Made by a program: the position numbers and the translations under genes. The notes beneath the pieces were generated by a model. That model saw only the letters and a list, made by a program, of their open reading frames with translations, was not told the origin of the DNA and did no database searches. This document shows positions 1 through 64,000 of a stretch of DNA of 64,000 nucleotides, in pieces; the first letter of the stretch is position 1; every line of letters begins with the position of its first letter. The stretch is from Pseudomonas sihuiensis (GTDB lineage Bacteria; Pseudomonadota; Gammaproteobacteria; Pseudomonadales; Pseudomonadaceae): contig NZ_LT629797.1 of the NCBI RefSeq assembly GCF_900106015.1, forward strand, positions 1,302,001-1,366,000, read 5' to 3'.

Positions 1-2
1 CC

Positions 3-431
3 GACAAGCCTTCGACCGCGGGGCTCGCTGAAGCATTCTTGGCCGCCGGCGGGCAAATTCTTACATGGCGACCAGGCCTCACGTTGGAGGACGAGATCTT
101 CCGCCATCTCAGTGAGCAAGCACTCGATGCACTTCTGGCGAAAGCCGAAACAATAGTGGGTGCAGAGCTGATGAACGCACACATTCAGACGAAGTCCCAA
201 GGCCGCGTGACGCTGAACGATATCCGAGCCAAGCGACTCGTGGATGGGTACTCACCTGAGAGACGAGAGCTGCTGGGAACCGCATCCCGTATCCGCAACA
301 GCGGCTGGTTCAAGTCGCTGACAACCTATCAGGAGGTTGCAAGGGACATCGTCGGTCCGTCTTTACAGAACGCCGAACCGGGCTTCATGGCAGTCACGAA
401 TCAGCTCTGGACGTTTACAAGTGCCCCCTGA
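3..431 (+). CDS. OLD-family ATP-dependent endonuclease, C-terminal part (GajA-like)
   Basis: The reading frame is open from the first bases of the window, so only the last 142 or so codons are present and the start lies upstream. The visible piece has the layout expected after the TOPRIM domain of OLD nucleases: a short beta segment ending in TWRPG followed by LEDEIFRHL, then a helical tail. OLD proteins combine an ABC-type ATPase with a TOPRIM DNA nuclease; neither the Walker A nor the TOPRIM acidic residues are in the window. The next gene overlaps its end by 11 bases and encodes a UvrD-like helicase, the gene order of Gabija (gajA-gajB). The family call therefore rests on a weak C-terminal match plus strong context. 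Confidence 0.55.
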   Translation, partial: DKPSTAGLAEAFLAAGGQILTWRPGLTLEDEIFRHLSEQALDALLAKAETIVGAELMNAHIQTKSQGRVTLNDIRAKRLVDGYSPERRELLGTASRIRNSGWFKSLTTYQEVARDIVGPSLQNAEPGFMAVTNQLWTFTSAP

Positions 432-1848
432 GATTGATCTTTTCGCTATCGAGCGTGGCTCCATAACGGCCCCCGCAGGTTGTGGAAAAACGCAATTGAT
501 TGCCGAGACGCTCATCGCGCATACGCAGAGCAAACCCATCCTCGTCTTGACACATACGAACGCCGGCGTTGCGGCCTTACGGGCGCGCCTGAGACGAGCC
601 GGTGTTCCTAACTCCGCATATCGAGTCTCCACCATTGACGGATTCTCGATGCGCCTGATCGCTAAGTTCCCAGCGCGAAGCGGCCATAACCCGCAGATCC
701 TACAGCTGCATCAACCCAATACTGACTACCCGGCAATTCGGGAGGCCGCCATGCAGTTGTTGCAGGCCGGTCACCTCGCTCAGCCCCTTCGCGCCACCTA
801 TGCACGGTTGCTTGTCGACGAGTACCAAGACTGCAACGTCGTCCAGCACGCCATCGTGTCTGGTTTGGCCCAGGTGCTTCCGACCTGCGTGCTCGGTGAC
901 CCGATGCAAGCCATATTCAGCTTCCGTGGCAATCGACTGGTGCATTGGGCGAATGAGGTGCAACCCCTGTTTCCCGCAGCGGGAGAGTTGAGGATACCGT
1001 GGCGCTGGCGGCTGGCTGGAGCTGAGAACCTCGGGCAGTGGCTGCTCGCCATAAGGCAACAACTTCAAGCTGGTCAGCCGGTGGATCTGCGCACGGCTCC
1101 AGCAGAAGTGCGTTGGGTGCAGCTAAACGCCGGAACCGAAGTTCAGCAGCGACTGGTGGCCGCGAGAACCGAAGCTCCCAACGCTCAGGGTAGCGTCCTC
1201 ATCATCGGGGACTCCATCAACGTGCAAGGTCGCCATCAGCTCACGAGCCAGACACCCGGTGCCATGGCCGTAGAAGCCGTCGACCTGAGAGATCTCGTCA
1301 ACTTCGCCAGGAACTTTGACTTGCAGGGTGCCAATGCTCTGGCACAACTTGTGGAGTTTGCTTCCAGCGTAATGACGGGGGTAGGTGCAGCAAACCTGCG
1401 AACGCGCGTGGAGTCGCTGCGTGCAGGAAGGGCCCGAACGCCTCCGACCGCGGCCGAGGCTGCGGCGATCGATTTCGTAGCAGCGCCAACATTGGGGCAA
1501 GCGCTCCGTGTGATCGATACGCTCGCTGAGCAGCACGGGGCACGTGTATACCGACCGGAGGTTCTGTACTGCTGCCGGTCTGCAATGCAAGCGGTGGTGG
1601 GAGGTGCTGCCGACTTTCTGAGTGCAGCCATTCAAGCGCGAGAGCGCAATAGACACCTTGCCCGACCGATCGCAAGACGCTCTGTAGGCAGCACATTACT
1701 TCTCAAGGGGCTGGAGGCGGATGTCTCGGTTGTCCTGCATCCTGAGCTTATGACCCCCCAGAATCTATACGTCGCACTGACGAGGGGCGCAAGGCATGTC
1801 GTGGTGTGTTCACCAACCCCCATCCTTACGCCCGTGGTAAACGGCTGA
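421..1848 (+). CDS. UvrD/Rep-like superfamily 1 helicase (GajB-like)
   Basis: This is a 475-residue SF1 helicase. Walker A is APAGCGKT at about residues 17-24, the Walker B/motif II is DEYQD at about 133-137, motif III is GDPMQAIF near 159, a motif V-like KGLE lies near 430 and motif VI is NLYVALTRG near 448. The length fits GajB, which is shorter than full UvrD because it lacks most accessory domains. I chose GTG at 421 because it overlaps the upstream stop by 11 bases; a start at 337 would overlap the upstream gene by 95 bases. In Gabija the helicase partners the OLD nuclease in degrading phage DNA. A non-Gabija OLD/UvrD pair is possible, since the nuclease is cut off. Confidence 0.72.
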   Translation: MPPEIDLFAIERGSITAPAGCGKTQLIAETLIAHTQSKPILVLTHTNAGVAALRARLRRAGVPNSAYRVSTIDGFSMRLIAKFPARSGHNPQILQLHQPNTDYPAIREAAMQLLQAGHLAQPLRATYARLLVDEYQDCNVVQHAIVSGLAQVLPTCVLGDPMQAIFSFRGNRLVHWANEVQPLFPAAGELRIPWRWRLAGAENLGQWLLAIRQQLQAGQPVDLRTAPAEVRWVQLNAGTEVQQRLVAARTEAPNAQGSVLIIGDSINVQGRHQLTSQTPGAMAVEAVDLRDLVNFARNFDLQGANALAQLVEFASSVMTGVGAANLRTRVESLRAGRARTPPTAAEAAAIDFVAAPTLGQALRVIDTLAEQHGARVYRPEVLYCCRSAMQAVVGGAADFLSAAIQARERNRHLARPIARRSVGSTLLLKGLEADVSVVLHPELMTPQNLYVALTRGARHVVVCSPTPILTPVVNG

Positions 1849-1870
1849 TCCTTTTGTAGCGCTTACGGGC

Positions 1871-1901
1871 TTGACCTTGCCATCGTGTCAAGGTCGATGC
1901 T
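1871..1901 (+). promoter_or_regulatory. CueR/MerR-type promoter-operator for the copper chaperone gene
   Basis: A -35 TTGACC (1871-1876) and a -10-like GATGCT (1896-1901) are separated by 19 bp, the over-long spacing typical of MerR-family promoters. The spacer holds a perfect dyad, GACCTTG (1873-1879) and CAAGGTC (1889-1895), with a 9-bp centre, close to known CueR sites. No cueR gene is in the window, so the regulator would act in trans. Confidence 0.8.
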
Positions 1902-1945
1902 GTCCGTGCGGTAACTTGAGCCGCGGACGAAATGAGGTGAAAGAC

Positions 1946-2146
1946 ATGTTTAGTCTGAGTGTTGCGGGGATGGGCTGTGGCAGTTGCGTGAGCAAAATCA
2001 CGAAGGCCATTCAAGCTCTGGATCAGGATGCACGAGTAGAAGTGGATCGAGCGGCCGGCAAGGTCACCGTTGAGAGCACAGAAAGTGCCGAATCGATCCG
2101 CGAACTCATCCAGGAGCTTGGCTATTCGGCCCAGGTCAGCGCTTGA
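1946..2146 (+). CDS. copZ: Heavy-metal-associated domain copper chaperone (CopZ-like)
   Basis: A 66-residue single HMA domain. The metal-binding loop GMGCGSC spans residues 8-14, with the Cys pair at 11 and 14, and the protein ends in the usual strand (ELGYSAQVSA). Such proteins carry Cu(I) in the cytoplasm to P-type ATPases or to regulators. ATG at 1946 is chosen because GAGGTGA lies 5-12 bases upstream; the frame extends further upstream but without HMA-like sequence, and into the promoter. The gene stands alone behind a CueR-type promoter and has no copper ATPase next to it, so it presumably serves a transporter encoded elsewhere. Confidence 0.85.
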   Translation: MFSLSVAGMGCGSCVSKITKAIQALDQDARVEVDRAAGKVTVESTESAESIRELIQELGYSAQVSA

Positions 2147-2156
2147 GCGCTGACCT
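2133..2156. terminator. Perfect hairpin spanning the copZ stop codon, between convergent genes
   Basis: AGGTCAGCGC (2133-2142) and GCGCTGACCT (2147-2156) form a perfect 10-bp stem with a TTGA loop that contains the copZ stop TGA (2144-2146). No T-run follows on either strand, so this is a terminator-like or mRNA-end structure rather than a classical intrinsic terminator. It lies between copZ and the convergent gene at 2166. Confidence 0.5.
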
Positions 2157-2165
2157 GCTATCCCA

Positions 2166-2480
2166 CTAAATCTCCAGTTCTGAGAGCTCTTTTAGCCCTG
2201 GGATACTGGTGACCTCGTTGGTCATACCTTCTGAACCATCTCGGCCGCGAAGCCAGTTTGAGTGATCGCCTGGCTCGCGCATTTCCAGCGTGTCATAGGA
2301 GTACCGCTTGCGCTTGAACAGGCTTTTCAATGCAGCGAACTCGTGGCTTTTTTCGTCTTCTATGCCGACGACTTCTCCTGCAAGCCGCTCCCAGTGACCA
2401 ACGCCGTCGGCCAGCATTGCCTGATAGGTCTCCGGGTCAAGCAAGGCTTGCTGTTTGAAATGCATGATGCGGTGAGTCAT
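2166..2480 (-). CDS. Conserved-looking hypothetical protein, possible fourth gene of the bufferin operon
   Basis: I do not recognise this 104-residue protein (111 if TTG at 2501 is used). It is soluble, charged and rich in helix formers, with no signal peptide, no transmembrane segment and no cysteine. A central basic run (LFKRKRYSY) is followed by a Gly/Asp-rich stretch and an acidic end (LKELSELEI). It lies about 50 bases downstream of bufC on the same strand, so co-transcription is plausible. Neither candidate start has a strong ribosome-binding site. Bufferin operons often add a DoxX-like bufD gene; this protein is not DoxX-like. Confidence 0.6.
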   Translation of the reverse strand: MTHRIMHFKQQALLDPETYQAMLADGVGHWERLAGEVVGIEDEKSHEFAALKSLFKRKRYSYDTLEMREPGDHSNWLRGRDGSEGMTNEVTSIPGLKELSELEI

Positions 2481-2530
2481 AGAAGCGCTCGGAGTGGCCA
2501 AAGAGAGAGCGCTAGCCTAAAGGTTCCGGG

Positions 2531-3325
2531 TCATTCGTGTAATAGCTGGCCGCGCTTTAGCAAACCGTCGTTGACCCACAACTTCAACCAGGTCGCGGCT
2601 TGCAAGGGAGCTTGCTCGCCATGCGTGGCGCTCAACGACTCGCAGAGTTCAGCGAACGATCCGCCCTCGATGAGAAACTGCAATGCCGAAGCCTCCGCTG
2701 GCTCCAGGCTCCGGTACTGGCAGACGAGTTCATGACGCCAAACAAGACAGGCTAGGTTCGTTGGCAGGCGGGTAATATCAGGCAGCAAGCTGCCGGACTT
2801 GGCGGCTTTCCACAACTCCAGCGTGTTGTACTGCAGTTGCAACCACCGGGCAGATGCAGTCAGGGAAACCCTGAGTGAAATCCAGTCTTCAGCCGAAAAA
2901 TCACTCATGGTCTCCAGCGAAAGCGCTTCGACATCCTGAGCGTCGAAGGCCAGTGTAAAGGCCCATTCCAGTTCCGCGAGTTCGCGCATCGGCGATAGTT
3001 GGGGTTCTTCGACGTAGCTGCTAATGAACTCGGGCAGCTTCTCGCCCAGCCAGCGAATGCTGAAATGTCGTGGTGGCCAGGCGGCCAAGTAGGCCAGTGC
3101 GAGCTGCTCGAATGATTCGTTGCCGATCCAGTGAAGCAGGGCAGGGAAGTCTTCTCGCAAGACCGCAAGCAGGCGCGAACGGTAAGCGTTGTGGTAGATC
3201 TGCAGGCCTTCGAGAGCACTCAGCGCTGTGCTACCTCGGATCTGCTCCAAAAGCTCGTTGGAGGGCAGGGCACTGTCACCTGTCAGGTAAGTTTCAAATG
3301 CAGTCTGTAGGGCGATCAGGCTCAA
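2531..3325 (-). CDS. bufC: DUF2063 protein, BufC/HvfC-like partner of the bufferin-modifying enzyme
   Basis: A 264-residue protein with the DUF2063 pattern: an N-terminal helical region (LQTAFETYLTGD, IYHNAYRSRLLAVLREDFPALL at about 40-65) annotated in databases as a putative DNA-binding domain, then a helical C-terminal half. In bufferin and methanobactin-like systems this family is the partner of the MNIO enzyme and helps it engage the precursor peptide. The start is TTG at 3325 and overlaps the bufB stop (TTGA), indicating translational coupling. Its position directly after a DUF692 gene and a Cys-rich precursor gene makes the assignment firm; whether it binds DNA is doubtful. Confidence 0.85.
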   Translation of the reverse strand: MSLIALQTAFETYLTGDSALPSNELLEQIRGSTALSALEGLQIYHNAYRSRLLAVLREDFPALLHWIGNESFEQLALAYLAAWPPRHFSIRWLGEKLPEFISSYVEEPQLSPMRELAELEWAFTLAFDAQDVEALSLETMSDFSAEDWISLRVSLTASARWLQLQYNTLELWKAAKSGSLLPDITRLPTNLACLVWRHELVCQYRSLEPAEASALQFLIEGGSFAELCESLSATHGEQAPLQAATWLKLWVNDGLLKRGQLLHE

Positions 3326-4158
3326 GGGGTGGCCCCCGATATCACAGATTTGGCGATAGCACGGGCATGTGCTAATTCGGACAACAGCTCTTCCAGCGGC
3401 GGAAACTGGTCATCCCGCTCGATCAAGGTCGATGTCGGGCCCAAGTAGCTCAAAGTCTTGCTGTAGAGAGACCAAACCGGATCAGCGATGGGCTGGTCAT
3501 GGGTGTCGATGAGGTACTGCCCGTAATCGCTGTGCCCGGCCAGGTGAATTTGCCGAATCCGCTCGTGCGGCAATTCCATGATGAACTGCCAAGGGTCGAA
3601 ACCCTGGTTGCGCGAACTGACGTAGACGTTGTTCACGTCGAGAAGCAGCTCGCACCCGGTCAGGTAACTGAGCTCCGAGAGGAACTGAGACTCGCTCATG
3701 CTGGATGTTGTCCACTGCACGTAGGAGGAAACGTTCTCCAGCACGATGGGACGTTCCAAAACATCCTGCACCAAGCGCACCCGGGCCGCGACATGCAGCA
3801 GGCTCTCCTGGGTAAACGGCAGCGGTAGCAGATCGTGAAGTTGATGGGCGTTGCCTCGACTCCAGCACAGGTGATCAGACACCCACTGAGGCTGCACCCG
3901 ATCCGCCAGCTGCTTGAGCTGTCGTAGGTAGTCTATGTCCAAGGCATGTGAGCCGCCAATCGAAAGAGATACTCCGTGCATCACCAGGGGGTAGTGCTCG
4001 CCGATCGCATCAAGGAAGTAGAGAGCCTTGCCGCCCTCCACCAGGTAATTCTCGGAAATGATCTCGAACCAGTCGACCGCAGGCCGTTCCTCCAGGATCT
4101 GCCGGTAATACTCGTTACGAAGGCCAAGACCGAAACCCAGAGTTTTGCGCTTACTCAT
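3322..4158 (-). CDS. bufB: DUF692 multinuclear non-haem iron oxidative enzyme (MNIO), BufB
   Basis: A 278-residue TIM-barrel protein of the DUF692/MNIO family. Characteristic pieces in order are GFGLGLR at the N-terminus, WFEIISENYL, the metal-site stretches HGVSLSIGG and SDHLCW, VLENVSSY, LLLDVNNVYV, IHLAGH and DTHDQPI. These supply the conserved His, Asp and Glu iron ligands. Family members modify cysteines of RiPP precursors; in bufferins they make thiooxazole rings that bind copper. ATG at 4158 is preferred because GGAG lies 8 bases upstream, rather than the ATG at 4188. It sits 44 bases after the precursor gene bufA and overlaps bufC. Confidence 0.9.
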   Translation of the reverse strand: MSKRKTLGFGLGLRNEYYRQILEERPAVDWFEIISENYLVEGGKALYFLDAIGEHYPLVMHGVSLSIGGSHALDIDYLRQLKQLADRVQPQWVSDHLCWSRGNAHQLHDLLPLPFTQESLLHVAARVRLVQDVLERPIVLENVSSYVQWTTSSMSESQFLSELSYLTGCELLLDVNNVYVSSRNQGFDPWQFIMELPHERIRQIHLAGHSDYGQYLIDTHDQPIADPVWSLYSKTLSYLGPTSTLIERDDQFPPLEELLSELAHARAIAKSVISGATP

Positions 4159-4202
4159 TCGAGACTCCAGCAGGGGAGTGGCATGCACTCCCCTGAACCG
4201 CC

Positions 4203-4463
4203 TTATTCGCTGGTTTTGCCACCGGCTTCGTCACATTTGGTCTGGGTCATCAACTTGAACCCTTGGCCTTTGCATTCGCCTTGGCCTTTGCAGTCGTTTT
4301 TCGCGGTCATGCAGTCGTTCTGCCCTTTGCAACCATTGATCCCGAAGCACTTCACTTCTGCTGCTTTGGTGTCCTGAGCAGCCTGGACGGGCAGGGTGGA
4401 GAACAGGCTGGCGGCCACCAGAGCCAAGGCGGCACCGGTAGCTACGTTGGATTTGTTCGACAT
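4203..4463 (-). CDS. bufA: Bufferin-type RiPP precursor (DUF2282), Cys-rich secreted peptide BufA
   Basis: An 86-residue precursor with a Sec-type signal peptide (residues 1 to about 28, ending PVQA) and a Gly/Lys-rich core holding six cysteines at 39, 45, 51, 58, 64 and 77, mostly in CKG or DCM settings. The family is DUF2282. Bufferins are unusual RiPPs that keep a cleavable signal peptide and are exported after their cysteines are modified by BufB/BufC, giving periplasmic copper-sequestering peptides. An AGAGAG ribosome site precedes the ATG. A CopR-like box lies 165 bases upstream in the shared divergent region. Six core cysteines is my count; which are modified cannot be read from sequence. 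Confidence 0.88.
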   Translation of the reverse strand: MSNKSNVATGAALALVAASLFSTLPVQAAQDTKAAEVKCFGINGCKGQNDCMTAKNDCKGQGECKGQGFKLMTQTKCDEAGGKTSE

Positions 4464-4627
4464 AGTGGCTATCTCTCTTGATTGTTTGATGGTCGCGATC
4501 CGTCGGTGCGAATGAACGAGTTAGCTCAGGCATTGCTACCGATCAGGCCCATGGAACCCGCAAGGCTGCGCGGGCAGGAAGACAGTACCGAGCCTTCAGG
4601 AGGGCCTACAAGAAAGAAATAGCAAAC

Positions 4628-4642
4628 TGACAGAACTGTAAT
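4628..4642. promoter_or_regulatory. CopR-like box in the bufA / PtrA-like divergent region
   Basis: TGACAGAACTGTAAT resembles the CopR/CusR-type copper-response dyad (TKACA, 4 bp, TGTAA). It lies between the divergent bufA (start 4463) and the PtrA-like gene (start 4747), so it could serve either. A near-identical element occurs at 4966, before copA. Confidence 0.65.
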
Positions 4643-4746
4643 GTTCGGATCAGGTTGCTGACAGGGCGTCGTGGTTAACGTAGCAGCGAGCTTAACGCTC
4701 GTCCCCACTAGTTTCAGGGGCTTCTAAACTTCTGAGGATTAACGAA

Positions 4747-4953
4747 ATGAAATCGATCAAAACCCTGTTTGTAGTTGCTGCCCTGAGTGTTTCCAGCCTG
4801 GCGATGGCCGAAGGCGGTGCTGATCGCACGTTTGCACGCATGGAACAAGCCCGCCAGGTCTCGCTGGAAGCCTATCAGTTGGCCAAGCAGCAGAACGATG
4901 AAGCTCCTGTCGCCGGCAGCCAAGCCAAACAGGCGGAACACGCCAGCTGCTGA
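4747..4953 (+). CDS. Small secreted PtrA N-terminal-domain protein (copper-responsive family)
   Basis: A 68-residue protein with a signal peptide (cleavage after about residue 21, SLAMA-EGGADR). The EGGADRTFARM motif is the hallmark of the PtrA N-terminal family, also seen in the DUF2790-type protein at 11215-11547 (EGGADRVYGRM). Family members in pseudomonads are strongly copper-induced and sit next to copper genes; P. aeruginosa PtrA was named for an effect on type III secretion. The mature part is charged and helical and ends in a single Cys (HASC). It has no partner gene in the same transcript unless it reads on to copA, 190 bases away. GAGGA precedes the start. Confidence 0.75.
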   Translation: MKSIKTLFVVAALSVSSLAMAEGGADRTFARMEQARQVSLEAYQLAKQQNDEAPVAGSQAKQAEHASC

Positions 4954-4965
4954 GCCCCCTCAACC

Positions 4966-4980
4966 TTACAGAAATGTAAT
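4966..4980. promoter_or_regulatory. CopR-like box upstream of copA
   Basis: TTACAGAAATGTAAT contains a perfect inverted repeat, TTACA and TGTAA, around GAAA. It lies 163 bases before the copA start, between the PtrA-like gene and copA, and matches the element at 4628 at 13 of 15 positions. This is the pattern of CopR-type copper boxes; no copRS genes are in the window. Confidence 0.7.
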
Positions 4981-5142
4981 CACCCGGATGGTTGAGATAT
5001 GGCAGTTTCATACTGCTTGGTGTCAGGGGGAACTTGCGCAGCACGCAAGGCTTGAAGATCAAATCTCCCGACACTGGAGCAGTCAATGAACCCGAGACCG
5101 GATGCATATCACCGGCTCATCTGACGGATTGGACATAACGGC

Positions 5143-6966
5143 ATGCAAAGCAAAACCACAAGACGTACTTTCGTCAAAGGCCTCGCCGCCGCCGGTATTC
5201 TCGGCGGCATGGGCATGTGGCGCACGCCGGTCTGGGCGGTGAACAGCCCCGGCCAGCCCAACGTACTGACTGGTAACGAATTCGACCTATTCATCGGTGA
5301 AACCCCGGTGAACATCACCGGCGCAGCGCGCACGGCCATGACCATCAACGGCTCGCTCCCTGGGCCGATTCTTCGTTGGCGCGAAGGCGATACCGTCACA
5401 TTGCGCGTGCGCAACCGCCTCAAGGAGGACACCTCCATCCATTGGCACGGCATCATCCTGCCGGCGAACATGGATGGCGTTCCGGGCCTGAGCTTCCATG
5501 GCATCGCCCCTGATGGCATGTATGAGTACAAGTTCAAGGTCAACCAGAACGGCACCTACTGGTATCACAGCCATTCTGGGCTCCAGGAGCAGGTCGGCGT
5601 ATACGGTGCGCTGGTCATCGATGCCAAGGAGCCCGAGCCCTTCAGTTACGACCGTGATTACGTCGTGTTGCTGAGCGACTGGACGGATGAAAATCCAACG
5701 CGGGTACTGGCCAAGCTCAAGAAACAGTCGGACTACTACAACCAGCACAAACGCACCGTTGGTGACTTCATCGATGACGTAAGCGAGATGGGTTGGTCCG
5801 CCGCCGTAGCCGACCGTAAGATGTGGGCCGAAATGAAGATGAGCCCGACGGATCTCGCCGACGTCAGTGGCTACACCTACACCTACCTGATGAACGGCCA
5901 GGCACCTGATGGCAACTGGACCGGCATATTCAAACCAGGCGAAAAGATCCGCCTGCGCTTCATCAACGCCTCGGCGATGACCTATTTCGATGTGCGCATC
6001 CCAGGCCTGAAGATGACTGTGGTTGCGGCCGATGGTCTGCACGTCAAACCGGTCAGCGTCGACGAGTTCCGTATCGCCGTGGCCGAGACCTACGACGTGA
6101 TCATCGAACCAGACAGCGAACAGGCCTATACCGTGTTTGCCCAATCCATGGACCGCACTGGCTATGCGCGCGGCACCCTTGCGGTACAGGAAGGGTTGAG
6201 TGCACCGGTACCAAGCCCTGACCCGCGCCCACTGATTGCCATGGGCGACATGGGTATGGATCACGGCAGCATGGGCGGTATGGATCACGGGAACATGGCC
6301 GGAATGGACCACGGCAGTATGGCGGGCATGGATCATGGGAGCATGCAGGGTGGCATGGCCGGCATGGATCACAGCCAGATGGCTGGAATGGATCATTCGG
6401 GCATGGCAGGCATGGCAGGTATGGCAGGTATGGCAGGTGCCATGCAGGCACACCCAGCCTCAGAGACCAACAACCCGCTGGTCGATATGCAAACCATGAC
6501 ACCAACGCATAAGTTGGACGACCCAGGTATTGGTTTGCGAGACAACGGCCGACGCGTCCTCACGTACTCTGACCTGCGCAGCACCTTCCTCGACCCGGAT
6601 GGTCGCGAACCAAGTCGCACCATCGAGCTGCACCTTACCGGGCACATGGAGAAATTCTCCTGGTCCTTCGATGGCATCAAGTTCTCTGACGCCGAGCCTC
6701 TGCGCCTCAAGTACGGCGAGCGTGTTCGCATCACGCTGGTCAACGACACCATGATGACTCATCCGATCCATCTTCATGGCATGTGGAGCGACCTGGAGGA
6801 TGCGAACGGCAATTTCCTGGTGCGTAAACACACCATCGACATGCCGCCAGGTTCCAAGCGCAGCTATCGGGTGACCGCCGATGCGTTGGGGCGTTGGGCC
6901 TATCACTGCCACCTGTTGCTCCACATGGAAACGGGCATGTTCCGTGAAGTCCGTGTGGATGAGTAA
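5143..6966 (+). CDS. copA: Periplasmic multicopper oxidase CopA (copper resistance)
   Basis: A 607-residue multicopper oxidase of the plasmid/chromosomal CopA (PcoA) family, not the P-type ATPase of the same name. A Tat signal ([13 protein letters not shown], residues 6-18) exports it folded. The four copper-ligand motifs are present: HWHG near 102, WYHSHSG near 140, HPIHLHG near 540 and HCHLLLH near 588. Between residues about 372 and 436 lies a repetitive Met/His/Gly stretch with eight or so MDHG/MDHS units that adds copper-binding capacity. It probably oxidises Cu(I) in the periplasm. It opens a tight operon with the Met/His-rich protein, copB, a cytochrome c and copG, behind a CopR-like box. 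Confidence 0.95.
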
Positions 6967-6978
6967 AGGAGATTTCTG

Positions 6979-7290
6979 ATGAGTACTTTTATGAAGCGTA
7001 ATGCCCTGGCTGGCAGCGCAGCGATGTTCAGTCTTTTGGCTGTTCTGCACGCGCCGACGTCATTGGCAGGTGAGGGGCACAGCGAGCACGAACAACATGC
7101 TGCCGAGTCGGCTGCGCCCGACGCCAGTGACAAGCCTGCAGATCAATCGAAAGGCAAGGCCGCTGGCCATCAGATGGATCATGGCGCCATGGATCATGAG
7201 GGTATGAACCATGACGATATGGGGCACGAGAAGATGATGGATAAGCATGGCGGCACCGAAGCCGAAGCAGGTTCGAACCATGACCACTAG
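6979..7290 (+). CDS. Small secreted Met/His-rich copper-binding protein between copA and copB
   Basis: A 103-residue protein with a signal peptide (residues 1 to about 30, TSLAGEGH). The mature part is almost entirely His, Met, Asp and charged residues ([28 protein letters not shown]), like the insert of CopA and the N-terminus of CopB. It starts 12 bases after copA, with AAAGGAG just upstream, and its end overlaps the copB start by 11 bases. The composition suggests a low-complexity periplasmic copper sponge; no fold is evident. It could be regarded as a split-off copper-binding segment of CopA or CopB. Confidence 0.8.
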
Positions 7291-8269
7291 GTTTTCACGC
7301 CCGTCCCTCATAGCGCTGGCCGTGTCGCTGAGTGCACTCAGCGGCGGCGTTACCCAGGCTGCGGAAGAAATGGATCATTCGGCAATGGGGCACGGCTCCA
7401 TGTCGATGGACCACAGCCAGATGGGCCACGGCCAGAGCCAAGAGAAGGCCCAGGCTATGGATCACAGCAAGATGGGGCATGGCGCCATGCAAGGACAGAT
7501 GGAGGGCATGGATCATTCAAAGATGAACCATGGCTCCGCTGAAGCCCCGAGAACCACCAGCCGTACGCCGATTCCCGTTCTGACGGATGCTGATCGCCAA
7601 GCGGCTTTCCCGCCATTACCTGGCCACAAGGTTCACGACAGCGCCATCAACAGTTTTTTCCTGCTCGATCAGCTCGAATACCAGGACGCAGATGAGGGCA
7701 GCACCCTGGCCTGGGATGCGTCGGGCTGGGTAGGCGGTGATATCAACCGGGTCTGGTTCCGCTCCGAAGGCGAGCGTACCAACGGCGTGACCGAGGATGC
7801 TGAATTACAGCTGCTGTACGGCCGCTCGATCGGCCCTTGGTGGGATGTCGTCGCGGGCGTTCGCCAGGACTTCAAACCGGAGTCGCCGCAGACTTGGGCC
7901 GCCTTCGGTATCCAGGGCATGGCGCTTTACGCCTTTGAGGCCGAAGCCACGGCCTTCGTCGGCGAGAATGGCCAAACTGCTGCCCGACTGGAGGGCGAGT
8001 ACGACATTCTGCTGACCAACCGGCTGATTCTCCAGCCAACTGCCGAAATGAACTTCTACGGCAAGAACGATCCTGAGCGAGGTGTGGGGTCTGGGTTGGC
8101 AAATACCGAGCTCGGCTTGCGTCTGCGTTACGAGATTGTCAGGCAGTTTGCCCCCTATATCGGGGTTTCCTGGAGCCGCTCCTATGGCAACACGGCAGAC
8201 ATGGTGCGCGACGAGGGCGGTGATGTAGACGAGGCGCGTTTTGTCGCCGGTATCCGGATGTGGTTTTGA
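7280..8269 (+). CDS. copB: Outer-membrane copper resistance protein CopB
   Basis: A 329-residue CopB/PcoB-family protein. A signal peptide (residues 1 to about 27, ending TQAAEE) is followed by a Met/His-rich segment of MDHS/MGHG units to about residue 95, then the CopB beta-barrel domain ([44 protein letters not shown], and the typical C-terminus [11 protein letters not shown] ending in Phe). ATG at 7280 is chosen because the signal peptide begins there; it overlaps the preceding gene. CopB is required with CopA for full copper resistance, and its barrel probably acts at the outer membrane. Confidence 0.93.
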
Positions 8270-8278
8270 GAACCTGAC

Positions 8279-9121
8279 ATGAAAAGAACAATTAAAACTT
8301 TGGTGGCGGCCGGCGTGGTCGGTAGCACAGCTGTCCTGGCCGGCGCCTACTTTGGCGTGGTCAACGTGGGGGCCGACGATCCCCATTTTCCTGCAGTGCA
8401 TGCGTTTCTCACGATGGCCCGTGACCGCTCTATCGAAGTCCGTTCGCGGGACATCGAGGTTCCCAACCTGGATGATCAAGCTCTTATTCGCGCCGGTGCG
8501 GGCAACTACAACTCCATGTGTATCGGCTGTCATTTGGCGCCAGGTGTGGCGGAGACCGAGCTAAGCCAATCGCTTTATCCTGCGCCCCCCAACCTCGCCA
8601 AGATCGGTGTCGATGGCAATCCGTCAGCAGCGTTCTGGGTGATCAAGCATGGCATCAAGGCAACGGGTATGCCTGCGTGGGGCAAGAGCATGGGAGACGA
8701 GTACATCTGGGGCATGGTTGCCTTCCTCAACCAACTGCCGACGATGGATGCCAAGCAATACCAAACACTCGTCGCATCCAGTGGCGGCCATCAGCACGGT
8801 GGTGGGGAAACGCAGATGCATAACCATGAAGGACAGCACGGCGACAACAAGCCTGGCCATCATGACAATAGTGGCGGTGGCGATGACCATCATGGATCAG
8901 GTGATGCTGGAGAGCCTGGTCATCACGATGCCGCGGCTACGGATAGCGAGGGTGGCTCCGCACCTAAGGCAGGTCACCATTCGGATATGAGTGGCGATGA
9001 CCACCATGCTGGAGATGAGGCGTCGTCCAACGGAGGTGATCATCACGCCGAGCAGGCTCCGAACGCCTCGCCCAAGACCCACACCCACGCCGATGGCAAA
9101 GAGCACGTACATGAAAGCTAA
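8279..9121 (+). CDS. Membrane-anchored or secreted cytochrome c with long His-rich tail
   Basis: A 280-residue protein. Residues 1-25 form a signal or anchor helix; the haem motif CIGCH lies near residue 81, with the distal Met in TGMPAWG near 130, giving a monohaem class I cytochrome c domain of about 130 residues. The rest (about 165-280) is a low-complexity tail very rich in His, Gly and Asp (GGGDDHHGSGD, SGDDHHAGDEA). It starts 10 bases after copB and overlaps the copG start by 11 bases, so it belongs to the copper operon. The domain may pass electrons to or from CopA or bound copper while the tail binds metal; both roles are inference. Confidence 0.85.
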   Translation: MKRTIKTLVAAGVVGSTAVLAGAYFGVVNVGADDPHFPAVHAFLTMARDRSIEVRSRDIEVPNLDDQALIRAGAGNYNSMCIGCHLAPGVAETELSQSLYPAPPNLAKIGVDGNPSAAFWVIKHGIKATGMPAWGKSMGDEYIWGMVAFLNQLPTMDAKQYQTLVASSGGHQHGGGETQMHNHEGQHGDNKPGHHDNSGGGDDHHGSGDAGEPGHHDAAATDSEGGSAPKAGHHSDMSGDDHHAGDEASSNGGDHHAEQAPNASPKTHTHADGKEHVHES

Positions 9122-9554
9122 ATATCTGGCCTTACTGGCCGCTCTCTCCGTCACGTCTGCGGTTCAAGCAGCTGATGCCCTGACGATTGATGTCCATCGT
9201 GATGCCAATTGCGGATGTTGCAAGAAGTGGATTTCACACCTCGAAGCGAATGGCTTCAAAGTCGTCGACCATGTTGAAAGCAACATGACAGCAGTGAAGC
9301 AAAGACTGGGCGTCGCGCCACGGTTAGCGTCTTGCCACACCGCGGTGATTGACGGCAAGTTCGTCGAAGGTCATGTGCCGGCGGCTCAGGTCATCGAACT
9401 CACCAAGCGCGATGATCTGCTGGGCATCGCTGTTCCCGGGATGCCGGCGGGCTCCCCCGGCATGGAAGTCGATGGCGTACAGCATGCCTACCAGGTCATT
9501 GGCTTGACCAAGACGGGTTCTGATCAGGTCGTTGCAGAATATCCCGCCCAGTAG
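9111..9554 (+). CDS. copG: Periplasmic DUF411 protein CopG
   Basis: A 147-residue DUF411 (CopG) protein. It has a signal peptide (residues 1-21, AVQAAD), the thioredoxin-like metal motif CGCCKKW at about 33-39, and ASCHTAVIDGKFVEGHVPA at about 78-96 with the second Cys/His cluster. CopG proteins bind a small copper cluster and are thought to interconvert Cu(I) and Cu(II) in the periplasm. ATG at 9111 overlaps the end of the cytochrome gene, and a further upstream start in this frame would read through the cytochrome tail. It is the last gene of the copA operon. Confidence 0.92.
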   Translation: MKAKYLALLAALSVTSAVQAADALTIDVHRDANCGCCKKWISHLEANGFKVVDHVESNMTAVKQRLGVAPRLASCHTAVIDGKFVEGHVPAAQVIELTKRDDLLGIAVPGMPAGSPGMEVDGVQHAYQVIGLTKTGSDQVVAEYPAQ

Positions 9555-9569
9555 TACTGCCTGCCAGCA

Positions 9570-9596
9570 CGGCCGCTTGTGTGTAGTGGCCGACTC
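9570..9596 (+). terminator. Possible weak terminator after copG
   Basis: CGGCC (9570-9574) and GGCCG (9588-9592) can pair, followed by ACTCATTTT. The stem is only 5 bp, so this is a weak candidate end for the copA-copG transcript. Confidence 0.35.
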
Positions 9597-9622
9597 ATTT
9601 TCATACGTCCTTTAACCTAAGT

Positions 9623-9644
9623 AAAAAAGGCGCCCTAGGGCGCC
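9623..9644 (-). terminator. Intrinsic terminator of the porin gene
   Basis: GGCGCC-CTAG-GGCGCC (9629-9644) forms a tight GC stem and is followed on the minus strand by six T (AAAAAA at 9623-9628 on plus). It lies 89 bases beyond the porin stop, the expected place for a Rho-independent terminator. Confidence 0.8.
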
Positions 9645-9732
9645 AAGGGCTGTCTCCAAACCAAAGGAGCACTACGAGGGGACAGCAGGACCAAGGAGCG
9701 AGCGGGGCAATCAACCCGCTCGCTTGCCAGGG

Positions 9733-11058
9733 TTAGAGAACTTCCAGCGGGTACTCGACAATCAGGCGGAACTCATCCAAATCCGACTCGAAGTCGGTGG
9801 CGCGAGTCGTGGCTTGTCGAATGCGAAAGGACATGTCCTTCAACGACCCAGACTGCACAACGTACTTGGCCTCGATGTCCCGCTCCCAGCGCTTCTGGTT
9901 GGTCAACGGATCGCCGTTGTCATCACGGCGCATATAGACTTCGTTGGCGTTGCTGTAGTCGGCATCCCAGCCCTGGGCATATCGAGTCATGAAGCTCAAT
10001 CCAGGCACACCGAAAGGCTCCATATCCAGGTCATAGCGCACTTGCCATGACTTCTCCTTCGGCGAGTTGAAGTCGCTGTACTGGATGGAGTTGTCGAGGT
10101 AGATGGAGTCCGATTGGCGCAAGTAGTCGAAGTCATCATCGCCATTGTTGCGCTGGAGACCCACCAGCACTGTATGAGCGCCGAATTGGATGCCGACCTT
10201 GCCGCTCCAGATGTTGTTATCGAAGCTCCCGAGGAGCTGCCTCCCTTCATCGACCGCCTTGTAGTAGTTCAGCCCGCCGATCAAGGCGACATCGTCCGCA
10301 AGCGGGTAGCTCAGCGTGGTGCCCGCGTAATATTGATTCCAGGCATCCTTGAGGCGGCTGGTGTAGAGACTAAAGCCGACGTTGTCATTAAGCGTGTAAT
10401 CACCACCGAAATAGGCGATCCATGGCGAGTCCACTTCGCCCGCGTAGAAGGTAGCGAAGCCGTCGCGCATGCTGCTGGTATTGGGTTGGCTCATCGAGTG
10501 GAGGCGACCGCCTTGAAGCGACAGTCCTTCCACGCTGCTGTTGAGCACGGTGATACCTCGGAAACTCTCCGGTAAAAGCCGCGCATCACCGTATTGGACG
10601 ACAGGGCTGACAGGAAAGACGTCGCCTACCTTGATCTCGGTATCCATGAACCGAGTTTTCACCGCGCCCCCCAATTTGGAGTAGTTGTCCTCAGCCTGCC
10701 CAAGGCTGTTGTAAGGCATTACATCGACTGAGCCCCCGGCACCAGAACGGCCGTCGCCGGTGTCAAGCTTGAGCCCCAGCATGGCAAAGGCATCGACACC
10801 AAAACCTATGGTGCCCTCCGTGAAACCAGACTCGAATCGGCCTATCACGCCATGCGCCCACTCTTCCGAATAGCCATTACCCGAGCTGCTGGACTGGCCT
10901 TTACGGAAATCGCGGTTGAAGTAGAGGTTTCGATTGAGGATGGTCAGGCTGCTGCCTTCGATAAATCCCTCGCCTTTCTCGCCGGCGGCCATTGCAGCTT
11001 GCCCGGTACTGATGCTCAGAGCGAGCAGAGAAAGTCCTAACAGGGTCCTGTTATTCAT
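9733..11058 (-). CDS. OprD-family outer-membrane porin
   Basis: A 441-residue porin with a signal peptide (residues 1 to about 24, AAMAAG) and OprD/OpdX features: an N-terminal GFIEGSSLTILNRNLYFNRDFR, then WAHGVIGRFESGFTEGTIGFGVDA, loops with alternating aromatic strands, and a C-terminus EFRLIVEYPLEVL. OprD-type channels import small anionic or cationic nutrients; the substrate cannot be read here. It lies convergent to the copper operon, has its own terminator, and is preceded by about 150 bases without genes. Association with copper genes recurs in pseudomonads, but a metal role is not demonstrated by the sequence. Confidence 0.88.
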   Translation of the reverse strand: MNNRTLLGLSLLALSISTGQAAMAAGEKGEGFIEGSSLTILNRNLYFNRDFRKGQSSSSGNGYSEEWAHGVIGRFESGFTEGTIGFGVDAFAMLGLKLDTGDGRSGAGGSVDVMPYNSLGQAEDNYSKLGGAVKTRFMDTEIKVGDVFPVSPVVQYGDARLLPESFRGITVLNSSVEGLSLQGGRLHSMSQPNTSSMRDGFATFYAGEVDSPWIAYFGGDYTLNDNVGFSLYTSRLKDAWNQYYAGTTLSYPLADDVALIGGLNYYKAVDEGRQLLGSFDNNIWSGKVGIQFGAHTVLVGLQRNNGDDDFDYLRQSDSIYLDNSIQYSDFNSPKEKSWQVRYDLDMEPFGVPGLSFMTRYAQGWDADYSNANEVYMRRDDNGDPLTNQKRWERDIEAKYVVQSGSLKDMSFRIRQATTRATDFESDLDEFRLIVEYPLEVL

Positions 11059-11214
11059 AAATGCTCCTGATGCTATTGGCAGTTGTCATTGTGTGGTCGC
11101 ATATATGTGCCAAGCGCACCGGGCATAACCAGGCGCGCCTTGGCCATATTTCCACATGCCAAATAACGTCAGGGTGACTTGAAAATTACTTTTCAGTCAG
11201 CGCGATGTCATTTA

Positions 11215-11547
11215 TTAGTTTTGGTTCCGGCAACCTGTTCCGGCTGCACGGTATTCAAGAATATTCAGATCGCCGTTGGAGTCCTCGTAGGTCATCTGGG
11301 CCGGCATCACATTGCAGCTAGAGTCCGTTGAGGTAGTGGCCACGACCTTAGCGATATCGAGCCTCATGCCGTAGCGGTAATGAATGACTTCAGGCGGATT
11401 CTTTCCGTTAGCGGCAGCATACTCTTGCATGGCCTGCTCATTGGCCTGAATCATCCGACCATAAACACGATCAGCACCGCCTTCTGCCAGAGCGGTAGAG
11501 GAAACAACCATAACGGCAAGTGCTGCAATAACTTTGAGGCTTTTCAT
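11215..11547 (-). CDS. Secreted DUF2790 / PtrA-like small protein
   Basis: A 110-residue secreted protein of the DUF2790 family. The signal peptide ends near residue 21 (TALA-EGGADR), followed by the PtrA-like motif EGGADRVYGRM and then the DUF2790 part: PPEVIHYRYGMRLDIAKVV at about 51-69, a Cys in SSCNVMPAQMTYEDS, and a second Cys near the C-terminus (TGCRNQ), which probably form a disulfide. Members are small copper-induced periplasmic proteins of unknown function. It is monocistronic, with GAAGGAGTG upstream, and a possible CopR-like dyad at 11617-11630. Confidence 0.82.
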   Translation of the reverse strand: MKSLKVIAALAVMVVSSTALAEGGADRVYGRMIQANEQAMQEYAAANGKNPPEVIHYRYGMRLDIAKVVATTSTDSSCNVMPAQMTYEDSNGDLNILEYRAAGTGCRNQN

Positions 11548-11616
11548 GTTTAATCACTCCTTCAAGGTGGTGATTAAAATATATCCGCTCGACCTGTCAT
11601 AAAAATGAAGTCAAAG

Positions 11617-11630
11617 TTACATCGCCGTAA
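11617..11630. promoter_or_regulatory. Weak CopR-like dyad upstream of the DUF2790 gene
   Basis: TTACATCGCCGTAA has TTAC and GTAA arms. Read on the minus strand, it shares 11 of 14 positions with the box before copA. It lies 70 bases upstream of the DUF2790 start. Confidence 0.4.
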
Positions 11631-11647
11631 TGCTTCCTGCCGCGTTA

Positions 11648-11683
11648 CCCGGGCGAGTCAGCTTGGCGCGTGGCTTGCCCGGG
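11648..11683 (-). terminator. Possible terminator after cusA
   Basis: CCCGGGC (11648-11654) and GCCCGGG (11677-11683) form a 7-bp stem just beyond the cusA stop. No clear T-run follows. Confidence 0.35.
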
Positions 11684-11692
11684 GTTGTAAAG

Positions 11693-14600
11693 CTATAGCT
11701 CCTGCGGTGCGCGAACCTTCTGTGTACGCTGCCTTCGCATCAGCCAGTAGGCGGCCGGCAAAACCAGCATGGACATCAGTGGCGCGGTAATCATGCCGCC
11801 GACCATGGGCGCGGCGATGCGCTTCATCACCTCGGAACCGGCACCACCGCCCCAGAGGATCGGCAGCAGGCCGGCGATGATCACGGCCACCGTCATCACC
11901 TTAGGCCGCACGCGCAGCACTGCGCCTTCACGAATTGCCTCCAGTAGTGCCGGGTCACCACTGCGCCCGGCATCCATACGTGCATGCCAGGCATTCTTCA
12001 GGTACAGCAGCATGATCACCCCAAATTCCGCCGAGACGCCGGCCAAGGCGATAAAGCCGACCCCAGTGGCAACCGACAGGTTGAAGCCGAACCAGTAGAG
12101 CAGCCAGATGCCGCCCGATAGGGCGAAGGGCAGGGTGGCCATGATCAGTAGGGCCTCACCGAAGCGGCTGAAGGTCAGGTAAAGCAGCACGAAGATGATC
12201 AACAAGGTCGCCGGTACCACCCAGGCCAGCCGTGCATTGGCGCGCTCCAGGAACTCGAACTGACCGGAGTAGGAGACGGTCATGCCAGCATCGAGTTGTA
12301 CCTGCTCAGCTACGCGTTGCTGCAACTCGCGCACGGTCGATGCCAGGTCGCGCCCACGTACATCGACATACACCCAACCGGACAGACGCCCGTTCTCGCT
12401 GCGCAGCATTGGTGGCCCTTCGGTCAGACTAACCTGGGCGACGGTGCCCAAGGTGATCTGCTGGCCGGCTTGCGTGAGGATCGGCATACGCCGTAGTGCC
12501 TGCGGACTGTCTCGCCACTCCTTGGGATAGCGCAGGTTGATCGGGAAGCGGGCCAGTCCTTCAACCGTCTCACCAATATTGCTGCCGCCGATGGCGCCCG
12601 ATACCACCGCCTGCACATCGGCGATGCTCAGGCCATAGCGCGCCGCGGCCAGTCGATCGATCTGGATGTCCACGTAACGGCCGCCAGTAAGGCGTTCTGC
12701 CAAGGCCGAACTCACCCCAGGCACCTCTTTGGCCACGGCCTCGATATCGCGCGTTATGCGCTCGATGTCGACCAAGGAGGTTCCGGACACTTTCACCCCA
12801 ATGGGGCTCTTGATCCCCGTCGCCAGCATGTCGATGCGGTTGCGGATGGGCGGCACCCAGATATTGGACAGCCCCGGAACTTTTACCGCGCGATCCAGTT
12901 CCTCGATCAGCTTTTCGGGTGTCATCCCCGCGCGCCATTGATCGCGTGGTTTGAACTGCACCGTGGTCTCGAACATTTCCAGCGGTGCTGGATCGGTGGC
13001 GGTCTCTGCTCGCCCGGCCTTGCCGAATACCCGTGCCACTTCGGGCACCGTGAGGATCATCCGGTTGGTTTGCTGCAGCAGCTGGGTGGCCTTGCTGGCC
13101 GGCAAGCCGGGCAGGGCTGATGGCATGTACAACAGATCGCCTTCGTCCATGGGCGGCAGGAACTCTCCTCCGAGTCTGCTGAGGGGCCACAGACTGGACA
13201 CAAAGACCAGCACGGCCAGCGCCAAGGTCACCTTGGGCCAGGCCAGCACCCACTCCAGCACCGGCCGGTATGCGCCGATCAGCCAGCGGTTCAAGGGGTT
13301 TTGCTGTTCGCTGGGGATATGCCCACGAATCCAGTAGCCCATCAGCACCGGTACCAGGGTGACCGAGAGGCCGGCGGCGGCGGCCATGGCATAGGTCTTG
13401 GTGAATGCCAGCGGGCCAAACAGGCGACCCTCCTGGGCCTCCAGGGTAAATACCGGGAGGAACGATAGGGTGATGATCAGCAGGCTGAAGAACAGCGCCG
13501 GTCCGACTTCGGCTGCGGCTTCGCCGATCACTCGCCAGTGCGCCTCGCCTTGGAGCGGCTCATTGGGGTGCCGAGCCTTCCAGGCCTCGATGTGCTTGTG
13601 CGCGTTCTCGATCATCACCACGGCGGCATCGACCATGGCGCCGATGGCGATTGCGATCCCGCCCAGCGACATGATGTTGGCATTGACGCCCTGGTAGCGC
13701 ATGACGATGAAGGCCATCAGGATGCCCAGGGGCAGGGTGATGATCGCGACCAGCGACGAGCGCAGGTGCCAGAGGAAGATCAGGCAAACCAGGGCAACCA
13801 CCGCGAACTCTTCCAGCAGCTTGTAGCTGAGGTTATCGATGGCGCGGTCGATCAATTGCGAACGGTCATAGGTGGTGACCACCTCGACGCCGGCCGGCAA
13901 GCTGCCCTTCAGGCTGTCCAGCTTGGTCTTCACCGCGGCGATGGCATCGCGGGCATTCTTTCCGGAGCGCAGGATGACCACGCCGCCTACCACTTCACCC
14001 TGGCCATCCAGCTCGGCAATGCCACGACGCATCTCTGGCCCCAGCTGAATGGTGGCCACCTGACCCAGCAGCACCGGAACTCCGCTGGCCGAAGCCCGCA
14101 GCGGCACATTGCGGAAATCCGCCAGGCTCTCTAGATAGCCTGAAGCCCGCACCATGTACTCGCGCTCTGCCAGCTCCAGGATGGCGCCGCCGGTTTCCTG
14201 ATTGGCGCTCTTCAGCGCCGCTTCGACCTCCTGCTGAGTTACCCCATAAGCCACCAGCTTCTGCGGATCGAGCAGCACTTGGTATTGCTTGACCATGCCG
14301 CCGAGGGTGGCCACTTCGGCTACGTTGGGCAGGCTCTTGAGTTCGTACTTGAGGAACCAGTCCTGCAGTGCCCGCAGCTGGGCAAGATCATGCTGGCCGC
14401 TGCGGTCGACCAAGGCGTACTGGTAGATCCAGCCCACGCCGGTGGCATCCGGCCCAAGGGTGGTGGTAACACCCTCGGGCAGGCGTTCCTGCGCCTGGTT
14501 GAGGTACTCCAGCACCCGCGAGCGCGCCCAGTAGAGGTCGGTGTCGTCCTCGAACAGCACGTAGACGAAGGAGTCGCCGAAGAACGAGTAGCCGCGCACC

Positions 14601-14842
14601 GTCTTCGCCCCCGGTACCGAGAGCATCGTTGTGGCCAGTGGGTAGGTCACCTGGTTCTCGACGATCTGCGGTGCCTGTCCGGGAAAGCTGGTTCTGATGA
14701 TGACCTGGGTGTCAGATAGGTCCGGCAGTGCATCCAACGGCGTGTTGCGCAGCGACCAGAGGCCCAGGGCGGTGATGAACAGGGTGGCCAGCAGTACCAG
14801 GAAGCGGTTGCCGATCGACCAATGGATCAGGCGCGCGATCAT
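11693..14842 (-). CDS. cusA: CusA-type heavy-metal RND efflux pump, inner-membrane transporter
   Basis: A 1049-residue HME-RND transporter with twelve expected membrane helices and two large periplasmic loops. Family landmarks are [17 protein letters not shown] near 35, [29 protein letters not shown] near 395-425 (the proton-relay acidic residues in helix 4) and, near the end, [20 protein letters not shown] with the Met-rich copper path. The N-terminal third follows E. coli CusA/SilA far more closely than Zn/Co CzcA, which points to Cu(I)/Ag(I). It exports metal from periplasm or cytoplasm through CusB and CusC. The start overlaps the cusB stop by 4 bases. GC-rich throughout, with no sign of damage. 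Confidence 0.93.
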
Positions 14843-16299
14843 GGCTGGTCTCCTTCCTTGCGGAGCTGCTCGATCAGCAGGCCGGAGTTTGTCTGACGTG
14901 CGGCGATGCGTACGTGATCTCCTGGCTTAAGTCCCACAGCTACTTCGGAGCTGACCAGAGGAAAAGCCATGGTCATACCTGGCATATTCAGGCTCTCGAA
15001 GGAGCCATGCTCCAGGGTGACTTGTTTCCCGTCCAGTGCGCGAATAACGCCGTGAGACACATGCAGCCCCTCCGTGCTGTCCTGTTCTGCATTGCCGGCC
15101 AGGATGCCCTGCAGGCTGGCTTCCGAATCGATGAGGAACTGGCCGGAGGTAACGACCGCCTGACCTTCCTCAAGACCGGAAAACACCTCCAGACGCCCAT
15201 CGGCCTCGCGGCCCAAGGTGATTTCCTGGGGGCGGTAGCGTCCGTCGCCTTCGGCCAGCATCACCAATGCACGCTTGCCGGTGCGAATCACGGCTTCACT
15301 CGGCACAAGAAGCGTGGATTGTTCGACGGCACTGTTCAGGCGTACGGCGGCGAACATGCCGGGGCGCAACTTACCGGCAGGGTTGGGTAGCTCGCTGCGT
15401 ACCGTGAGCGTGCGCGTTTGCGGATCGGCACTCGGCAGCAAGGCTATGACGCGGCCCAGCAGCGGTCGATCAGGAAAGGCCGTCAGGTTGGCGCGGATCT
15501 CGTCCCCGACCTGGATACTTCCGGCCATGGCCTCGGGTATCGCCGCATCGAGCCAGACACTGGACAGCCCGTTGATCAACGCCAGATCCTGCCCGGCTTC
15601 AACGGTCATCCCGGCGCGTACCTGCAAGGCTTGGAGCTCGCCGCTGATAGGTGTGGTGAGGGTTTGCACTGCCCGCGGTTTGCCGCTGCGGCGAACCTGC
15701 TCTATCAACGCTTGTGGCATGCCGAGCAGGCGGAGGCGCTCTTGGGCCGCAGTGATCAAGCGGGCGTCACCGGTACGCAGTACCGCGAGGAACTCCAACT
15801 GCGCGGCGGACCACTCGGGAATCAGCAGGTCGACCAGGGGTGTTCCAGCTGGCAGTACATCGCCAGGGGCACGCCCGTAAACCCGCTCGACGAATCCGCC
15901 AGCGCGGGCCTGGAGGTTCGCTACCTCTCGCTGGTTATAGGCCAGGGAGCCGACCACCTCGATATCCGAGGGCAGTACACCGCGGATCACCGTCGAGGTT
16001 CGCATTCCGAGGTTCTGCACGGCTTGAGCGGGGACGCTCAGGACAGACGGATCTTGCTCGGATCCTGCGTATTTAGGGACAAGCTCCATATCCATGAAAG
16101 GTGACTTGCCCGGTTTATCGAAGCGCTGCTCAGGCTGCATCGGGTCGTACCAATAGAGCACCTTGCGCTCGTCCGTCGGTGCGGAGCTAGGCAGTAGCTC
16201 GTGTTTGGCTTGCCGCTGGGCCAGCCAGTAGCCACCGCCCGCCGCGCCAATGCCCACGGTCAGCACGGCGACCGCAAAACCAAATGTCGATATCTTCAT
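14839..16299 (-). CDS. cusB: CusB-type periplasmic adaptor with fused C-terminal CusF-like domain
   Basis: A 486-residue membrane-fusion protein. The N-terminal signal/anchor is followed at about 48-80 by the heavy-metal-binding motif ([12 protein letters not shown] and [11 protein letters not shown]), then the hairpin, lipoyl and beta-barrel domains ([22 protein letters not shown]). The last 75 or so residues ([17 protein letters not shown], then [10 protein letters not shown] near 450) are a CusF-like OB fold, normally a separate periplasmic Cu(I)/Ag(I) chaperone; here it is fused. It overlaps cusC by 4 bases upstream and cusA by 4 downstream, indicating one translationally coupled operon. 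Confidence 0.92.
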
Positions 16300-17558
16300 T
16301 TCAGGCCCTCCACATAGGCGTAGTACAGGCTTGCGGAGAGCTGGCTCAACTTGCGCTGCTGTTCAATCTGCCGCAGTTGCGCATCAATCAGGTCGCGCTG
16401 GGCAGTAATAACGGATGTGAGCTGGCTGTTACCGGCTTGGTAGGCGGCCAGTTCGAGATCGGCACGTTTGCTTGCAAGCGGGATCAAGGTTTTTTCGGTG
16501 CGTGACAAGGTCCTGCGCAGTTGCTCAAGCTCGGCAATACCGCCTTCCAGCTCAGCCTGATGGGCGCGCAGTAATGCTTCCTGCTCGGCTTCCATCTGCG
16601 ACACGCTTTGTTGTCTGGCGTTGATCTTGGGCCCCTGACGTGTGCCTACGAACAACGGCAGGTCGAAGGTAAATTGCACCATCACCATATCGCCGAACTG
16701 GTTGTCGCGATTGTTGTAGGCAAACTCAACACCCCAGTCGGGGGTCTTCTCGGCGATGGCCTCGTTCAGCTCGGCGCTAGCCTCGCCGACTCGGGCGGAG
16801 GCAGCGCGCAACTCAGGGTGTGAGGCAATGCGTTGCTGCAGGTGCGGTGCCACCAGGTTCAGACTGGGAACACCTCCTTGCAAAGGCTGGTCAGCCTCGT
16901 TGCCTATCCAGCGGCGCAGCTTGGCACGAGCTACTGCCACATCGCGATTCAGTTCATCTCGCCGATCTTGTAACGCCAAAGCTTCCTGGTCGGCCTGCAA
17001 CAGCTCGCCAGGCTGAGCACTACCGCCGGCAATCAGCGATTGCACGGTCGAGCGGAGCATCTCGATCTGACGGTCCAGTTGATCGAAGAGGCCAACACTG
17101 CGTTCGGCGTAGTACACATCCAGCCAGCTCACTGCCGTCTGGCGCTTGATCTCCAACTGCATGGCACGCTGCTCGGCCTCGGCTCGGCCTACTGAAGCCT
17201 CGGCCAACTGGCGCCGAGCCTGACGCTTGTCACTGTTGGGGACTTCCTGCATGAACCCAATGCGGCGCATGGTCATGGAGTCACGATTAAGCGTGTAACG
17301 GTCAGGGCCTTCGATCGGCAGGTTGTCGATGCCTAGAATCAGCTTGGGATCGGGCAGGGCGTCTGCGGGCTCGACAGCCTGCTGTGCCGATGCCACCTGC
17401 GCCTGGCGCGCGAGGTTCTCAGGGGCACTCTGCTCGGCCAGAGCTTGGGCTCGTTCGAAAGTTAGGGGCTGCGCCTGCGCGGCAAGCCAGGGAGCTGCCC
17501 AGAATGCGGCAGCCAACACACCGAGAAAGCCACGGCGTGGAAAAAGGAAAGCGGACAT
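16296..17558 (-). CDS. cusC: TolC-like outer-membrane factor of the Cus system (CusC/CzcC type)
   Basis: A 420-residue outer-membrane efflux protein. A signal peptide (residues 1 to about 29, AAQAQP) is followed by two repeats of the TolC coiled-coil and barrel pattern, including LPDPKLILGIDNLPIEG near 66-82 and a C-terminal PLASKRADLELAAYQAGNSQL near 370. It has no lipoprotein Cys at the cleavage site, as in CzcC rather than E. coli CusC. It is the first efflux gene of the operon; the preceding small Cys-rich gene ends 92 bases upstream and may share the transcript. Confidence 0.88.
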   Translation of the reverse strand: MSAFLFPRRGFLGVLAAAFWAAPWLAAQAQPLTFERAQALAEQSAPENLARQAQVASAQQAVEPADALPDPKLILGIDNLPIEGPDRYTLNRDSMTMRRIGFMQEVPNSDKRQARRQLAEASVGRAEAEQRAMQLEIKRQTAVSWLDVYYAERSVGLFDQLDRQIEMLRSTVQSLIAGGSAQPGELLQADQEALALQDRRDELNRDVAVARAKLRRWIGNEADQPLQGGVPSLNLVAPHLQQRIASHPELRAASARVGEASAELNEAIAEKTPDWGVEFAYNNRDNQFGDMVMVQFTFDLPLFVGTRQGPKINARQQSVSQMEAEQEALLRAHQAELEGGIAELEQLRRTLSRTEKTLIPLASKRADLELAAYQAGNSQLTSVITAQRDLIDAQLRQIEQQRKLSQLSASLYYAYVEGLK

Positions 17559-17650
17559 GCTTTCGCCTCCAATGCGATTGATCGAAGTCGCGACTACGAA
17601 ACGTGACCGCGACGATGCGCCTGACTGTAAGGCGCGGGATGATCACTGCA

Positions 17651-17995
17651 TTAGACGAAACGAGGAGGGCGCCAGAGTCCTGCGGGCTCTCGCTTAATCA
17701 CCGACTGGGTCAGTAATATCTCGGGGCGTGAGGGGAGAGGGGATATGCTCTTGATCACGGTGGTCTGGAGAAGTCCTCCGGTCTTGCATTCCTGGCCGGG
17801 TTTGCAAGGGGACTTCTTGGCCACCCCATCAGACTTGTCCATTTGCTCGCAGCACGGAGCATCGGCCATTGCATGGCCCTGATGATCGGCGCTCTGCATC
17901 GGGCAAGGTTGTGCCGGCATGCTGAAAGCCAAACCGCCGAAGGTCGGCAGCACGAGGCTAGCAATCATTAGCAGGATCAATCCAATCCGACGCAC
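17651..17995 (-). CDS. Small secreted Cys/Met/His-rich protein upstream of cusCBA
   Basis: A 114-residue protein with a strong signal peptide (residues 1 to about 27, LAFSMPA). The mature part holds seven Cys spaced as CPM, PCCEQM, SPCKPGQEC and a few His/Met (SADHQGHAMADAPCC), then a Cys-poor Arg/Pro-rich tail. I do not recognise a named family; it resembles short metal-related proteins often placed before czc/cus operons. The ligand composition and position suggest periplasmic copper or silver binding or sensing. The 92-base gap to cusC could carry a leader or internal promoter. Confidence 0.65.
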   Translation of the reverse strand: MRRIGLILLMIASLVLPTFGGLAFSMPAQPCPMQSADHQGHAMADAPCCEQMDKSDGVAKKSPCKPGQECKTGGLLQTTVIKSISPLPSRPEILLTQSVIKREPAGLWRPPRFV

Positions 17996-18141
17996 AGCAA
18001 TTCACCAGGCGGGGCGATAGGGCGACGATAGCAGATTGCCCCGAGGCATGAGCGTTCCTTTTGACGATAACGGCACTTCGTTGATTTGGATCAAATAGAG
18101 TGTCATTCGGAGTAGGGTGCGGAAAGCAGAGGAACTATCAG

Positions 18142-18870
18142 GTGATTGCATCACAGAGCGCCAGCTGGCACGGCAAAGCTTGGGTATCTCCAGGTTTCGG
18201 GGTGTTTTTAGGGCAGGTAGGCAATCATGATTGGCACCGCCACATGGCTCACCAGATCACCATTGGCATCAACCACGACTTGACGGTGACTACACCTGGT
18301 AGCCACGTCACGGCCCGAGCCATTTGCATTCAAGCGGGCGTCACTCATCGAATCGAAGCAGTCGAGGTTATTTCGATTTACCTTGATGCACTTCCTGAGG
18401 AGGCACGGGCATTCACTGCCTCTACGAGCATCTTGCCTATCGATGTGCAAAGCATTTTGTCTCTGCAGACACTATTGGCAACTCCCTGTATCACCGCACA
18501 GAAAATGCGGGGAGCGGTTCGCCAATTTCTTAATCTCACCAATCTACCAATCATCGATCCACGGCTGCAACTTGTCCTGGAAGCCTTGAACGAGCCCACC
18601 AATGGCAGACAAGAACTGGCAGATCTGATGCACCTGTCGACGACTCGCTTTTCTCATTGGTTTGTTGAACAGACTGGCTTGCCATTGCGCAGCTACCGTA
18701 AGTGGCTTCGCCTAGTCGCTGCGTTACAACTCATTACTGCTGGCCAAAGTCTAACAGGGGCCGCCCATGCAGCAGGATTCTCGGATTCCGCGCACTTTTC
18801 TCGCACCTTTCGCAGCCTCTTTGGCCTCGATCCTTCTTCAGCTCTGAGCCAGGTCAGTCTCAGCAGCTGA
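18142..18870 (+). CDS. AraC-family transcriptional regulator
   Basis: A 242-residue regulator with an N-terminal cupin-like sensing half (WHRHMAHQITIGIN; SHVTARAICIQAGVTHRIEA) and a C-terminal pair of helix-turn-helix motifs (GRQELADLMHLSTTRFSHWFVEQTG, then AGFSDSAHFSRTFRSLFGLDPS). GTG at 18142 is chosen because AGAGGA lies 8 bases upstream; an in-frame GTG at 18100 would add 14 residues and lacks a ribosome site. It sits 71 bases before a fatty acid hydroxylase-type gene on the same strand and may control it. The ligand is unknown. Confidence 0.85.
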   Translation: MIASQSASWHGKAWVSPGFGVFLGQVGNHDWHRHMAHQITIGINHDLTVTTPGSHVTARAICIQAGVTHRIEAVEVISIYLDALPEEARAFTASTSILPIDVQSILSLQTLLATPCITAQKMRGAVRQFLNLTNLPIIDPRLQLVLEALNEPTNGRQELADLMHLSTTRFSHWFVEQTGLPLRSYRKWLRLVAALQLITAGQSLTGAAHAAGFSDSAHFSRTFRSLFGLDPSSALSQVSLSS

Positions 18871-18941
18871 GATCAGCTTTTTTGTTCAAGCCAGAACCCT
18901 GGGGGCAGTTTAACGTAGGGTCATCAAGAAGAGGGGCCCGC

Positions 18942-19841
18942 ATGATGAACAATTGCTTAAGGTTCATGATCCGCTGGTTCAGCTATCCCGTCATATTTGG
19001 CGGTACGGCTGGCTGGATGATCTGGCAGCTATCCGAGGGCTTGCCATATTGGCCCAGCACAGCCCTGATTGCCGTAGTCGGAATTATTCTGGTCGCCATG
19101 CTGGAGCGTCTACAACCGTTCCGTCAGAGCTGGCTTGCCGACCACCACGATACACTGACCGATCTGCTCCACCTGATCGTGAATCTGTCCGTCATCCAGT
19201 TCACCGCTGCGGTTCTGGCTCGGCTGGGCGATTGGGTGCCTGACGCTGCGCGTACCTTCCCAACGGATTTGCCGCTGTGGTGCCAGCTACTCATCGTAGC
19301 CATGGTTTTGGATCTCAGTCTCTACGGCATGCACCGACTCAGCCACTACGTGCCGTGGCTATGGCACCTGCATGAACCCCATCACAGTGCAGAGCGACTT
19401 TACTGGATGAATGGCGAGCGTCGACATCCACTACACGCGGCGATCATGGCGGGCCCTGGACTCTTGGTGCTCTTCGCGATGGGAACACCTTCATCTCTCG
19501 TCGCAACCTGGTTTGGCATCCTGACAGTACATCTTGCATTTCAGCATTCCAATCTGGACTACTCGCTAGGCTGGATGCGTAATGTGATTAGCGTTGCTGA
19601 GACACACCGCTGGCACCACAAGCGTGAGTTTGAAGATGCTCAGGTTAACTTCGGCGAGTTCTTGCTCCTGTGGGATCACCTGTTTAGGACCTTCTACGCT
19701 GGAACAGACAAGCTCGGCGATGCCCAGGTAGGGCTACAAGAGCGTGACTCCCCAACGGCATATAGGGCTCAACTGGCAGCTCCGTTTAAGCGGATGTCCC
19801 AAGCTCGCCGGACTCGCAACACTCCTTCGGCGCGAAGCTAG
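18942..19841 (+). CDS. Sterol desaturase/fatty acid hydroxylase superfamily membrane protein
   Basis: A 299-residue integral membrane di-iron protein. The His clusters are HRLSH and HEPHH in the middle and QHSN and ETHRWHHK towards the C-terminus, the standard order for the superfamily. Three or more membrane helices precede them. Such enzymes hydroxylate or desaturate lipids or small hydrophobic substrates; the substrate cannot be inferred. ATG at 18942 with GAGGGG upstream is used; the frame runs further upstream inside the AraC gene. It probably forms a unit with the AraC regulator. Confidence 0.85.
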   Translation: MMNNCLRFMIRWFSYPVIFGGTAGWMIWQLSEGLPYWPSTALIAVVGIILVAMLERLQPFRQSWLADHHDTLTDLLHLIVNLSVIQFTAAVLARLGDWVPDAARTFPTDLPLWCQLLIVAMVLDLSLYGMHRLSHYVPWLWHLHEPHHSAERLYWMNGERRHPLHAAIMAGPGLLVLFAMGTPSSLVATWFGILTVHLAFQHSNLDYSLGWMRNVISVAETHRWHHKREFEDAQVNFGEFLLLWDHLFRTFYAGTDKLGDAQVGLQERDSPTAYRAQLAAPFKRMSQARRTRNTPSARS

Positions 19842-20256
19842 CAAGAGTCCGGTAAACCAGAAGCGGGTGGGGCTGGTTGAATCCCAGACCCCATCCGTTG
19901 GTGTGGAAGCTTTGTTGGTGCATCTAGAACTCAGCCTATCAGCGCATCTCGATGCATTTCAGGCATTGCCTTCAAAAGCCCCAACGAAGTCTAAGTTGCC
20001 CTCCGGTATTGGCGCCCGTGCTGCGACCGCTGTGCATATTGAATATGCCGGAGATGCGCAGTCACCGCCTGCGTCGCGAATTCGTCACCATCTTGCTCGA
20101 GATCAAGCGCCAGGCTGGCCGCAGGATGATGGCAGTGTCCATGGTGACATTGAGGGGGTAGAGCCCTCGGGCAAGCGCGGCAGGGCTATGGGGCAGGCCA
20201 TAGCCCTCTGCACTACACTGCCAATAGTGTTTAGTTCTCCACTAACGGAAGGAACT
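19842..20256. other. 415-bp stretch with no supportable gene
   Basis: I see no credible coding region, RNA gene or strong hairpin here. A long open frame continues through it into the DUF3302 gene, but the translated part has no recognisable domain, signal or codon pattern. It may be decayed DNA next to the accessory segment. Confidence 0.5.
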
Positions 20257-20523
20257 ATGCTCGATTACTTTGCACTGGGTTTATTGATTTTTGTTGGGTT
20301 GGTACTGTTTTACGGGATAATTGTTATCCATGACATCCCTTGCGAAACTGCCAGGCAGCGTAACCACCCCCATCAGGATTCGATCCATGCCGCCGGCTGG
20401 GTCAATATGTTCACATTGCATCGCCTTTGGCGTCGGGGCCAGGAAGGTGTGTTGGCCGGACGGATACAATATATTCACTGGTCATGGCTATCTCAAATTT
20501 CTGCGGGAACCACTGCTCGATGA
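20257..20523 (+). pseudogene. DUF3302 (YiaW-like) inner-membrane protein gene, broken after codon 55
   Basis: The first 55 codons encode a clear DUF3302 protein: MLDYFALGLLIFVGLVLFYG is a membrane helix, followed by IIVIHDIP and RNHPHQDSIHAAGWVNMFTLH, all diagnostic. The family then has a second Trp-rich membrane helix (IWPFLWIWATLY-like). Here the sequence switches exactly at codon 55 (20419) into a foreign frame (RLWRRGQEGVLAGRI) that belongs to the 49-bp repeat also found at 36890. The second helix is therefore missing and the gene is probably inactive. A GGAAGGAAC ribosome site precedes the start. Insertion or recombination at the repeat is the likely cause. Confidence 0.75.
20419..20467 (+). 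repeat. 49-bp direct repeat, left copy
   Basis: Perfectly identical to 36890-36938, in the same orientation and 16.47 kb apart. It begins CATCGCCTTTGG and ends GGACGGATAC. This copy interrupts the DUF3302 gene. The 11-mer AAAAGTTCGCG occurs 145 bp downstream of this copy and 1 bp downstream of the other, suggesting that longer homology was broken up. Confidence 0.95.
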
Positions 20524-20751
20524 ACTGAAGTTCCTGATCGAGCTCAACGCGAGCAAGCTAAAAACTGCCATGAACTCTACTCGGCTTGACGTAAATCTGG
20601 CTGCCTTGGGCTAAAAGTTCGCGGGATCTCAACAGCTGCTTTGGGCCGGAGGCGGATTGGTGACAAGCATCTATCGCCTAGGTATTGGCTAATGCATTTG
20701 AATTACTGATACTGCCAAACGGCCAGTATAGCTTTAGGGGGAGTCTAAGCG

Positions 20752-23238
20752 ATGGCAAGGAAGCGTAGGCGCAGCAGCAAGTCCGGTGTATCTGGAGTGA
20801 TGGTTCTGGGCGCCATAATGATCGGGCTGCTTGCTTCCATTCCCAAGGGGGTGTGGGTTGTCTTGGTGGGAGTAGCGATTATTGGTATGGGTGGGTGGCT
20901 GATCATCAAGGCCTTCAGCAAACCTCCAGCCGTATCCTCGCCACCGACTAAGCAGCCGCTCCGTCGAAAGGTCGATCATTCGAGCTCTTCTGATGCCCCC
21001 GCGAGCATTGGTCTGACGTTCTCCTTGGACGAGGTTTCGCCCGTAGGTGAGACGTCTGTATCAATTCAAGTCCCGGCCTCACCCCAGCAGCTTTCGGCAA
21101 AGCAGGACAGTTCTGGTTTCTTTACCGTGACACTGGAGGCCGCTCAGCGGTCTTCCCACAAAATTCCGAGTGCGCCGGCGGACCTGGCTGGTGCCAAGGT
21201 GCGCTGGCTTTCCGCTGGCGAACCCATTGAGGTTGCTGGCGAGAAGATCTCTGGCGGCTTGATCTATGTCGGTGAAGATCGAAACAGCCGCTATGGATCT
21301 TCGGAACCCTCACTGATCAACCCGAAGCTGAAGGTCGCACGGGGCATCGTTGATATTGCTGAGCGTCTCACTTCCTACTGGCCCAGTTACGACAACATCA
21401 CCCCTGAGGCTCGGCGCGCATACCTCCAATGGCTATACAGTGGTCGGAAGGCTCCGCATGCCAACATTGGCTACGTGTTCCTGTTCTTCTATGGACTGGA
21501 ACGCAGGGTATTCGTCGACGCGAAGACGAATCAGGCTGCCGCCGCCGAGATACCTAGCATCATTGCTGAGGTCGAAAGACTGCTCTCGATCTACGACGAG
21601 AATCATTCGTTTAATACCTACGCCAGTCGCTTCGTAGACTTCCTCCGTCAAGGCCAAGTGCTTGATCGACGCTATCAAAAGGCGCCGCCGGCACCGTTGT
21701 CTTACGGCTATGAAATGCCCATAGAGCTACGTATTGGCCTGGGCCAGTTGGCTGCTGACAAGCAACCAATGCCGGCTGACTGGGCGTTGGCCTGGGTGCT
21801 GTCTGATCACAACATTGGGAAGCGGACACCTGTAACCCGTTGTAAAGAAGTGTTCGCCCAGTTGTTCTGCATGTGCTACGAGGAACGTTATGGCCCAGGT
21901 ATGGTGCTCCCTCAGAACAAGACTCGTCTGCGACTCCAATACAACACCGCTTCTGCGGGACTACCCCCTCAAGAGCTGGATGGCTTATCCGGTATTCCTG
22001 ATGTCACTGCGACCAGCGCAGCTCGGAAGAAGCTGCAGCAGTTGGTTGACGAATGCACGGTGCAGTTGGAGCCCTACAGTCGTTATCTCGGTCGCAACTC
22101 CAGCACTCCTGATGCACTAGAAGGACTGTTACAGCTGCCTGTAAACCTGTGGCCGCCAACTGCTCGAACAGCGCTCGATGAGCTGAAACAACGCATCGGC
22201 GACGGTATGGTGGTCATGAGCTTCGGTGAGCTGGCAGGGCGACTGCAGAGTGCAGGTAGCCTGTCGCGAGACAAGGTTCTGACGCTCGCCCGCGCGCTGG
22301 AATCATTGCACATCGGTATCGAGCCGGATGTTCTGGCAGGCAGTCGAACACCCAAGGCAGAGGATAATGTGGCGCTCTTTGCGACCCAGGCTGAAGATGG
22401 TGATCTGCGGTCTTCGCCGGCGTATAGTGCAGCCTCTGTTACGTTGGAACTTGCCTGTGCTGTGGCGGCGGCCGATGGTGACACGTCGCCGCAGGAAATT
22501 ATGCTGCTATCCCAGCATATCGACTCTTGGAGTCACCTGAGCGGTGCTCATCGGAAACGCCTGAAGGCGCACCTGCGTCTGCAGCTTAACCAGCCACCAA
22601 CCCTGCAAAGCCTGAAGAAGAAACTGGAGCCCCTGGCCGAGCCGGCGAAGAGGGTTGTGGCGGCTTTTCTCGCTCACTTGGCGCAGGTCGACGGCGAGGT
22701 TAGCCCCGCAGAGGTGAAGTTGCTGGAGCGCGTCTACAAGACCCTGCAGCTGGATCCGCAATCGCTATACAGCGACCTTCATGTGGCCGCCAGTGGTAGC
22801 CCCGTTGGCTCATCGCAGACAACGCCTTCCATACCCGGAGCAACTCCGTCCAAGCCCGTTGGTGGATTTGTTCTGGACCAAGAGCGCATCGCTCAGTTGC
22901 AGCGTGAAACGGAGCAGGTATCCGCGCTGCTGGCTCAGGTTTTCGCTGATGACAAGTCTGTTGATTCGGATGAGGTCGTTGTCGAAGAGACCGTCGAGGA
23001 TACTTCCTCCGTCTGTGGATTGGACGCCGATCACTCAGCCTTCCTGCGTGTACTCGTATCTCGTACCGAGTGGGCTCGCGACGAGTTGGAGGCGGTTGCA
23101 AGCGATATGGAGCTCATGCTCAATGGAGCATTGGAGCAGATCAACGACATGGCCTTCGAGCATTTCGATATGCCAGTCACCGAGGGGGAAGACCCCTTCG
23201 AAATCAACCCTGAAATCATGGACAAACTACCGCTATGA
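20752..23238 (+). CDS. sngA: TerB-domain membrane-anchored protein of a Shango-like defence system (SngA-like)
   Basis: An 828-residue protein. Two N-terminal hydrophobic segments (about 13-30 and 35-50) anchor it. TerB_N follows (WLSAGEPIEVAGEKISGGLIYVGED, then DIAERLTSYWPSYDNITPEARRAYLQWLYSGR), a middle region, a TerB domain at about 560-680 (LACAVAAADGDTSPQEIMLL and HLAQVDGEVSPAEVKLLERVYK, two acidic helical repeats that could bind metal), and a TerB_C end. The order TerB protein, ATPase, DEAD/DEAH helicase is that of the Shango anti-phage system. The stop overlaps the next gene by 4 bases. The start has GGGGGAG upstream. Confidence 0.85.
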   Translation: MARKRRRSSKSGVSGVMVLGAIMIGLLASIPKGVWVVLVGVAIIGMGGWLIIKAFSKPPAVSSPPTKQPLRRKVDHSSSSDAPASIGLTFSLDEVSPVGETSVSIQVPASPQQLSAKQDSSGFFTVTLEAAQRSSHKIPSAPADLAGAKVRWLSAGEPIEVAGEKISGGLIYVGEDRNSRYGSSEPSLINPKLKVARGIVDIAERLTSYWPSYDNITPEARRAYLQWLYSGRKAPHANIGYVFLFFYGLERRVFVDAKTNQAAAAEIPSIIAEVERLLSIYDENHSFNTYASRFVDFLRQGQVLDRRYQKAPPAPLSYGYEMPIELRIGLGQLAADKQPMPADWALAWVLSDHNIGKRTPVTRCKEVFAQLFCMCYEERYGPGMVLPQNKTRLRLQYNTASAGLPPQELDGLSGIPDVTATSAARKKLQQLVDECTVQLEPYSRYLGRNSSTPDALEGLLQLPVNLWPPTARTALDELKQRIGDGMVVMSFGELAGRLQSAGSLSRDKVLTLARALESLHIGIEPDVLAGSRTPKAEDNVALFATQAEDGDLRSSPAYSAASVTLELACAVAAADGDTSPQEIMLLSQHIDSWSHLSGAHRKRLKAHLRLQLNQPPTLQSLKKKLEPLAEPAKRVVAAFLAHLAQVDGEVSPAEVKLLERVYKTLQLDPQSLYSDLHVAASGSPVGSSQTTPSIPGATPSKPVGGFVLDQERIAQLQRETEQVSALLAQVFADDKSVDSDEVVVEETVEDTSSVCGLDADHSAFLRVLVSRTEWARDELEAVASDMELMLNGALEQINDMAFEHFDMPVTEGEDPFEINPEIMDKLPL

Positions 23239-24530
23239 GCAGCATCAGAGCCAAGGACCGCGATGCGGTCATCCAGTCCCTGCGCGCTGGCGTCGTTCCC
23301 CGTGCCGGCCAGCACTTGATTCAGGTGGGGCGTGTCAGTGAGCTGGAGGCGCTCATCCGTGATGTGGAGCGCCTCGCGGAAAGTGGTTCCGCGTTCCGCG
23401 TAGTGATCGGTGAATATGGCGCAGGCAAGACGTTCTTCCTCAACCTGGTTCGCTCTATTGCGATGGAGCGCAAGCTCGTCACCATGCATGCGGATCTGAA
23501 CCCGGATCGTCGTCTCCATGCTACTGGCGGCCAGGCTCGCTCGCTGTATGCCGAATTGGCCAAGAATATGTCCACCCGGACTAAACCTGATGGCGGTGCT
23601 CTGCAAGGAATAGTCGAGAAGTTCATTGCACAGGCCAAGACGGAAGCCAAAGCGTCCGGCAAAGACAGTGAGGCTGTGATTCGTGAGCATCTCGAGCAAC
23701 TGACAGAGATGGTCAACGGCTATGACTTTGCTGATGTAATCGCGGCTTATTGCAAAGGCTTCGAAGAGGGCAACGAGCAGCTCAAGGCGGATGCTATCCG
23801 CTGGTTGCGTGGCGAGTTCACTACCAGGACAGATGCCCGCACCGCACTGGGTGTGCGAACCATCGTCGACGATGCGTCGGTCTACGATCAGCTCAAGTTG
23901 CTCGCGCGATTCGTTCGGTTGGCCGGCTTTAGCGGATTGATGGTATGTCTCGATGAGCTGGTGAACCTGTACAAGCTCTCCAACACCCAAGCTCGCAACG
24001 CTAACTACGAGCAGATTTTGCGTATCCTCAATGACTCCCTGCAGGGTTCCGCTGAGGGGCTTGGTTTTGTGTTGGGTGGTACCCCCGAGTTTCTCATGGA
24101 TGCTCGCCGCGGCCTCTACAGCTATCCGGCTCTGCAGTCGCGTTTGGCGGAAAACAACTTCGCCAAGTCCGGGCTGGTAGATCTTTCCGGTCCTGTCGTA
24201 CGCCTCACCAGCCTGACGCCTGAGGATTTCTACGTGCTGCTGCAGAAACTGCGTCATGTATACGCGGCAGGCGTGAGCGAGCGCTATTTGCTACCCGACG
24301 AAGCATTGCCGCTGTTTATGGCCCACTGTAATCAGCGGATGGGCGAGGCCTACTTCCGGACCCCGCGGACGACCATCACCGCATTCATCAACCTGCTAGC
24401 GGTGCTGGAGCAGAATCCGGGCGCTGATTGGCGAACCCTGCTGGGGGCCGTAGAGATTGCACCGGATCGAGGTGGTGAGACTGATACCCAGGTAGATGCG
24501 GACGATGAGCTTGCCACCTTCCAGCTCTGA
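23235..24530 (+). CDS. sngB: BrxD-like P-loop ATPase of a Shango-like system (SngB-like)
   Basis: A 431-residue AAA-type ATPase of the DUF2791/BrxD group. Walker A is GEYGAGKTFF at about 60-69, Walker B is LMVCLDELVNLYK at about 235-247, and a sensor-like FVLGGTPEFLMD follows near 275. A C-terminal winged-helix-like region ends the protein. BrxD-type ATPases pair with the BrxHI-type helicase in BREX type 2, and the same pair joined to a TerB protein defines Shango. It overlaps sngA by 4 bases and sngC by 26, so the three are translationally coupled. No pglX or pglZ methyltransferase/phosphatase genes are near, arguing against BREX. Confidence 0.85.
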   Translation: MSSIRAKDRDAVIQSLRAGVVPRAGQHLIQVGRVSELEALIRDVERLAESGSAFRVVIGEYGAGKTFFLNLVRSIAMERKLVTMHADLNPDRRLHATGGQARSLYAELAKNMSTRTKPDGGALQGIVEKFIAQAKTEAKASGKDSEAVIREHLEQLTEMVNGYDFADVIAAYCKGFEEGNEQLKADAIRWLRGEFTTRTDARTALGVRTIVDDASVYDQLKLLARFVRLAGFSGLMVCLDELVNLYKLSNTQARNANYEQILRILNDSLQGSAEGLGFVLGGTPEFLMDARRGLYSYPALQSRLAENNFAKSGLVDLSGPVVRLTSLTPEDFYVLLQKLRHVYAAGVSERYLLPDEALPLFMAHCNQRMGEAYFRTPRTTITAFINLLAVLEQNPGADWRTLLGAVEIAPDRGGETDTQVDADDELATFQL

Positions 24531-26724
24531 GTCGGCTGGGTTCGCACTCCTTGAGCCGCGAATCCAGCGCTGGATATGGTCTGAAGGCTGGACCTCCCTA
24601 CGCGATGCCCAGGAGCGCGCTATCCCTGCGCTTTTGGGCGCGGATCAGGATGTCATCATCGCGGCGGCTACAGCTGCAGGGAAAACCGAAGCCGCGTTTC
24701 TACCCATCCTTACCAATCTCCTGCAGGACACGGAAAGGCCTGGGTCGGTGCTTTACATAAGCCCACTAAAGGCTCTCATCAATGACCAGTGGGATCGTTT
24801 GGCGAGACTTTGCGATGAGCTTGAACTTCCAGTCATTGCTTGGCATGGGGATATCTCAGCGAGCCGCAAACATCGCTTCCTCAAGTCCCCGGAAGGCATT
24901 CTGCTGATCACGCCGGAGTCGCTCGAAGCTCTTTTCGTCAACAGGGGGACCAGTCTAGCGGGATTGTTTGCCAACCTACGGTACCTGGTGGTGGATGAGC
25001 TCCATGCCTTTATCGGTAGTGAGCGAGGCAAGCAGCTACAGTCACTCATGCATCGAGTGGAAACAATCCTTGATCGCCCCCTGCCCAGGGTCGGTCTCTC
25101 TGCCACGCTGGGCGACATGACGCTGGCTGCGGCCTTCTTGCGCCCGAATGCCCCCCAGCATGTGTCGGTGATCGAGTCCAAGGGGAGTGGCCAGATACTT
25201 AAGGTTCAGATCAGAGGGTATGTGGAGTCCAAGCAGGCGCTCCCGATGCAGTCTGAAGATGATGAGGTTTTTTCTCCGGACCATGCCATCGCAGAACACC
25301 TCTTTCAGGTACTGCGGGGTAGCAACAACCTGGTCTTCCCCAACAGTCGAACTCAGGTGGAGTGGTTCGCTGACAATCTGCGGCGCCGTTGCGAGCAGGA
25401 TGGTGTACCGAACGAGTTCTGGCCGCATCACGGCAGCTTGGCGAAGGACATTCGAGAGGAAACCGAGAAAGCGCTGAAAGCCGGTGACCGGCCTGCCACT
25501 GCAGTTTGCACTACGACGTTGGAGCTTGGGGTAGATATCGGCAGCATCAAGACGGTGGTGCAGATCGGGGCGCCGCCATCGGTAGCCAGTTTGCGTCAGC
25601 GCTTGGGTCGATCCGGACGTCGCCCGGGAGAAGCAGCCATTCTCCGAAGTTACTGCAAGGAGCGTCAGCTAGACGATGGCTCGCTATTGTCGGATCGACT
25701 CCGCCAGGGCTTGGTGCAAAGCATTGCCATGATCAGGTTGTTGATGCAGGGCTGGTTCGAGCCCCCGCGCGTTCAGGGCCTTCATTTATCGACCTTAGTG
25801 CAGCAGTGTCTCTCAGTGATAGCTCAACGAGGGGGCGCAACAGCTGCGGAGCTTTGGAGCACCTTGATACGAAGTGGTCCGTTCGCAGGGGTGGAGCAGG
25901 GCAGCTTCCTCAGTTTGCTTCGTGCCCTCGGTGAGCGCGATTTGATAACCCAGGAAACATCAGGGCTCCTGCTGCCCGGCGTGGTGGGGGAACGCATGAT
26001 CAACCACTACGACTTCTACAGTGCATTTGTCAGCAATGAAGAGTTCCGCCTGGTATGCGATGGCAAACCACTTGGAGCATTGCCCGTCTCCAGGCCACTA
26101 ACCGTTGATCAGCGCATCATCTTTGCAGGACGGCGCTGGCGGGTCACGAATGTGGACACTGATGCCAAGGTCATCGTCGTGAGATCCGATCCAGGTGGTG
26201 CTCCGCCATCCTTCGATGGGCTAGGAGCCCGTGTACATGATCGGGTTCGGCAAGAGATGAAGGCCGTCTTGTTGGAGACGGACGTCTACCCCTATCTCGA
26301 TGCTACGGCACAGGAACTATTGGCTCAGGCGCGTAGCGCCTTCACGGACCTTGGGCTGGCACATTCGAGCATGACCGAAAGCGGAGGCAAGACTTACCTT
26401 TTCACCTGGCAAGGCGATTGGACGAACGATGCCTTGGCTATCTTGCTGACGTACACCGGACTAGCCAGTGAGAACAGTGGGTTGGTCATTGAGGTTGAGG
26501 GGGATCGGACGTCGCTTGAAAGCAAGCTGCGCGAGATTGCCGAGTGGGATGGTATTGATGAATCCAGTGTTCTGGCGCATGTACAGAATATGGTTCAAGA
26601 GAAATGGGATTGGGTGCTTCCGCCGCCGTTACTCATGCAGTCGTACGCTACGATGCAGCTGGACTTGGGTGGAGCAAAGGCATTGGCATTGGGGCTGGTG
26701 AGCCAGCCCAAGGTGACGGCTTGA
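24505..26724 (+). CDS. sngC: DEAD/DEAH-box (Lhr/BrxHI-like) helicase of a Shango-like system (SngC-like)
   Basis: A 739-residue SF2 helicase. The Q-like motif is WTSLRDAQERAIPALL, Walker A AAATAAGKTEA, motif Ib TPESLEALF, motif II DELHAF (DELH rather than DEAH), motif III SATLGD, motif V TTTLELGVDIG and motif VI QRLGRSGRR, followed by a long C-terminal domain typical of Lhr-like enzymes. ATG at 24505 is preferred; an ATG at 24496 is also possible. It ends a three-gene operon. The protein probably translocates on phage nucleic acid together with the SngB ATPase. No frameshift or missing motif is seen. Confidence 0.87.
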   Translation: MSLPPSSSESAGFALLEPRIQRWIWSEGWTSLRDAQERAIPALLGADQDVIIAAATAAGKTEAAFLPILTNLLQDTERPGSVLYISPLKALINDQWDRLARLCDELELPVIAWHGDISASRKHRFLKSPEGILLITPESLEALFVNRGTSLAGLFANLRYLVVDELHAFIGSERGKQLQSLMHRVETILDRPLPRVGLSATLGDMTLAAAFLRPNAPQHVSVIESKGSGQILKVQIRGYVESKQALPMQSEDDEVFSPDHAIAEHLFQVLRGSNNLVFPNSRTQVEWFADNLRRRCEQDGVPNEFWPHHGSLAKDIREETEKALKAGDRPATAVCTTTLELGVDIGSIKTVVQIGAPPSVASLRQRLGRSGRRPGEAAILRSYCKERQLDDGSLLSDRLRQGLVQSIAMIRLLMQGWFEPPRVQGLHLSTLVQQCLSVIAQRGGATAAELWSTLIRSGPFAGVEQGSFLSLLRALGERDLITQETSGLLLPGVVGERMINHYDFYSAFVSNEEFRLVCDGKPLGALPVSRPLTVDQRIIFAGRRWRVTNVDTDAKVIVVRSDPGGAPPSFDGLGARVHDRVRQEMKAVLLETDVYPYLDATAQELLAQARSAFTDLGLAHSSMTESGGKTYLFTWQGDWTNDALAILLTYTGLASENSGLVIEVEGDRTSLESKLREIAEWDGIDESSVLAHVQNMVQEKWDWVLPPPLLMQSYATMQLDLGGAKALALGLVSQPKVTA

Positions 26725-26754
26725 CGTTTAACTTATTCACGTGATGTCTGCTTC

Positions 26755-26940
26755 GGCCGATTCTGTTGAAAAACTCGGTGTGCGACAGAGCTGCTTGCTC
26801 GTGGCCTGAAAAACGTACAGATCGAGCGCTTCTACGCGAAATCTAGAGCAGCTCGACCATCGCAACGATTCAGATTTCAGCCTCAGCCATGCACTTCCGG
26901 CGAAGAAAGTCGCCGAGTGAGTTTTTCAACGGAATAGGCC
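26755..26940. mobile_element. 186-bp miniature IS-derived element (MITE-like)
   Basis: Terminal inverted repeats of 22 bp are visible: GGCCGATTCTGTTGAAAAAC at the left (26755-) and the complement of GGCCTATTCCGTTGAAAAAC at the right (to 26940), with 20 of 22 positions matching. The interior is non-coding. The ends resemble those of common Pseudomonas IS elements, so this is probably a deletion derivative. I see no clear target-site duplication. Confidence 0.65.
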
Positions 26941-26989
26941 AGCAGCGGACAGTGAGTGGCAGCCCCGGGTAGGGCTGCCTGACGAGGCG

Positions 26990-27667
26990 TCAGATCACGC
27001 GTTTGATGCTGATGTAGTCGCCCTGAGTGCGCAGGGTGACGGTCACCGGTTTGCTAGTGCGATTACGCCAGAACCAACCGTGCTTGCCATCGAATGCGGC
27101 CTCCAAAACACCCGAGTCTTGCGGGGTTGAACGTCCTTTCCCATAGCCGTGGTAGAAGTCGCGCGGCGCGTTGTAAGGATCGCCGTGGGTGTCGTAGTTA
27201 ACGACGCCGCCATTGGCAGTCCAGCTATAGTTCACCTTGGCACCTTGCTTCATTTCCAGCTTCACTTCGGCGCCCTGGTTCGGGCTCAAGGTGATGCTCA
27301 TTTCATGCTGCAGGGCAGCCTGCTCAGGCGCAGCCGGTTGCTCCGGAGCGGGAATGACCTCGGCAGGAGTGGCCGGGGTAGTGGCAGGGGCTGCAGGTGC
27401 TGCGGCGATATTTTCAGCTGGCAGCGGAGTTGGCGTCTGAGCTGCGGCCTCATCGGCGCGGGCCTCTTCAGCCAGCTGGATCTTCACCTCACCCATCTGT
27501 GTGAGACCCAGTGCTCGGCCCACGCCAGTGGGATCGATCGCATACTCCGAAGGCATCACCACGGTAACCAGAAGCACGCAGGCAATGATTGCCGCGATGA
27601 TCGTGGAGCGCAGTAGCTGTGCTGTCGAGGGGAGTTCGTTGAGGGTCGGAAGCTTGGTATTGAACAT
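26990..27667 (-). CDS. Transmembrane anchor protein with Ala/Pro linker and periplasmic beta domain
   Basis: A 225-residue protein. Residues about 20-42 form one membrane helix (IIAAIIACVLLVTVVM). A long Ala/Pro/Glu-rich linker (about 72-120) leads to a compact beta-rich domain (MSITLSPNQGAEVKLEMKQGAKVNYSW, HGDPYNAPRDFYHGYGKG, HGWFWRNRTSKPVTVTLRTQGDY). Proteins of this type are named transmembrane anchor protein and occur next to HupE-like genes; function is not known. It starts 13 bases after the HupE gene stop. The His/Asp/Tyr cluster in the C-terminal domain could bind metal or a small ligand, which is only a suggestion. Confidence 0.7.
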   Translation of the reverse strand: MFNTKLPTLNELPSTAQLLRSTIIAAIIACVLLVTVVMPSEYAIDPTGVGRALGLTQMGEVKIQLAEEARADEAAAQTPTPLPAENIAAAPAAPATTPATPAEVIPAPEQPAAPEQAALQHEMSITLSPNQGAEVKLEMKQGAKVNYSWTANGGVVNYDTHGDPYNAPRDFYHGYGKGRSTPQDSGVLEAAFDGKHGWFWRNRTSKPVTVTLRTQGDYISIKRVI

Positions 27668-27679
27668 AAAAAGAATTCC

Positions 27680-28417
27680 TTACTGAGAGACGATCAGGCC
27701 GGTGATCTGGTAGCCCATGAGCAAGAAACCGGCGCTCATCATGGCAACGTTGGCGGTGTAGGCATGGCGCCAGAAGCTGGCAGTACGTCGCCAGTAGCCC
27801 ATCAGAATGAGAATGCCGCCAAGGGCCAGTAGCTGGCCGATCTCGACACCTACGTTGAAGGCAATCAGGTTGGCGATCAGGCCATCAGGAGAAATCTCGA
27901 ACTCCTGGATCTTGGTGGCCAGACCGAAACCATGAAGCAGGCCGAAGATCAGCGTTGCTGCGCGGGTATCGGGCTGGTACCCAAACCAGCGCTGGAAGGC
28001 GCCGAGGTTATCCAGGGCCTTGTACACGACCGAAAAGCCGATGATCGCGTCGATCACATACGAGCTGATGCTGATGTTGCTAAGCACTCCAAAGAGCAGA
28101 GTGATCGAATGGCCAACTGCGAACAGCGTGACGTACAGCCCTACGTCCTTCAGACGGTAGAGAAAGAAGATCACGCCGAACAGGAACAGCAGATGGTCGT
28201 AGCCGGTGATCATGTGTTTGGCACCCATGTAGATGAAGGGCACCAACATCACGCCGGTACTTTCCTGGATGAAGCCCTTGTCTCCTTCGGGAACTCCGTG
28301 GGCCAGCGCCTCAGGCATGACTGCCATCAGTAGAGCGAGGGTAAGCAAGGGCAGAAAGAGTGATCGACGCAGGCGTGCGATCAGCGCCGTTGCCCTGCTT
28401 AGGGGAAGCGAATTCAT
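27680..28417 (-). CDS. HupE/UreJ-family membrane protein
   Basis: A 245-residue protein with a signal-like N-terminus (ALAHGVPEGDKGF) and about six membrane helices. The family signature is GYDHLLFLFGVIFFLYR near 72-88, with HSITL and GLLHGFGLA further on; the conserved His and Asp in GYDH are thought to bind Ni or Co. HupE/UreJ proteins are secondary permeases for nickel or cobalt. It sits between a His-rich secreted protein and the anchor protein, on the opposite strand from rcnR-rcnA, so metal homeostasis is likely. Direction of transport cannot be read. Confidence 0.8.
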   Translation of the reverse strand: MNSLPLSRATALIARLRRSLFLPLLTLALLMAVMPEALAHGVPEGDKGFIQESTGVMLVPFIYMGAKHMITGYDHLLFLFGVIFFLYRLKDVGLYVTLFAVGHSITLLFGVLSNISISSYVIDAIIGFSVVYKALDNLGAFQRWFGYQPDTRAATLIFGLLHGFGLATKIQEFEISPDGLIANLIAFNVGVEIGQLLALGGILILMGYWRRTASFWRHAYTANVAMMSAGFLLMGYQITGLIVSQ

Positions 28418-28464
28418 AACGATTTCCTAGGCTGTAGTGGTCTGGGGCCGCGAGGCGGCCGGTT

Positions 28465-28806
28465 TCAGAGCACGAACCTAGAGCGTGGTGGCCGTTCGAT
28501 CAGGTAGATCGGCACTTCAGGGACAATTGCCCGCAACGAGCTGGGAGGGGTTTCCCGCTCGGGGCGTGACAGTAGTGTCAACGCCGACCCGAGATAGGGG
28601 ATCTCATGGCTATGGTCAGCTGCATGTTTGTGGCTCGGGAATGCCGGCGCGTCCACGTCATGGGAATGACCATGGGACACAGCGCCAGAGTAATCCCCCG
28701 GTATCAGCGGTGCTTTGATGGCGGCCAGCGAATGCCCTACCCAGGCCAATAGCAAGGCCAGTATCAATGCGATAACGGGTTTCTTCGAGGCACTACGGCG
28801 AGCCAT
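28465..28806 (-). CDS. Small His-rich secreted protein, first gene of the HupE operon
   Basis: A 113-residue protein with a signal peptide (residues 5 to about 27, ALLLAWVGHSLAA) and a mature part with a His cluster (SHGHSHDVDAPAFPSHKHAADHSH at about 41-65). It then has a hydrophobic/Pro-rich end with no Cys. No family is recognised. The His cluster suggests periplasmic Ni or Co binding. ATG at 28806 is used; TTG at 28830 is a possible alternative. It is 47 bases from the HupE gene and divergent from rcnR, sharing its operator region. Confidence 0.65.
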   Translation of the reverse strand: MARRSASKKPVIALILALLLAWVGHSLAAIKAPLIPGDYSGAVSHGHSHDVDAPAFPSHKHAADHSHEIPYLGSALTLLSRPERETPPSSLRAIVPEVPIYLIERPPRSRFVL

Positions 28807-28854
28807 TTTCCTATGTCTTGCAGCTTGCAAAGGACCAACAGGGTCGTTTGACCG

Positions 28855-28873
28855 TATCCCCCCCAGGGGGATA
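28855..28873. promoter_or_regulatory. RcnR/CsoR-type G-tract operator between divergent operons
   Basis: TATCCCCC (28855-28862) and GGGGGATA (28866-28873) form a perfect dyad with a 3-bp centre. G/C-tract dyads of this kind are bound by RcnR-like repressors. It lies 40 bases before rcnR and about 50 before the His-rich/HupE operon, so one site can control both. Confidence 0.8.
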
Positions 28874-28912
28874 GGATGCGAGCGTAAATCATCGAGGCAT
28901 AGGACTCAAGGC

Positions 28913-29206
28913 ATGAGCGATCACGAACACAGCCATGGCCACCGACACCAAAGCCACAGCGATGTCATGAAGCGCCTGAAACGCGCCGAGGGCCATCTGC
29001 GCAGCATCATCACCATGATCGAGGATGGCCGTGAGTGCGTGGATATCGCGCAGCAGCTGCATGCCGTGGAGAAGGCCGTATGCCAGGCCAAGCGCACTCT
29101 GATTCAAGATCACATCGATCACTGCCTGGAGCACACGATGGACGCCCTCGCTACTGGCGAGCGCACCTCCCTTGAAGACTTCAAGCAGATCACGAAGTAC
29201 CTGTAG
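28913..29206 (+). CDS. rcnR: RcnR/CsoR-family metal-sensing repressor
   Basis: A 97-residue helical repressor. The N-terminus is unusually His-rich (MSDHEHSHGHRHQSHSD), then VMKRLKRAEGHLRSIITMIEDGRECVDIAQQLHAVEKAV. The Cys at 42 and the His at 51 and in DHIDHCLEH match the RcnR metal ligands for Ni/Co rather than the Cu ligands of CsoR. It represses rcnA until Ni(II) or Co(II) binds. ATG at 28913 has AGGACTCAAGG upstream. rcnA starts 8 bases after its stop. Confidence 0.9.
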   Translation: MSDHEHSHGHRHQSHSDVMKRLKRAEGHLRSIITMIEDGRECVDIAQQLHAVEKAVCQAKRTLIQDHIDHCLEHTMDALATGERTSLEDFKQITKYL

Positions 29207-29214
29207 GTATCACC

Positions 29215-30336
29215 ATGTCGAGCTTTGCCGAATTGCTGCAGCAGGGTGCGTCTCACGCCTGGCTGTACTTCCCCAGCGCCATCCTCCTAGGGGCATTGCA
29301 TGGCCTGGAGCCAGGCCACTCGAAGACCATGATGGCGGCCTTCATCGTAGCCATCCGCGGCACCGTGAAGCAGGCGGTATTGCTGGGGCTGGCGGCAACC
29401 ATTTCGCACACCGCGGTGGTCTGGCTGGTGGCCATGGGCGGCATGTATCTGGGCCAGAACCTGAATGCTGAAACGACTGAACCCTATTTCCAGCTCGCGT
29501 CCGCCGCGATCATCATCACCATCGCGCTCTGGATGCTGTGGCGAACCTGGCGTGGCGAACAGATGTGGCGTTTCGAAGAAGGTGATCATGCGCATGATCA
29601 CCACCATGACGAGCTTCGCCGAATCGATACCGGACACGGGCGAATCGAACTCTCGATCTTCGAGGAAGGGGTTCCCCCGCGCTGGCGTCTGCGCACTCTG
29701 ACTGGTCACTCTTGGCCAGCAGAAGACGTGAATCTGTCGACGACGCGTCCTGATGGGACAGCTCAGCTGTTCCGCTTTGTGCATCGCGGCGAATACCTGG
29801 AATCGGTCGCGGAAATTCCAGAGCCTCATCAGTTCACCGCGCGTCTGAGCCTTGGCCACGCGGGCCATTCGCACGACTATGACCTCGATTTCCATGAGCA
29901 CGACCACGGCCACAACCATTCCGATCTGCAGGGCCTGGAGCTGTCGCTGGAGGGATACCAGGATGCCCATGAGCGAGCCCACGCCAACGACATCCGCAAC
30001 CGCTTCAATAACCGCAACGTCACTACAGGCCAGATCATCCTGTTCGGCCTTACCGGAGGACTGATCCCCTGTCCTGCCGCGATTACGGTGCTGTTGCTAT
30101 GCCTGCAGGTGAAGGAAGTCGCACTCGGGGCTGTTCTGGTGCTGTGCTTTAGTGTCGGCCTGGCGTTGACGCTGGTATCCGTCGGCGTAGCTGCTGCGGT
30201 GGGCGCTCGCCAGGCCTCCAACCGGTGGCCATGGCTGGGAGCGGTCGCGCGTCGCGCGCCCTACCTCTCGAGCATGCTCATTATTGGGGTCGGTATCTAC
30301 GTCGGTGTTCATGGCTGGATCGGTCTGACCGCCTAA
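29215..30336 (+). CDS. rcnA: Nickel/cobalt efflux permease RcnA
   Basis: A 373-residue NiCoT-type exporter. Membrane helices flank a large central His-rich loop (DHAHDHHHDE at about 122-131 and HEHDHGHNHSD at about 227-237). Family motifs are LGALHGLEPGHSKTMMAAF near 23-41 and GGLIPCPAAITVLLLCL near 282. It exports Ni(II) and Co(II) across the inner membrane under RcnR control. The loop also holds a beta-like insert (PRWRLRTLTGHSWPA, VNLSTTRPDGT), longer than in E. coli RcnA. The next gene begins immediately after its stop. Confidence 0.92.
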   Translation: MSSFAELLQQGASHAWLYFPSAILLGALHGLEPGHSKTMMAAFIVAIRGTVKQAVLLGLAATISHTAVVWLVAMGGMYLGQNLNAETTEPYFQLASAAIIITIALWMLWRTWRGEQMWRFEEGDHAHDHHHDELRRIDTGHGRIELSIFEEGVPPRWRLRTLTGHSWPAEDVNLSTTRPDGTAQLFRFVHRGEYLESVAEIPEPHQFTARLSLGHAGHSHDYDLDFHEHDHGHNHSDLQGLELSLEGYQDAHERAHANDIRNRFNNRNVTTGQIILFGLTGGLIPCPAAITVLLLCLQVKEVALGAVLVLCFSVGLALTLVSVGVAAAVGARQASNRWPWLGAVARRAPYLSSMLIIGVGIYVGVHGWIGLTA

Positions 30337-30777
30337 ATGTGGGAGCTATCAGGCTACCTGGGCCTACTCCTCGCGGCCTTCAGTGCCGCGACTTTGATCC
30401 CCGCACAGTCCGAGGCAGTGCTCACCGGCCTGCTGATAAGTGGCAACTACTCGGTGGTCATGCTGTTGGTGGTGGCTACGGCAGGAAACGTTCTGGGTTC
30501 CGCGCTCAACTGGCTGCTCGGTCTCTACATTGAGCGCTATCGGCACAGACGCTGGTTCCCGGTCAGTGACGACAAGCTGGCCCGCGCGCAGCGGGCCTAC
30601 CACCGCTACGGTCGTTGGTCACTGCTGCTGAGCTGGGTGCCGATCATTGGCGACCCGCTGACCCTGATTGCCGGCGTCATGCGCGAACCCTTTTGGAGCT
30701 TCTTTTTGATCGTGCTGCTGGCCAAGGCTGCTCGATACTTGGTGCTCACCGTGGTGACCCTCGGGATCATGGGGTAA
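30337..30777 (+). CDS. yqaA: YqaA/DedA-like small membrane protein
   Basis: A 146-residue membrane protein of the SNARE-associated/DedA superfamily, YqaA branch. Landmarks are AFSAATLIPAQSEAVLTGLL near 14-33, ATAGNVLGSALNWLLG near 46-61, and the re-entrant motif GRWSLLLSWVPIIGDPLTLIAGVMR near 88-112. It begins at the base after rcnA and overlaps the next start by one base, so it is co-transcribed with rcnA. The function is not defined; DedA relatives flip lipids or affect envelope homeostasis. Confidence 0.85.
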   Translation: MWELSGYLGLLLAAFSAATLIPAQSEAVLTGLLISGNYSVVMLLVVATAGNVLGSALNWLLGLYIERYRHRRWFPVSDDKLARAQRAYHRYGRWSLLLSWVPIIGDPLTLIAGVMREPFWSFFLIVLLAKAARYLVLTVVTLGIMG

Positions 30778-31478
30778 TGCGCTCGACCAGCCTGGATCTC
30801 GTCAAATGGCTCGCCATGCTGACGATGGTCATAGACCACCTGCGCTATCTCTGGCCTGAAGAGACAGCCTGGCTGTTCGTGGTTGGACGCTTCGCCTTCC
30901 CACTGTTCTGCGTGGGTATTGCCGCCAACGTGTCACGTTCACGCCCAGGAGATCTGTACAGCGATAACAACTTTCGCTATCTGCGCTGGCTACTGGCTTT
31001 CAGCCTCATATCCGAGCTGCCGTATCGGGCGTTGTCCGAGATGAGCAATACGCTGAATGTCATGCCGACACTGATGTTGGGGCTCATAGTTGCTTGGAGT
31101 GTCCATCACAGCGATCGTGCAGGCTTGATGCTGGGGCTATTCACGCTGACCGTTGCGACAGTGCTTCATGATCGGCTGATGTACGGCGCGTTTGGAGTCC
31201 TGCTGCCGGCCACCATGGTGTTGGCAGTGCAGCGCCCCGGGGTCACCTGGCTCATACCCGCAGTCTTCAGCGTGTTGGCCAATAGCCGTGACGGTTGGAT
31301 CGGAGCTGGTCCCTTTGGCACCTGGTGGGCCATGGCCACGACCTTTGCGGCTCCGCTGGTTGGCCTGTGGCTATTGCGCCAGAAAATCACCCAACACATA
31401 TGGCCAGTGGGGCGCTGGGGTTACTACTTCTACCCCGGCCATCTAGCGGTGCTGGCGTTGTTTCGTGCGGCTCTCTGA
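30777..31478 (+). CDS. TraX-family membrane protein
   Basis: A 233-residue membrane protein of the TraX family with about seven helices. It begins with the usual LDLVKWLAMLTMVIDHLRYL and contains FVVGRFAFPLFCVGIAAN, LISELPYRAL and the end RWGYYFYPGHLAVLAL. TraX in the F plasmid acetylates pilin; chromosomal members are acyltransferase-like proteins without known substrate. It begins at TAATG, overlapping the yqaA stop, and probably ends the rcnR operon. Nothing here suggests a conjugation function. Confidence 0.82.
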   Translation: MRSTSLDLVKWLAMLTMVIDHLRYLWPEETAWLFVVGRFAFPLFCVGIAANVSRSRPGDLYSDNNFRYLRWLLAFSLISELPYRALSEMSNTLNVMPTLMLGLIVAWSVHHSDRAGLMLGLFTLTVATVLHDRLMYGAFGVLLPATMVLAVQRPGVTWLIPAVFSVLANSRDGWIGAGPFGTWWAMATTFAAPLVGLWLLRQKITQHIWPVGRWGYYFYPGHLAVLALFRAAL

Positions 31479-31577
31479 CCGGTCGATCAAAATCCCCTTG
31501 CTCAATGCAGGCCTTTTGCCATAATCCGGAGCGTGACCTAGATCACATATAAGAGCCAATCGAAACGGAGTTTAAAC

Positions 31578-31712
31578 ATGAAGAAGCTTTCTGCCGCCCT
31601 GATCTCCACCGTGATTGCCCTGTCCTCTGCTGTCGCAGTTGCCCATAGCGGAGGCACCGACTCGAAGGGCTGCCATACCAACCACTCCACGGGCGAGTAC
31701 CACTGCCATTGA
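31578..31712 (+). CDS. YHYH-domain secreted microprotein
   Basis: A 44-residue protein. The signal peptide is residues 1 to about 22 (SSAVAVAHSGG); the mature part is GGTDSKGCHTNHSTGEYHCH, the standard YHYH domain with two Cys and several His that could bind metal. ACGGAG lies 11 bases before the ATG, and a perfect 11-bp hairpin follows the stop. It lies between the Ni/Co and chromate genes. The function of this family is unknown; the mature peptide is only about 22 residues. Confidence 0.85.
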   Translation: MKKLSAALISTVIALSSAVAVAHSGGTDSKGCHTNHSTGEYHCH

Positions 31713-31723
31713 TTTAGGCAGTG

Positions 31724-31749
31724 CTGGCCGCCTCTCGTGAGGCGGCCAG
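31724..31749. terminator. Hairpin terminator after the YHYH gene
   Basis: CTGGCCGCCTC (31724-31734), loop TCGT, GAGGCGGCCAG (31739-31749): a perfect 11-bp stem between convergent genes. There is no T-run, but stability and position suggest a bidirectional terminator. Confidence 0.65.
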
Positions 31750-31759
31750 AACCAGATGG

Positions 31760-32083
31760 CTAGACCAAATCGCACACCGGCTGCTTGGCTTCACGCCAAC
31801 CTGCAAAGCCGTCGACGAGATACCGCGCATCCAGTCCCATTGCCCAGAGAGTAGCGGCACACCCCTGGCTGATCTCATGCCCATGGGCGCAGTAAAGAAT
31901 CACGGGGCGATCCCGTGGCACTTGATCCTTCCAAGAGAAAAGCTGTTCGGGGTCATACCATTTCGCCTCAGCGATCTGTGCTCCGTCAGCGTTGCGTGCG
32001 ATAGCTCGGCGTACATCGAGTAACTCAAAGCAGCGACCTGAAGCCTGCCACTCAGCGAGCTCGCGAATCGATATGCGCTCCAT
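31760..32083 (-). CDS. Rhodanese-like sulfurtransferase, third gene of the chromate operon
   Basis: A 107-residue single-domain rhodanese. The active-site loop is CAHGHEIS with the catalytic Cys at 65, preceded by FELLDVRR and followed by YLVDGFAGWR, all standard. It ends 10 bases short of chrA on the same strand and so belongs with chrB-chrA. Its job may be sulfur transfer or arsenate/thiol chemistry linked to chromate stress, since chromate enters as a sulfate analogue; that link is inference. Confidence 0.85.
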   Translation of the reverse strand: MERISIRELAEWQASGRCFELLDVRRAIARNADGAQIAEAKWYDPEQLFSWKDQVPRDRPVILYCAHGHEISQGCAATLWAMGLDARYLVDGFAGWREAKQPVCDLV

Positions 32084-32092
32084 AACCTCTCC

Positions 32093-33448
32093 CTAACGCA
32101 ACAGGTGGATAGCCAAACCCACAAGAGCACATCCCACCAACACCTGGATGACTCCACGCTTGAAGCGGAAAAGTGCGACTGCGGCACCGACAGCGATCAA
32201 CGCCGAGGGCCAATCGAAGCTGCCAGCAAAACCCTCAGGCCACAGCACGTGATAGCCGAAGAACAGCGCCAGGTTGAGGATGACGCCAACCACCGCAGCA
32301 GTAATGCCGGTCAGCGGCGCGGTGAACTTCAGTTCGTTGTGGGTGGACTCCACCAGCGGCCCGCCGGCGAGGATGAACAAGAACGAGGGCAGGAAGGTAA
32401 ACCAGGTGACGAGGCTGGCTGCTACAGCGCCGGCAAGGAATGCCTGTTCTGGCCCGAAGACCTGATGCACATAGGCACCAACGAAGCCCACGAAGGCCAC
32501 CACCATGATCAGCGGCCCCGGGGTGGTCTCGCCCAGCGCCAGGCCATCGATCATCTGGGTGGGGGTCAGCCAGCCGTAATGGCCTACCGCGCCCTGATAG
32601 ACATACGGCAATACCGCATAGGCGCCGCCGAAGGTGAGTAGAGCAGCCTTGGTGAAGAACCAGCCCATTTGAGTCAGGGTGCCCTCCCAACCATACAGGG
32701 CGGTCAGTAGCCCCATCGGCAAGGCCCACAGCACAGCTCCTACAACGACCAACAGAGCCAAGCGCGACCAGCGGAAGCGCGCATGCGCCGGCGGTGGCGT
32801 GTTGTCGTCGATCAATGCCGGCCCATAGGACTGTTTGGATGCCCCATGCCCACCACCGACGCTGAACTTGTCCGGGGCATAGCGTCCGCCCAGGTAGCCA
32901 ATCATGGCCGCCCCTAGAACGATCAGCGGGAACGGGATATTGAGGGCGAAGATCGCCACGAAGGAGGCAGCAGCGATCGCCCACAACCAGTTGTTTTTCA
33001 GCGCGCGTGAACCGATACGGTGGGCAGCCTGAACAACGATGGCGGTGACGGCGGGTTTGATACCGTAAAACAATCCCGCCACCACCGGCACTTCGCCGAA
33101 AGCGATGTAGACCCAGGACAGGGCGATCAGGATGAACAGTGAGGGCAGCACAAACAGTACGCCGGCGATCACCCCACCCCAAGTGCGATGCATGAGCCAG
33201 CCGATATAGGTGGCCAGTTGCTGAGCCTCCGGGCCTGGCAGGAGCATGCAGTAGTTCAACGCATGCAGGAAACGGCGCTCCGAGATCCAGCGCCGCCGCT
33301 CCACCAGCTCCTGGTGCATGATCGAGATCTGCCCGGCCGGGCCCCCAAAGCTGATGAAACCTAGTTTCAGCCAGAATAAGAATGCTTCAAGTAGACCTAT
33401 GTTCTCTACCTTGTCTTGCTCTGTTGCGTGCATGGCCGTCTCATTCAT
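32093..33448 (-). CDS. chrA: Chromate efflux transporter ChrA
   Basis: A 451-residue CHR-family transporter with two homologous halves. The N-terminal half has FLKLGFISFGGPAGQI-type sequence (LKLGFISFGGPAGQIS at about 26-41), LLPGPEAQQLATYIGW and the C-terminal half FFTKAALLTFGGAYAVLPYV and GLALGETTPGPLIMVVAFVGF. It pumps chromate out using the membrane potential. ATG at 33448 overlaps the chrB stop by 8 bases. A longer start at 33487 is less likely, as it lies inside chrB. Confidence 0.93.
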   Translation of the reverse strand: MNETAMHATEQDKVENIGLLEAFLFWLKLGFISFGGPAGQISIMHQELVERRRWISERRFLHALNYCMLLPGPEAQQLATYIGWLMHRTWGGVIAGVLFVLPSLFILIALSWVYIAFGEVPVVAGLFYGIKPAVTAIVVQAAHRIGSRALKNNWLWAIAAASFVAIFALNIPFPLIVLGAAMIGYLGGRYAPDKFSVGGGHGASKQSYGPALIDDNTPPPAHARFRWSRLALLVVVGAVLWALPMGLLTALYGWEGTLTQMGWFFTKAALLTFGGAYAVLPYVYQGAVGHYGWLTPTQMIDGLALGETTPGPLIMVVAFVGFVGAYVHQVFGPEQAFLAGAVAASLVTWFTFLPSFLFILAGGPLVESTHNELKFTAPLTGITAAVVGVILNLALFFGYHVLWPEGFAGSFDWPSALIAVGAAVALFRFKRGVIQVLVGCALVGLAIHLLR

Positions 33449-34385
33449 CACTTTGTCCTTCCTTGCCGAATGCCGCCAGCAGTCCATCGAAGATGGCGCA
33501 GGCCGCAGCCAATAACTGATCGTCGTTTTCGATGCTGGCTCGCAATCCAGCCAGTACCCGCTCTACACCCGTCGCTTCTGTGGGTTGCGCGCCCCCCACG
33601 TCCAGGTAGTGAACCAGAGCCCCTACGCGCTGAAGCCCTGGCGCCTCCAGCCCGAAGCTGGCCTGCAGGGTTTCGAAGGTGACCTTGGTGCCGACATGGC
33701 TGAACCGGGCGCCATCGAAATCGAACCCAAGTGCTTCCGCTGGGCATGCATCAGGAGAGGGAAGCCAGAGGATGCTGGCACCTGGATCGATGAAGCGGCG
33801 GATCAGCCAGGCGCTGGCCAGACGGTCAACCCAGGGGCGCTGGCGAGTCGCCCAGGTTCGCCCTTGGTAGTCCCGCGGGTCGAGCTGCTCGATGGTTTGC
33901 TCGTGGCTGGTGGGCTCGTCCTTGGACAGCGCGCGGTTGATGGCCACCTCGAGGTCGCGCAGCAGCGCGTCTGCCTGCCGCAGAGGTTCGCCTGGAAAGA
34001 AGTCGATCAACTGGATCTGTGCGAACGACTTGCGCAACTTACGGGCCTGGCGAGCAGTCGCCAGTGCGTTCTCGGGCGTCAGCTGGGCCAGTTGGGGCTC
34101 AACCTCCGAGCGCAACCTGGTGTAGTCGTCGCCACGGTCAAAGAGAGGTATGAAGCGCTCACCCTGGGGATCAGTGACCGGCAGGAGCGACGCCGAGCCA
34201 CCACTATCCAGCACGTCACGCTCGACGGACTCCAGTACCTCACGACTAGCCGAGCCATCCGGCAATAGGTACACGCCGTCGCGAAGAACGGCAGCTCCTG
34301 CACTCTTCAGCGTCCGCCAAGCCCGCATTCGCTCGGCGGCATTTGCCGTAGGCAGTGCCATCACGAGACATAGCCAATTAATCAA
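33441..34385 (-). CDS. chrB: ChrB chromate-resistance regulator
   Basis: A 314-residue ChrB protein: an N-terminal domain (INWLCLVMALPTANAAERMRAWRTLK at the start, split here only for length: regulator part) and a C-terminal ChrB domain (RPWVDRLASAWLIRRFIDPGA, LGFDFDGARFSHVG, VGALVHYLDVGG). ChrB senses chromate and controls chrA. TTG at 34385 gives the usual ChrB start; ATG at 34361 and 34421 are alternatives. It overlaps chrA. Confidence 0.85.
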   Translation of the reverse strand: MINWLCLVMALPTANAAERMRAWRTLKSAGAAVLRDGVYLLPDGSASREVLESVERDVLDSGGSASLLPVTDPQGERFIPLFDRGDDYTRLRSEVEPQLAQLTPENALATARQARKLRKSFAQIQLIDFFPGEPLRQADALLRDLEVAINRALSKDEPTSHEQTIEQLDPRDYQGRTWATRQRPWVDRLASAWLIRRFIDPGASILWLPSPDACPAEALGFDFDGARFSHVGTKVTFETLQASFGLEAPGLQRVGALVHYLDVGGAQPTEATGVERVLAGLRASIENDDQLLAAACAIFDGLLAAFGKEGQSDE

Positions 34386-34499
34386 TGTAGAGATCTCACT
34401 AAATATGTTCGATCTATACATTACTCTGCGATTGCTCTATTTGGAACTGCGAAATGGGTTCTGCAGCGTTAGTAGACTGCTTACCTCCAGGTACCGGCA

Positions 34500-34739
34500 A
34501 AGCGAACTGTCGGTGTGGTGCGAATGACTGTCGGAGGGATGCGAATAGGTGTCGGTGGCGTGCGAATGGCCGCCGGAGGGATGCGAATCGGTGTCGGGGC
34601 GTGCGAATGGCTGTCGGAGGATGCGAATAGGTGTCAACGTGTGCGAAAGGCTGTCGATTTTGAAAAACCGCGTTGTGTCGGTTTTGCGTGCGAATCAGTG
34701 TTGGTTAGGAATGTGAATTAGTGTCGGAACCAATGCGAA
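34500..34739 (+). repeat. Tandem 20-21 bp repeat array before the small integrase
   Basis: The heptamer TGCGAAT (or one-base variants) recurs at 34519, 34540, 34561, 34582, 34602, 34622, 34642, 34689, 34712 and 34733, each followed by a tGTCGG core after three to four bases. The first seven are spaced 20-21 bp, two turns of DNA, always in the same orientation. Candidates are multiple terminal repeats of an IS21-type element or binding sites for the adjacent recombinase. No coding sense is evident on either strand. Confidence 0.9.
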
Positions 34740-34774
34740 TACTCACTTGTCCTCCCACATGTGGAGGACTTGCC

Positions 34775-35395
34775 ATGAACATCTCTGCTACCTGCACCCG
34801 CCGGCCCTGGAACAAAGGAAAGTTGGTCGGACAGAAAACCCCGCTCCGGCTGAGAGATATCTGGGCCATCCGAGTAAGGCTTCAGCTTGCAGAACGAACC
34901 CGGGATCTGGCTTTGTTCGATCTGGCCATCGACAGCAAGCTTCGAGCCTGCGACTTAACCAAGCTCCGTGTATGCGACGTTGCTCATGGCGAGCATGTGT
35001 CATCACGAGCAATGGTTATGCAGCAGAAAACGAAGCGACCAGTGCAGTTCGAAATTACTGAGCAAACACGGTCTGCTCTCGCGGCCTGGATACACCAAGC
35101 CCAGCTCCGTAGCCAGGACTGCCTTTTCCCGAGCAGGCTGCACACCTCAGACCATCTATCCACTCGTCAATACGCTCGTATCGTCAAAGGCTGGATGCAA
35201 GCCATTGGCCTTGATCCGGCCATGTATGGCACTCACACAATGAGACGTACAAAGGCATCACTGATCTATCGCAGGACAAAGAACTTGCGGGCCGTTCAAC
35301 TTCTGCTTGGCCATACGAAGCTGGAGAGCACCGTTCGATATCTTGGGATTGAGGTCGACGACGCCTTGGAAATGGCAGAGCAGACCGAGGTTTGA
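34775..35395 (+). CDS. Small stand-alone tyrosine recombinase
   Basis: A 206-residue phage-integrase-family protein consisting of little more than the catalytic domain. The first Arg is in KLRACDLTKLRV near 56-67, a Lys-containing strand is near 85-92, the HxxR motif is HTMRRT near 152-157, LLGHTKLE gives the third His, and the nucleophile is the Tyr in STVRYLG near 189. It lacks the usual N-terminal arm and core-binding domains. ATG at 34775 with GGAGGA upstream is used; the upstream in-frame region is repeat array. Such genes recur singly in Pseudomonas genomes as island-borne integrases. Confidence 0.88.
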   Translation: MNISATCTRRPWNKGKLVGQKTPLRLRDIWAIRVRLQLAERTRDLALFDLAIDSKLRACDLTKLRVCDVAHGEHVSSRAMVMQQKTKRPVQFEITEQTRSALAAWIHQAQLRSQDCLFPSRLHTSDHLSTRQYARIVKGWMQAIGLDPAMYGTHTMRRTKASLIYRRTKNLRAVQLLLGHTKLESTVRYLGIEVDDALEMAEQTEV

Positions 35396-35402
35396 CCATG
35401 TA

Positions 35403-35431
35403 TAGCGACGGTCGAAGTCAGGCCGTCGCTA
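35403..35431. terminator. Hairpin terminator between the small integrase and the EamA gene
   Basis: TAGCGACGG (35403-35411) and CCGTCGCTA (35423-35431) form a perfect 9-bp stem with an 11-base loop, between convergent genes. There is no strong T-run. Confidence 0.55.
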
Positions 35432-35494
35432 ACCGGCCAAATGCTGCCTCCGGCAGCTACCGACCAAAGCCTCCACAGAATTCCATCCAAATAC

Positions 35495-36418
35495 TCATTG
35501 GCGCCTAGCCCACGGGGCAAACAGGGCGCGCAGCAGGCGGGATAAGAACTTGGGTACATCAATCTCAGCGATCAGCAGAGCTGAAAAGATGAGAGCTGCA
35601 CCGGCCAGGGTTCTTCCATCCAAGGTTTCGCCAAGGAGCATCGCTCCCGCGAATGCTGCGAAGATGGGCTCGAACAGGTAGGTCAGGGCTACTTTTTCTT
35701 CTTCGAGATACTTCTGCGCAGCACTCTGAACCGCGTACATGAAGGCTGTGGCGAGCAACGCGCAGAACAGAACTCCTTCCCAGAAGGAGGAATCCATTGG
35801 GGCCCATTCGGCCCTAGCGTCGAAAAGTGCAGCAAAAAGGCATCCAGTAGCGCAGGTAGCCAGCGCAGTGATGACCGTAAGCATCGAGTCGTACTTATGC
35901 GAGAAGAAGCCAACCGTGAGCACATATGCGGCAAAAAAGACTGCACAGCACATGATCCAGATGTCACCTGGATTCAGAGTAAGCCCGGCCCTCGTAACGA
36001 TCAGATAGAGCCCTGTCAGCGCGACGGCGCAGCAGAGCCAGATTCGAGGCTCGACGCGCTTCCGAAAGAGAGCCCACTTGAAGACCGGGATGAGCAATAC
36101 ATCCAGGCCAGTGATGAAGGCGGTGTTGGTGATGCTGGTGTGCTGAAGCCCGACAGTCTGGAAAATGTTACCCAAACACAAGGGTAGACCTATGGCCACG
36201 CCGGCCAGGAGCGCTTCTTTGTTGATCAGTTTCAGCCGTCTGAAAAAGATCACGCAAAGCACTAGCGTAGCGAGTGCGAACTTGTACCCCAGGAATACGA
36301 AGGGTGACTCGTCCGCAACACCCACTTTGGTGAAGGCAAACGAAATCCCCCAGAACGCGGTTCCGAGGATTAACAGGCATAGATACGTCTGACGAACAGG
36401 CATGCGAAAACCATCCAT
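35495..36418 (-). CDS. EamA/DMT-family transporter
   Basis: A 307-residue inner-membrane transporter with ten predicted helices in two EamA repeats. The first starts LILGTAFWGISFAFTKVG near 16-33 and the second follows LNPGDIWIMCCAVFFAAYVLTVGFF near 150-174; the end of the second repeat has VALTYLFEPIFAAFAGAMLLGE near 247. Substrates range from amino acids to nucleosides and cannot be told here. ATG at 36403 (MPVRQTY) is an alternative start. Its base composition is visibly less GC-rich than flanking core genes, which fits transfer as cargo between two recombinases. Confidence 0.85.
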   Translation of the reverse strand: MDGFRMPVRQTYLCLLILGTAFWGISFAFTKVGVADESPFVFLGYKFALATLVLCVIFFRRLKLINKEALLAGVAIGLPLCLGNIFQTVGLQHTSITNTAFITGLDVLLIPVFKWALFRKRVEPRIWLCCAVALTGLYLIVTRAGLTLNPGDIWIMCCAVFFAAYVLTVGFFSHKYDSMLTVITALATCATGCLFAALFDARAEWAPMDSSFWEGVLFCALLATAFMYAVQSAAQKYLEEEKVALTYLFEPIFAAFAGAMLLGETLDGRTLAGAALIFSALLIAEIDVPKFLSRLLRALFAPWARRQ

Positions 36419-36554
36419 TCAAATTGGAGTGGTTAGAGCATGCGGAGAGGCCGCAAGAAAGCCCGAGTATGCCTTCAATCTCTTCTCTAACGTTAAGGCA
36501 AGTCGGTAAAGCGCTTTCATCTGCCGCTATTAATCAATCTGGGGCCGCAGGCTG

Positions 36555-36836
36555 TCAACAGGTGCTACAAACCAGTCTGCAGCAAGCTGCCATCGACAGA
36601 TGGCTAGTCGATGACGCGGAATCCGACTTTGTCCCAATAGCCTGCAAGGACAGAGGAATGAAAGCAGGTTGCAGCGCCATGGCTTTCTGCGTGTGCACTC
36701 GGATCCATTTATGGACGAGGTTTGCGTTGAGGCTGTGGCTCAGCGCAACGCTGGCAATCGAGGCCCCGGGCTGGGCGCACTCTTGAATAATCTGGGCCTT
36801 GAAGGATTTGGAGTAGGAACGGCGTTGTGGCTGCAT
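36555..36836 (-). pseudogene. IS66-family TnpA (orf1) remnant
   Basis: A 93-residue frame. The N-terminal two thirds are typical IS66 TnpA helix-turn-helix sequence (RRSYSKSFKAQIIQEC, GASIASVALSHSLNANLVHKWIR, MALQPAFIPL); the C-terminal part is divergent and short. No TnpB or TnpC follows, so the element is a remnant and cannot move by itself. On its upstream side lies an inverted repeat, GGTGTCCAC and GTGGACACC (36864-36890), that may be an IS end. Confidence 0.7.
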
Positions 36837-36863
36837 GAAAGACCCGCTTAAAAGGCTAGAAAT

Positions 36864-36890
36864 GGTGTCCACTTAAATCAGGTGGACACC
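36864..36890. repeat. Inverted repeat at an IS remnant boundary
   Basis: GGTGTCCAC and GTGGACACC are separated by 9 bases (TTAAATCAG). The repeat abuts the 49-bp direct repeat and lies upstream of the IS66 TnpA remnant, so it may be an element end or a junction of two ends. Confidence 0.6.
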
Positions 36891-36938
36891 ATCGCCTTTG
36901 GCGTCGGGGCCAGGAAGGTGTGTTGGCCGGACGGATAC
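36890..36938 (+). repeat. 49-bp direct repeat, right copy
   Basis: Identical to 20419-20467. Here it follows the IS-type inverted repeat and continues into a short region (to 37135) with no supportable gene; an inverted CTGTCC/GGACAG pair near 37095-37116 suggests further IS debris. Confidence 0.95.
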
Positions 36939-37135
36939 GAAAAGTTCGCGATACGTGGTGGACCACTGAGGGCCACCAGTTGCGGATACGGCCGGGCGAC
37001 CACGCCGGCGATCGGGAGGGATGCATGCTTTATTACGCTGGGTTGAAGAAGATTAAGGACGCCGCAACTCGCCGGCGCACATTGAAGGTTGGTCTGTCCC
37101 GGAACTGGTGGACAGGTAGTTAAGAGCTACTGTCA

Positions 37136-38374
37136 CTAACGCCTTACCGGAAGGCTTTTCACCGAATGTGCCCGCTGTTCGTCCAGAGTGTTGTAGTACG
37201 TATTTTGGGTGGTGCTGAGACTATTGTGACGAAGGTCAGCCTGGAGGTCCTTCATGTCACGATACGGTGCATCAAAGGTTGCGGAGGTGTGACGTAACCA
37301 GTGTAGTGAGGCCGAGCGCAGTTGGTCTATTTCGTCGTTGCTCCAGCCTTCCTCGGCCATACGCACCATCGCGCGGTCAAATAGCTCTTGCAGCATCAGG
37401 CGGATATGGCGATCAGAAAGCCCGCCGCGTCCCTTTAGGGTGCTGATCAGCGGTGTTTTCTCGTGGGCGGAAGGGAGGGGAGAGAGCTGCAGATGCTGGC
37501 GATAGCGTACGAGGTAGTTCTGGATATAGTCATCGCGGATGCTGATCTTGGCGGCCTTGTTGCCTTTGCCCACCACATGAAACCACCAGTTGCCCATGCT
37601 ATCGCGGCGGATGTCGCCCATAGTGGGCGTCCAGTTGTCACGCCCGACCAAATCGGAGACGCGTAAGTACATAGAGAACAGGGTCGCAACGATGAAAAGC
37701 GTGCGTTCGTATGTCGGGTCGGCCACGGCCATTTGCTCGGCAGTCTCAATCACGTAGCTCCACTGCAACGGTGTCAGGGAACGGGACGCCACATCCAAGG
37801 TATTGCGTTGCTTGTAGATGGATTTCTGTTTTACCGCTCGGAAGGGGTTCACCTCGGTGAGGCCCTCATCAATGGCGTGCTGGAAGAAGCTGCCGCAGAC
37901 TGCGAATACCTGAGCCACCGAGCCTTGGGACATGCGGTAGGGACGGGAGGGAAGGGCGGCAACGGCCTCTTCGGCAATCTTGCGTTCGCGCTTGGCCACG
38001 GTGTGACTGAAAGGTCGCCATTGCAAATTGACGGTGTAGGTGTCCGTGTCGAGCTTCTTACGACCGCCCACACGCAGGAAGCGGGACTTTACGACCGGAC
38101 CTATCCAGTCGGCGGGAGGGTTGAGGCAGAACTCCATGAAGGCCTCGGCGTCCCGGCGACGCAGTTCGACAAGGGGCTTGCCAGCCACCAGCAGGGACCA
38201 GAGCAGCAGCCGCTCAATGTGGGTTCGATAAGAGTTGAACGTGGCTTCGTTGCCGGCGTAGGACTTCAGAAATCCCCGAACGGCGCGATAGCCTTCGACG
38301 GCTTGGAGCTCATCGGTACAACCTTGCTCAGCCTGGTCAATCGAGTTGAGTCTCTTAAAATCTGTAAACCTCAT
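37136..38374 (-). CDS. Full-length tyrosine recombinase (site-specific integrase)
   Basis: A 412-residue integrase. An N-terminal SAM-like core-binding region (VEGYRAVRGFLKSYAGNEATFNSYRTHIERLLLWSL) precedes the catalytic domain. The first Arg is in SMYLRVSDLVG, the Lys is in HVVGKGNKAA, the HxxR box is HWLRHTSATF, the second His is in DLRHNSLSTT and the nucleophile is Tyr in QNTYYNTL near the C-terminus. ATG at 38374 (MRFTDFKRLN) is preferred; ATGs at 38389 and 38404 are in frame. It lies at the edge between accessory DNA and the conserved stress region, as expected for an island integrase, but no attachment site is recognised. Confidence 0.9.
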   Translation of the reverse strand: MRFTDFKRLNSIDQAEQGCTDELQAVEGYRAVRGFLKSYAGNEATFNSYRTHIERLLLWSLLVAGKPLVELRRRDAEAFMEFCLNPPADWIGPVVKSRFLRVGGRKKLDTDTYTVNLQWRPFSHTVAKRERKIAEEAVAALPSRPYRMSQGSVAQVFAVCGSFFQHAIDEGLTEVNPFRAVKQKSIYKQRNTLDVASRSLTPLQWSYVIETAEQMAVADPTYERTLFIVATLFSMYLRVSDLVGRDNWTPTMGDIRRDSMGNWWFHVVGKGNKAAKISIRDDYIQNYLVRYRQHLQLSPLPSAHEKTPLISTLKGRGGLSDRHIRLMLQELFDRAMVRMAEEGWSNDEIDQLRSASLHWLRHTSATFDAPYRDMKDLQADLRHNSLSTTQNTYYNTLDEQRAHSVKSLPVRR

Positions 38375-38404
38375 GATGCTTACTGAAAACATAGGCAAAA
38401 ACAA

Positions 38405-39009
38405 GCGGTTAGGATTTTGATCCGATCTTTAAAAGCGGAGAAATGAAACGTGCCTGGGTTAATACCGGGAGCGTCCGCCGTTCCTCTTGGCCGGCCTTGG
38501 GCTGACTGAGCGTAGAGATGTACTCGTTGGGCTAGCCCGCAGACGGAATCAGCTATCGCTTCTATCGGTATGCTGCGGGTGGCGCAGCAGCCATATACGT
38601 CGCGCCGTAGCTCCAGAGCGTGGATGCTTTACAGACATGGTGAGGAACCTTGGACCTCGGAAAGAGGCATCAGCCAGTTCCAAATATTGAAAAGCAATCT
38701 GCGTCACCTCAGCGCGAGCGGCGGGCTACCTGATCCTTATGGCCTTGATTTTCAAGAGTCTCCACTTTAAAAGACAGATTTCCAGTCTTTCAAAGTCACC
38801 CACAGATTCAGTCTGGCCAAAACGAGAGTAAAGAGCCCTACATTGGATAAGCCTTGGTTTCGCATAATGTATATTATGTTAAATTACGTATTGGCTTGAG
38901 TATGCGCTGAACCGCTATGACAGCTGGTTCGCATCAGGCACGTAAAGCGATCCCCCGCTCTTTGGGAGATACTCATGCCTGATGAGCGAATCCTTAGCTG
39001 AAGGCGCAA
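38405..39009. other. 605-bp region without a supportable gene
   Basis: Short open frames here lack ribosome sites and domains. The DNA is more AT-rich near 38850-38890, where CATAAT and ATTATG form a small dyad, a plausible promoter or integration zone. The only strong structure is the hairpin at 38929-38989. Confidence 0.5.
38929..38989 (-). terminator. Long stem-loop downstream of the GNAT-Rnk gene
   Basis: ATCAGGCA pairs with TGCCTGAT (38933-38940 and 38976-38983), and outside it TTCGC pairs with GCGAA across a two-base bulge. It lies just beyond the stop of the minus-strand gene at 39010, so termination is the simplest role. Confidence 0.5.
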
Positions 39010-39921
39010 TTACAGGTGGTAATCGCCTGCGGCCTCCGGCTGATATAGCACTTTCCTGATCTCGATCCGGCGGGTCCGATCAGACACTCGCCAGTCGATG
39101 GCGTCTCCCTCCTGATAACCCAGGATGGCTGCGCCGATGTCGGAACACACGGAATGCTTGCCGGCGCTGCTGTCCGCGTCTTCAGGGTAAACCAAGGCCA
39201 CTTCGATCTCTTCGTCATCCAGCTGCAACAACGCCCTGGAGTTCATCGTGACGACATTGCACGCCACCTGTTGCGGCTTGACTACGATGGCCCGCTCAAG
39301 CTCATGTTCGAGTTCAACAATGGCCGGGCCTTGCTCGAGCGCGATCAGACATTCGAGCCTGGCCTTGTCGATTTCAGTGATATAGATCCCCGTGGAGTCG
39401 CCAACGGCACCTGCGCGCAGTAACTGGAAATAGCGCCCCGCCGTCATGGCAAATGACTTCAATGTCGGCGTTTCGCTCTCAAGCAGAAAACCGCTGCGTT
39501 GAAATGCTTTCAGCGAGCGCACGTTGTCCGGATGGATCTTGGCGATGAGCTTCTCTGCCCGGATGTCGAGGAAAGCCAGTTTCATGCCTTCGCGGATCGT
39601 ACGGGCGCCAAGGTTTTGCCCCCATTTGTTGCTGTCTCCGATGGCCAGGACTATCTCGCACTCCCGGCCGGTCTTGATCAAACGGACAAAGCCCACCGGG
39701 GCGTCCTGCCGGTCGTAGGCCATGAAGAATCGGCCGCCCCGGTTGAACAGATGGGTCAGGATCGGCAATTGAGTTCGTTCGATGGCTTGCTCTATGGAGC
39801 GGGAAACATTACGCGAATCGCTCAGGTAGCAGGTGACGCGCTCATCCTGCAACCACTCCATCAGCGTCAGCGCGTGTGCCCGAGTAATTTCAGGGCACAG
39901 CGAAATGAAAGGCTTGTTCAT
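39010..39921 (-). CDS. GNAT acetyltransferase fused to a Rnk/GreA-GreB-like domain
   Basis: A 303-residue fusion. Residues 1 to about 165 are a GNAT acetyltransferase (FFMAYDRQDAPVGFVRLIK; GQNLGARTIREGMKLAFLDI with the acetyl-CoA loop; SLKAFQRSGFLLE). Residues about 180-303 are the C-terminal domain of GreA/GreB and Rnk (VTMNSRALLQLDDEEIEVALVYPEDAD, IGAAILGYQEGDAIDWRVSD), here annotated in the family as a nucleoside diphosphate kinase regulator. ATG at 39921 opens the GNAT domain; upstream codons look non-coding. Substrate and partner are unknown; a link to transcription or RNA polymerase is suggested by the Gre-like half. Confidence 0.85.
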   Translation of the reverse strand: MNKPFISLCPEITRAHALTLMEWLQDERVTCYLSDSRNVSRSIEQAIERTQLPILTHLFNRGGRFFMAYDRQDAPVGFVRLIKTGRECEIVLAIGDSNKWGQNLGARTIREGMKLAFLDIRAEKLIAKIHPDNVRSLKAFQRSGFLLESETPTLKSFAMTAGRYFQLLRAGAVGDSTGIYITEIDKARLECLIALEQGPAIVELEHELERAIVVKPQQVACNVVTMNSRALLQLDDEEIEVALVYPEDADSSAGKHSVCSDIGAAILGYQEGDAIDWRVSDRTRRIEIRKVLYQPEAAGDYHL

Positions 39922-40077
39922 CTTCACCACACACTTATATGTAAAGAATGAAAGCCCTTCATGGCTATGGCCATGACGGTTCTTTCGGCAACCGGCTACT
40001 TTAAGCCATAACGCGAGTAATGCCGAACCGCCAAAGCAGTCCTCCACGGGTTGAGCCACCCTCTCCTGCAGTTGTCG

Positions 40078-40512
40078 CTACAACTGCGTGCGTATGATTC
40101 TTTCGAATTCAACACTGCGGCTGCTGTGCTCCTGCAACTGCTGCCGAAACTGCGGTGACAGCTGCTCCGCGAGCACTTGCTCGAAACCGTGGCGAATTTG
40201 TTTTTCGGTGCGCAGCGCCGCGCGCAAACGGGCGCGGCCGCGCTCAGGTAACAGCGAGGTGGTCACGCTGTTCCAGGCATGGCGAAGCATGCCGAACAGA
40301 CTTGGATGCTGTGTCGGTCGGCCGCCATAGGTAACGATCTGATTGTGCAGGCAGGCCATCAGCGCCGAGCACTGCTGTTCGCGCTCGCGAAATAACCGCT
40401 GCTGCTCGGATGTACTCGCGCTGCCTGCAAGACGTCGATAGCTCAAGCTGGCGTCGTGGCAAGTCATCAGAAGGTGGTTGAGCTGGGCAATGGTCTTGTC
40501 CAACGTCGGCAT
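40078..40512 (-). CDS. PA2169-family four-helix-bundle protein (DUF2383), first paralogue
   Basis: A 144-residue all-helical protein, related to the next gene upstream (40592-41056) and to the ferritin-like DUF2383 family: four helices with LDKTIAQLNHLLMTCHDASLSYRRLA and a central REREQQCSALMACL. Family members are stationary-phase or stress proteins; iron binding is suggested by the fold but the usual di-iron ligands are not obvious. It lies 80 bases after the paralogue, beyond a strong hairpin. Confidence 0.75.
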   Translation of the reverse strand: MPTLDKTIAQLNHLLMTCHDASLSYRRLAGSASTSEQQRLFREREQQCSALMACLHNQIVTYGGRPTQHPSLFGMLRHAWNSVTTSLLPERGRARLRAALRTEKQIRHGFEQVLAEQLSPQFRQQLQEHSSRSVEFERIIRTQL

Positions 40513-40553
40513 GCGCTACGCCTCCCCTGCGCACTCGGATGCACAGAACTGAC

Positions 40554-40584
40554 ACCGGGTGCGCGCAGTGTTGCGGCACCCGGT
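40554..40584 (-). terminator. Hairpin between the two DUF2383 genes
   Basis: ACCGGGTGC (40554-40562) and GCACCCGGT (40576-40584) form a perfect 9-bp stem with a 13-base loop directly after the stop of the upstream minus-strand gene. No T-run. Confidence 0.55.
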
Positions 40585-40591
40585 AGACGGA

Positions 40592-41056
40592 TCAGCTCTT
40601 GGCACGAGCCACGTCACGCATCGCTCTGACTTCATCGTGATTGCGCAGCACGCCCTGATACTGACGCTCCACCATGCTGCGGATTTCTGGGGGCAGATTC
40701 TTGGTCAGCGCTTCACTGTAGCGCTCCTTGGCCACGTCTTCGCCGCGCTCGGCTTCGTTGAGAATGGCCTCTTCGTCCTTGCCGGTGACCAGTGATTTCA
40801 GGTCGACCCAGCGGCGGTGCAGGTCTGCCCCCACGCTGGTGCTGTCCTCTGGCTCGCCGCCCAATTCCAGGACGGTCCGTTGCAGTTCTTCCGCCGCTTC
40901 GGCGCATTGCCGCGAGCGTTGCGAGAAGAGCTGCTTCATGTCGGGTCGCTTGACGTCTTCGGCGCAGACCTTGAAGCCTGCCTCGCCGTCCTTGCAGGTT
41001 TCGATCAGTTTGTTGAGGGTGCGTACCAGGTCTTTACGATCGTCGGTGAGATCCAT
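40592..41056 (-). CDS. PA2169-family four-helix-bundle protein (DUF2383), second paralogue
   Basis: A 154-residue helical bundle protein. Typical segments are RKDLVRTLNKLIETCKDGEAGFKVCAEDV at about 7-35, QRSRQCAEAAEELQRTVLELGGEPEDS at about 47-73 and AILNEAERGEDVAKERYSEAL near 96-116; these match the P. aeruginosa PA2169 type well. It is the first of two adjacent related genes; the arrangement looks like an old tandem duplication. GGAGACAAC lies just before the ATG. Role: stress or stationary-phase protein of unknown mechanism. Confidence 0.85.
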   Translation of the reverse strand: MDLTDDRKDLVRTLNKLIETCKDGEAGFKVCAEDVKRPDMKQLFSQRSRQCAEAAEELQRTVLELGGEPEDSTSVGADLHRRWVDLKSLVTGKDEEAILNEAERGEDVAKERYSEALTKNLPPEIRSMVERQYQGVLRNHDEVRAMRDVARAKS

Positions 41057-41185
41057 GTGTTGTCTCCGGGCCGGCTAAACGGCCATTGCTGGGTGGTATG
41101 TCCCGTCTTGGGGCCTACATGGATTCCGACGTGCAGGCTGCGCTGATCGTTCAGGGAATATTCCAAGCAGCAAGCTGAGCCGGCT

Positions 41186-41737
41186 TCAGGTATGCACGCA
41201 CCAGTTGACTGCCTCGGCCGGCATGCCGAGGCAGTCTTCACGGTGAATCACACCGGTTGCCAGTGCCTCGGAGACGTTGAGAATGCGCGGTGCGGACATC
41301 AGGCATTCGAGTACGTTGAGGGGCGCTTCGGCGCCAGCGGTGCACTCGGCGACGATGCTGGCGTAAAGCTGCAGATCGTAGTCCAGGCTCATGGCGTATT
41401 CGGACATGCGCGCGTGGTCCACGGCGCCGTTGACCGTCCAGTGAAAGGGATGAAACAGGAACTTGCTATGCGGGCAGGCCGTGCGTGTTTCGCCGGCAAG
41501 AAAGATGATGTTGCCCATGGATTCGACGGTGCCGAGGTTGTGCGTCTTCACGGGCACCGGGAGCGAGATGAGGAAGTTGTAGAGGGAGAAGCCGTAGCTG
41601 CACTCCCCACCCATGGTGGCGATCTTCAGCACCAGCTCATCGGCGCCCTGATGGATGGCCTGGCTGCATTTGTCGATCAACTGACCGCAGGTGTAGGAGT
41701 TGATCGGTGCGGTGAAATGCACGACGTGGGTTCTCAT
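41186..41737 (-). CDS. Orphan ClpP-like serine protease
   Basis: A 183-residue protein with the ClpP/crotonase fold. The nucleophile loop GTVESMGNIIFLAG places Ser at 73; the His in SKFLFHPF (about 96) aligns with the ClpP catalytic His after a two-residue gap; the Gly-rich oxyanion-type turn TMGGECSYGFSLYNFL lies near 41-56. The third acidic residue is less clear. It is shorter and more divergent than housekeeping ClpP and has no clpX or clpA neighbour. ATG at 41737 with GAGGAGAC upstream is used. It may cleave proteins under stress or act as a non-proteolytic relative. Confidence 0.78.
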   Translation of the reverse strand: MRTHVVHFTAPINSYTCGQLIDKCSQAIHQGADELVLKIATMGGECSYGFSLYNFLISLPVPVKTHNLGTVESMGNIIFLAGETRTACPHSKFLFHPFHWTVNGAVDHARMSEYAMSLDYDLQLYASIVAECTAGAEAPLNVLECLMSAPRILNVSEALATGVIHREDCLGMPAEAVNWCVHT

Positions 41738-42155
41738 GACGGTCTCCTCTGCAATGAAATGCCTTTGCGCGGCCTTCTTTTGCAGTGAGTGAAAACGCAC
41801 GGGAGGGTTTCAATTTTCTGCGCCTCGATGGCCGTGCGGATCATCACAAGCCCGGCAAAAAGCTTGAACGCAAACCAGCCAGTGGAACTCTGTTTATTTC
41901 AGGGGAGCTTTGTCAGGGGCCGTTTCGTGACCTGGCAGGCGCAATTGCGCCAAATCGAACGAGCATCTTGCTTCCCCAGGGCCGCCGCACCGTCTCCTCC
42001 TTCTCCTTGCGGCGGTTCCTTCTTTTCTGACTGGAGACGATCCTGGCCCGCTCTGGAGAGTGGCCGAACTCAGACACCATCAGGCAGTCACAACGTCGTG
42101 GCCTGCCCCACCAGGGCCACGTGCTCGCAACGAACGGACGCATGGGAGAGCATCG
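41738..42155. other. 418-bp divergent intergenic region
   Basis: No gene is supported. It must hold the promoters for the ClpP-like gene (minus) and the CopD/HemJ-like gene (plus). A perfect 14-bp palindrome GGCGCAATTGCGCC lies at 41938-41951 and may be a regulator site. Confidence 0.5.
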
Positions 42156-42569
42156 ATGCCACTGCTCAAACTGCTGCATTTCATGGCGCTGATCTGCTGG
42201 TGTGGCGTGCTGCTGTACCTGCCCGCGATGATCGCTGCCGGCACGCGCGCCAGCGACGAGATGTTCTATCGCGACCATGCCCACCTCACCCGCACCGTCT
42301 TCAACATGATCGCCACGCCAGCCGCTCTGCTGGCCATTGGTTCGGGCACCGCGCTGTTTTTACGTGAGTCGATTTTCGACCCATGGTTGATCGTCAAGCT
42401 CACCACGGTCGCGGGGATGGTGCTCTGTCACGCCCTGTGCGGCGTGCTGATCCTGCGTATCGAACGTGCCGCCGAACCTGCGCTGCGCCGCGACTGCCTG
42501 TTGATCGCTTTGCTGCTGAGCGCCCTGATCGGCGCCACGCTCTGGCTGGTGCTGGCCAAACCCTTCTGA
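42156..42569 (+). CDS. CopD/HemJ-like four-helix membrane protein
   Basis: A 137-residue membrane protein with four helices. The first begins LLKLLHFMALICWCGVLLYLPA with His and Trp in the positions that bind haem or copper in HemJ/CopD relatives; FNMIATPAALLAIGSGTALFL, PWLIVKLTTVAGMVLCHALCG and the C-terminal helix follow. HemJ is a protoporphyrinogen oxidase; CopD imports copper. Lying just before a cytochrome oxidase operon, either a haem or a copper supply role would fit. GGGAGAG precedes ATG at 42156. Confidence 0.75.
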   Translation: MPLLKLLHFMALICWCGVLLYLPAMIAAGTRASDEMFYRDHAHLTRTVFNMIATPAALLAIGSGTALFLRESIFDPWLIVKLTTVAGMVLCHALCGVLILRIERAAEPALRRDCLLIALLLSALIGATLWLVLAKPF

Positions 42570-42648
42570 TCATGGAGTATTCGAGAATATGCCCGGCCTG
42601 CCCCGCTCTCTCTACCGTCCAGTAGCTGGCAAGCCGGAGCCGATTGGT

Positions 42649-43107
42649 TCAGCGTGTATCGACACCCACGCCGTGCTCGTACACCAGGCGCCCGCCCAGA
42701 TAAGCAGCCAGGCCAATCAGCGCTGCGGTCAGCAGCGACAGGTACAGGCCCCAGCGCTCCATGCCCTGCTCCGGCCCCGCGTAGCGCAGCAGCCAGTTCA
42801 GCGATGCCAACGACAGCATCATCACCGCGATGATGGCGTGGCACCAGGCGGTGATCTTGCGCCGGATGCTGCCAACCGTAAGCAGATCGACCAGCCCCGC
42901 CATGCTCGCCACCCAGCCACCGAAGGCGCCGACGCCCGCCAGCCAGAGACTGGCACGTGCCCAGAACGGATCGGCCAGCAGCAGATAGGCGATATCGGTC
43001 GCCACCAGGCCCAGCAGCGCGGCTACCGGAAAGTGGATCATCATCGGGTGCAGCGGATGCCCGGCGATGGCGGCGCGACTGACGATAACTTCCTTTATTT
43101 CGGCCAT
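42649..43107 (-). CDS. DUF2231 membrane protein
   Basis: A 152-residue membrane protein of the DUF2231 family with four helices. The diagnostic start is AGHPLHPMMIHFPVAALLGLVATDI at about 15-39, with the His pair and Pro; GLVDLLTVGSIRRKITAWCHAIIAVMMLSL follows. Such proteins occur beside cytochrome and oxidase genes and may bind haem. ATG at 43107 with GGAGGCCGGG directly upstream is used. It is divergent from the coxB-type gene, whose start lies about 20 bases away. Confidence 0.85.
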   Translation of the reverse strand: MAEIKEVIVSRAAIAGHPLHPMMIHFPVAALLGLVATDIAYLLLADPFWARASLWLAGVGAFGGWVASMAGLVDLLTVGSIRRKITAWCHAIIAVMMLSLASLNWLLRYAGPEQGMERWGLYLSLLTAALIGLAAYLGGRLVYEHGVGVDTR

Positions 43108-43125
43108 CCCGGCCTCCCTGTACAG

Positions 43126-44145
43126 GTGAATGATGAGGTGAAACGGGCGCGTCATTGGCTGACGCCCTGTTTCAAGTTGACCACGCTGACGCTGGCAGTT
43201 CCGTTTCTCGTTGCCTGCGAGGGGCCGCAATCTGCGCTCGATCCGGCCGGACCGATGGCGCGCGAGGTGGCAATGCTGTGGTGGGCAATGTGCGCCTTCG
43301 CCACCCTGGTGCTGATCGTGGTGATGGCCCTGTGGGTGCACGCCATGCGCCGCAACAGCCCACAGATGGACGCCGCACGGGCACGCCAGCTGACGCTGCG
43401 CTGGCTGGTCGGTGGCGGGCTGTTGTTGCCGACCTTGAGCGTGCTGCTCCTGTTGCTGTTCGGCATACCCATCGGCCATCGCATGCTGCCCTTGCCGCTG
43501 GCGGGCGAGCAGCCCATGCGTATCGAGGTGGTCGGCCATCAATGGTGGTGGGAGGTGCGCTACCCGGACAGCGGCGTGGTTACCGCCAATCAGCTGCACC
43601 TGCCGGTCGGCAGGCCGGTGGACCTCGACGTCACCAGCGCCGATGTCATTCATTCCTTCTGGGTGCCGCGCCTGGGTGGCAAGATCGACATGATCCCCGG
43701 CCGGGACAATCGTATCCGCCTGCAGGCTGATCAGGCCGGCACCTTTCGTGGCCAGTGCTCGGAGTTCTGCGGCACACAGCACACGCACATGATTCTCGAT
43801 GTGCAGGCTCACGACGAAGAAGACTTCGCCAACTGGCTGCAGGCGCGCCGCGAACAACAGGTCAGCGCCCTGCCCGGCCCGGCTGGTGAGGTGTTCGCCG
43901 CGCGTTGCGGTCAGTGTCATCGCGTGGCGGGCGTGAGCGAAGGCAATCGCGCGCCGGATCTCAGCGATGTCGGTGCGCGATCGATGCTCGGCGCCGGTGT
44001 GCTGAGCAATGAACCAGGCGCACTGTTGCGCTGGCTGCACGAGCACCAGCGGCTCAAACCCGGCAACGCCATGCCACTGCATGACGATCTCGACCCCGAC
44101 CACCTCAGCACCATCGCCGACTGGCTGGAGACTCTGCGCCCGTGA
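43126..44145 (+). CDS. coxB: Cytochrome c oxidase subunit II with fused C-terminal cytochrome c
   Basis: A 339-residue subunit II. It begins with a lipoprotein-type signal (PFLVAC, Cys near 31), two membrane helices, then the cupredoxin domain with the CuA site (VIHSFWVPRLGG; GQCSEFCGTQHTHM giving Cys, Glu, Cys, His, Met) and a cytochrome c domain (RCGQCHRVAG near 262, Met in NAMPLH). This is a caa3-type arrangement. GTG at 43126 is used; GTG at 43138 is equally plausible. It overlaps the next gene by 4 bases. Confidence 0.92.
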   Translation: MNDEVKRARHWLTPCFKLTTLTLAVPFLVACEGPQSALDPAGPMAREVAMLWWAMCAFATLVLIVVMALWVHAMRRNSPQMDAARARQLTLRWLVGGGLLLPTLSVLLLLLFGIPIGHRMLPLPLAGEQPMRIEVVGHQWWWEVRYPDSGVVTANQLHLPVGRPVDLDVTSADVIHSFWVPRLGGKIDMIPGRDNRIRLQADQAGTFRGQCSEFCGTQHTHMILDVQAHDEEDFANWLQARREQQVSALPGPAGEVFAARCGQCHRVAGVSEGNRAPDLSDVGARSMLGAGVLSNEPGALLRWLHEHQRLKPGNAMPLHDDLDPDHLSTIADWLETLRP

Positions 44146-46673
44146 CTACGCCAAGCAACGAACAGGTTGCCGCCCAGGAACAACTGCACGATCAGTTCAA
44201 TGACGTATGGGGCAACCCGCGCGGCTGGAAGTCGCTGACCATCGTCAATCACACCACCGTCGGTATTCGTTTCATGCTCACCGGGCTCGGGTTCTTCCTG
44301 TTCGGTGGTTTGCTGGCGATGCTGGTGCGCACGCAGTTGGCCATACCGGGCTACGACTTTCTCGAGCCGGACGTCTACAACCAGGTCTTCACCATGCATG
44401 GCACGGTGATGATGTTCCTGTTCGCCGTGCCGATGATGGAAGGCCTGGCGGTCTACCTGATTCCGAAGATGCTTGGCGCGCGTGACCTGGTGTTCCCGCG
44501 GCTGTCGGCACTGGGTTACTGGTGCTACCTGTTCGGCGGGCTGATTCTCTGTGCCAGTCTGCTGCTGGGCATCGCGCCTAAGGCCGGCTGGTTCATGTAC
44601 ACGCCGCTGTCCAGCGCAGTGCATACGCCCGGGCCGAACTCGGATTTCTGGCTGATCGGCATCACCTTCGTGGAAATCTCGGCGGTGTCGGCCGGTGTCG
44701 AGCTGGTGGTGTCGATCCTGCGCACCCGCGCCGAAGGCATGTCGCTGAACAAGATGCCGATCTATGCCTGGTACATCCTGGTGATGGCCATGATGATCGT
44801 GGTCGGTTTCCCGCCGCTGATCCTCGGCAGCATCCTGCTGGAGCTGGAGCGCGCGGTTGGCCTGCCGTTCTTCGAAGTGGCGCGTGGCGGTGACCCGATT
44901 CTATGGCAGCACCTGTTCTGGCTGTTCGGCCATCCCGAGGTGTACATCATCTTCCTGCCGGCGGCCGGCATCGTCTCGACCCTGCTGCCGGTGTTCTGCC
45001 AACGGCCGCTGGTGGGCTACCGCTGGGTGGTGCTGGCGATCCTCACCACCGGCTTCATCAGCTTCGGCCTGTGGGTGCACCACATGTTCACCGTGGGCAT
45101 CCCGCAACTGGCGCAGGCGTTCTTCTCCGCGGCGAGCATGCTGGTGGCGATCCCGACCGGCATCCAGGTGTTCGCCTGGATCGCCACACTGTGGGTCGGG
45201 AGGCCGCTGTATCACGTGCCGATGCTGTGGTTGGTGGGGTTTCTGGTGATCTTCGTCTGCGGCGGACTGACCGGCGTGATGTTGGCACTGGTGCCCTTCG
45301 ACTGGCAGGTGCACGACACCCACTTCGTGGTGGCGCACATGCACTACGTGCTGGTGGGCGGCATGTTCTTCCCGCTGCTGGCCGGCATCTACTACTGGCT
45401 GCCGCACTTTTCCGGACGCATGCCATCGGTACGCCTTGGCAAGTTGGGCTTCTGGCTGGTGTTCATCGGCTTCAACCTGACCTTCCTGATCATGCACTGG
45501 ACCGGCCTGATGGGCATGCCGCGGCGCATCTACACCTACCAATCCGGCCTGGGCTGGGACCTGCCCAACCTGATTTCGTCTATCGGCAGCTTCATCATGG
45601 CCATTGGCATCGCCACGGTGCTGCTGGATATCGTCCTGCACTTTCGTTTCGGCCAGAAGGCCACGAAGAATCCCTGGAACGCGGACACCCTGGAGTGGAG
45701 TACGCATCTGCCGCCCAGCCCCTACAACTTCGTCAGCCTGCCACCGGTGCGTACCCGTCACCCGATGTGGGAGCTGCCCGACCTGGAGGAGCGCATCGAC
45801 CGTGGAGAGTTCGCCCTGACCGTGATCGACCATGGCCGGCGAGAAACCTGGGGTATCGAGCCGCTGACCGGCAAAGTACGCGAGATCATCCATCTGCCGG
45901 GCAATAGCTGGTGGCCTTTCATCGCCTCGCTGTTCATCGCTTTCACCTGCCTGGGGCTGCTGAGCAAGTTCTACTGGGTCGCCCTAGTGGCCAGCATCGT
46001 CGCCGTGCTGGTGCTGCTGCGCTGGAGCTGGGAGAACGGCGCGCACCCGCTGGCGGCGCCGGATGCGCGAGTGCAACCTGGCGAGCCGCCGCTGCACTCA
46101 CGCACCTGTGATGGCCCGGGGCTGTGGGGCATGGGCGTGACCCTGCTGGCCAACGGCGCCTTGTACCTGGCGCTGCTGTTCGGCTGGTTCTATCTGTGGA
46201 CGGTCTCGCCGAACTGGCTGGTGCCGGACGATGCGGTCATCGATCAGCGCTTGCTGCTGGCCAGCGCCGTATTGCTGAGCATTGCCGTGTTGTGGCAGCG
46301 ACCGGTATTGCGCCGTCTGCGTCAGGGCCAGGGTGAACCCGCTGCGTTGATCACCTGCTTTGTCGGGGCGGCGCTGCTGGGCGCGTTGCACACCGGGCTG
46401 CTGCTCTGGGCCCTGCTGGCTGGAGAGCTGGCGCCGCGCGCCACTGCGCATGATGCGGTGATCGTGGTGATGCTCGTCTACAGCCTCGCGCACGGGGCGC
46501 TGGCGACCATTCTCAGCGCGTTGCAGGCCCTGCGTGTGCATCATGGCTATGTATGCAAGCGCACGCCCTACGAGCCCTTGGTGGTCGAGCAATTCTGGCA
46601 ATACAGCCTGGCCGTGATGTGGATTACCTACTGCAGCGTGGTGCTGTTCCCGCCAACCTTCGGAGGTGTGTGA
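44142..46673 (+). CDS. Fused cytochrome c oxidase subunits I and III
   Basis: An 843-residue fusion. The N-terminal two thirds are subunit I: haem ligand region FTMHGTVMMFLFAVP near 85-99, the CuB/Tyr cross-link region FGHPEVYIIFLPAAG near 263-277, HHMFTVG near 311 and the haem a/a3 pair HFVVAHMHYVLVGG near 397-410. After a linker (about 540-610) the last part has the helices of subunit III (LWGMGVTLLANGALYLALLFGWFYLWT; VEQFWQYSLAVMWITYC). It forms an aa3/caa3-type terminal oxidase with CoxB. GTG at 44142 overlaps the coxB stop. Confidence 0.93.
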   Translation: MTTPSNEQVAAQEQLHDQFNDVWGNPRGWKSLTIVNHTTVGIRFMLTGLGFFLFGGLLAMLVRTQLAIPGYDFLEPDVYNQVFTMHGTVMMFLFAVPMMEGLAVYLIPKMLGARDLVFPRLSALGYWCYLFGGLILCASLLLGIAPKAGWFMYTPLSSAVHTPGPNSDFWLIGITFVEISAVSAGVELVVSILRTRAEGMSLNKMPIYAWYILVMAMMIVVGFPPLILGSILLELERAVGLPFFEVARGGDPILWQHLFWLFGHPEVYIIFLPAAGIVSTLLPVFCQRPLVGYRWVVLAILTTGFISFGLWVHHMFTVGIPQLAQAFFSAASMLVAIPTGIQVFAWIATLWVGRPLYHVPMLWLVGFLVIFVCGGLTGVMLALVPFDWQVHDTHFVVAHMHYVLVGGMFFPLLAGIYYWLPHFSGRMPSVRLGKLGFWLVFIGFNLTFLIMHWTGLMGMPRRIYTYQSGLGWDLPNLISSIGSFIMAIGIATVLLDIVLHFRFGQKATKNPWNADTLEWSTHLPPSPYNFVSLPPVRTRHPMWELPDLEERIDRGEFALTVIDHGRRETWGIEPLTGKVREIIHLPGNSWWPFIASLFIAFTCLGLLSKFYWVALVASIVAVLVLLRWSWENGAHPLAAPDARVQPGEPPLHSRTCDGPGLWGMGVTLLANGALYLALLFGWFYLWTVSPNWLVPDDAVIDQRLLLASAVLLSIAVLWQRPVLRRLRQGQGEPAALITCFVGAALLGALHTGLLLWALLAGELAPRATAHDAVIVVMLVYSLAHGALATILSALQALRVHHGYVCKRTPYEPLVVEQFWQYSLAVMWITYCSVVLFPPTFGGV

Positions 46674-47026
46674 TGCAGCCGTTACGCTCCCCCTACAACC
46701 CGATCCACATCCCTCTCGGGCTGGTGCTCTGGAGTATCTGGTTCGTCGTGCTGTACGGCGGATTGTCGGTTGGTTGCGCACTGTCGCCTCCTGATCCCAT
46801 ACAGGGGCAATGGACCTGGCTGAACGGTCTGCTCGCTCTGCTGAGTCTGTTCACCATGGCGGCCCTGCTGGGTTTGGCCTGGCGGTTTCAGCGCGCCGCC
46901 AGGGACGAGCGTGAAGGCCCGCCTGCGCGCTTCGTGGCTCGCCTCGCTGCGGGCGTGAACCTGATCGGCGCCATCGCCACCGTTTTCGTCGCGCTGCCAA
47001 CGCTGAGCCTGCCGCCATGCCTATGA
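46673..47026 (+). CDS. Small membrane protein of the oxidase operon
   Basis: A 117-residue protein with three hydrophobic segments (IPLGLVLWSIWFVVLYGGLSV near 13-33, WLNGLLALLSLFTMAALLGLAW near 49-70 and LAAGVNLIGAIATVFVALPTL near 90-110). No named family is recognised; its position between the fused subunit gene and ctaG suggests an accessory or subunit-IV-like protein. It starts at TGATG, overlapping the previous stop by one base, and overlaps the ctaG start by 10. Confidence 0.75.
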   Translation: MQPLRSPYNPIHIPLGLVLWSIWFVVLYGGLSVGCALSPPDPIQGQWTWLNGLLALLSLFTMAALLGLAWRFQRAARDEREGPPARFVARLAAGVNLIGAIATVFVALPTLSLPPCL

Positions 47027-47838
47027 TCGTCCTCGCCCTCCTCCTTCTGCCTGGCACGGCCGCCGCCCATGGCCTGCTCGATGGCCATCTGCATCTGAAC
47101 GAGCGCGTACCGCTGCTGCTTAGCGCTCTGCTGCTCGGTGCGGCCTGGCTGCTGTACATCCTGGGTTGCCGCAAAGTGCGCCCGCACGGGCGCGAAGCGT
47201 TGTGGATGCATCTGGCCATGGTCCTCACCGTGCTCGCCGTATTCGGCCCCATCGATGACTGGGCGGAGACCAGCACCAGCCTGCACATGGTCCAGCACAT
47301 GCTGTTCATGATCGTCATCGCACCACTCTGGGCGCTGGCTCGGCCGTTGCCGCAATGGCGAGCAGTGCTCGGTGGCTGGATGGCGCCGGTGTCCAACGCC
47401 ATTCTGCGCAGCGGTCGTTATCCGGTGGCACTGGCCATGCTGCACGGCGCGATGATCTGGGTCTGGCACACCCCCAGCCTGTACATGCTGGCGCTGGACA
47501 ACACCTGGTGGCACGCCATCGAACATGCCTGCTTCCTGTTCAGCGCCTGGCTGTTCTGGTGGTCCTGCCTGCGCGCCAATCCACGGCAGGTGCCACACGC
47601 ACTGATGGCCATTCTCCTGACGCTGATGCACACCGGCCTGCTCGGCGCCCTGCTCACCTTCGGCAACACGACCTTCTATGGCGAGTCCCGCGACCTGGCC
47701 GACCAGCAACTGGCTGGCTTGTTGATGTGGGTGCCAGGCAGCCTGGTCTACCTCTCTGCTGCCGGCTGGATCAGCTGGCGGTGGTTGACACAGATCTGGC
47801 GTCGGCAGGCACGAGAAGGTGCGGAGAACTCCCTGTAG
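47017..47838 (+). CDS. ctaG: CtaG-type cytochrome oxidase assembly membrane protein
   Basis: A 273-residue membrane protein of the caa3_CtaG family with about seven helices. Landmarks are AAHGLLDGHLHLNERVPLLL near 17-36, LHMVQHMLFMIVIAPLWALARPL near 89-111, HGAMIWVWHTPSLY near 141-154 and EHACFLFSAWLFWW near 169. The His residues may help insert CuB. This is the Bacillus-type CtaG, not the Cox11-type. It overlaps the preceding small gene and closes the oxidase operon. Confidence 0.88.
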   Translation: MPMIVLALLLLPGTAAAHGLLDGHLHLNERVPLLLSALLLGAAWLLYILGCRKVRPHGREALWMHLAMVLTVLAVFGPIDDWAETSTSLHMVQHMLFMIVIAPLWALARPLPQWRAVLGGWMAPVSNAILRSGRYPVALAMLHGAMIWVWHTPSLYMLALDNTWWHAIEHACFLFSAWLFWWSCLRANPRQVPHALMAILLTLMHTGLLGALLTFGNTTFYGESRDLADQQLAGLLMWVPGSLVYLSAAGWISWRWLTQIWRRQAREGAENSL

Positions 47839-48182
47839 CGCAGATTTCAGGCGCGCCAACCTCTTGTACAACTTATATTCAGGTTTTCCGCTGATGGTCA
47901 GCGCTCCGCGGAAACCATGATGCAGATTTAGTTCAGAGTATTTTTTCTGTCGTTGCGAAGCAGTTGGCTTATTCCCGGCCGCAAGGTGCTGTGCTCAAAC
48001 AATAAAGTCTTGAGTGCGGAAAGCGAGTCGCGAACATCTTCCTGCAATCAACTTTGCCCAGGTCACTTTGTATAACTCCGGTAGATGATGTCACTTTGAA
48101 TTTTCTTTTTACCAATCGTCCCAATCGTTGGTATGCATTGAATACATGGTTATGGTTGATGAGTGTTCACAAGGAGAGACTC
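47839..48182. other. 344-bp intergenic region with one imperfect hairpin
   Basis: No gene is supported. GGTTTTCCGC and GCGGAAACC (about 47883-47916) can pair with one bulge and may end the oxidase transcript. The rest is AT-richer and probably promoter for the small genes downstream. Confidence 0.45.
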
Positions 48183-48500
48183 ATGAAACATGACCTGGAA
48201 AATATCAGATCGGCGCTAGCCAACTACGAAGTTGATATGACGCCAAGACCGGACGGCAGCATTGTGCTTACCGTTGCTCATAACGAGCGACAGTTGGTGC
48301 GCGTCCTCGATGGAAGTTGCTCCACGCAAGAATTCATTCGTCTTATTCATTTCGATATGGCTCTGAACGAAGATGCCGAGTCAGTCAATGAGGCGGTCAA
48401 ACACTGTAGCACCACCCAATTACCCACCTACTCGCGCGAGCCGCTTTTTCGCACGCGCTCCTCTCGCTTATGGGCCATGAGAAAGCTCGAAAAGAAATGA
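48183..48500 (+). CDS. Hypothetical 105-residue soluble protein
   Basis: No family is recognised. The protein is soluble, mixed charge, with an N-terminal helix (DLENIRSALANYEVDM), a beta segment (DGSIVLTVAHNERQLVRVLDG) and a basic C-terminus (RTRSSRLWAMRKLEKK). Two Cys are present but not paired in a motif. A strong AAGGAGAG ribosome site lies 7 bases before the ATG. It is followed after 12 bases by the next gene and both probably form one unit. Confidence 0.65.
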   Translation: MKHDLENIRSALANYEVDMTPRPDGSIVLTVAHNERQLVRVLDGSCSTQEFIRLIHFDMALNEDAESVNEAVKHCSTTQLPTYSREPLFRTRSSRLWAMRKLEKK

Positions 48501-48512
48501 GGAGATACGCAA

Positions 48513-48971
48513 GTGCCCAGACGCAACGATTCAAGGGGGGCTCGAAACAAGCCGGAAGATCTGTTGGGAAGAATCAGACGGCATATGCCCTATCGGCACC
48601 AGTTGATGTACGAGTGGCCCTACATGGCCGGCTCTACATGCCTGGTGGTGCTGCTGGTCTGGCAGCCTTTTCAACCGTCTGCGTTGGCGGTGATGCTGTC
48701 CCAGCCTCAACCGAAAGCCCAGACGATGCAGCGTTCTTTGCAGGAGATCGACTCGAACTGCTATCAGGTTCACAGCGAAGATCTGAACAACCCGCACTGC
48801 GAAGACTGCAGCAAAGACACTGCCGCTGCTGCGCGGCCTGACCCAGGGTTCGAATTCAGCCGCTCTATTCTGACCTGCACGGACATACACCGTGACTCGC
48901 TGCACGACAGCGACTCGGACAGACCTGACAACATGATGATCGAAGTGATCAAGTCCAATCACTCCTTCTAG
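48513..48971 (+). CDS. Hypothetical 152-residue single-helix membrane protein
   Basis: No family is recognised. A basic N-terminus (MPRRNDSRGARNKPEDLLGRIRRHMPYRHQ begins it) is followed by one membrane helix (about 40-55, GSTCLVVLLVWQPF) and a polar tail with several Cys and His (NCYQVHS, HCEDCSKD, LTCTDIHRD). The Cys/His pattern in the tail hints at metal binding but matches no known site. GTG at 48513 has GAGGAG upstream, and it follows the previous stop by 12 bases. Confidence 0.6.
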   Translation: MPRRNDSRGARNKPEDLLGRIRRHMPYRHQLMYEWPYMAGSTCLVVLLVWQPFQPSALAVMLSQPQPKAQTMQRSLQEIDSNCYQVHSEDLNNPHCEDCSKDTAAAARPDPGFEFSRSILTCTDIHRDSLHDSDSDRPDNMMIEVIKSNHSF

Positions 48972-49102
48972 CCGCCCTTGAGGCCCTCGGCTGGTATTTC
49001 CGGCCTTTATCCTGCCTTCACTGTTTCCCGCATCCCGATTATCTGAGCGAATGATCGGGGTGGCTGTCGACATGCATGTACCTTATTGAAAGGAGGCATG
49101 TC

Positions 49103-49327
49103 ATGCCGGATTCAGTCATTTACTTTTCCATTACAATTGCCGCCTTCATCGTTCTGCTACACCTGTGGGCGGTTATCAGTGTATTTCGTAGCGACAAGCA
49201 TGTCGGGACGAAAACCCTTTGGGCCTTGCTTATCTGGATATTCCCGATTATCGGGCTGGTTATCTGGGGTATTGCCGGCCCGCGTGGCCATGGTGATGGG
49301 CCAACTTCTCCTGAGCACAGCAAGTGA
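49103..49327 (+). CDS. Small PLD-nuclease N-terminal-like membrane protein
   Basis: A 74-residue protein of the PLDc_N type: a first helix (SVIYFSITIAAFIVLLHLWAVISV near 4-27), a short loop, then KTLWALLIWIFPIIGLVIWGIAGPRG near 37-62, ending in a polar tail. Such stand-alone proteins are cardiolipin-synthase N-terminal domain relatives, of unknown function. AAAGGAGG lies 6 bases before ATG at 49103. It stands alone; the T-rich stretch after its stop may terminate it. Confidence 0.8.
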   Translation: MPDSVIYFSITIAAFIVLLHLWAVISVFRSDKHVGTKTLWALLIWIFPIIGLVIWGIAGPRGHGDGPTSPEHSK

Positions 49328-49450
49328 TCAATATGATCTTTTTTAATGCCTATAAGAAGTTACTCGGCGTGCGAGTGCCGGCAAAGTAAAACCACCATTT
49401 GTTGGCGCTCATTATTATTTTATACAGTACTTATACAACGAGGCATCAAC

Positions 49451-49780
49451 ATGTCAGAAGCGTATAACTATCTCGATCACATTACCGCTTACAGCAGTTG
49501 TGCCAACGCCTGCGAGCACTGTGCTTCGGCCTGCCTGAGCGAGGGTAATGCCGGGCATTATCGCTGCGTCGAGCTATGCCGCGATTGCTCCGACCTGTGC
49601 CGCCTGACGGCAACGCTGATGCTGCGCAACAGCCCCTACGTCGCGGTGGCCAGCCAGCTGTGCAGGATCGCCTGCCTGGCCTGCGCCGAGGAATGCGTGC
49701 AGCACGTCAGCGAGCATTGTCAGGAGTGCGCGCGAACATGCCAGGTGTGTGCAGAAGAGCCGTTACTGGAGTCAGCATGA
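49451..49780 (+). CDS. Cys-rich four-helix-bundle copper-storage-like protein (DUF326/Csp)
   Basis: A 109-residue helical protein with 16 cysteines, mostly in CxxC or CxxxC steps along four helices (SSCANACEHCASACL, RCVELCRDCSDLC, LCRIACLACAEEC, HCQECARTCQVC). This is the layout of DUF326 and copper storage proteins (Csp), in which Cys line the bundle core and hold many Cu(I) ions. There is no signal peptide, so it is cytosolic like Csp3. It overlaps the next small gene by 4 bases. No copper-responsive promoter is evident. Confidence 0.88.
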   Translation: MSEAYNYLDHITAYSSCANACEHCASACLSEGNAGHYRCVELCRDCSDLCRLTATLMLRNSPYVAVASQLCRIACLACAEECVQHVSEHCQECARTCQVCAEEPLLESA

Positions 49781-49950
49781 AATCGGACAAAACCACGAGA
49801 ACGCCAGTGGCGCGTTCCAGCGAGGCGCTACTGGACGACCCCGGTAACGAAGACCCCGGCTCGCAGCTCGATGCGCCAATGCCGCTGCGCCCATCGACCA
49901 GGACGCAGCGCAAGAAAAGCCCCCGGCCCAGCGACGAAAAACCGTGCTAG
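49777..49950 (+). CDS. Short basic, disordered hypothetical protein coupled to the Csp-like gene
   Basis: A 57-residue protein, rich in Pro, Arg, Lys, Asp and Ser (TRTPVARSSEALLDD; TRTQRKKSPRPSDEKPC) and probably unstructured, ending in a single Cys. No family is recognised. Its ATG overlaps the Csp-like stop (ATGA), the main reason to believe it is translated. Confidence 0.5.
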   Translation: MKSDKTTRTPVARSSEALLDDPGNEDPGSQLDAPMPLRPSTRTQRKKSPRPSDEKPC

Positions 49951-49963
49951 GCCGGGCGTCGGT

Positions 49964-52102
49964 TCAGGCAGGAATGCTCTTGGCGCGCATCTCCCGCGCC
50001 CAGATACGATGTTGCTTCAGCGCAGTCTCGAAACGCATGTACAGCGGATCGAAGCTATCGCCGCAGAGCATGCCATCGTCCTCCTCCAGCCCCAGCATCG
50101 CCGCAAGCTGAGCGGCATCACCGCTGAGCGCCACGGGTTTGAGGTGCTTGTAGGCCTCCAGCAGGTAATGCTTGGCAACGCCATCGTCCTGCAGGGTCTT
50201 GAGCACGTACTCACCACCCGGCACGAACACGGCATCCACCGTAATCGACGGCTCCGAGGCGAAGCTGCCGTCGGGTTGCATCGGTTGGCCGTCCGAGTCC
50301 TTAAGCGCGGCTGCCGAAGGCGCCAGCAGCTTGGCCACGGCGCCGGCACCCTCCAGCATCTTTTTCAAACTGCCGACCTCGTCGGCCTTGCAACCGGGTG
50401 TCAGCAGGACCGCAACGCGCCGTCCGCGAATATCGCCGGGCAGCAGATTCATCTGGCTCAGCGCCGGGGAATCCCGGAGCTTGCCCTCCATAGAAGAGGT
50501 CGAGGTGCTGTCCAGATCGATACCCAGGTTCTGCGCGACGCGCAACGCCAGCAGCGGATCGATGTGGGCGAGAATTTCCCTCACCTGGCGCTCGCGAATG
50601 TACAGGCGCCGGACCTTCGACAGCTCGAAGCTGTAGGCATCGACGATGTGCTGCTGCTCGGTTTCGCTCATGCTGCGCCAGAACAGCGTGGCCTGGGAGA
50701 AGTGATCGGCGAAACTGGGCGAGCGCACCCGTATCTTGGTGCCGCTGACCGGTTCGGGATAGGAACTGTAGCCGCCACCGCTCGGCGCTGGCGGCGTCTC
50801 GCGCGGCCAGTTGCCGTCGATTGAGTTGGGCTCATAGGCTGCCTGGCCACGGTTGATCTGCTGACGATGCGGCGCGTCACGCTGGTTGTTGTGGAACGGA
50901 CAGAGTGGCCGATTGATCGGAATCTCGTTGAAGTTGGGGCCACCCAGACGCAGCAGTTGGGTGTCGGTGTAGGAGAACAGACGACCCTGCAGCAGCGGGT
51001 CGTTGCTGAAGTCGATACCCGGCACCACATGCCCGATGTGGAAGGCCGCCTGCTCCGTCTCGGCAAAAAAGTTGTCCGGGTTGCGATTGAGCACCATGCG
51101 CCCCACAACGCGTACCGGCACCAGTTCTTCCGGCACCAGTTTGGTCGGGTCGAGCAGGTCGAAGCCAAAGCTCAGCGCGTCCTCCTCGTCCATCACTTGC
51201 AGGCCCAGCTCCCATTCCGGGTAGAGCCCGCGCTCAATGTCTTCCCACAGGCCGCGGCGGTGGAAGTCCGGATCCTTGCCCGCGAGTTTCTGCGCTTCAT
51301 CCCACACCAGCGAGCAGACGCCGGCTTTGGGGCGCCAGTGAAACTTCACCAGCTTGCTCTGGCCCTCGCCATTGACCAGGCGAAAGCTGTGCACGCCAAA
51401 GCCCTGCATAGAGCGATAGGCGATGGGAATGGCGCGGTCGGACATGGTCCACAGCACCATATGCGCCGATTCCGGCGTAAGTGAGACGAAGTCCCAGAAG
51501 GTGTCGTGGGCAGACGCGCCGGTGGGAATCTCGTTGTGCGGCTCGGGTTTGACCGCATGGACGAAGTCGGGGAACTTGATCGCATCCTGGATGAAGAACA
51601 CCGGCATGTTGTTGCCGACCAGGTCGAAGTTGCCCTCCTCGGTGTAGAACTTCACCGCAAAGCCGCGCACGTCGCGCACCGTATCGGCCGAGCCACGTGG
51701 CCCCTGCACGGTGGAAAATCGCACGAACACCGGGGTGCGCTTGCCGGCTTCGCCGAGGAACGCGGCGCAACTCAGGTCGCTGATAGGATCGGTTACCTCG
51801 AAATAGCCATGTGCCCCAGCACCGCGTGCATGCACCACACGCTCGGGAATGCGCTCGTGGTCGAAGTGGGTGATCTTCTCGCGCATGATGAAATCTTCCA
51901 TCAGCGTCGGCCCGCGTTCACCGCCGCGCAGGCTGTTCTGATTGTCGGCGATGCGCGTCCCGGTGTTGGTGGTCAGCGCCTGCCCTGTCGCGTCCTCGCG
52001 GAAACGTTCGAGTTGTTCGAGCTTGGTGTTGCTGTTGCTGCGGTCGAGCGTGTCGCTGCCAGCCATCTGGCTGTTATCGGCGCTGTTCGGTTGCTTGCTC
52101 AT
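49964..52102 (-). CDS. katE: Large-subunit catalase HPII (KatE)
   Basis: A 712-residue clade II catalase. The distal His lies in [15 protein letters not shown] near 87-101, the distal Asn region in [35 protein letters not shown] near 146-180, and the proximal Tyr in [14 protein letters not shown] near 378-391. The C-terminal domain after about 560 ([30 protein letters not shown]) is the flavodoxin/DJ-1-like extension found only in large catalases. It degrades hydrogen peroxide in stationary phase. It is divergent from the DUF4142 gene. Confidence 0.96.
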
Positions 52103-52337
52103 TGGCTACTCCTGGTTATTCAGTGGCCATGTCATGCATGGTGGCCACGCAAGCGACGGGAAAGTCGCTCCGGGTACTTTTTGAGGCGCAGTGCAGCAGT
52201 TCCGTTCGACTTGAATTTTTCCGCGAAGCCAGTGCTGGCGGGCCGTTGCGCTTGGCCTAGCGCGGCGAATTTGTCCTGAACTTCGTCGCGACCTGCACCT
52301 TCTACCCCTGTGAACGCACATCCCAGGAGGATCGAAT

Positions 52338-52862
52338 ATGCACCCGTTGAAACCACTGGCCTTACTGGCCGCTGCCGCCTTCGCCATCTGCGCCGTCACC
52401 AGCCTGCAGGCTGCCAACAAGACGGAATCGATCAGCAGCGAGGAATTCGTCGAAGAGGCATCGGCGAAAGGCATCGCCGAGATCGAAACGGCCAAACTGG
52501 CCCTGGAAAAATCGCAGAACGAGGCGGTCAAGGGCTTTGCGCAGATGATGATCGATGACCACCGTCGGGCGAATCAGCAGTTGGCCGAACTGGCCAAGAG
52601 CAAGGACCTGGAAGTCTCCGACGATGCCGAACTGATCAACCAGGCCAAGGCCCTGGTGCTCAAACTGCGCAGCGAGGACAGCTTCGACAAGGCCTACATG
52701 AACAATCAGGTGGTCGCTCACCGCGAAACCATCGAGCTGTTCCGCCGCGCGGTAAATGTCGATGACCAGGAGCTCGCTACGTTTGCTCGTGAGACGCTGC
52801 CCAAGCTGGAGCAGCACTTGCAGCGCGCTGAGCAGTTGAACGGCCAGTTACCGGAAGAGTGA
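52338..52862 (+). CDS. Secreted DUF4142 four-helix protein
   Basis: A 174-residue protein with a signal peptide (residues 1 to about 28, SLQAAN) and the DUF4142 ferritin-like helical fold: SSEEFVEEASAKGIAEIETAKLALEKS near 32-58, VKGFAQMMIDDHRRANQQLAELAKSK near 62-87 and NNQVVAHRETIELFRRAVN near 117. Such proteins are often induced in stationary phase or by oxidative stress. AGGAGG precedes ATG at 52338. It lies divergent from katE. Confidence 0.88.
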   Translation: MHPLKPLALLAAAAFAICAVTSLQAANKTESISSEEFVEEASAKGIAEIETAKLALEKSQNEAVKGFAQMMIDDHRRANQQLAELAKSKDLEVSDDAELINQAKALVLKLRSEDSFDKAYMNNQVVAHRETIELFRRAVNVDDQELATFARETLPKLEQHLQRAEQLNGQLPEE

Positions 52863-52875
52863 TCACTTGCCTGCC

Positions 52876-52893
52876 GGGCTGCTGATGCAGCCC
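52876..52893. terminator. Hairpin between DUF4142 and the CinA-like gene
   Basis: GGGCTGC (52876-52882), loop TGAT, GCAGCCC (52887-52893): a 7-bp GC stem between convergent genes, with no T-run. Confidence 0.55.
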
Positions 52894-52909
52894 CGCTTCG
52901 CCAGGCCAA

Positions 52910-53392
52910 TCAGCCTTGACGCAGACGTTCGTAGTAATAAGGCAACTGCAACAGGGCATAGCGCGCCGTTTGCTCACGCACCTGGTTGCGACCTCCGCTG
53001 AACTTCACCGTTTCACTGACGATGCCCTGGTGCTGTTCGAGGCGAATAGCACAGGCGATGCATTGCACGCCGTCCATTTCTCCCTCTGCCTGCGCCAGGC
53101 CGGTATTGGCCAGGACGATATCGGCATCGCTGCGTAGCAATGCGCCCAGCGCCATCTCCTGCGCAACCTCTTCGCTGGTGAGACCGAAACGCTCGATGGT
53201 GTCGGCACTGACGCCCAGGCAACGCTGCTTGGCCTGCGGCGAATAGGTGACGAACGCGCAATCAAGTACCTGGCCGCAGCCAGGCACGCCGGCCACCAGT
53301 GAGCTGATAAGCCCCGCTGTGCAGGATTCAGCAGTGGCCAAACGCAGCCTGTACTTGCCGAGAAATTTCACCACCTGTTCGACGCTTTGCAT
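52910..53392 (-). CDS. pncC: CinA-family nicotinamide-nucleotide amidohydrolase (PncC-like)
   Basis: A 160-residue single-domain CinA C-terminal protein. The catalytic Ser lies in RLATAESCTAGLISSLVAGVPG near 16-37, with further family pieces YSPQAKQRCLGVSADTIERFG near 49-69 and IVLANTGLAQAEGEMDG near 92-108. PncC hydrolyses NMN to nicotinate mononucleotide in NAD salvage. ATG at 53392 with GGAG upstream is used; an upstream ATG at 53446 would add 18 low-complexity residues. The residue pattern departs from housekeeping PncC (for example GLAQAEGEMDG in place of GIAGPxG), so this may be a stress-region paralogue. Confidence 0.78.
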   Translation of the reverse strand: MQSVEQVVKFLGKYRLRLATAESCTAGLISSLVAGVPGCGQVLDCAFVTYSPQAKQRCLGVSADTIERFGLTSEEVAQEMALGALLRSDADIVLANTGLAQAEGEMDGVQCIACAIRLEQHQGIVSETVKFSGGRNQVREQTARYALLQLPYYYERLRQG

Positions 53393-53617
53393 CTGCCTGC
53401 TCCTGTTAGCTGCCTGGTTGCTCTGTGAAGCGGCCGGGATGGGCAAAGTTCAACCTGTTTACAGGGCGCTCGCTCTGCAAAAAAAGGTCGAACCTTTGTT
53501 CGCATCGCCCCGTCAGCTCAAGGGTAAGGGGGAGATCGCGCAACCGTTCATCGCACTCCTCCACGGCCCTCGCCCACAAGGCGAGTCGTCCTCAGGTCCA
53601 ACCCCATGGAGAGAGAC

Positions 53618-55153
53618 ATGGCAAGCGCTGCAGCCTCCGCACACATCCAAGCCACACCCACTCTTTGCGCCGCAGCCAAGCCTCCCTTGCAGATGCACAG
53701 CGAGCATCCGCAGCGCAAGCGCGTACTGTTCGTCACCTCGGAGTTCGCTGATCTGATCAAGTGCGGCGGGCTCGGCGATGTTTCCGCCGCTCTGCCCCGT
53801 GCGCTGTCGCCGCAACACGATATTCGCTTGCTGATCCCCGGTTACCGGCAAGTGGTGGAAAGCGGCCGACCGATCCGTATCGTCGGACAGTTGCCTGGCC
53901 TGGCGGCATTGCCTCCTTGCCAGATCGGCCGTATGGACCTGGCCGATGGGCTTATCGTCTATGTACTGCTCAACCATGCGCTGTACGAACGTGATGGCTC
54001 GCCTTACGTCGATGAGCATGGCCGCGACTGGGCTGACAACCACATCCGTTTCGCCCGTCTCGGCCTGGCCGCCGCAGAGATCGCCACGGGCGATGCCGGC
54101 ATCCAGTGGCGCCCGGAGCTGGTCCATGCCAATGACTGGCCTGCAGCGATGGCGCCGGCCTACATGGCCTGGCGCCAGGCCAATACACCCGCCTTGCTGA
54201 CCATTCACAACCTCGCTTATCAGGGCCTGTGTGACATGCGTTGCGCCAGTGAACTGGCAATACCCAGTACGGCCTGCGGCGTCGAGGGCCTGGAATTCTA
54301 TGGGCAGCTGTCATTCCTCAAGGCTGGCATTGCTTACTCGCAGCATGTCACCACCGTGAGCCGCCGCTATGCCCGCGAAATCACCTCGGCGGAACAGGGC
54401 TGTGGCCTCGATGGCCTGTTGCGGGCCAAGGTGCAGAACGACCAGCTCAGCGGCATCGCCAACGGCATCGACGAAAGCTGGCACCCCGAGAGCGACCCGC
54501 ACTTGCTGGAGGGTTTCAGCGCTGGCGACTGGGCGGGCAAACGAGCCAACGCCGAGTACGTCCAGCAATGGCTGGGGCTCGATGACGACGGGCCGCTGTT
54601 CGCCGTTGTATCGCGTCTGGTGCATCAGAAAGGCATAGATCTGACCCTGGAAGTGGCCGAACACATCGTCGCGCGCGGTGGCCGCATCGGCGTGATAGGC
54701 CAAGGTGAGCCGGCCCTGGAGGTCGCCATGGCGGAGCTGGGTCGACGTCATCCGGGGCGGATCGGCGTACATATCGGTTTTGACGAAAGCGATGCGCGGC
54801 GTCTGTACGCTGGCAGCGATTTTCTGCTCATGCCTTCGCGTTTCGAGCCCTGCGGCCTCAGCCAGATGTACGCTCAGCGCTACGCCTCGCTGCCCATCGC
54901 CCGCTGCACCGGCGGCCTGGCCGACACCATCGAGGATGGCGTCAGCGGCTTTCTCTTCGACGCGCCTCAGGCCGATGCCTATCGCCAGTCCATCGACCGC
55001 GCGCTGCAGGTCTTCGACCATCCCGAGCTGCTGGAAGCCATGCGCTGCCAGGCCATGAGCGCCCCGCTCTACTGGCGCCAGTCGGTGCAGCCATATGACC
55101 GCCTTTTTCAACGTCTGCTGAGCCAGACCAGTGTTCAACGGGCGTCGCACTGA
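53618..55153 (+). CDS. glgA: Glycogen synthase GlgA
   Basis: A 511-residue GT5 glycogen synthase that adds ADP-glucose to a glucan. The N-terminal ADP-glucose motif reads KCGGLGDV (usual KxGGL) near 48-55; further pieces are LVHANDWPAAMAPAYM, LTIHNLAYQG, and the C-terminal FLLMPSRFEPCGLSQMYAQRYA near 405-426 with the catalytic Glu in FEPCGL, then TGGLADTI. ATG at 53618 has GGAGAGAG upstream; ATG at 53606 is an alternative. It opens a tight six-gene glucan/trehalose cluster and overlaps treZ by one base. Confidence 0.93.
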   Translation: MASAAASAHIQATPTLCAAAKPPLQMHSEHPQRKRVLFVTSEFADLIKCGGLGDVSAALPRALSPQHDIRLLIPGYRQVVESGRPIRIVGQLPGLAALPPCQIGRMDLADGLIVYVLLNHALYERDGSPYVDEHGRDWADNHIRFARLGLAAAEIATGDAGIQWRPELVHANDWPAAMAPAYMAWRQANTPALLTIHNLAYQGLCDMRCASELAIPSTACGVEGLEFYGQLSFLKAGIAYSQHVTTVSRRYAREITSAEQGCGLDGLLRAKVQNDQLSGIANGIDESWHPESDPHLLEGFSAGDWAGKRANAEYVQQWLGLDDDGPLFAVVSRLVHQKGIDLTLEVAEHIVARGGRIGVIGQGEPALEVAMAELGRRHPGRIGVHIGFDESDARRLYAGSDFLLMPSRFEPCGLSQMYAQRYASLPIARCTGGLADTIEDGVSGFLFDAPQADAYRQSIDRALQVFDHPELLEAMRCQAMSAPLYWRQSVQPYDRLFQRLLSQTSVQRASH

Positions 55154-56907
55154 TGTTCAGCCATGGTGCCCGGCCAATGGCCGACGGCCGCGTGCGCTTC
55201 GCCCTGTGGGCGCCCAGTTGCCAGCAGGTGGAGCTGGAACTGCAAGATGGCGGGCTGCAGCCCATGCAGGCGCAGGACGATGGTTGGTTTGTGGCGCTGA
55301 TCGAGTGCCCGGCCGACACCGCCTATCGCTACCGTATCGACGGCCAGTGGCCAGTGCCGGACCCGGCCTCGCGCCACCAGGTCGAGGACGTACATGGCTT
55401 CAGCCAGGTCATCGATCACTCGGCCTATATCTGGCATCACCGCGACTGGAACGGCCGGCCCTGGCACGAGACGGTGCTATACGAGCTGCACGTCGGCCTG
55501 TTCGGCGGTTTCCAGCAGGTCATCGAGCACCTGCCGCACCTGGCCGATCTGGGCGTCACCGCCTTGCAGCTGATGCCGCTCAATGCCTTTTCCGGGACGC
55601 GCAACTGGGGCTATGACGGCGTGCTGCCGTTTGCCCCAGCCAACGCCTACGGTACGCCCGATGAACTCAAGCAACTGATCGACAGCGCCCATGCCTATGG
55701 CCTGATGGTGTTCGTCGATGTGGTCTACAACCACTTCGGCCCGGATGGCAATTATCTGGGCGTGTACGCGCGGCAGTTCTTCCACGAAGAGCGCATCACG
55801 CCATGGGGCGCAGCCATCGATTTCAGCCGCCCACAGGTGCGCGACTTCTTCTGCGAAAACGCGCTGATGTGGCTGCTGGACTATCGCGTCGATGGTTTGC
55901 GCCTCGACGCCGTGCACGCCATCGACGATGACGACTTTCTCAAGGAGCTGGCGGCGCGGGTGCGCTCGGCGCTGCCGCAACAACGCCAGGTGCACCTGGT
56001 GCTGGAGAACGAGCACAACGCCGCGCACCTGCTACGTGATGGCTTCGATGCGCAGTGGAACGACGACGGCCACAACACCCTGCATGCGCTGCTCACCTTC
56101 GAGAACGAAAGTTACTACGCCGATTACGCCCAGGCGCCGACGCGCAAGCTGGCCACCTGCCTGGAGCAGGGCTTCGTTTACCAGGGGCAGGCCAATCGCC
56201 ATGGCCAGCCGCGCGGCGAGCCCAGCGCCGATCTGCCGCCGCATGCCTTCGTGCTGTTCCTGCAGAACCATGACCAGGTGGGCAACCGCGCCTTTGGCGA
56301 GCGCCTGACGCTGCTCGCCGACGTCGACGCGCTGAAGGCCGCCACCGTACTTGTGCTGCTGTGCCCGATGGTGCCGCTGCTGTTCATGGGTGAGGAATGG
56401 GGTAGCAAGCGGCCGTTTCTGTTCTTCACCGATTACCACGACGAGCTGGCCAATGCCGTGCGCGAGGGCCGGCGCAACGAGTTCGCCGATTTTTCCCAAT
56501 TCAACTCGCCGCACAGCCGCGAGGCCATCGCCGACCCTAATGCCGAGGCCAGCTTCCAGCGCTCGCAACCGGATCTGGCGCCGGCCCTGGAGCCCGAACA
56601 ACGCGAGTGGCTGGCCTTCTATCGCGGCTTGTTGCAGGTGCGCCATAGCCGCCTGCTGCCAGGGCTGGAGCAGGCACGCAGTCTGGGTGCGCAGGTTTTG
56701 GGTGACGGCGCGGTGCTGGCGCGCTGGCGACTGGGCAATGGTCCGGCGCTGAGTATCGCCATCAACCTGGGTACCAGCGCCGTTTCCCTGCCTGCAGAGG
56801 CCATGCACGGCGAACGCCTGTACACCCTGCGCATCGACGACGCCGACCTGCGTCAGGCGCAATTGCCGCCGCGCAGTGCCCTGGTCACCCTGGAGCCAGC
56901 CCGATGA
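55153..56907 (+). CDS. treZ: Malto-oligosyltrehalose trehalohydrolase TreZ
   Basis: A 584-residue GH13 enzyme that releases trehalose from maltooligosyl trehalose made by TreY. An N-terminal E-set domain (residues 1 to about 95) precedes the barrel: ALQLMPLNAFSGTRNWGYDGVLPFAP near 138-163, VFVDVVYNHFG near 186, the nucleophile in RVDGLRLDAVHAI near 246-258, the acid/base Glu in HLVLENEHN near 282 and FLQNHDQVGNRAFG near 370-384. It overlaps glgA by one base and malQ by four. Confidence 0.95.
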   Translation: MFSHGARPMADGRVRFALWAPSCQQVELELQDGGLQPMQAQDDGWFVALIECPADTAYRYRIDGQWPVPDPASRHQVEDVHGFSQVIDHSAYIWHHRDWNGRPWHETVLYELHVGLFGGFQQVIEHLPHLADLGVTALQLMPLNAFSGTRNWGYDGVLPFAPANAYGTPDELKQLIDSAHAYGLMVFVDVVYNHFGPDGNYLGVYARQFFHEERITPWGAAIDFSRPQVRDFFCENALMWLLDYRVDGLRLDAVHAIDDDDFLKELAARVRSALPQQRQVHLVLENEHNAAHLLRDGFDAQWNDDGHNTLHALLTFENESYYADYAQAPTRKLATCLEQGFVYQGQANRHGQPRGEPSADLPPHAFVLFLQNHDQVGNRAFGERLTLLADVDALKAATVLVLLCPMVPLLFMGEEWGSKRPFLFFTDYHDELANAVREGRRNEFADFSQFNSPHSREAIADPNAEASFQRSQPDLAPALEPEQREWLAFYRGLLQVRHSRLLPGLEQARSLGAQVLGDGAVLARWRLGNGPALSIAINLGTSAVSLPAEAMHGERLYTLRIDDADLRQAQLPPRSALVTLEPAR

Positions 56908-58958
56908 GTGATCAACTATTGGCCGAACTGGCGCAGGCCGCGGATCTAAGCATCGACTGGATCGATGCCTACGGCCAGCCGCAGCGCGTAACGGCAGAAG
57001 CGCAACGCAACCTGTTGGAGGCGCTCGGTTATCCCGCGCAAAGCCCGGAACAGATACGCGAAAGCCTGACCTCGCTGGTGCACCGTCAGCATGTGCCGGA
57101 AGATTCCGCCCTGCTGCTTCAGGACCAGCACCAGCCACTGGCCCTGACCCTCTACCCGGCGGAGAGCCTTTATCGGCTCACCGACGAGCAGGGCAACATC
57201 AGCGAGGGCCGGCTTGACCACGACGGCCATTTGCCGGCGCAACAGCAGCCTGGCTATTACCAGCTGGAGATTCGCGATACCCAGCATGCGCTCGCCGTGG
57301 CCCCCGCCACCTGCATGTCGGTGCAGCAGCTATGTGGCAAGCCGCGCATCTGGGGGCTGACTGCCCAGCTCTACGGCTTGCGCCGCACCGGCGACGGCGG
57401 CCTGGGCGATACCCTGGCGGTGGCGGATCTGGCCCGGCATGCCGCCAATCACGGCGCCGATGCCATCGGCCTGAGCCCGGTGCACGCCCAGTTCAGCGCT
57501 GATCTGCGCAGCTACGGCCCCTACTCGCCGTCCAGCCGGCTGTTTTTCAATACCCTGTACGCCGCTCCCGTCACCTTGCTCGGCGAGGGCCGCGTCAAGC
57601 GCGCCATTCAGGCCGCCGGGCTGCACAGCGAGATGACCCGGCTGGAGTCGCTGGAGCTGATCGACTGGCCGGCCGTGGCCGCCAGTCGGCAGCGCCTGAT
57701 GCGCCAGTTGTACGCGGATTTCTGCAATGACTCCGGCCAGCTGCAGGAGCGTTTCGACACCTTTCGCACCGCTGGGGGTGATGCGCTGCAACAGCATTGC
57801 TGCTTCGAGGCCATCCATGCACAGCGCCTGCGCGAAGGGGCCAGCGGCGACTGGCGCACCTGGCCGGAGGTCCTGCGCAGCCCGAATCAGGGCGCCGTAA
57901 CCCGTTTCGCCATCGAACATGTCGATGAACTGCGCTTTCACGCCTTCTGCCAATGGCTGATCGCCCATGGTCTGGAAACGGCGCAGGCCACTGCCAGCGG
58001 CGCCGGCATGGGCATCGGCCTGATCGCCGATCTGGCGGTGGGCGCCGACTGTGCCGGCAGCCAGGCCTGGTCGCGTCAGGACGAACTGCTGCCACGGGTC
58101 ACCGTCGGTGCGCCGCCGGATGTGCTCAATCGTCAGGGGCAGAACTGGGGGGTCGCCGCCTTCTCGCCGCAGGGCCTGCGTCAGCACGGCTTTCGCGCCT
58201 ACATCGAGATGCTCCAGGCCAACCTGGCGCATGCCGGCGGCATTCGCATCGACCATGTGATGGGCCTGCAGCGCCTGTGGGTGATCCCACAGGGCGCGGA
58301 GTCACAACACGGCGCCTACCTGCGCTACCCGCTGGACGACCTGCTGCGCCTGTTGGCTCTGGAGTCGCATCGCCATCGTGCCCTGGTGATCGGCGAAGAC
58401 CTCGGCACTGTGCCCGAGGGCCTGCGCGACAAGCTCGCCGCACGCAATATCCTCGGTACCCGCGTGTTGCTGTTCGAGCAGGATGACCTCGGTTTCGTGC
58501 CGGCCGAGCGCTGGCCCGGCAATGCCCTGGCGACCACCACCACCCATGACCTGCCGACGATCAAGGGCTGGCTCGCCGGCCGCGATCTGGAATGGCGGGT
58601 ACGCGCCGGCCAGCGTGACGCCGAGCTGCTGGAGGGCGATCACGCCGAGCGTGCAGGTGAGCGCGTGGCGCTGCGCCAACTGCTGGAACGCCAAGGCATG
58701 GTGAGCGGCGGTGATGACGATGCCTGCCTGCAAGCCTGCATCGAACACGTCGGCCGCACGCCCGCGCCACTGGCGCTGCTGCCACTGGAGGACGCCTGCG
58801 GCCTGGAGCAGCAGCCCAACCTGCCCGGTCCGGGCGATATCCATCCGAACTGGCGACGGCGCTACCCGCTGGCGGTCAGCGAACTGCTGGAGCAACCCGC
58901 CACCAGCGAGCGTCTGACTACCCTCGACGGCGCACGCCGGGAGGCTGGCCATGACTGA
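56904..58958 (+). CDS. malQ: 4-alpha-glucanotransferase MalQ
   Basis: A 684-residue GH77 amylomaltase. N-terminal beta domains lead to the barrel with GLTAQLYGLRRTGDGGLGD near 150-168, GIGLIADLAVG near 370-380, the catalytic Asp in FRAYIEMLQANLAHAGGIRIDHVMGLQRL near 430-458, Glu in ALVIGEDLGTVP near 493-504 and TTTHDLPTIKGWL near 545-557. It disproportionates maltodextrins, which prepares chains for TreY. It overlaps treZ and treY by 4 and 8 bases. Confidence 0.94.
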   Translation: MSDQLLAELAQAADLSIDWIDAYGQPQRVTAEAQRNLLEALGYPAQSPEQIRESLTSLVHRQHVPEDSALLLQDQHQPLALTLYPAESLYRLTDEQGNISEGRLDHDGHLPAQQQPGYYQLEIRDTQHALAVAPATCMSVQQLCGKPRIWGLTAQLYGLRRTGDGGLGDTLAVADLARHAANHGADAIGLSPVHAQFSADLRSYGPYSPSSRLFFNTLYAAPVTLLGEGRVKRAIQAAGLHSEMTRLESLELIDWPAVAASRQRLMRQLYADFCNDSGQLQERFDTFRTAGGDALQQHCCFEAIHAQRLREGASGDWRTWPEVLRSPNQGAVTRFAIEHVDELRFHAFCQWLIAHGLETAQATASGAGMGIGLIADLAVGADCAGSQAWSRQDELLPRVTVGAPPDVLNRQGQNWGVAAFSPQGLRQHGFRAYIEMLQANLAHAGGIRIDHVMGLQRLWVIPQGAESQHGAYLRYPLDDLLRLLALESHRHRALVIGEDLGTVPEGLRDKLAARNILGTRVLLFEQDDLGFVPAERWPGNALATTTTHDLPTIKGWLAGRDLEWRVRAGQRDAELLEGDHAERAGERVALRQLLERQGMVSGGDDDACLQACIEHVGRTPAPLALLPLEDACGLEQQPNLPGPGDIHPNWRRRYPLAVSELLEQPATSERLTTLDGARREAGHD

Positions 58959-61695
58959 GTTGCGCGCCACGCTGCGTCTGCAGCTGCACAAGGACTTCAC
59001 CCTGCGCGACGCGGCAGCCCAGGTGCCCTACCTGGCGCAGCTGGGTATCAGCCACCTTTACGCCTCGCCGATTCTCACCGCCCGCCCCGGCTCGCAACAT
59101 GGCTACGACGTGATCGATCCGACCCGGATCAACCCCGAGCTGGGCGGCGAAGAAGCCCTGGTGCGACTGGTGAACATCCTGCGCGCCCATGACATGGGGC
59201 TGATTCTGGATATCGTACCCAACCACATGGCCGTAGGCGGCGACGGCAATCCCTGGTGGTTGGACGTACTGGAATGGGGGCAAGACAGCCCTTATGCAGA
59301 CTTCTTCGATATCCAGTGGCAATCTCACGATCCCTTGCTCAGCGGCCAGCTGCTGGTGCCCTTCCTGCGCAGCGACTACGGCGAAGCGCTGCGTGACGGC
59401 ACCCTGGAACTGGTGTTCGATGGCGAGCGCGGGCGCTTTCACGCCCAGCACTTCGAACACCGCCTGCCGCTGACGCCATCCAGCTACGCCAGCATCCTGC
59501 GCAGCAGTGACGATGCCGCGCTGCGCGAACTGGGTCAGCGCTTCGCCCGCCTGGGCAGCGCTGGCGACAGCCGTACACAAGCTGAGCAGCTGTGCGCCGA
59601 ACTGGCCGCGCAGGCGCACAAGGTGCGTCCCCTGCTGGCCAGCTTTCAAGGCAGTGACGAAGCGGCGCAACAGCGCCTGCATGCGCTGCTCGAACGCCAG
59701 CATTACCGCGTGGCCAGTTGGCGTACCGCAGCGGATGACATCAACTGGCGGCGCTTTTTCGATATCAACGAACTGGGGGCGCTGCGCGTCGAGCACAGCC
59801 AGGTGTTCGAGCAGACCCACGCCAAGGTCTTCGAGCTGATCGAGCGCGGCCTGATCGATGGCCTGCGCATCGACCATATCGACGGTCTGGCCAACCCGCG
59901 CGCCTATTGCAGCCGCCTGCGACGACGCCTCCGGCAACTGCGTGGCGACGCGCCCTTCCCCATCTTCGTGGAGAAGATCCTCGGCGCTGGCGAACAGCTG
60001 CCGCAGGAGTGGCCGGTGGACGGCAGTACCGGCTACGAGTTCATGAACCAGGTGTCGCTGCTGCAACAGGATCCACACGGTGAGCTGCCGCTCAGCGAAC
60101 TGTGGCAAGCGCTCAGCGGCCGGCCGACGGCCTTCGAGGACGAGATTCAGCAGGCGCGCCGCCTAGTGCTGGAAGGCTCGCTGGCCGGTGATCTGGAGGA
60201 AGTTTCCCAGCGCCTGCTGCACGTCGCCCGCCATGACATCGCCACGCGCGACCTGACCCTTGGCGCGATCCGCCGGACGCTGCGCGAGCTGATCGTGCAC
60301 TTTCCGGTGTACCGCACCTATGCCCAGGCCTGTGGTCGCTCGCAGCAGGATCGGCGCTTCTTCCAGCAGGCGCTTGACGGCGCGCGGCAGACCCTGGCCG
60401 AGGCTGACTGGCCCCTGCTGCCGCATCTCGACGACTGGCTCGGCGGCGCATTCCTGCGTGCACTGCCGCCCGGTCGTGCGCGGCGCCTGCGAGCCCAGGC
60501 GCTGACGCGCTTCCAGCAGCTGACTTCGCCAGTGGCCGCCAAGGCCGTGGAAGACACCGCGCTGTATCGCGCCGGCGTGCTGCTGTCGCGCTATGACGTG
60601 GGCTTCGATGCCGAGCACTTCAGCGCCAGCGTCGAACGTTTCCATCAGGCCTGCGCCGAGCGTGCGAACCACCACCCGCTCAATCTGCTGGCCACCGCCA
60701 CTCATGACCACAAGCGTGGCGAAGACTGCCGCGCGCGTCTGGCAGTGCTGAGCGAACGCGCCGCCTGGTACGCCGAACGCGTCAAACACTGGCAGCGCCT
60801 TGTGCAACCGCTGCGTAGCAGTCATCAGCAGCAGGCGCCGGATGGCGGCGAAGAGGCGATTCTCTACCAGGCACTGATCGGCAGTTGGCCGCTGGGGCTG
60901 CAAGCGGACGATGACGTTGGCCTGGACGCCTACCTGCAGCGCCTGCTCGATTGGCAGCGCAAGGCACTGCGCGAGGCCAAGCTCAACAGCGCCTGGAGTG
61001 CGCCGAACGACGAACACGAAGCTGCCTGTGCCGATTTCCTGCGGCGCCTGTTGTGCGAGCCAGCCGGATTGGCCTTGCGCACCGAGCTGGCTGATAGCGT
61101 TGCGGCGATAGCCCCTGCTGGTGCCCTGAATGGCCTGGTGCAATGCCTGTTGCGCATGACCACCCCCGGCGTACCCGATCTGTACCAGGGCTGCGAGTTC
61201 TGGGATTTCAGCCTGGTCGACCCGGATAACCGTCGCCCGGTGGACTTCGCCGCGCGACAGGCCGCATTACAGGCCGGGGACGTGCCAGCGGCGATGCTGG
61301 CCAGCTGGCAGAACGGGCGCATCAAACAATGGCTGATCCAGCAGGTCCTGGCGATTCGTGCGGCGCATTCCTCGCTGTTCAGCCAGGGCAGTTACCAGCC
61401 CCTGGCGGTCACGGGCAGACACGCCGCCCAGGTGCTCGCCTTCCTGCGTAGTCACGGTGACGAGCACCTGCTGGTGATCGTGCCGCGCCTGACCGCCGGC
61501 CTGCTCGCAGAACACGACCGGCCCCATGTACCCGCACAGCGCTGGGGCGATACCACCGTGGTGCTGCCGGTCGGACTGAACGACGGACATGTCAGCGGCC
61601 TGCTCACCCACTGCCAGGTCCCAACGCACGAGGGCGTGCCACTTGCCGACGCGCTGGCCGAGTTGCCGGTCAACCTGCTTCGCCTTACCCCTTGA
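58951..61695 (+). CDS. treY: Maltooligosyl trehalose synthase TreY
   Basis: A 914-residue GH13 enzyme that isomerises the reducing end of a maltodextrin to an alpha,alpha-1,1 bond. Landmarks are ATLRLQLHKDFTLRDA near 5-20, YLAQLGISHLYASPIL near 27-42, DIVPNHMAVGG near 89-99, the nucleophile in DGLRIDHIDGLANP near 304-317, the Glu in FPIFVEKILG near 338-347, and TATHDHKRGED near 587-597. With TreZ it makes trehalose from glycogen. It overlaps malQ and is followed after 16 bases by the DUF2934 gene. Confidence 0.95.
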   Translation: MTELRATLRLQLHKDFTLRDAAAQVPYLAQLGISHLYASPILTARPGSQHGYDVIDPTRINPELGGEEALVRLVNILRAHDMGLILDIVPNHMAVGGDGNPWWLDVLEWGQDSPYADFFDIQWQSHDPLLSGQLLVPFLRSDYGEALRDGTLELVFDGERGRFHAQHFEHRLPLTPSSYASILRSSDDAALRELGQRFARLGSAGDSRTQAEQLCAELAAQAHKVRPLLASFQGSDEAAQQRLHALLERQHYRVASWRTAADDINWRRFFDINELGALRVEHSQVFEQTHAKVFELIERGLIDGLRIDHIDGLANPRAYCSRLRRRLRQLRGDAPFPIFVEKILGAGEQLPQEWPVDGSTGYEFMNQVSLLQQDPHGELPLSELWQALSGRPTAFEDEIQQARRLVLEGSLAGDLEEVSQRLLHVARHDIATRDLTLGAIRRTLRELIVHFPVYRTYAQACGRSQQDRRFFQQALDGARQTLAEADWPLLPHLDDWLGGAFLRALPPGRARRLRAQALTRFQQLTSPVAAKAVEDTALYRAGVLLSRYDVGFDAEHFSASVERFHQACAERANHHPLNLLATATHDHKRGEDCRARLAVLSERAAWYAERVKHWQRLVQPLRSSHQQQAPDGGEEAILYQALIGSWPLGLQADDDVGLDAYLQRLLDWQRKALREAKLNSAWSAPNDEHEAACADFLRRLLCEPAGLALRTELADSVAAIAPAGALNGLVQCLLRMTTPGVPDLYQGCEFWDFSLVDPDNRRPVDFAARQAALQAGDVPAAMLASWQNGRIKQWLIQQVLAIRAAHSSLFSQGSYQPLAVTGRHAAQVLAFLRSHGDEHLLVIVPRLTAGLLAEHDRPHVPAQRWGDTTVVLPVGLNDGHVSGLLTHCQVPTHEGVPLADALAELPVNLLRLTP

Positions 61696-61711
61696 TCACA
61701 GGAGTCACGCC

Positions 61712-61963
61712 ATGAATATCGATGAGCAGCGCATACGCGAGTTTGCCTTTCAGATCTGGGAGTCCGAAGGCCGCCCCCATGGCCAGCACGAGCGCCACTG
61801 GAAGATGGCCAGCAAGCTGGCCGAAGCCGAGGCGCAAGCCCAAACCACAGCCAAGCCGAGACGCATCAGCAAACCCAAGACAGTGCCGCTGAGCGAAGCC
61901 GAGCAGCCGGCATTGCTGAAGAAACCCCGTGCCCCGCGCACGCCCAAGACGCCGAAAGCCTGA
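61712..61963 (+). CDS. Small DUF2934 protein
   Basis: An 83-residue protein. Residues 4-38 are the DUF2934 motif (QRIREFAFQIWESEGRPHGQHERHWKMA), a short helical segment found in many stress-region proteins; the rest is Lys/Pro-rich and probably disordered (KPRRISKPKTVPLSE; KKPRAPRTPKTPKA). The basic tail could bind nucleic acid or acidic polymers. CAGGAG precedes the ATG. It lies between treY and glgX in the same direction, so it is part of the glucan operon; the function is unknown. Confidence 0.85.
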   Translation: MNIDEQRIREFAFQIWESEGRPHGQHERHWKMASKLAEAEAQAQTTAKPRRISKPKTVPLSEAEQPALLKKPRAPRTPKTPKA

Positions 61964-61973
61964 GGTCACCATC

Positions 61974-64000
<2,027 letters not shown>

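Follow-up and report, generated by a model that had tools for sequence, protein, structure and literature searches.

The Shango locus

The window, i.e. the whole 64-kb stretch of Pseudomonas sihuiensis DNA analysed here, holds three open frames that follow one another on the plus strand. The first, sngA (20752-23238), encodes a TerB_N/TerB/TerB_C protein of 828 aa, the second, sngB (23235-24530), a BrxC/D-type AAA+ ATPase of 431 aa, and the third, sngC (24496-26724), an SF2 helicase of the SngC/BrxHI kind with 742 aa if the longest start is used. The sngA and sngB frames overlap by 4 nt, those of sngB and sngC by 35 nt with this longest start. Since many of the homologues nearest to SngC are 738-739 aa long, the true start of sngC is probably the fourth codon, which would leave an overlap of 26 nt.

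In a comparison with PADLOC models, a check suggested in a preliminary description of this DNA, all three proteins matched those of Shango best, with 393 bits for SngA, 622 bits for SngB (versus 155 for BrxD) and 980 bits for SngC (versus 434 for BrxHI). Against the NCBI equivalog for BREX BrxD, SngB attains 149 bits and stays below the cut-off of 350. Pfam identifies TerB_N, TerB and TerB_C in SngA, BrxC_BrxD (PF10923, 2.8e-155) in SngB, and DEAD (PF00270) and Helicase_C (PF00271) in SngC, with E-values that exclude chance; a nuclease domain was found by Pfam in none of the three. The TerB protein, ATPase and helicase by which Shango is recognized, a system said to have been reported in Millman 2022, are encoded here in a single operon of overlapping, co-directional genes. 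Because of the best PADLOC models and of the SngB and SngC trees described below, the locus is almost certainly a complete, intact and ordinary member of the known Shango system and not a BREX remnant. The earlier proposal of a complete, overlapping three-gene system of this kind, whose coordinates proved exact, is thereby borne out.

As such, the operon is one more Shango in the Pseudomonadaceae. Counting fragments, weak matches and the genome of the window itself, SngA matches occurred in 37 of 398 genomes of this family; the corresponding numbers were 13 of 398 in a sample of the phylum and 9 of 369 in one of the class. These samples overlap and each includes the window's own genome.

Motifs and conservation of SngB and SngC

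The catalytic motifs had been described as intact, and a motif search agrees for all those sought. In SngB, the Walker A motif GEYGAGKT starts at residue 59 (23409-23432, plus strand, as for all motifs given here) and the Walker B motif LMVCLDE at residue 235 (23937-23957); residues 59-66 as well as D240 and E241 are invariant in 20 sequences. SngC displays the helicase motifs I (AATAAGKT, residue 57, 24664-24687), II (DELH, residue 167, 24994-25005), III (SAT, residue 202, 25099-25107) and VI (QRLGRSGR, residue 368, 25597-25620).

Relative to the window proteins, those of eight other Shango loci are 43-76% identical for SngB, 34-56% for SngC and 26-36% for SngA, and in all eight it is SngB that is best conserved. 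Even between the window bacterium and an archaeon, SngB identity amounts to 57%. The predicted structure of SngB is poor (pLDDT 44).

Separation from BREX

The preliminary description had named a phylogenetic placement among BREX type 2 parts as the outcome that would overturn its Shango assignment. Trees were calculated for two of the proteins, SngB and SngC, each with 20 rows comprising the window, 12 plasmid-borne Shango loci and seven BREX-type sequences, while chromosomal E. coli loci stand outside the trees. In both cases, a branch with 100/100 support, recovered in all of 200 bootstrap trees (100%), separates the 13 Shango rows, including the window, from the seven BREX-type rows; the tree reports flag long branches for Pseudanabaena, Paenibacillus and Deinococcus.

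The gene neighbourhoods were compared in 22 annotated regions, 15 of Shango type and seven of BREX type. Of the 15 Shango-type regions, 14 are annotated with the order TerB_N protein, ATP-binding protein, helicase; in the remaining one, from Moraxella, the first gene is annotated as 'hypothetical' and carries TerB_N and TerB_C. This sngA-sngB-sngC order is kept in Pseudomonadota, Actinomycetota, Bacillota and one archaeon. Among the BREX-type regions, pglZ is annotated in six of seven, the Deinococcus region being the one without it. A query with SngB against 72,556 plasmid records matched 695, of which 656 showed 60-80% identity and 39 less than 60%; the BREX-2 BrxD of Rhodococcus is among the latter with 26% identity to the window SngB. 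The 695 records with an SngB-like ATPase include 452 from Klebsiella and 144 from Salmonella, 545 are predicted to be conjugative, and at least one of the ATPases is a BREX BrxD.

The absence of BREX methyltransferase and phosphatase genes, stated in the preliminary description, applies to the locus and the window and not to the genome. Whole-genome searches gave no PglX or PglZ match inside the window (1.302-1.366 Mb); PglZ matches lie at 1.75 Mb and, weakly, at 3.62 Mb, those of PglX at 1.76 Mb and, weakly, at 3.20 and 3.70 Mb. According to PADLOC models, the type I BREX genes BrxC, PglX (a frame of 1194 aa), PglZ and BrxL are located at approximately 1.751-1.771 Mb of the same 5.48-Mb chromosome, about 430 kb from Shango. 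Its BrxC was recognized by these models, and the only match to PF10923 in the whole genome is sngB. Among the genes of this type I BREX island (L088, L089), AbiEii-like, HEC-05-like and in part BnzA-like genes are found, so that it represents a second defence island.

Genomic context and mobility

The 64-kb window was compared by blastn (E 1e-20, pieces longer than 150 nt) with 29 related Pseudomonas and Stutzerimonas loci with flanks of no more than 10 kb, some of the loci being shorter. All 29 match the cassette stretch or a part of it, with outermost ends at 20672 and 26796. The nearest loci match from about 20680 to 26753 (plus strand) at 87-94% identity and distant ones over shorter parts. 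Outside the cassette, a single 193-nt piece in one locus was the only match above 150 nt. As only the cassette is common to the 29 loci, Shango looks like a compact unit of approximately 6.1 kb that is found in different places. From these alignments, the operon appears to be a horizontally moved cassette.

To the right of the operon (26990-34421) are genes for HupE/UreJ, a metal-sensitive repressor, a nickel/cobalt transporter, a chromate transporter and ChrB, and its left neighbours resemble metal-efflux genes by eye. Two direct repeats of 58 nt (20419-20476 and 36890-36947, 93% identical) bracket Shango and these metal genes; with up to three mismatches allowed in 49 bases, they are the only two copies in the genome. 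Just before sngA, a DUF3302 gene is truncated at the point where the left copy starts. An integrase-like gene on the minus strand (37136-38404, 422 aa), by eye a tyrosine integrase, lies outside the repeat pair; its product gave no Pfam match at E 0.001. The repeats were considered as att sites of an integrated element of 16.5 kb. Yet, scattered insertion remnants fit as well, given that there are only two repeat copies, that the integrase-like gene lies outside the pair and that the DUF3302 gene is cut. An array of imperfect 21/42-nt repeats (34507-34656) directly precedes a small tyrosine recombinase gene (34721-35395, Phage_integrase) and possibly provides binding sites for this recombinase.

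PADLOC detects Gabija-like gajA/gajB genes at the window's left edge (39-1848; 15206-17849 in L090), with 97 bits for a C-terminal piece of GajA and 755 bits for GajB. Neither an Rfam match nor a tRNA was found in the window, and phage records gave a single match, weak and partial, to the helicase region. In another genome (G413, L124 4234-9273), a frame of 1679 aa holds SngA together with pieces of SngB and SngC. It was considered as a fusion variant of Shango and rejected, since SngB and SngC are present as fragments; the locus has probably collapsed.

The predicted N-terminal anchor of SngA

SngA of the window has a basic start followed by two hydrophobic segments, as had been noticed before and is supported by both hydropathy and modelling. 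The predicted transmembrane segments span residues 12-30 (20785-20841; mean hydropathy 2.19 over 19 residues, helix 16-28 in the model) and residues 34-52 (20851-20907; mean hydropathy 2.47, helix 32-55 in the model). After these comes a linker predicted to be disordered (residues 56-141, 20917-21174), with pLDDT below 50 throughout. The body comprises TerB_N (residues 155-361, 21214-21834; PF13208, 7.2e-63), TerB (residues 567-671, 22450-22764; PF05099, 7.4e-11) and TerB_C (residues 704-826, 22861-23229; PF15615, 5.7e-35), all on the plus strand. In line with this, the model shows two N-terminal helices, a disordered stretch and a folded body, at a moderate mean pLDDT of 61.

Among the 120 SngA homologues listed out of 1318, 95 have two segments, four have one and 21 have none; the latter are proteins of 489-740 aa without the N-terminal part. 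At a hydropathy of at least 1.6, a segment upstream of TerB_N is found in 26 of 30 Pseudomonadaceae loci and in 26 of 29 loci of another set. Of the loci without one, L013, L030 and L060 do not contain this stretch of sequence, the linker is interrupted by a stop in L017 and L051, and the Pseudomonadaceae loci L061 and L062 have an open SngA N-terminus that lacks a hydrophobic segment. In these last two, stretches like IGRYARFSR, repeated in L062, take the place of the segment.

Outside this family, with frames read to the furthest start codon, the segment reaches at least 1.6 in 21 of 32 loci and at least 1.9 in 18 of 32, some of which (the enteric ones) are near copies of each other. For comparison, N-terminal stretches of 130 residues, taken from the SngB and SngC of 11 loci and shorter than many SngA N-termini, reached 1.6 in two of 22 cases (both 1.61) and 1.9 in none. 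The 11 loci below 1.6 consist of L067, L068 and L111, with values of 1.52-1.57, of L074, L096 and L108, with fewer than 19 residues upstream of TerB_N, and of L066, L069, L095, L106 and L112; in L069, a segment of 1.74 lies before the first start codon. L070, L073, L075, L116 and L117 were dropped for want of a TerB_N frame, and L077 because it overlaps L074. An anchor recount took 17 of the 30 Pseudomonadaceae loci, leaving out near copies as well as L051 (stop) and L060 (nothing upstream of TerB_N).

The anchors differ between lineages. In Pseudomonas, the anchor is a MARK(R/K) hairpin, and a similar hairpin becomes visible in Aeromonas when the frame is followed upstream beyond the start codon given in the annotation. 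The SngA of Klebsiella, Salmonella and E. coli has a single pass right at the N-terminal start. Followed upstream in the same way, SngA of the archaeon Halocatena carries a TM2 domain (PF05154, 2.5e-17), and in that of Arthrobacter (L099 2585-2897) the segment comes after a DUF4236 domain (PF14020, 7.3e-12). Hence, the hairpin is usual in Pseudomonadaceae as judged from these sequences, while other lineages often have different N-terminal anchors and some have none.

According to the positive-inside rule of membrane topology, positively charged residues flank membrane segments on the cytoplasmic side. The 15 residues after the last SngA segment carry a net positive charge in 30 of 33 non-redundant cases (26 of 33 by a stricter rule) and a net negative charge in L072, L099 and L107, the last being the TM2 case; L064, L093 and L115 have segments and were left out of this count, as no start codon was located before the segment. 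By this rule, the SngA body would be cytoplasmic in most copies. For the window protein, a membrane tether with a cytoplasmic body, as read from hydropathy and model, is quite probable. The comparison suggests that SngA is usually tied to the membrane by lineage-specific anchors. The earlier idea that the complex is placed at the membrane hence gains support from the predicted anchor and from most copies of SngA, and it does not extend to all copies.

In L017 (a Pseudomonas MAG) and L051 (Pseudomonadaceae), the same in-frame stop lies in the linker between anchor and body, with the frame of the body open. Both possibly stem from the same genome or from near relatives, and relatives carry intact sngA copies. 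Several listed P. aeruginosa SngA proteins begin in or after the linker as well, which the choice of start codon or contig ends may explain; here, the proteins alone were compared.

A limited search of the Shango literature, with the sources available in part, brought up no description of the SngA anchor or of the top conservation of SngB. Shango itself is already known, and what seems new here is the comparison of SngA anchors and the conservation of SngB.

Proposed mechanism and alternatives

A 2026 review gives the mechanism of Shango as unknown (PMC12926258). According to work on P. aeruginosa PA14, Shango is anti-phage: it lowers the plating of many phages by a modest 10-100-fold and in liquid culture generally protects strongly (PMC10250203); by analogy to this activity, an anti-phage function is predicted for the window operon. 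SngC, BrxHI, DruE and DpdJ have been described as a potentially distinct clade of antiphage helicases (PMC12278908), and it has been suggested for BREX type 2 that BrxD may load the helicase BrxHI, for which DNA-binding modules are predicted (PMC12839542).

Because of these published data on Shango, BrxD and BrxHI and because of the anatomy of the proteins, we favour a membrane-tethered SngA that acts together with an SngB loader and an SngC helicase, and we infer its topology, complex formation, helicase loading, DNA target and site of defence from the same grounds. SngA would be held at the inner membrane by its N-terminal helical hairpin and flexible linker, with the TerB_N/TerB/TerB_C body in the cytoplasm, and may tether SngB and SngC there. 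SngB, a BrxD-like AAA+ ATPase (of the ORC/Cdc6 type, as published for BrxD), would probably load SngC or switch it on. SngC could then unwind or translocate along phage DNA, be it incoming or replicating, close to the membrane and block the infection. This loader-helicase action on phage DNA is a tentative proposal that falls somewhat short of probable. The explanation as a whole, i.e. a complete, horizontally moved Shango operon with a membrane-tethered SngA, an SngB loader and an SngC helicase on phage DNA, is one towards which we lean.

Alternatively, Shango could act by abortive infection at the membrane, with SngB and SngC sensing phage DNA and the SngA anchor disturbing the membrane or halting growth. 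Both the membrane segments of SngA and the lack of a nuclease domain by Pfam would agree with such a role, but the anchors, being short (hairpins or single passes) and of lineage-specific sequence, look more like a tether than a pore, and some Shango systems show no anchor at all; we therefore regard this mode of action as doubtful. Quite unlikely is an action of SngC on RNA by which phage gene expression or translation would be blocked. SngC also matches SF2 RNA helicases, and a conserved host partner, for instance the ribosome or polymerase, would fit the strong conservation of SngB. Yet, the best two solved-structure matches of SngC (5v9x and 7lhl) are named ATP-dependent DNA helicase, the third is YprA, and the DNA-binding modules predicted for the related BrxHI likewise point to DNA.

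There is also a slim chance that the operon is intact in sequence and nevertheless silent or non-functional in this strain. The sole match to a sigma-70-like consensus lies inside sngA and matches did not exceed those in shuffled sequences, in a scan that covered one promoter type. Against this stand the three intact frames and searched motifs, and also the fact that several other species carry the cassette, together with about 70 bases upstream of it, at a DNA identity of 90-94%. Finally, SngB and SngC could be the BrxD/BrxHI pair of a decayed BREX type 2 locus beside an unrelated TerB gene. The kinship of SngB to BrxD and of SngC to BrxHI is real, but tree and context refute this origin, the probability of which is negligible: both proteins are split from the BREX-type rows at 100/100, the window SngB is far closer to the eight Shango SngB proteins (43-76% identity) than to BREX-2 BrxD (26%), its score lies below the BrxD cut-off, and pglX and pglZ are without a match in the window. 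A BREX remnant was thus ruled out.

Returning to the tethered loader and helicase, the anchor comparison invites a more general reading of Shango as a membrane-tethered defence. Unlike anchors (hairpin, single pass, TM2 domain) would have been joined repeatedly to the same cytoplasmic TerB_N/TerB/TerB_C body, and SngB is the most conserved part. The tether may hence be selected for and yet be interchangeable, a reading that we consider modestly probable. If true, Shango would work from the inner face of the membrane, for instance where phage DNA enters, via a conserved ATPase core. Two handles on the mechanism would be the recurrent tether, whose sequence changes, and the ATPase, which is better conserved than SngA and SngC.

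Comparison with known systems

The Shango systems of PA14 and E. coli contain the same three kinds of genes as the window operon, PA14 being likened here by its published description. The available portions of the PA14 paper describe no membrane anchor, and the sole mention of 'membrane' in the paper concerns another system (PMC10250203). The PADLOC SngA model aligns from residue 123 and leaves the anchor of the window protein out. SngA from three E. coli chromosomes has one segment, as opposed to the hairpin of the window SngA.

Reviews mention a TerB domain, as in Shango, also for Dionysus (PMC12926258) and Bunzi (PMC10952713), which are likened to it by description only. Hachiman (HamAB) is, like Shango, built around an SF2 helicase, which in Hachiman senses DNA damage (PMC12278908). 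However, Hachiman has the HamA nuclease, whereas Shango is without a nuclease domain by Pfam. Closest in its parts is BREX type 2, in which BrxD belongs to the same Pfam family as SngB and BrxHI resembles SngC, ATPase and helicase forming a linked pair in both systems. The two nevertheless occupy separate clades, and instead of the PglX and PglZ of BREX type 2, the Shango ATPase/helicase pair of the window has a TerB protein at its side.
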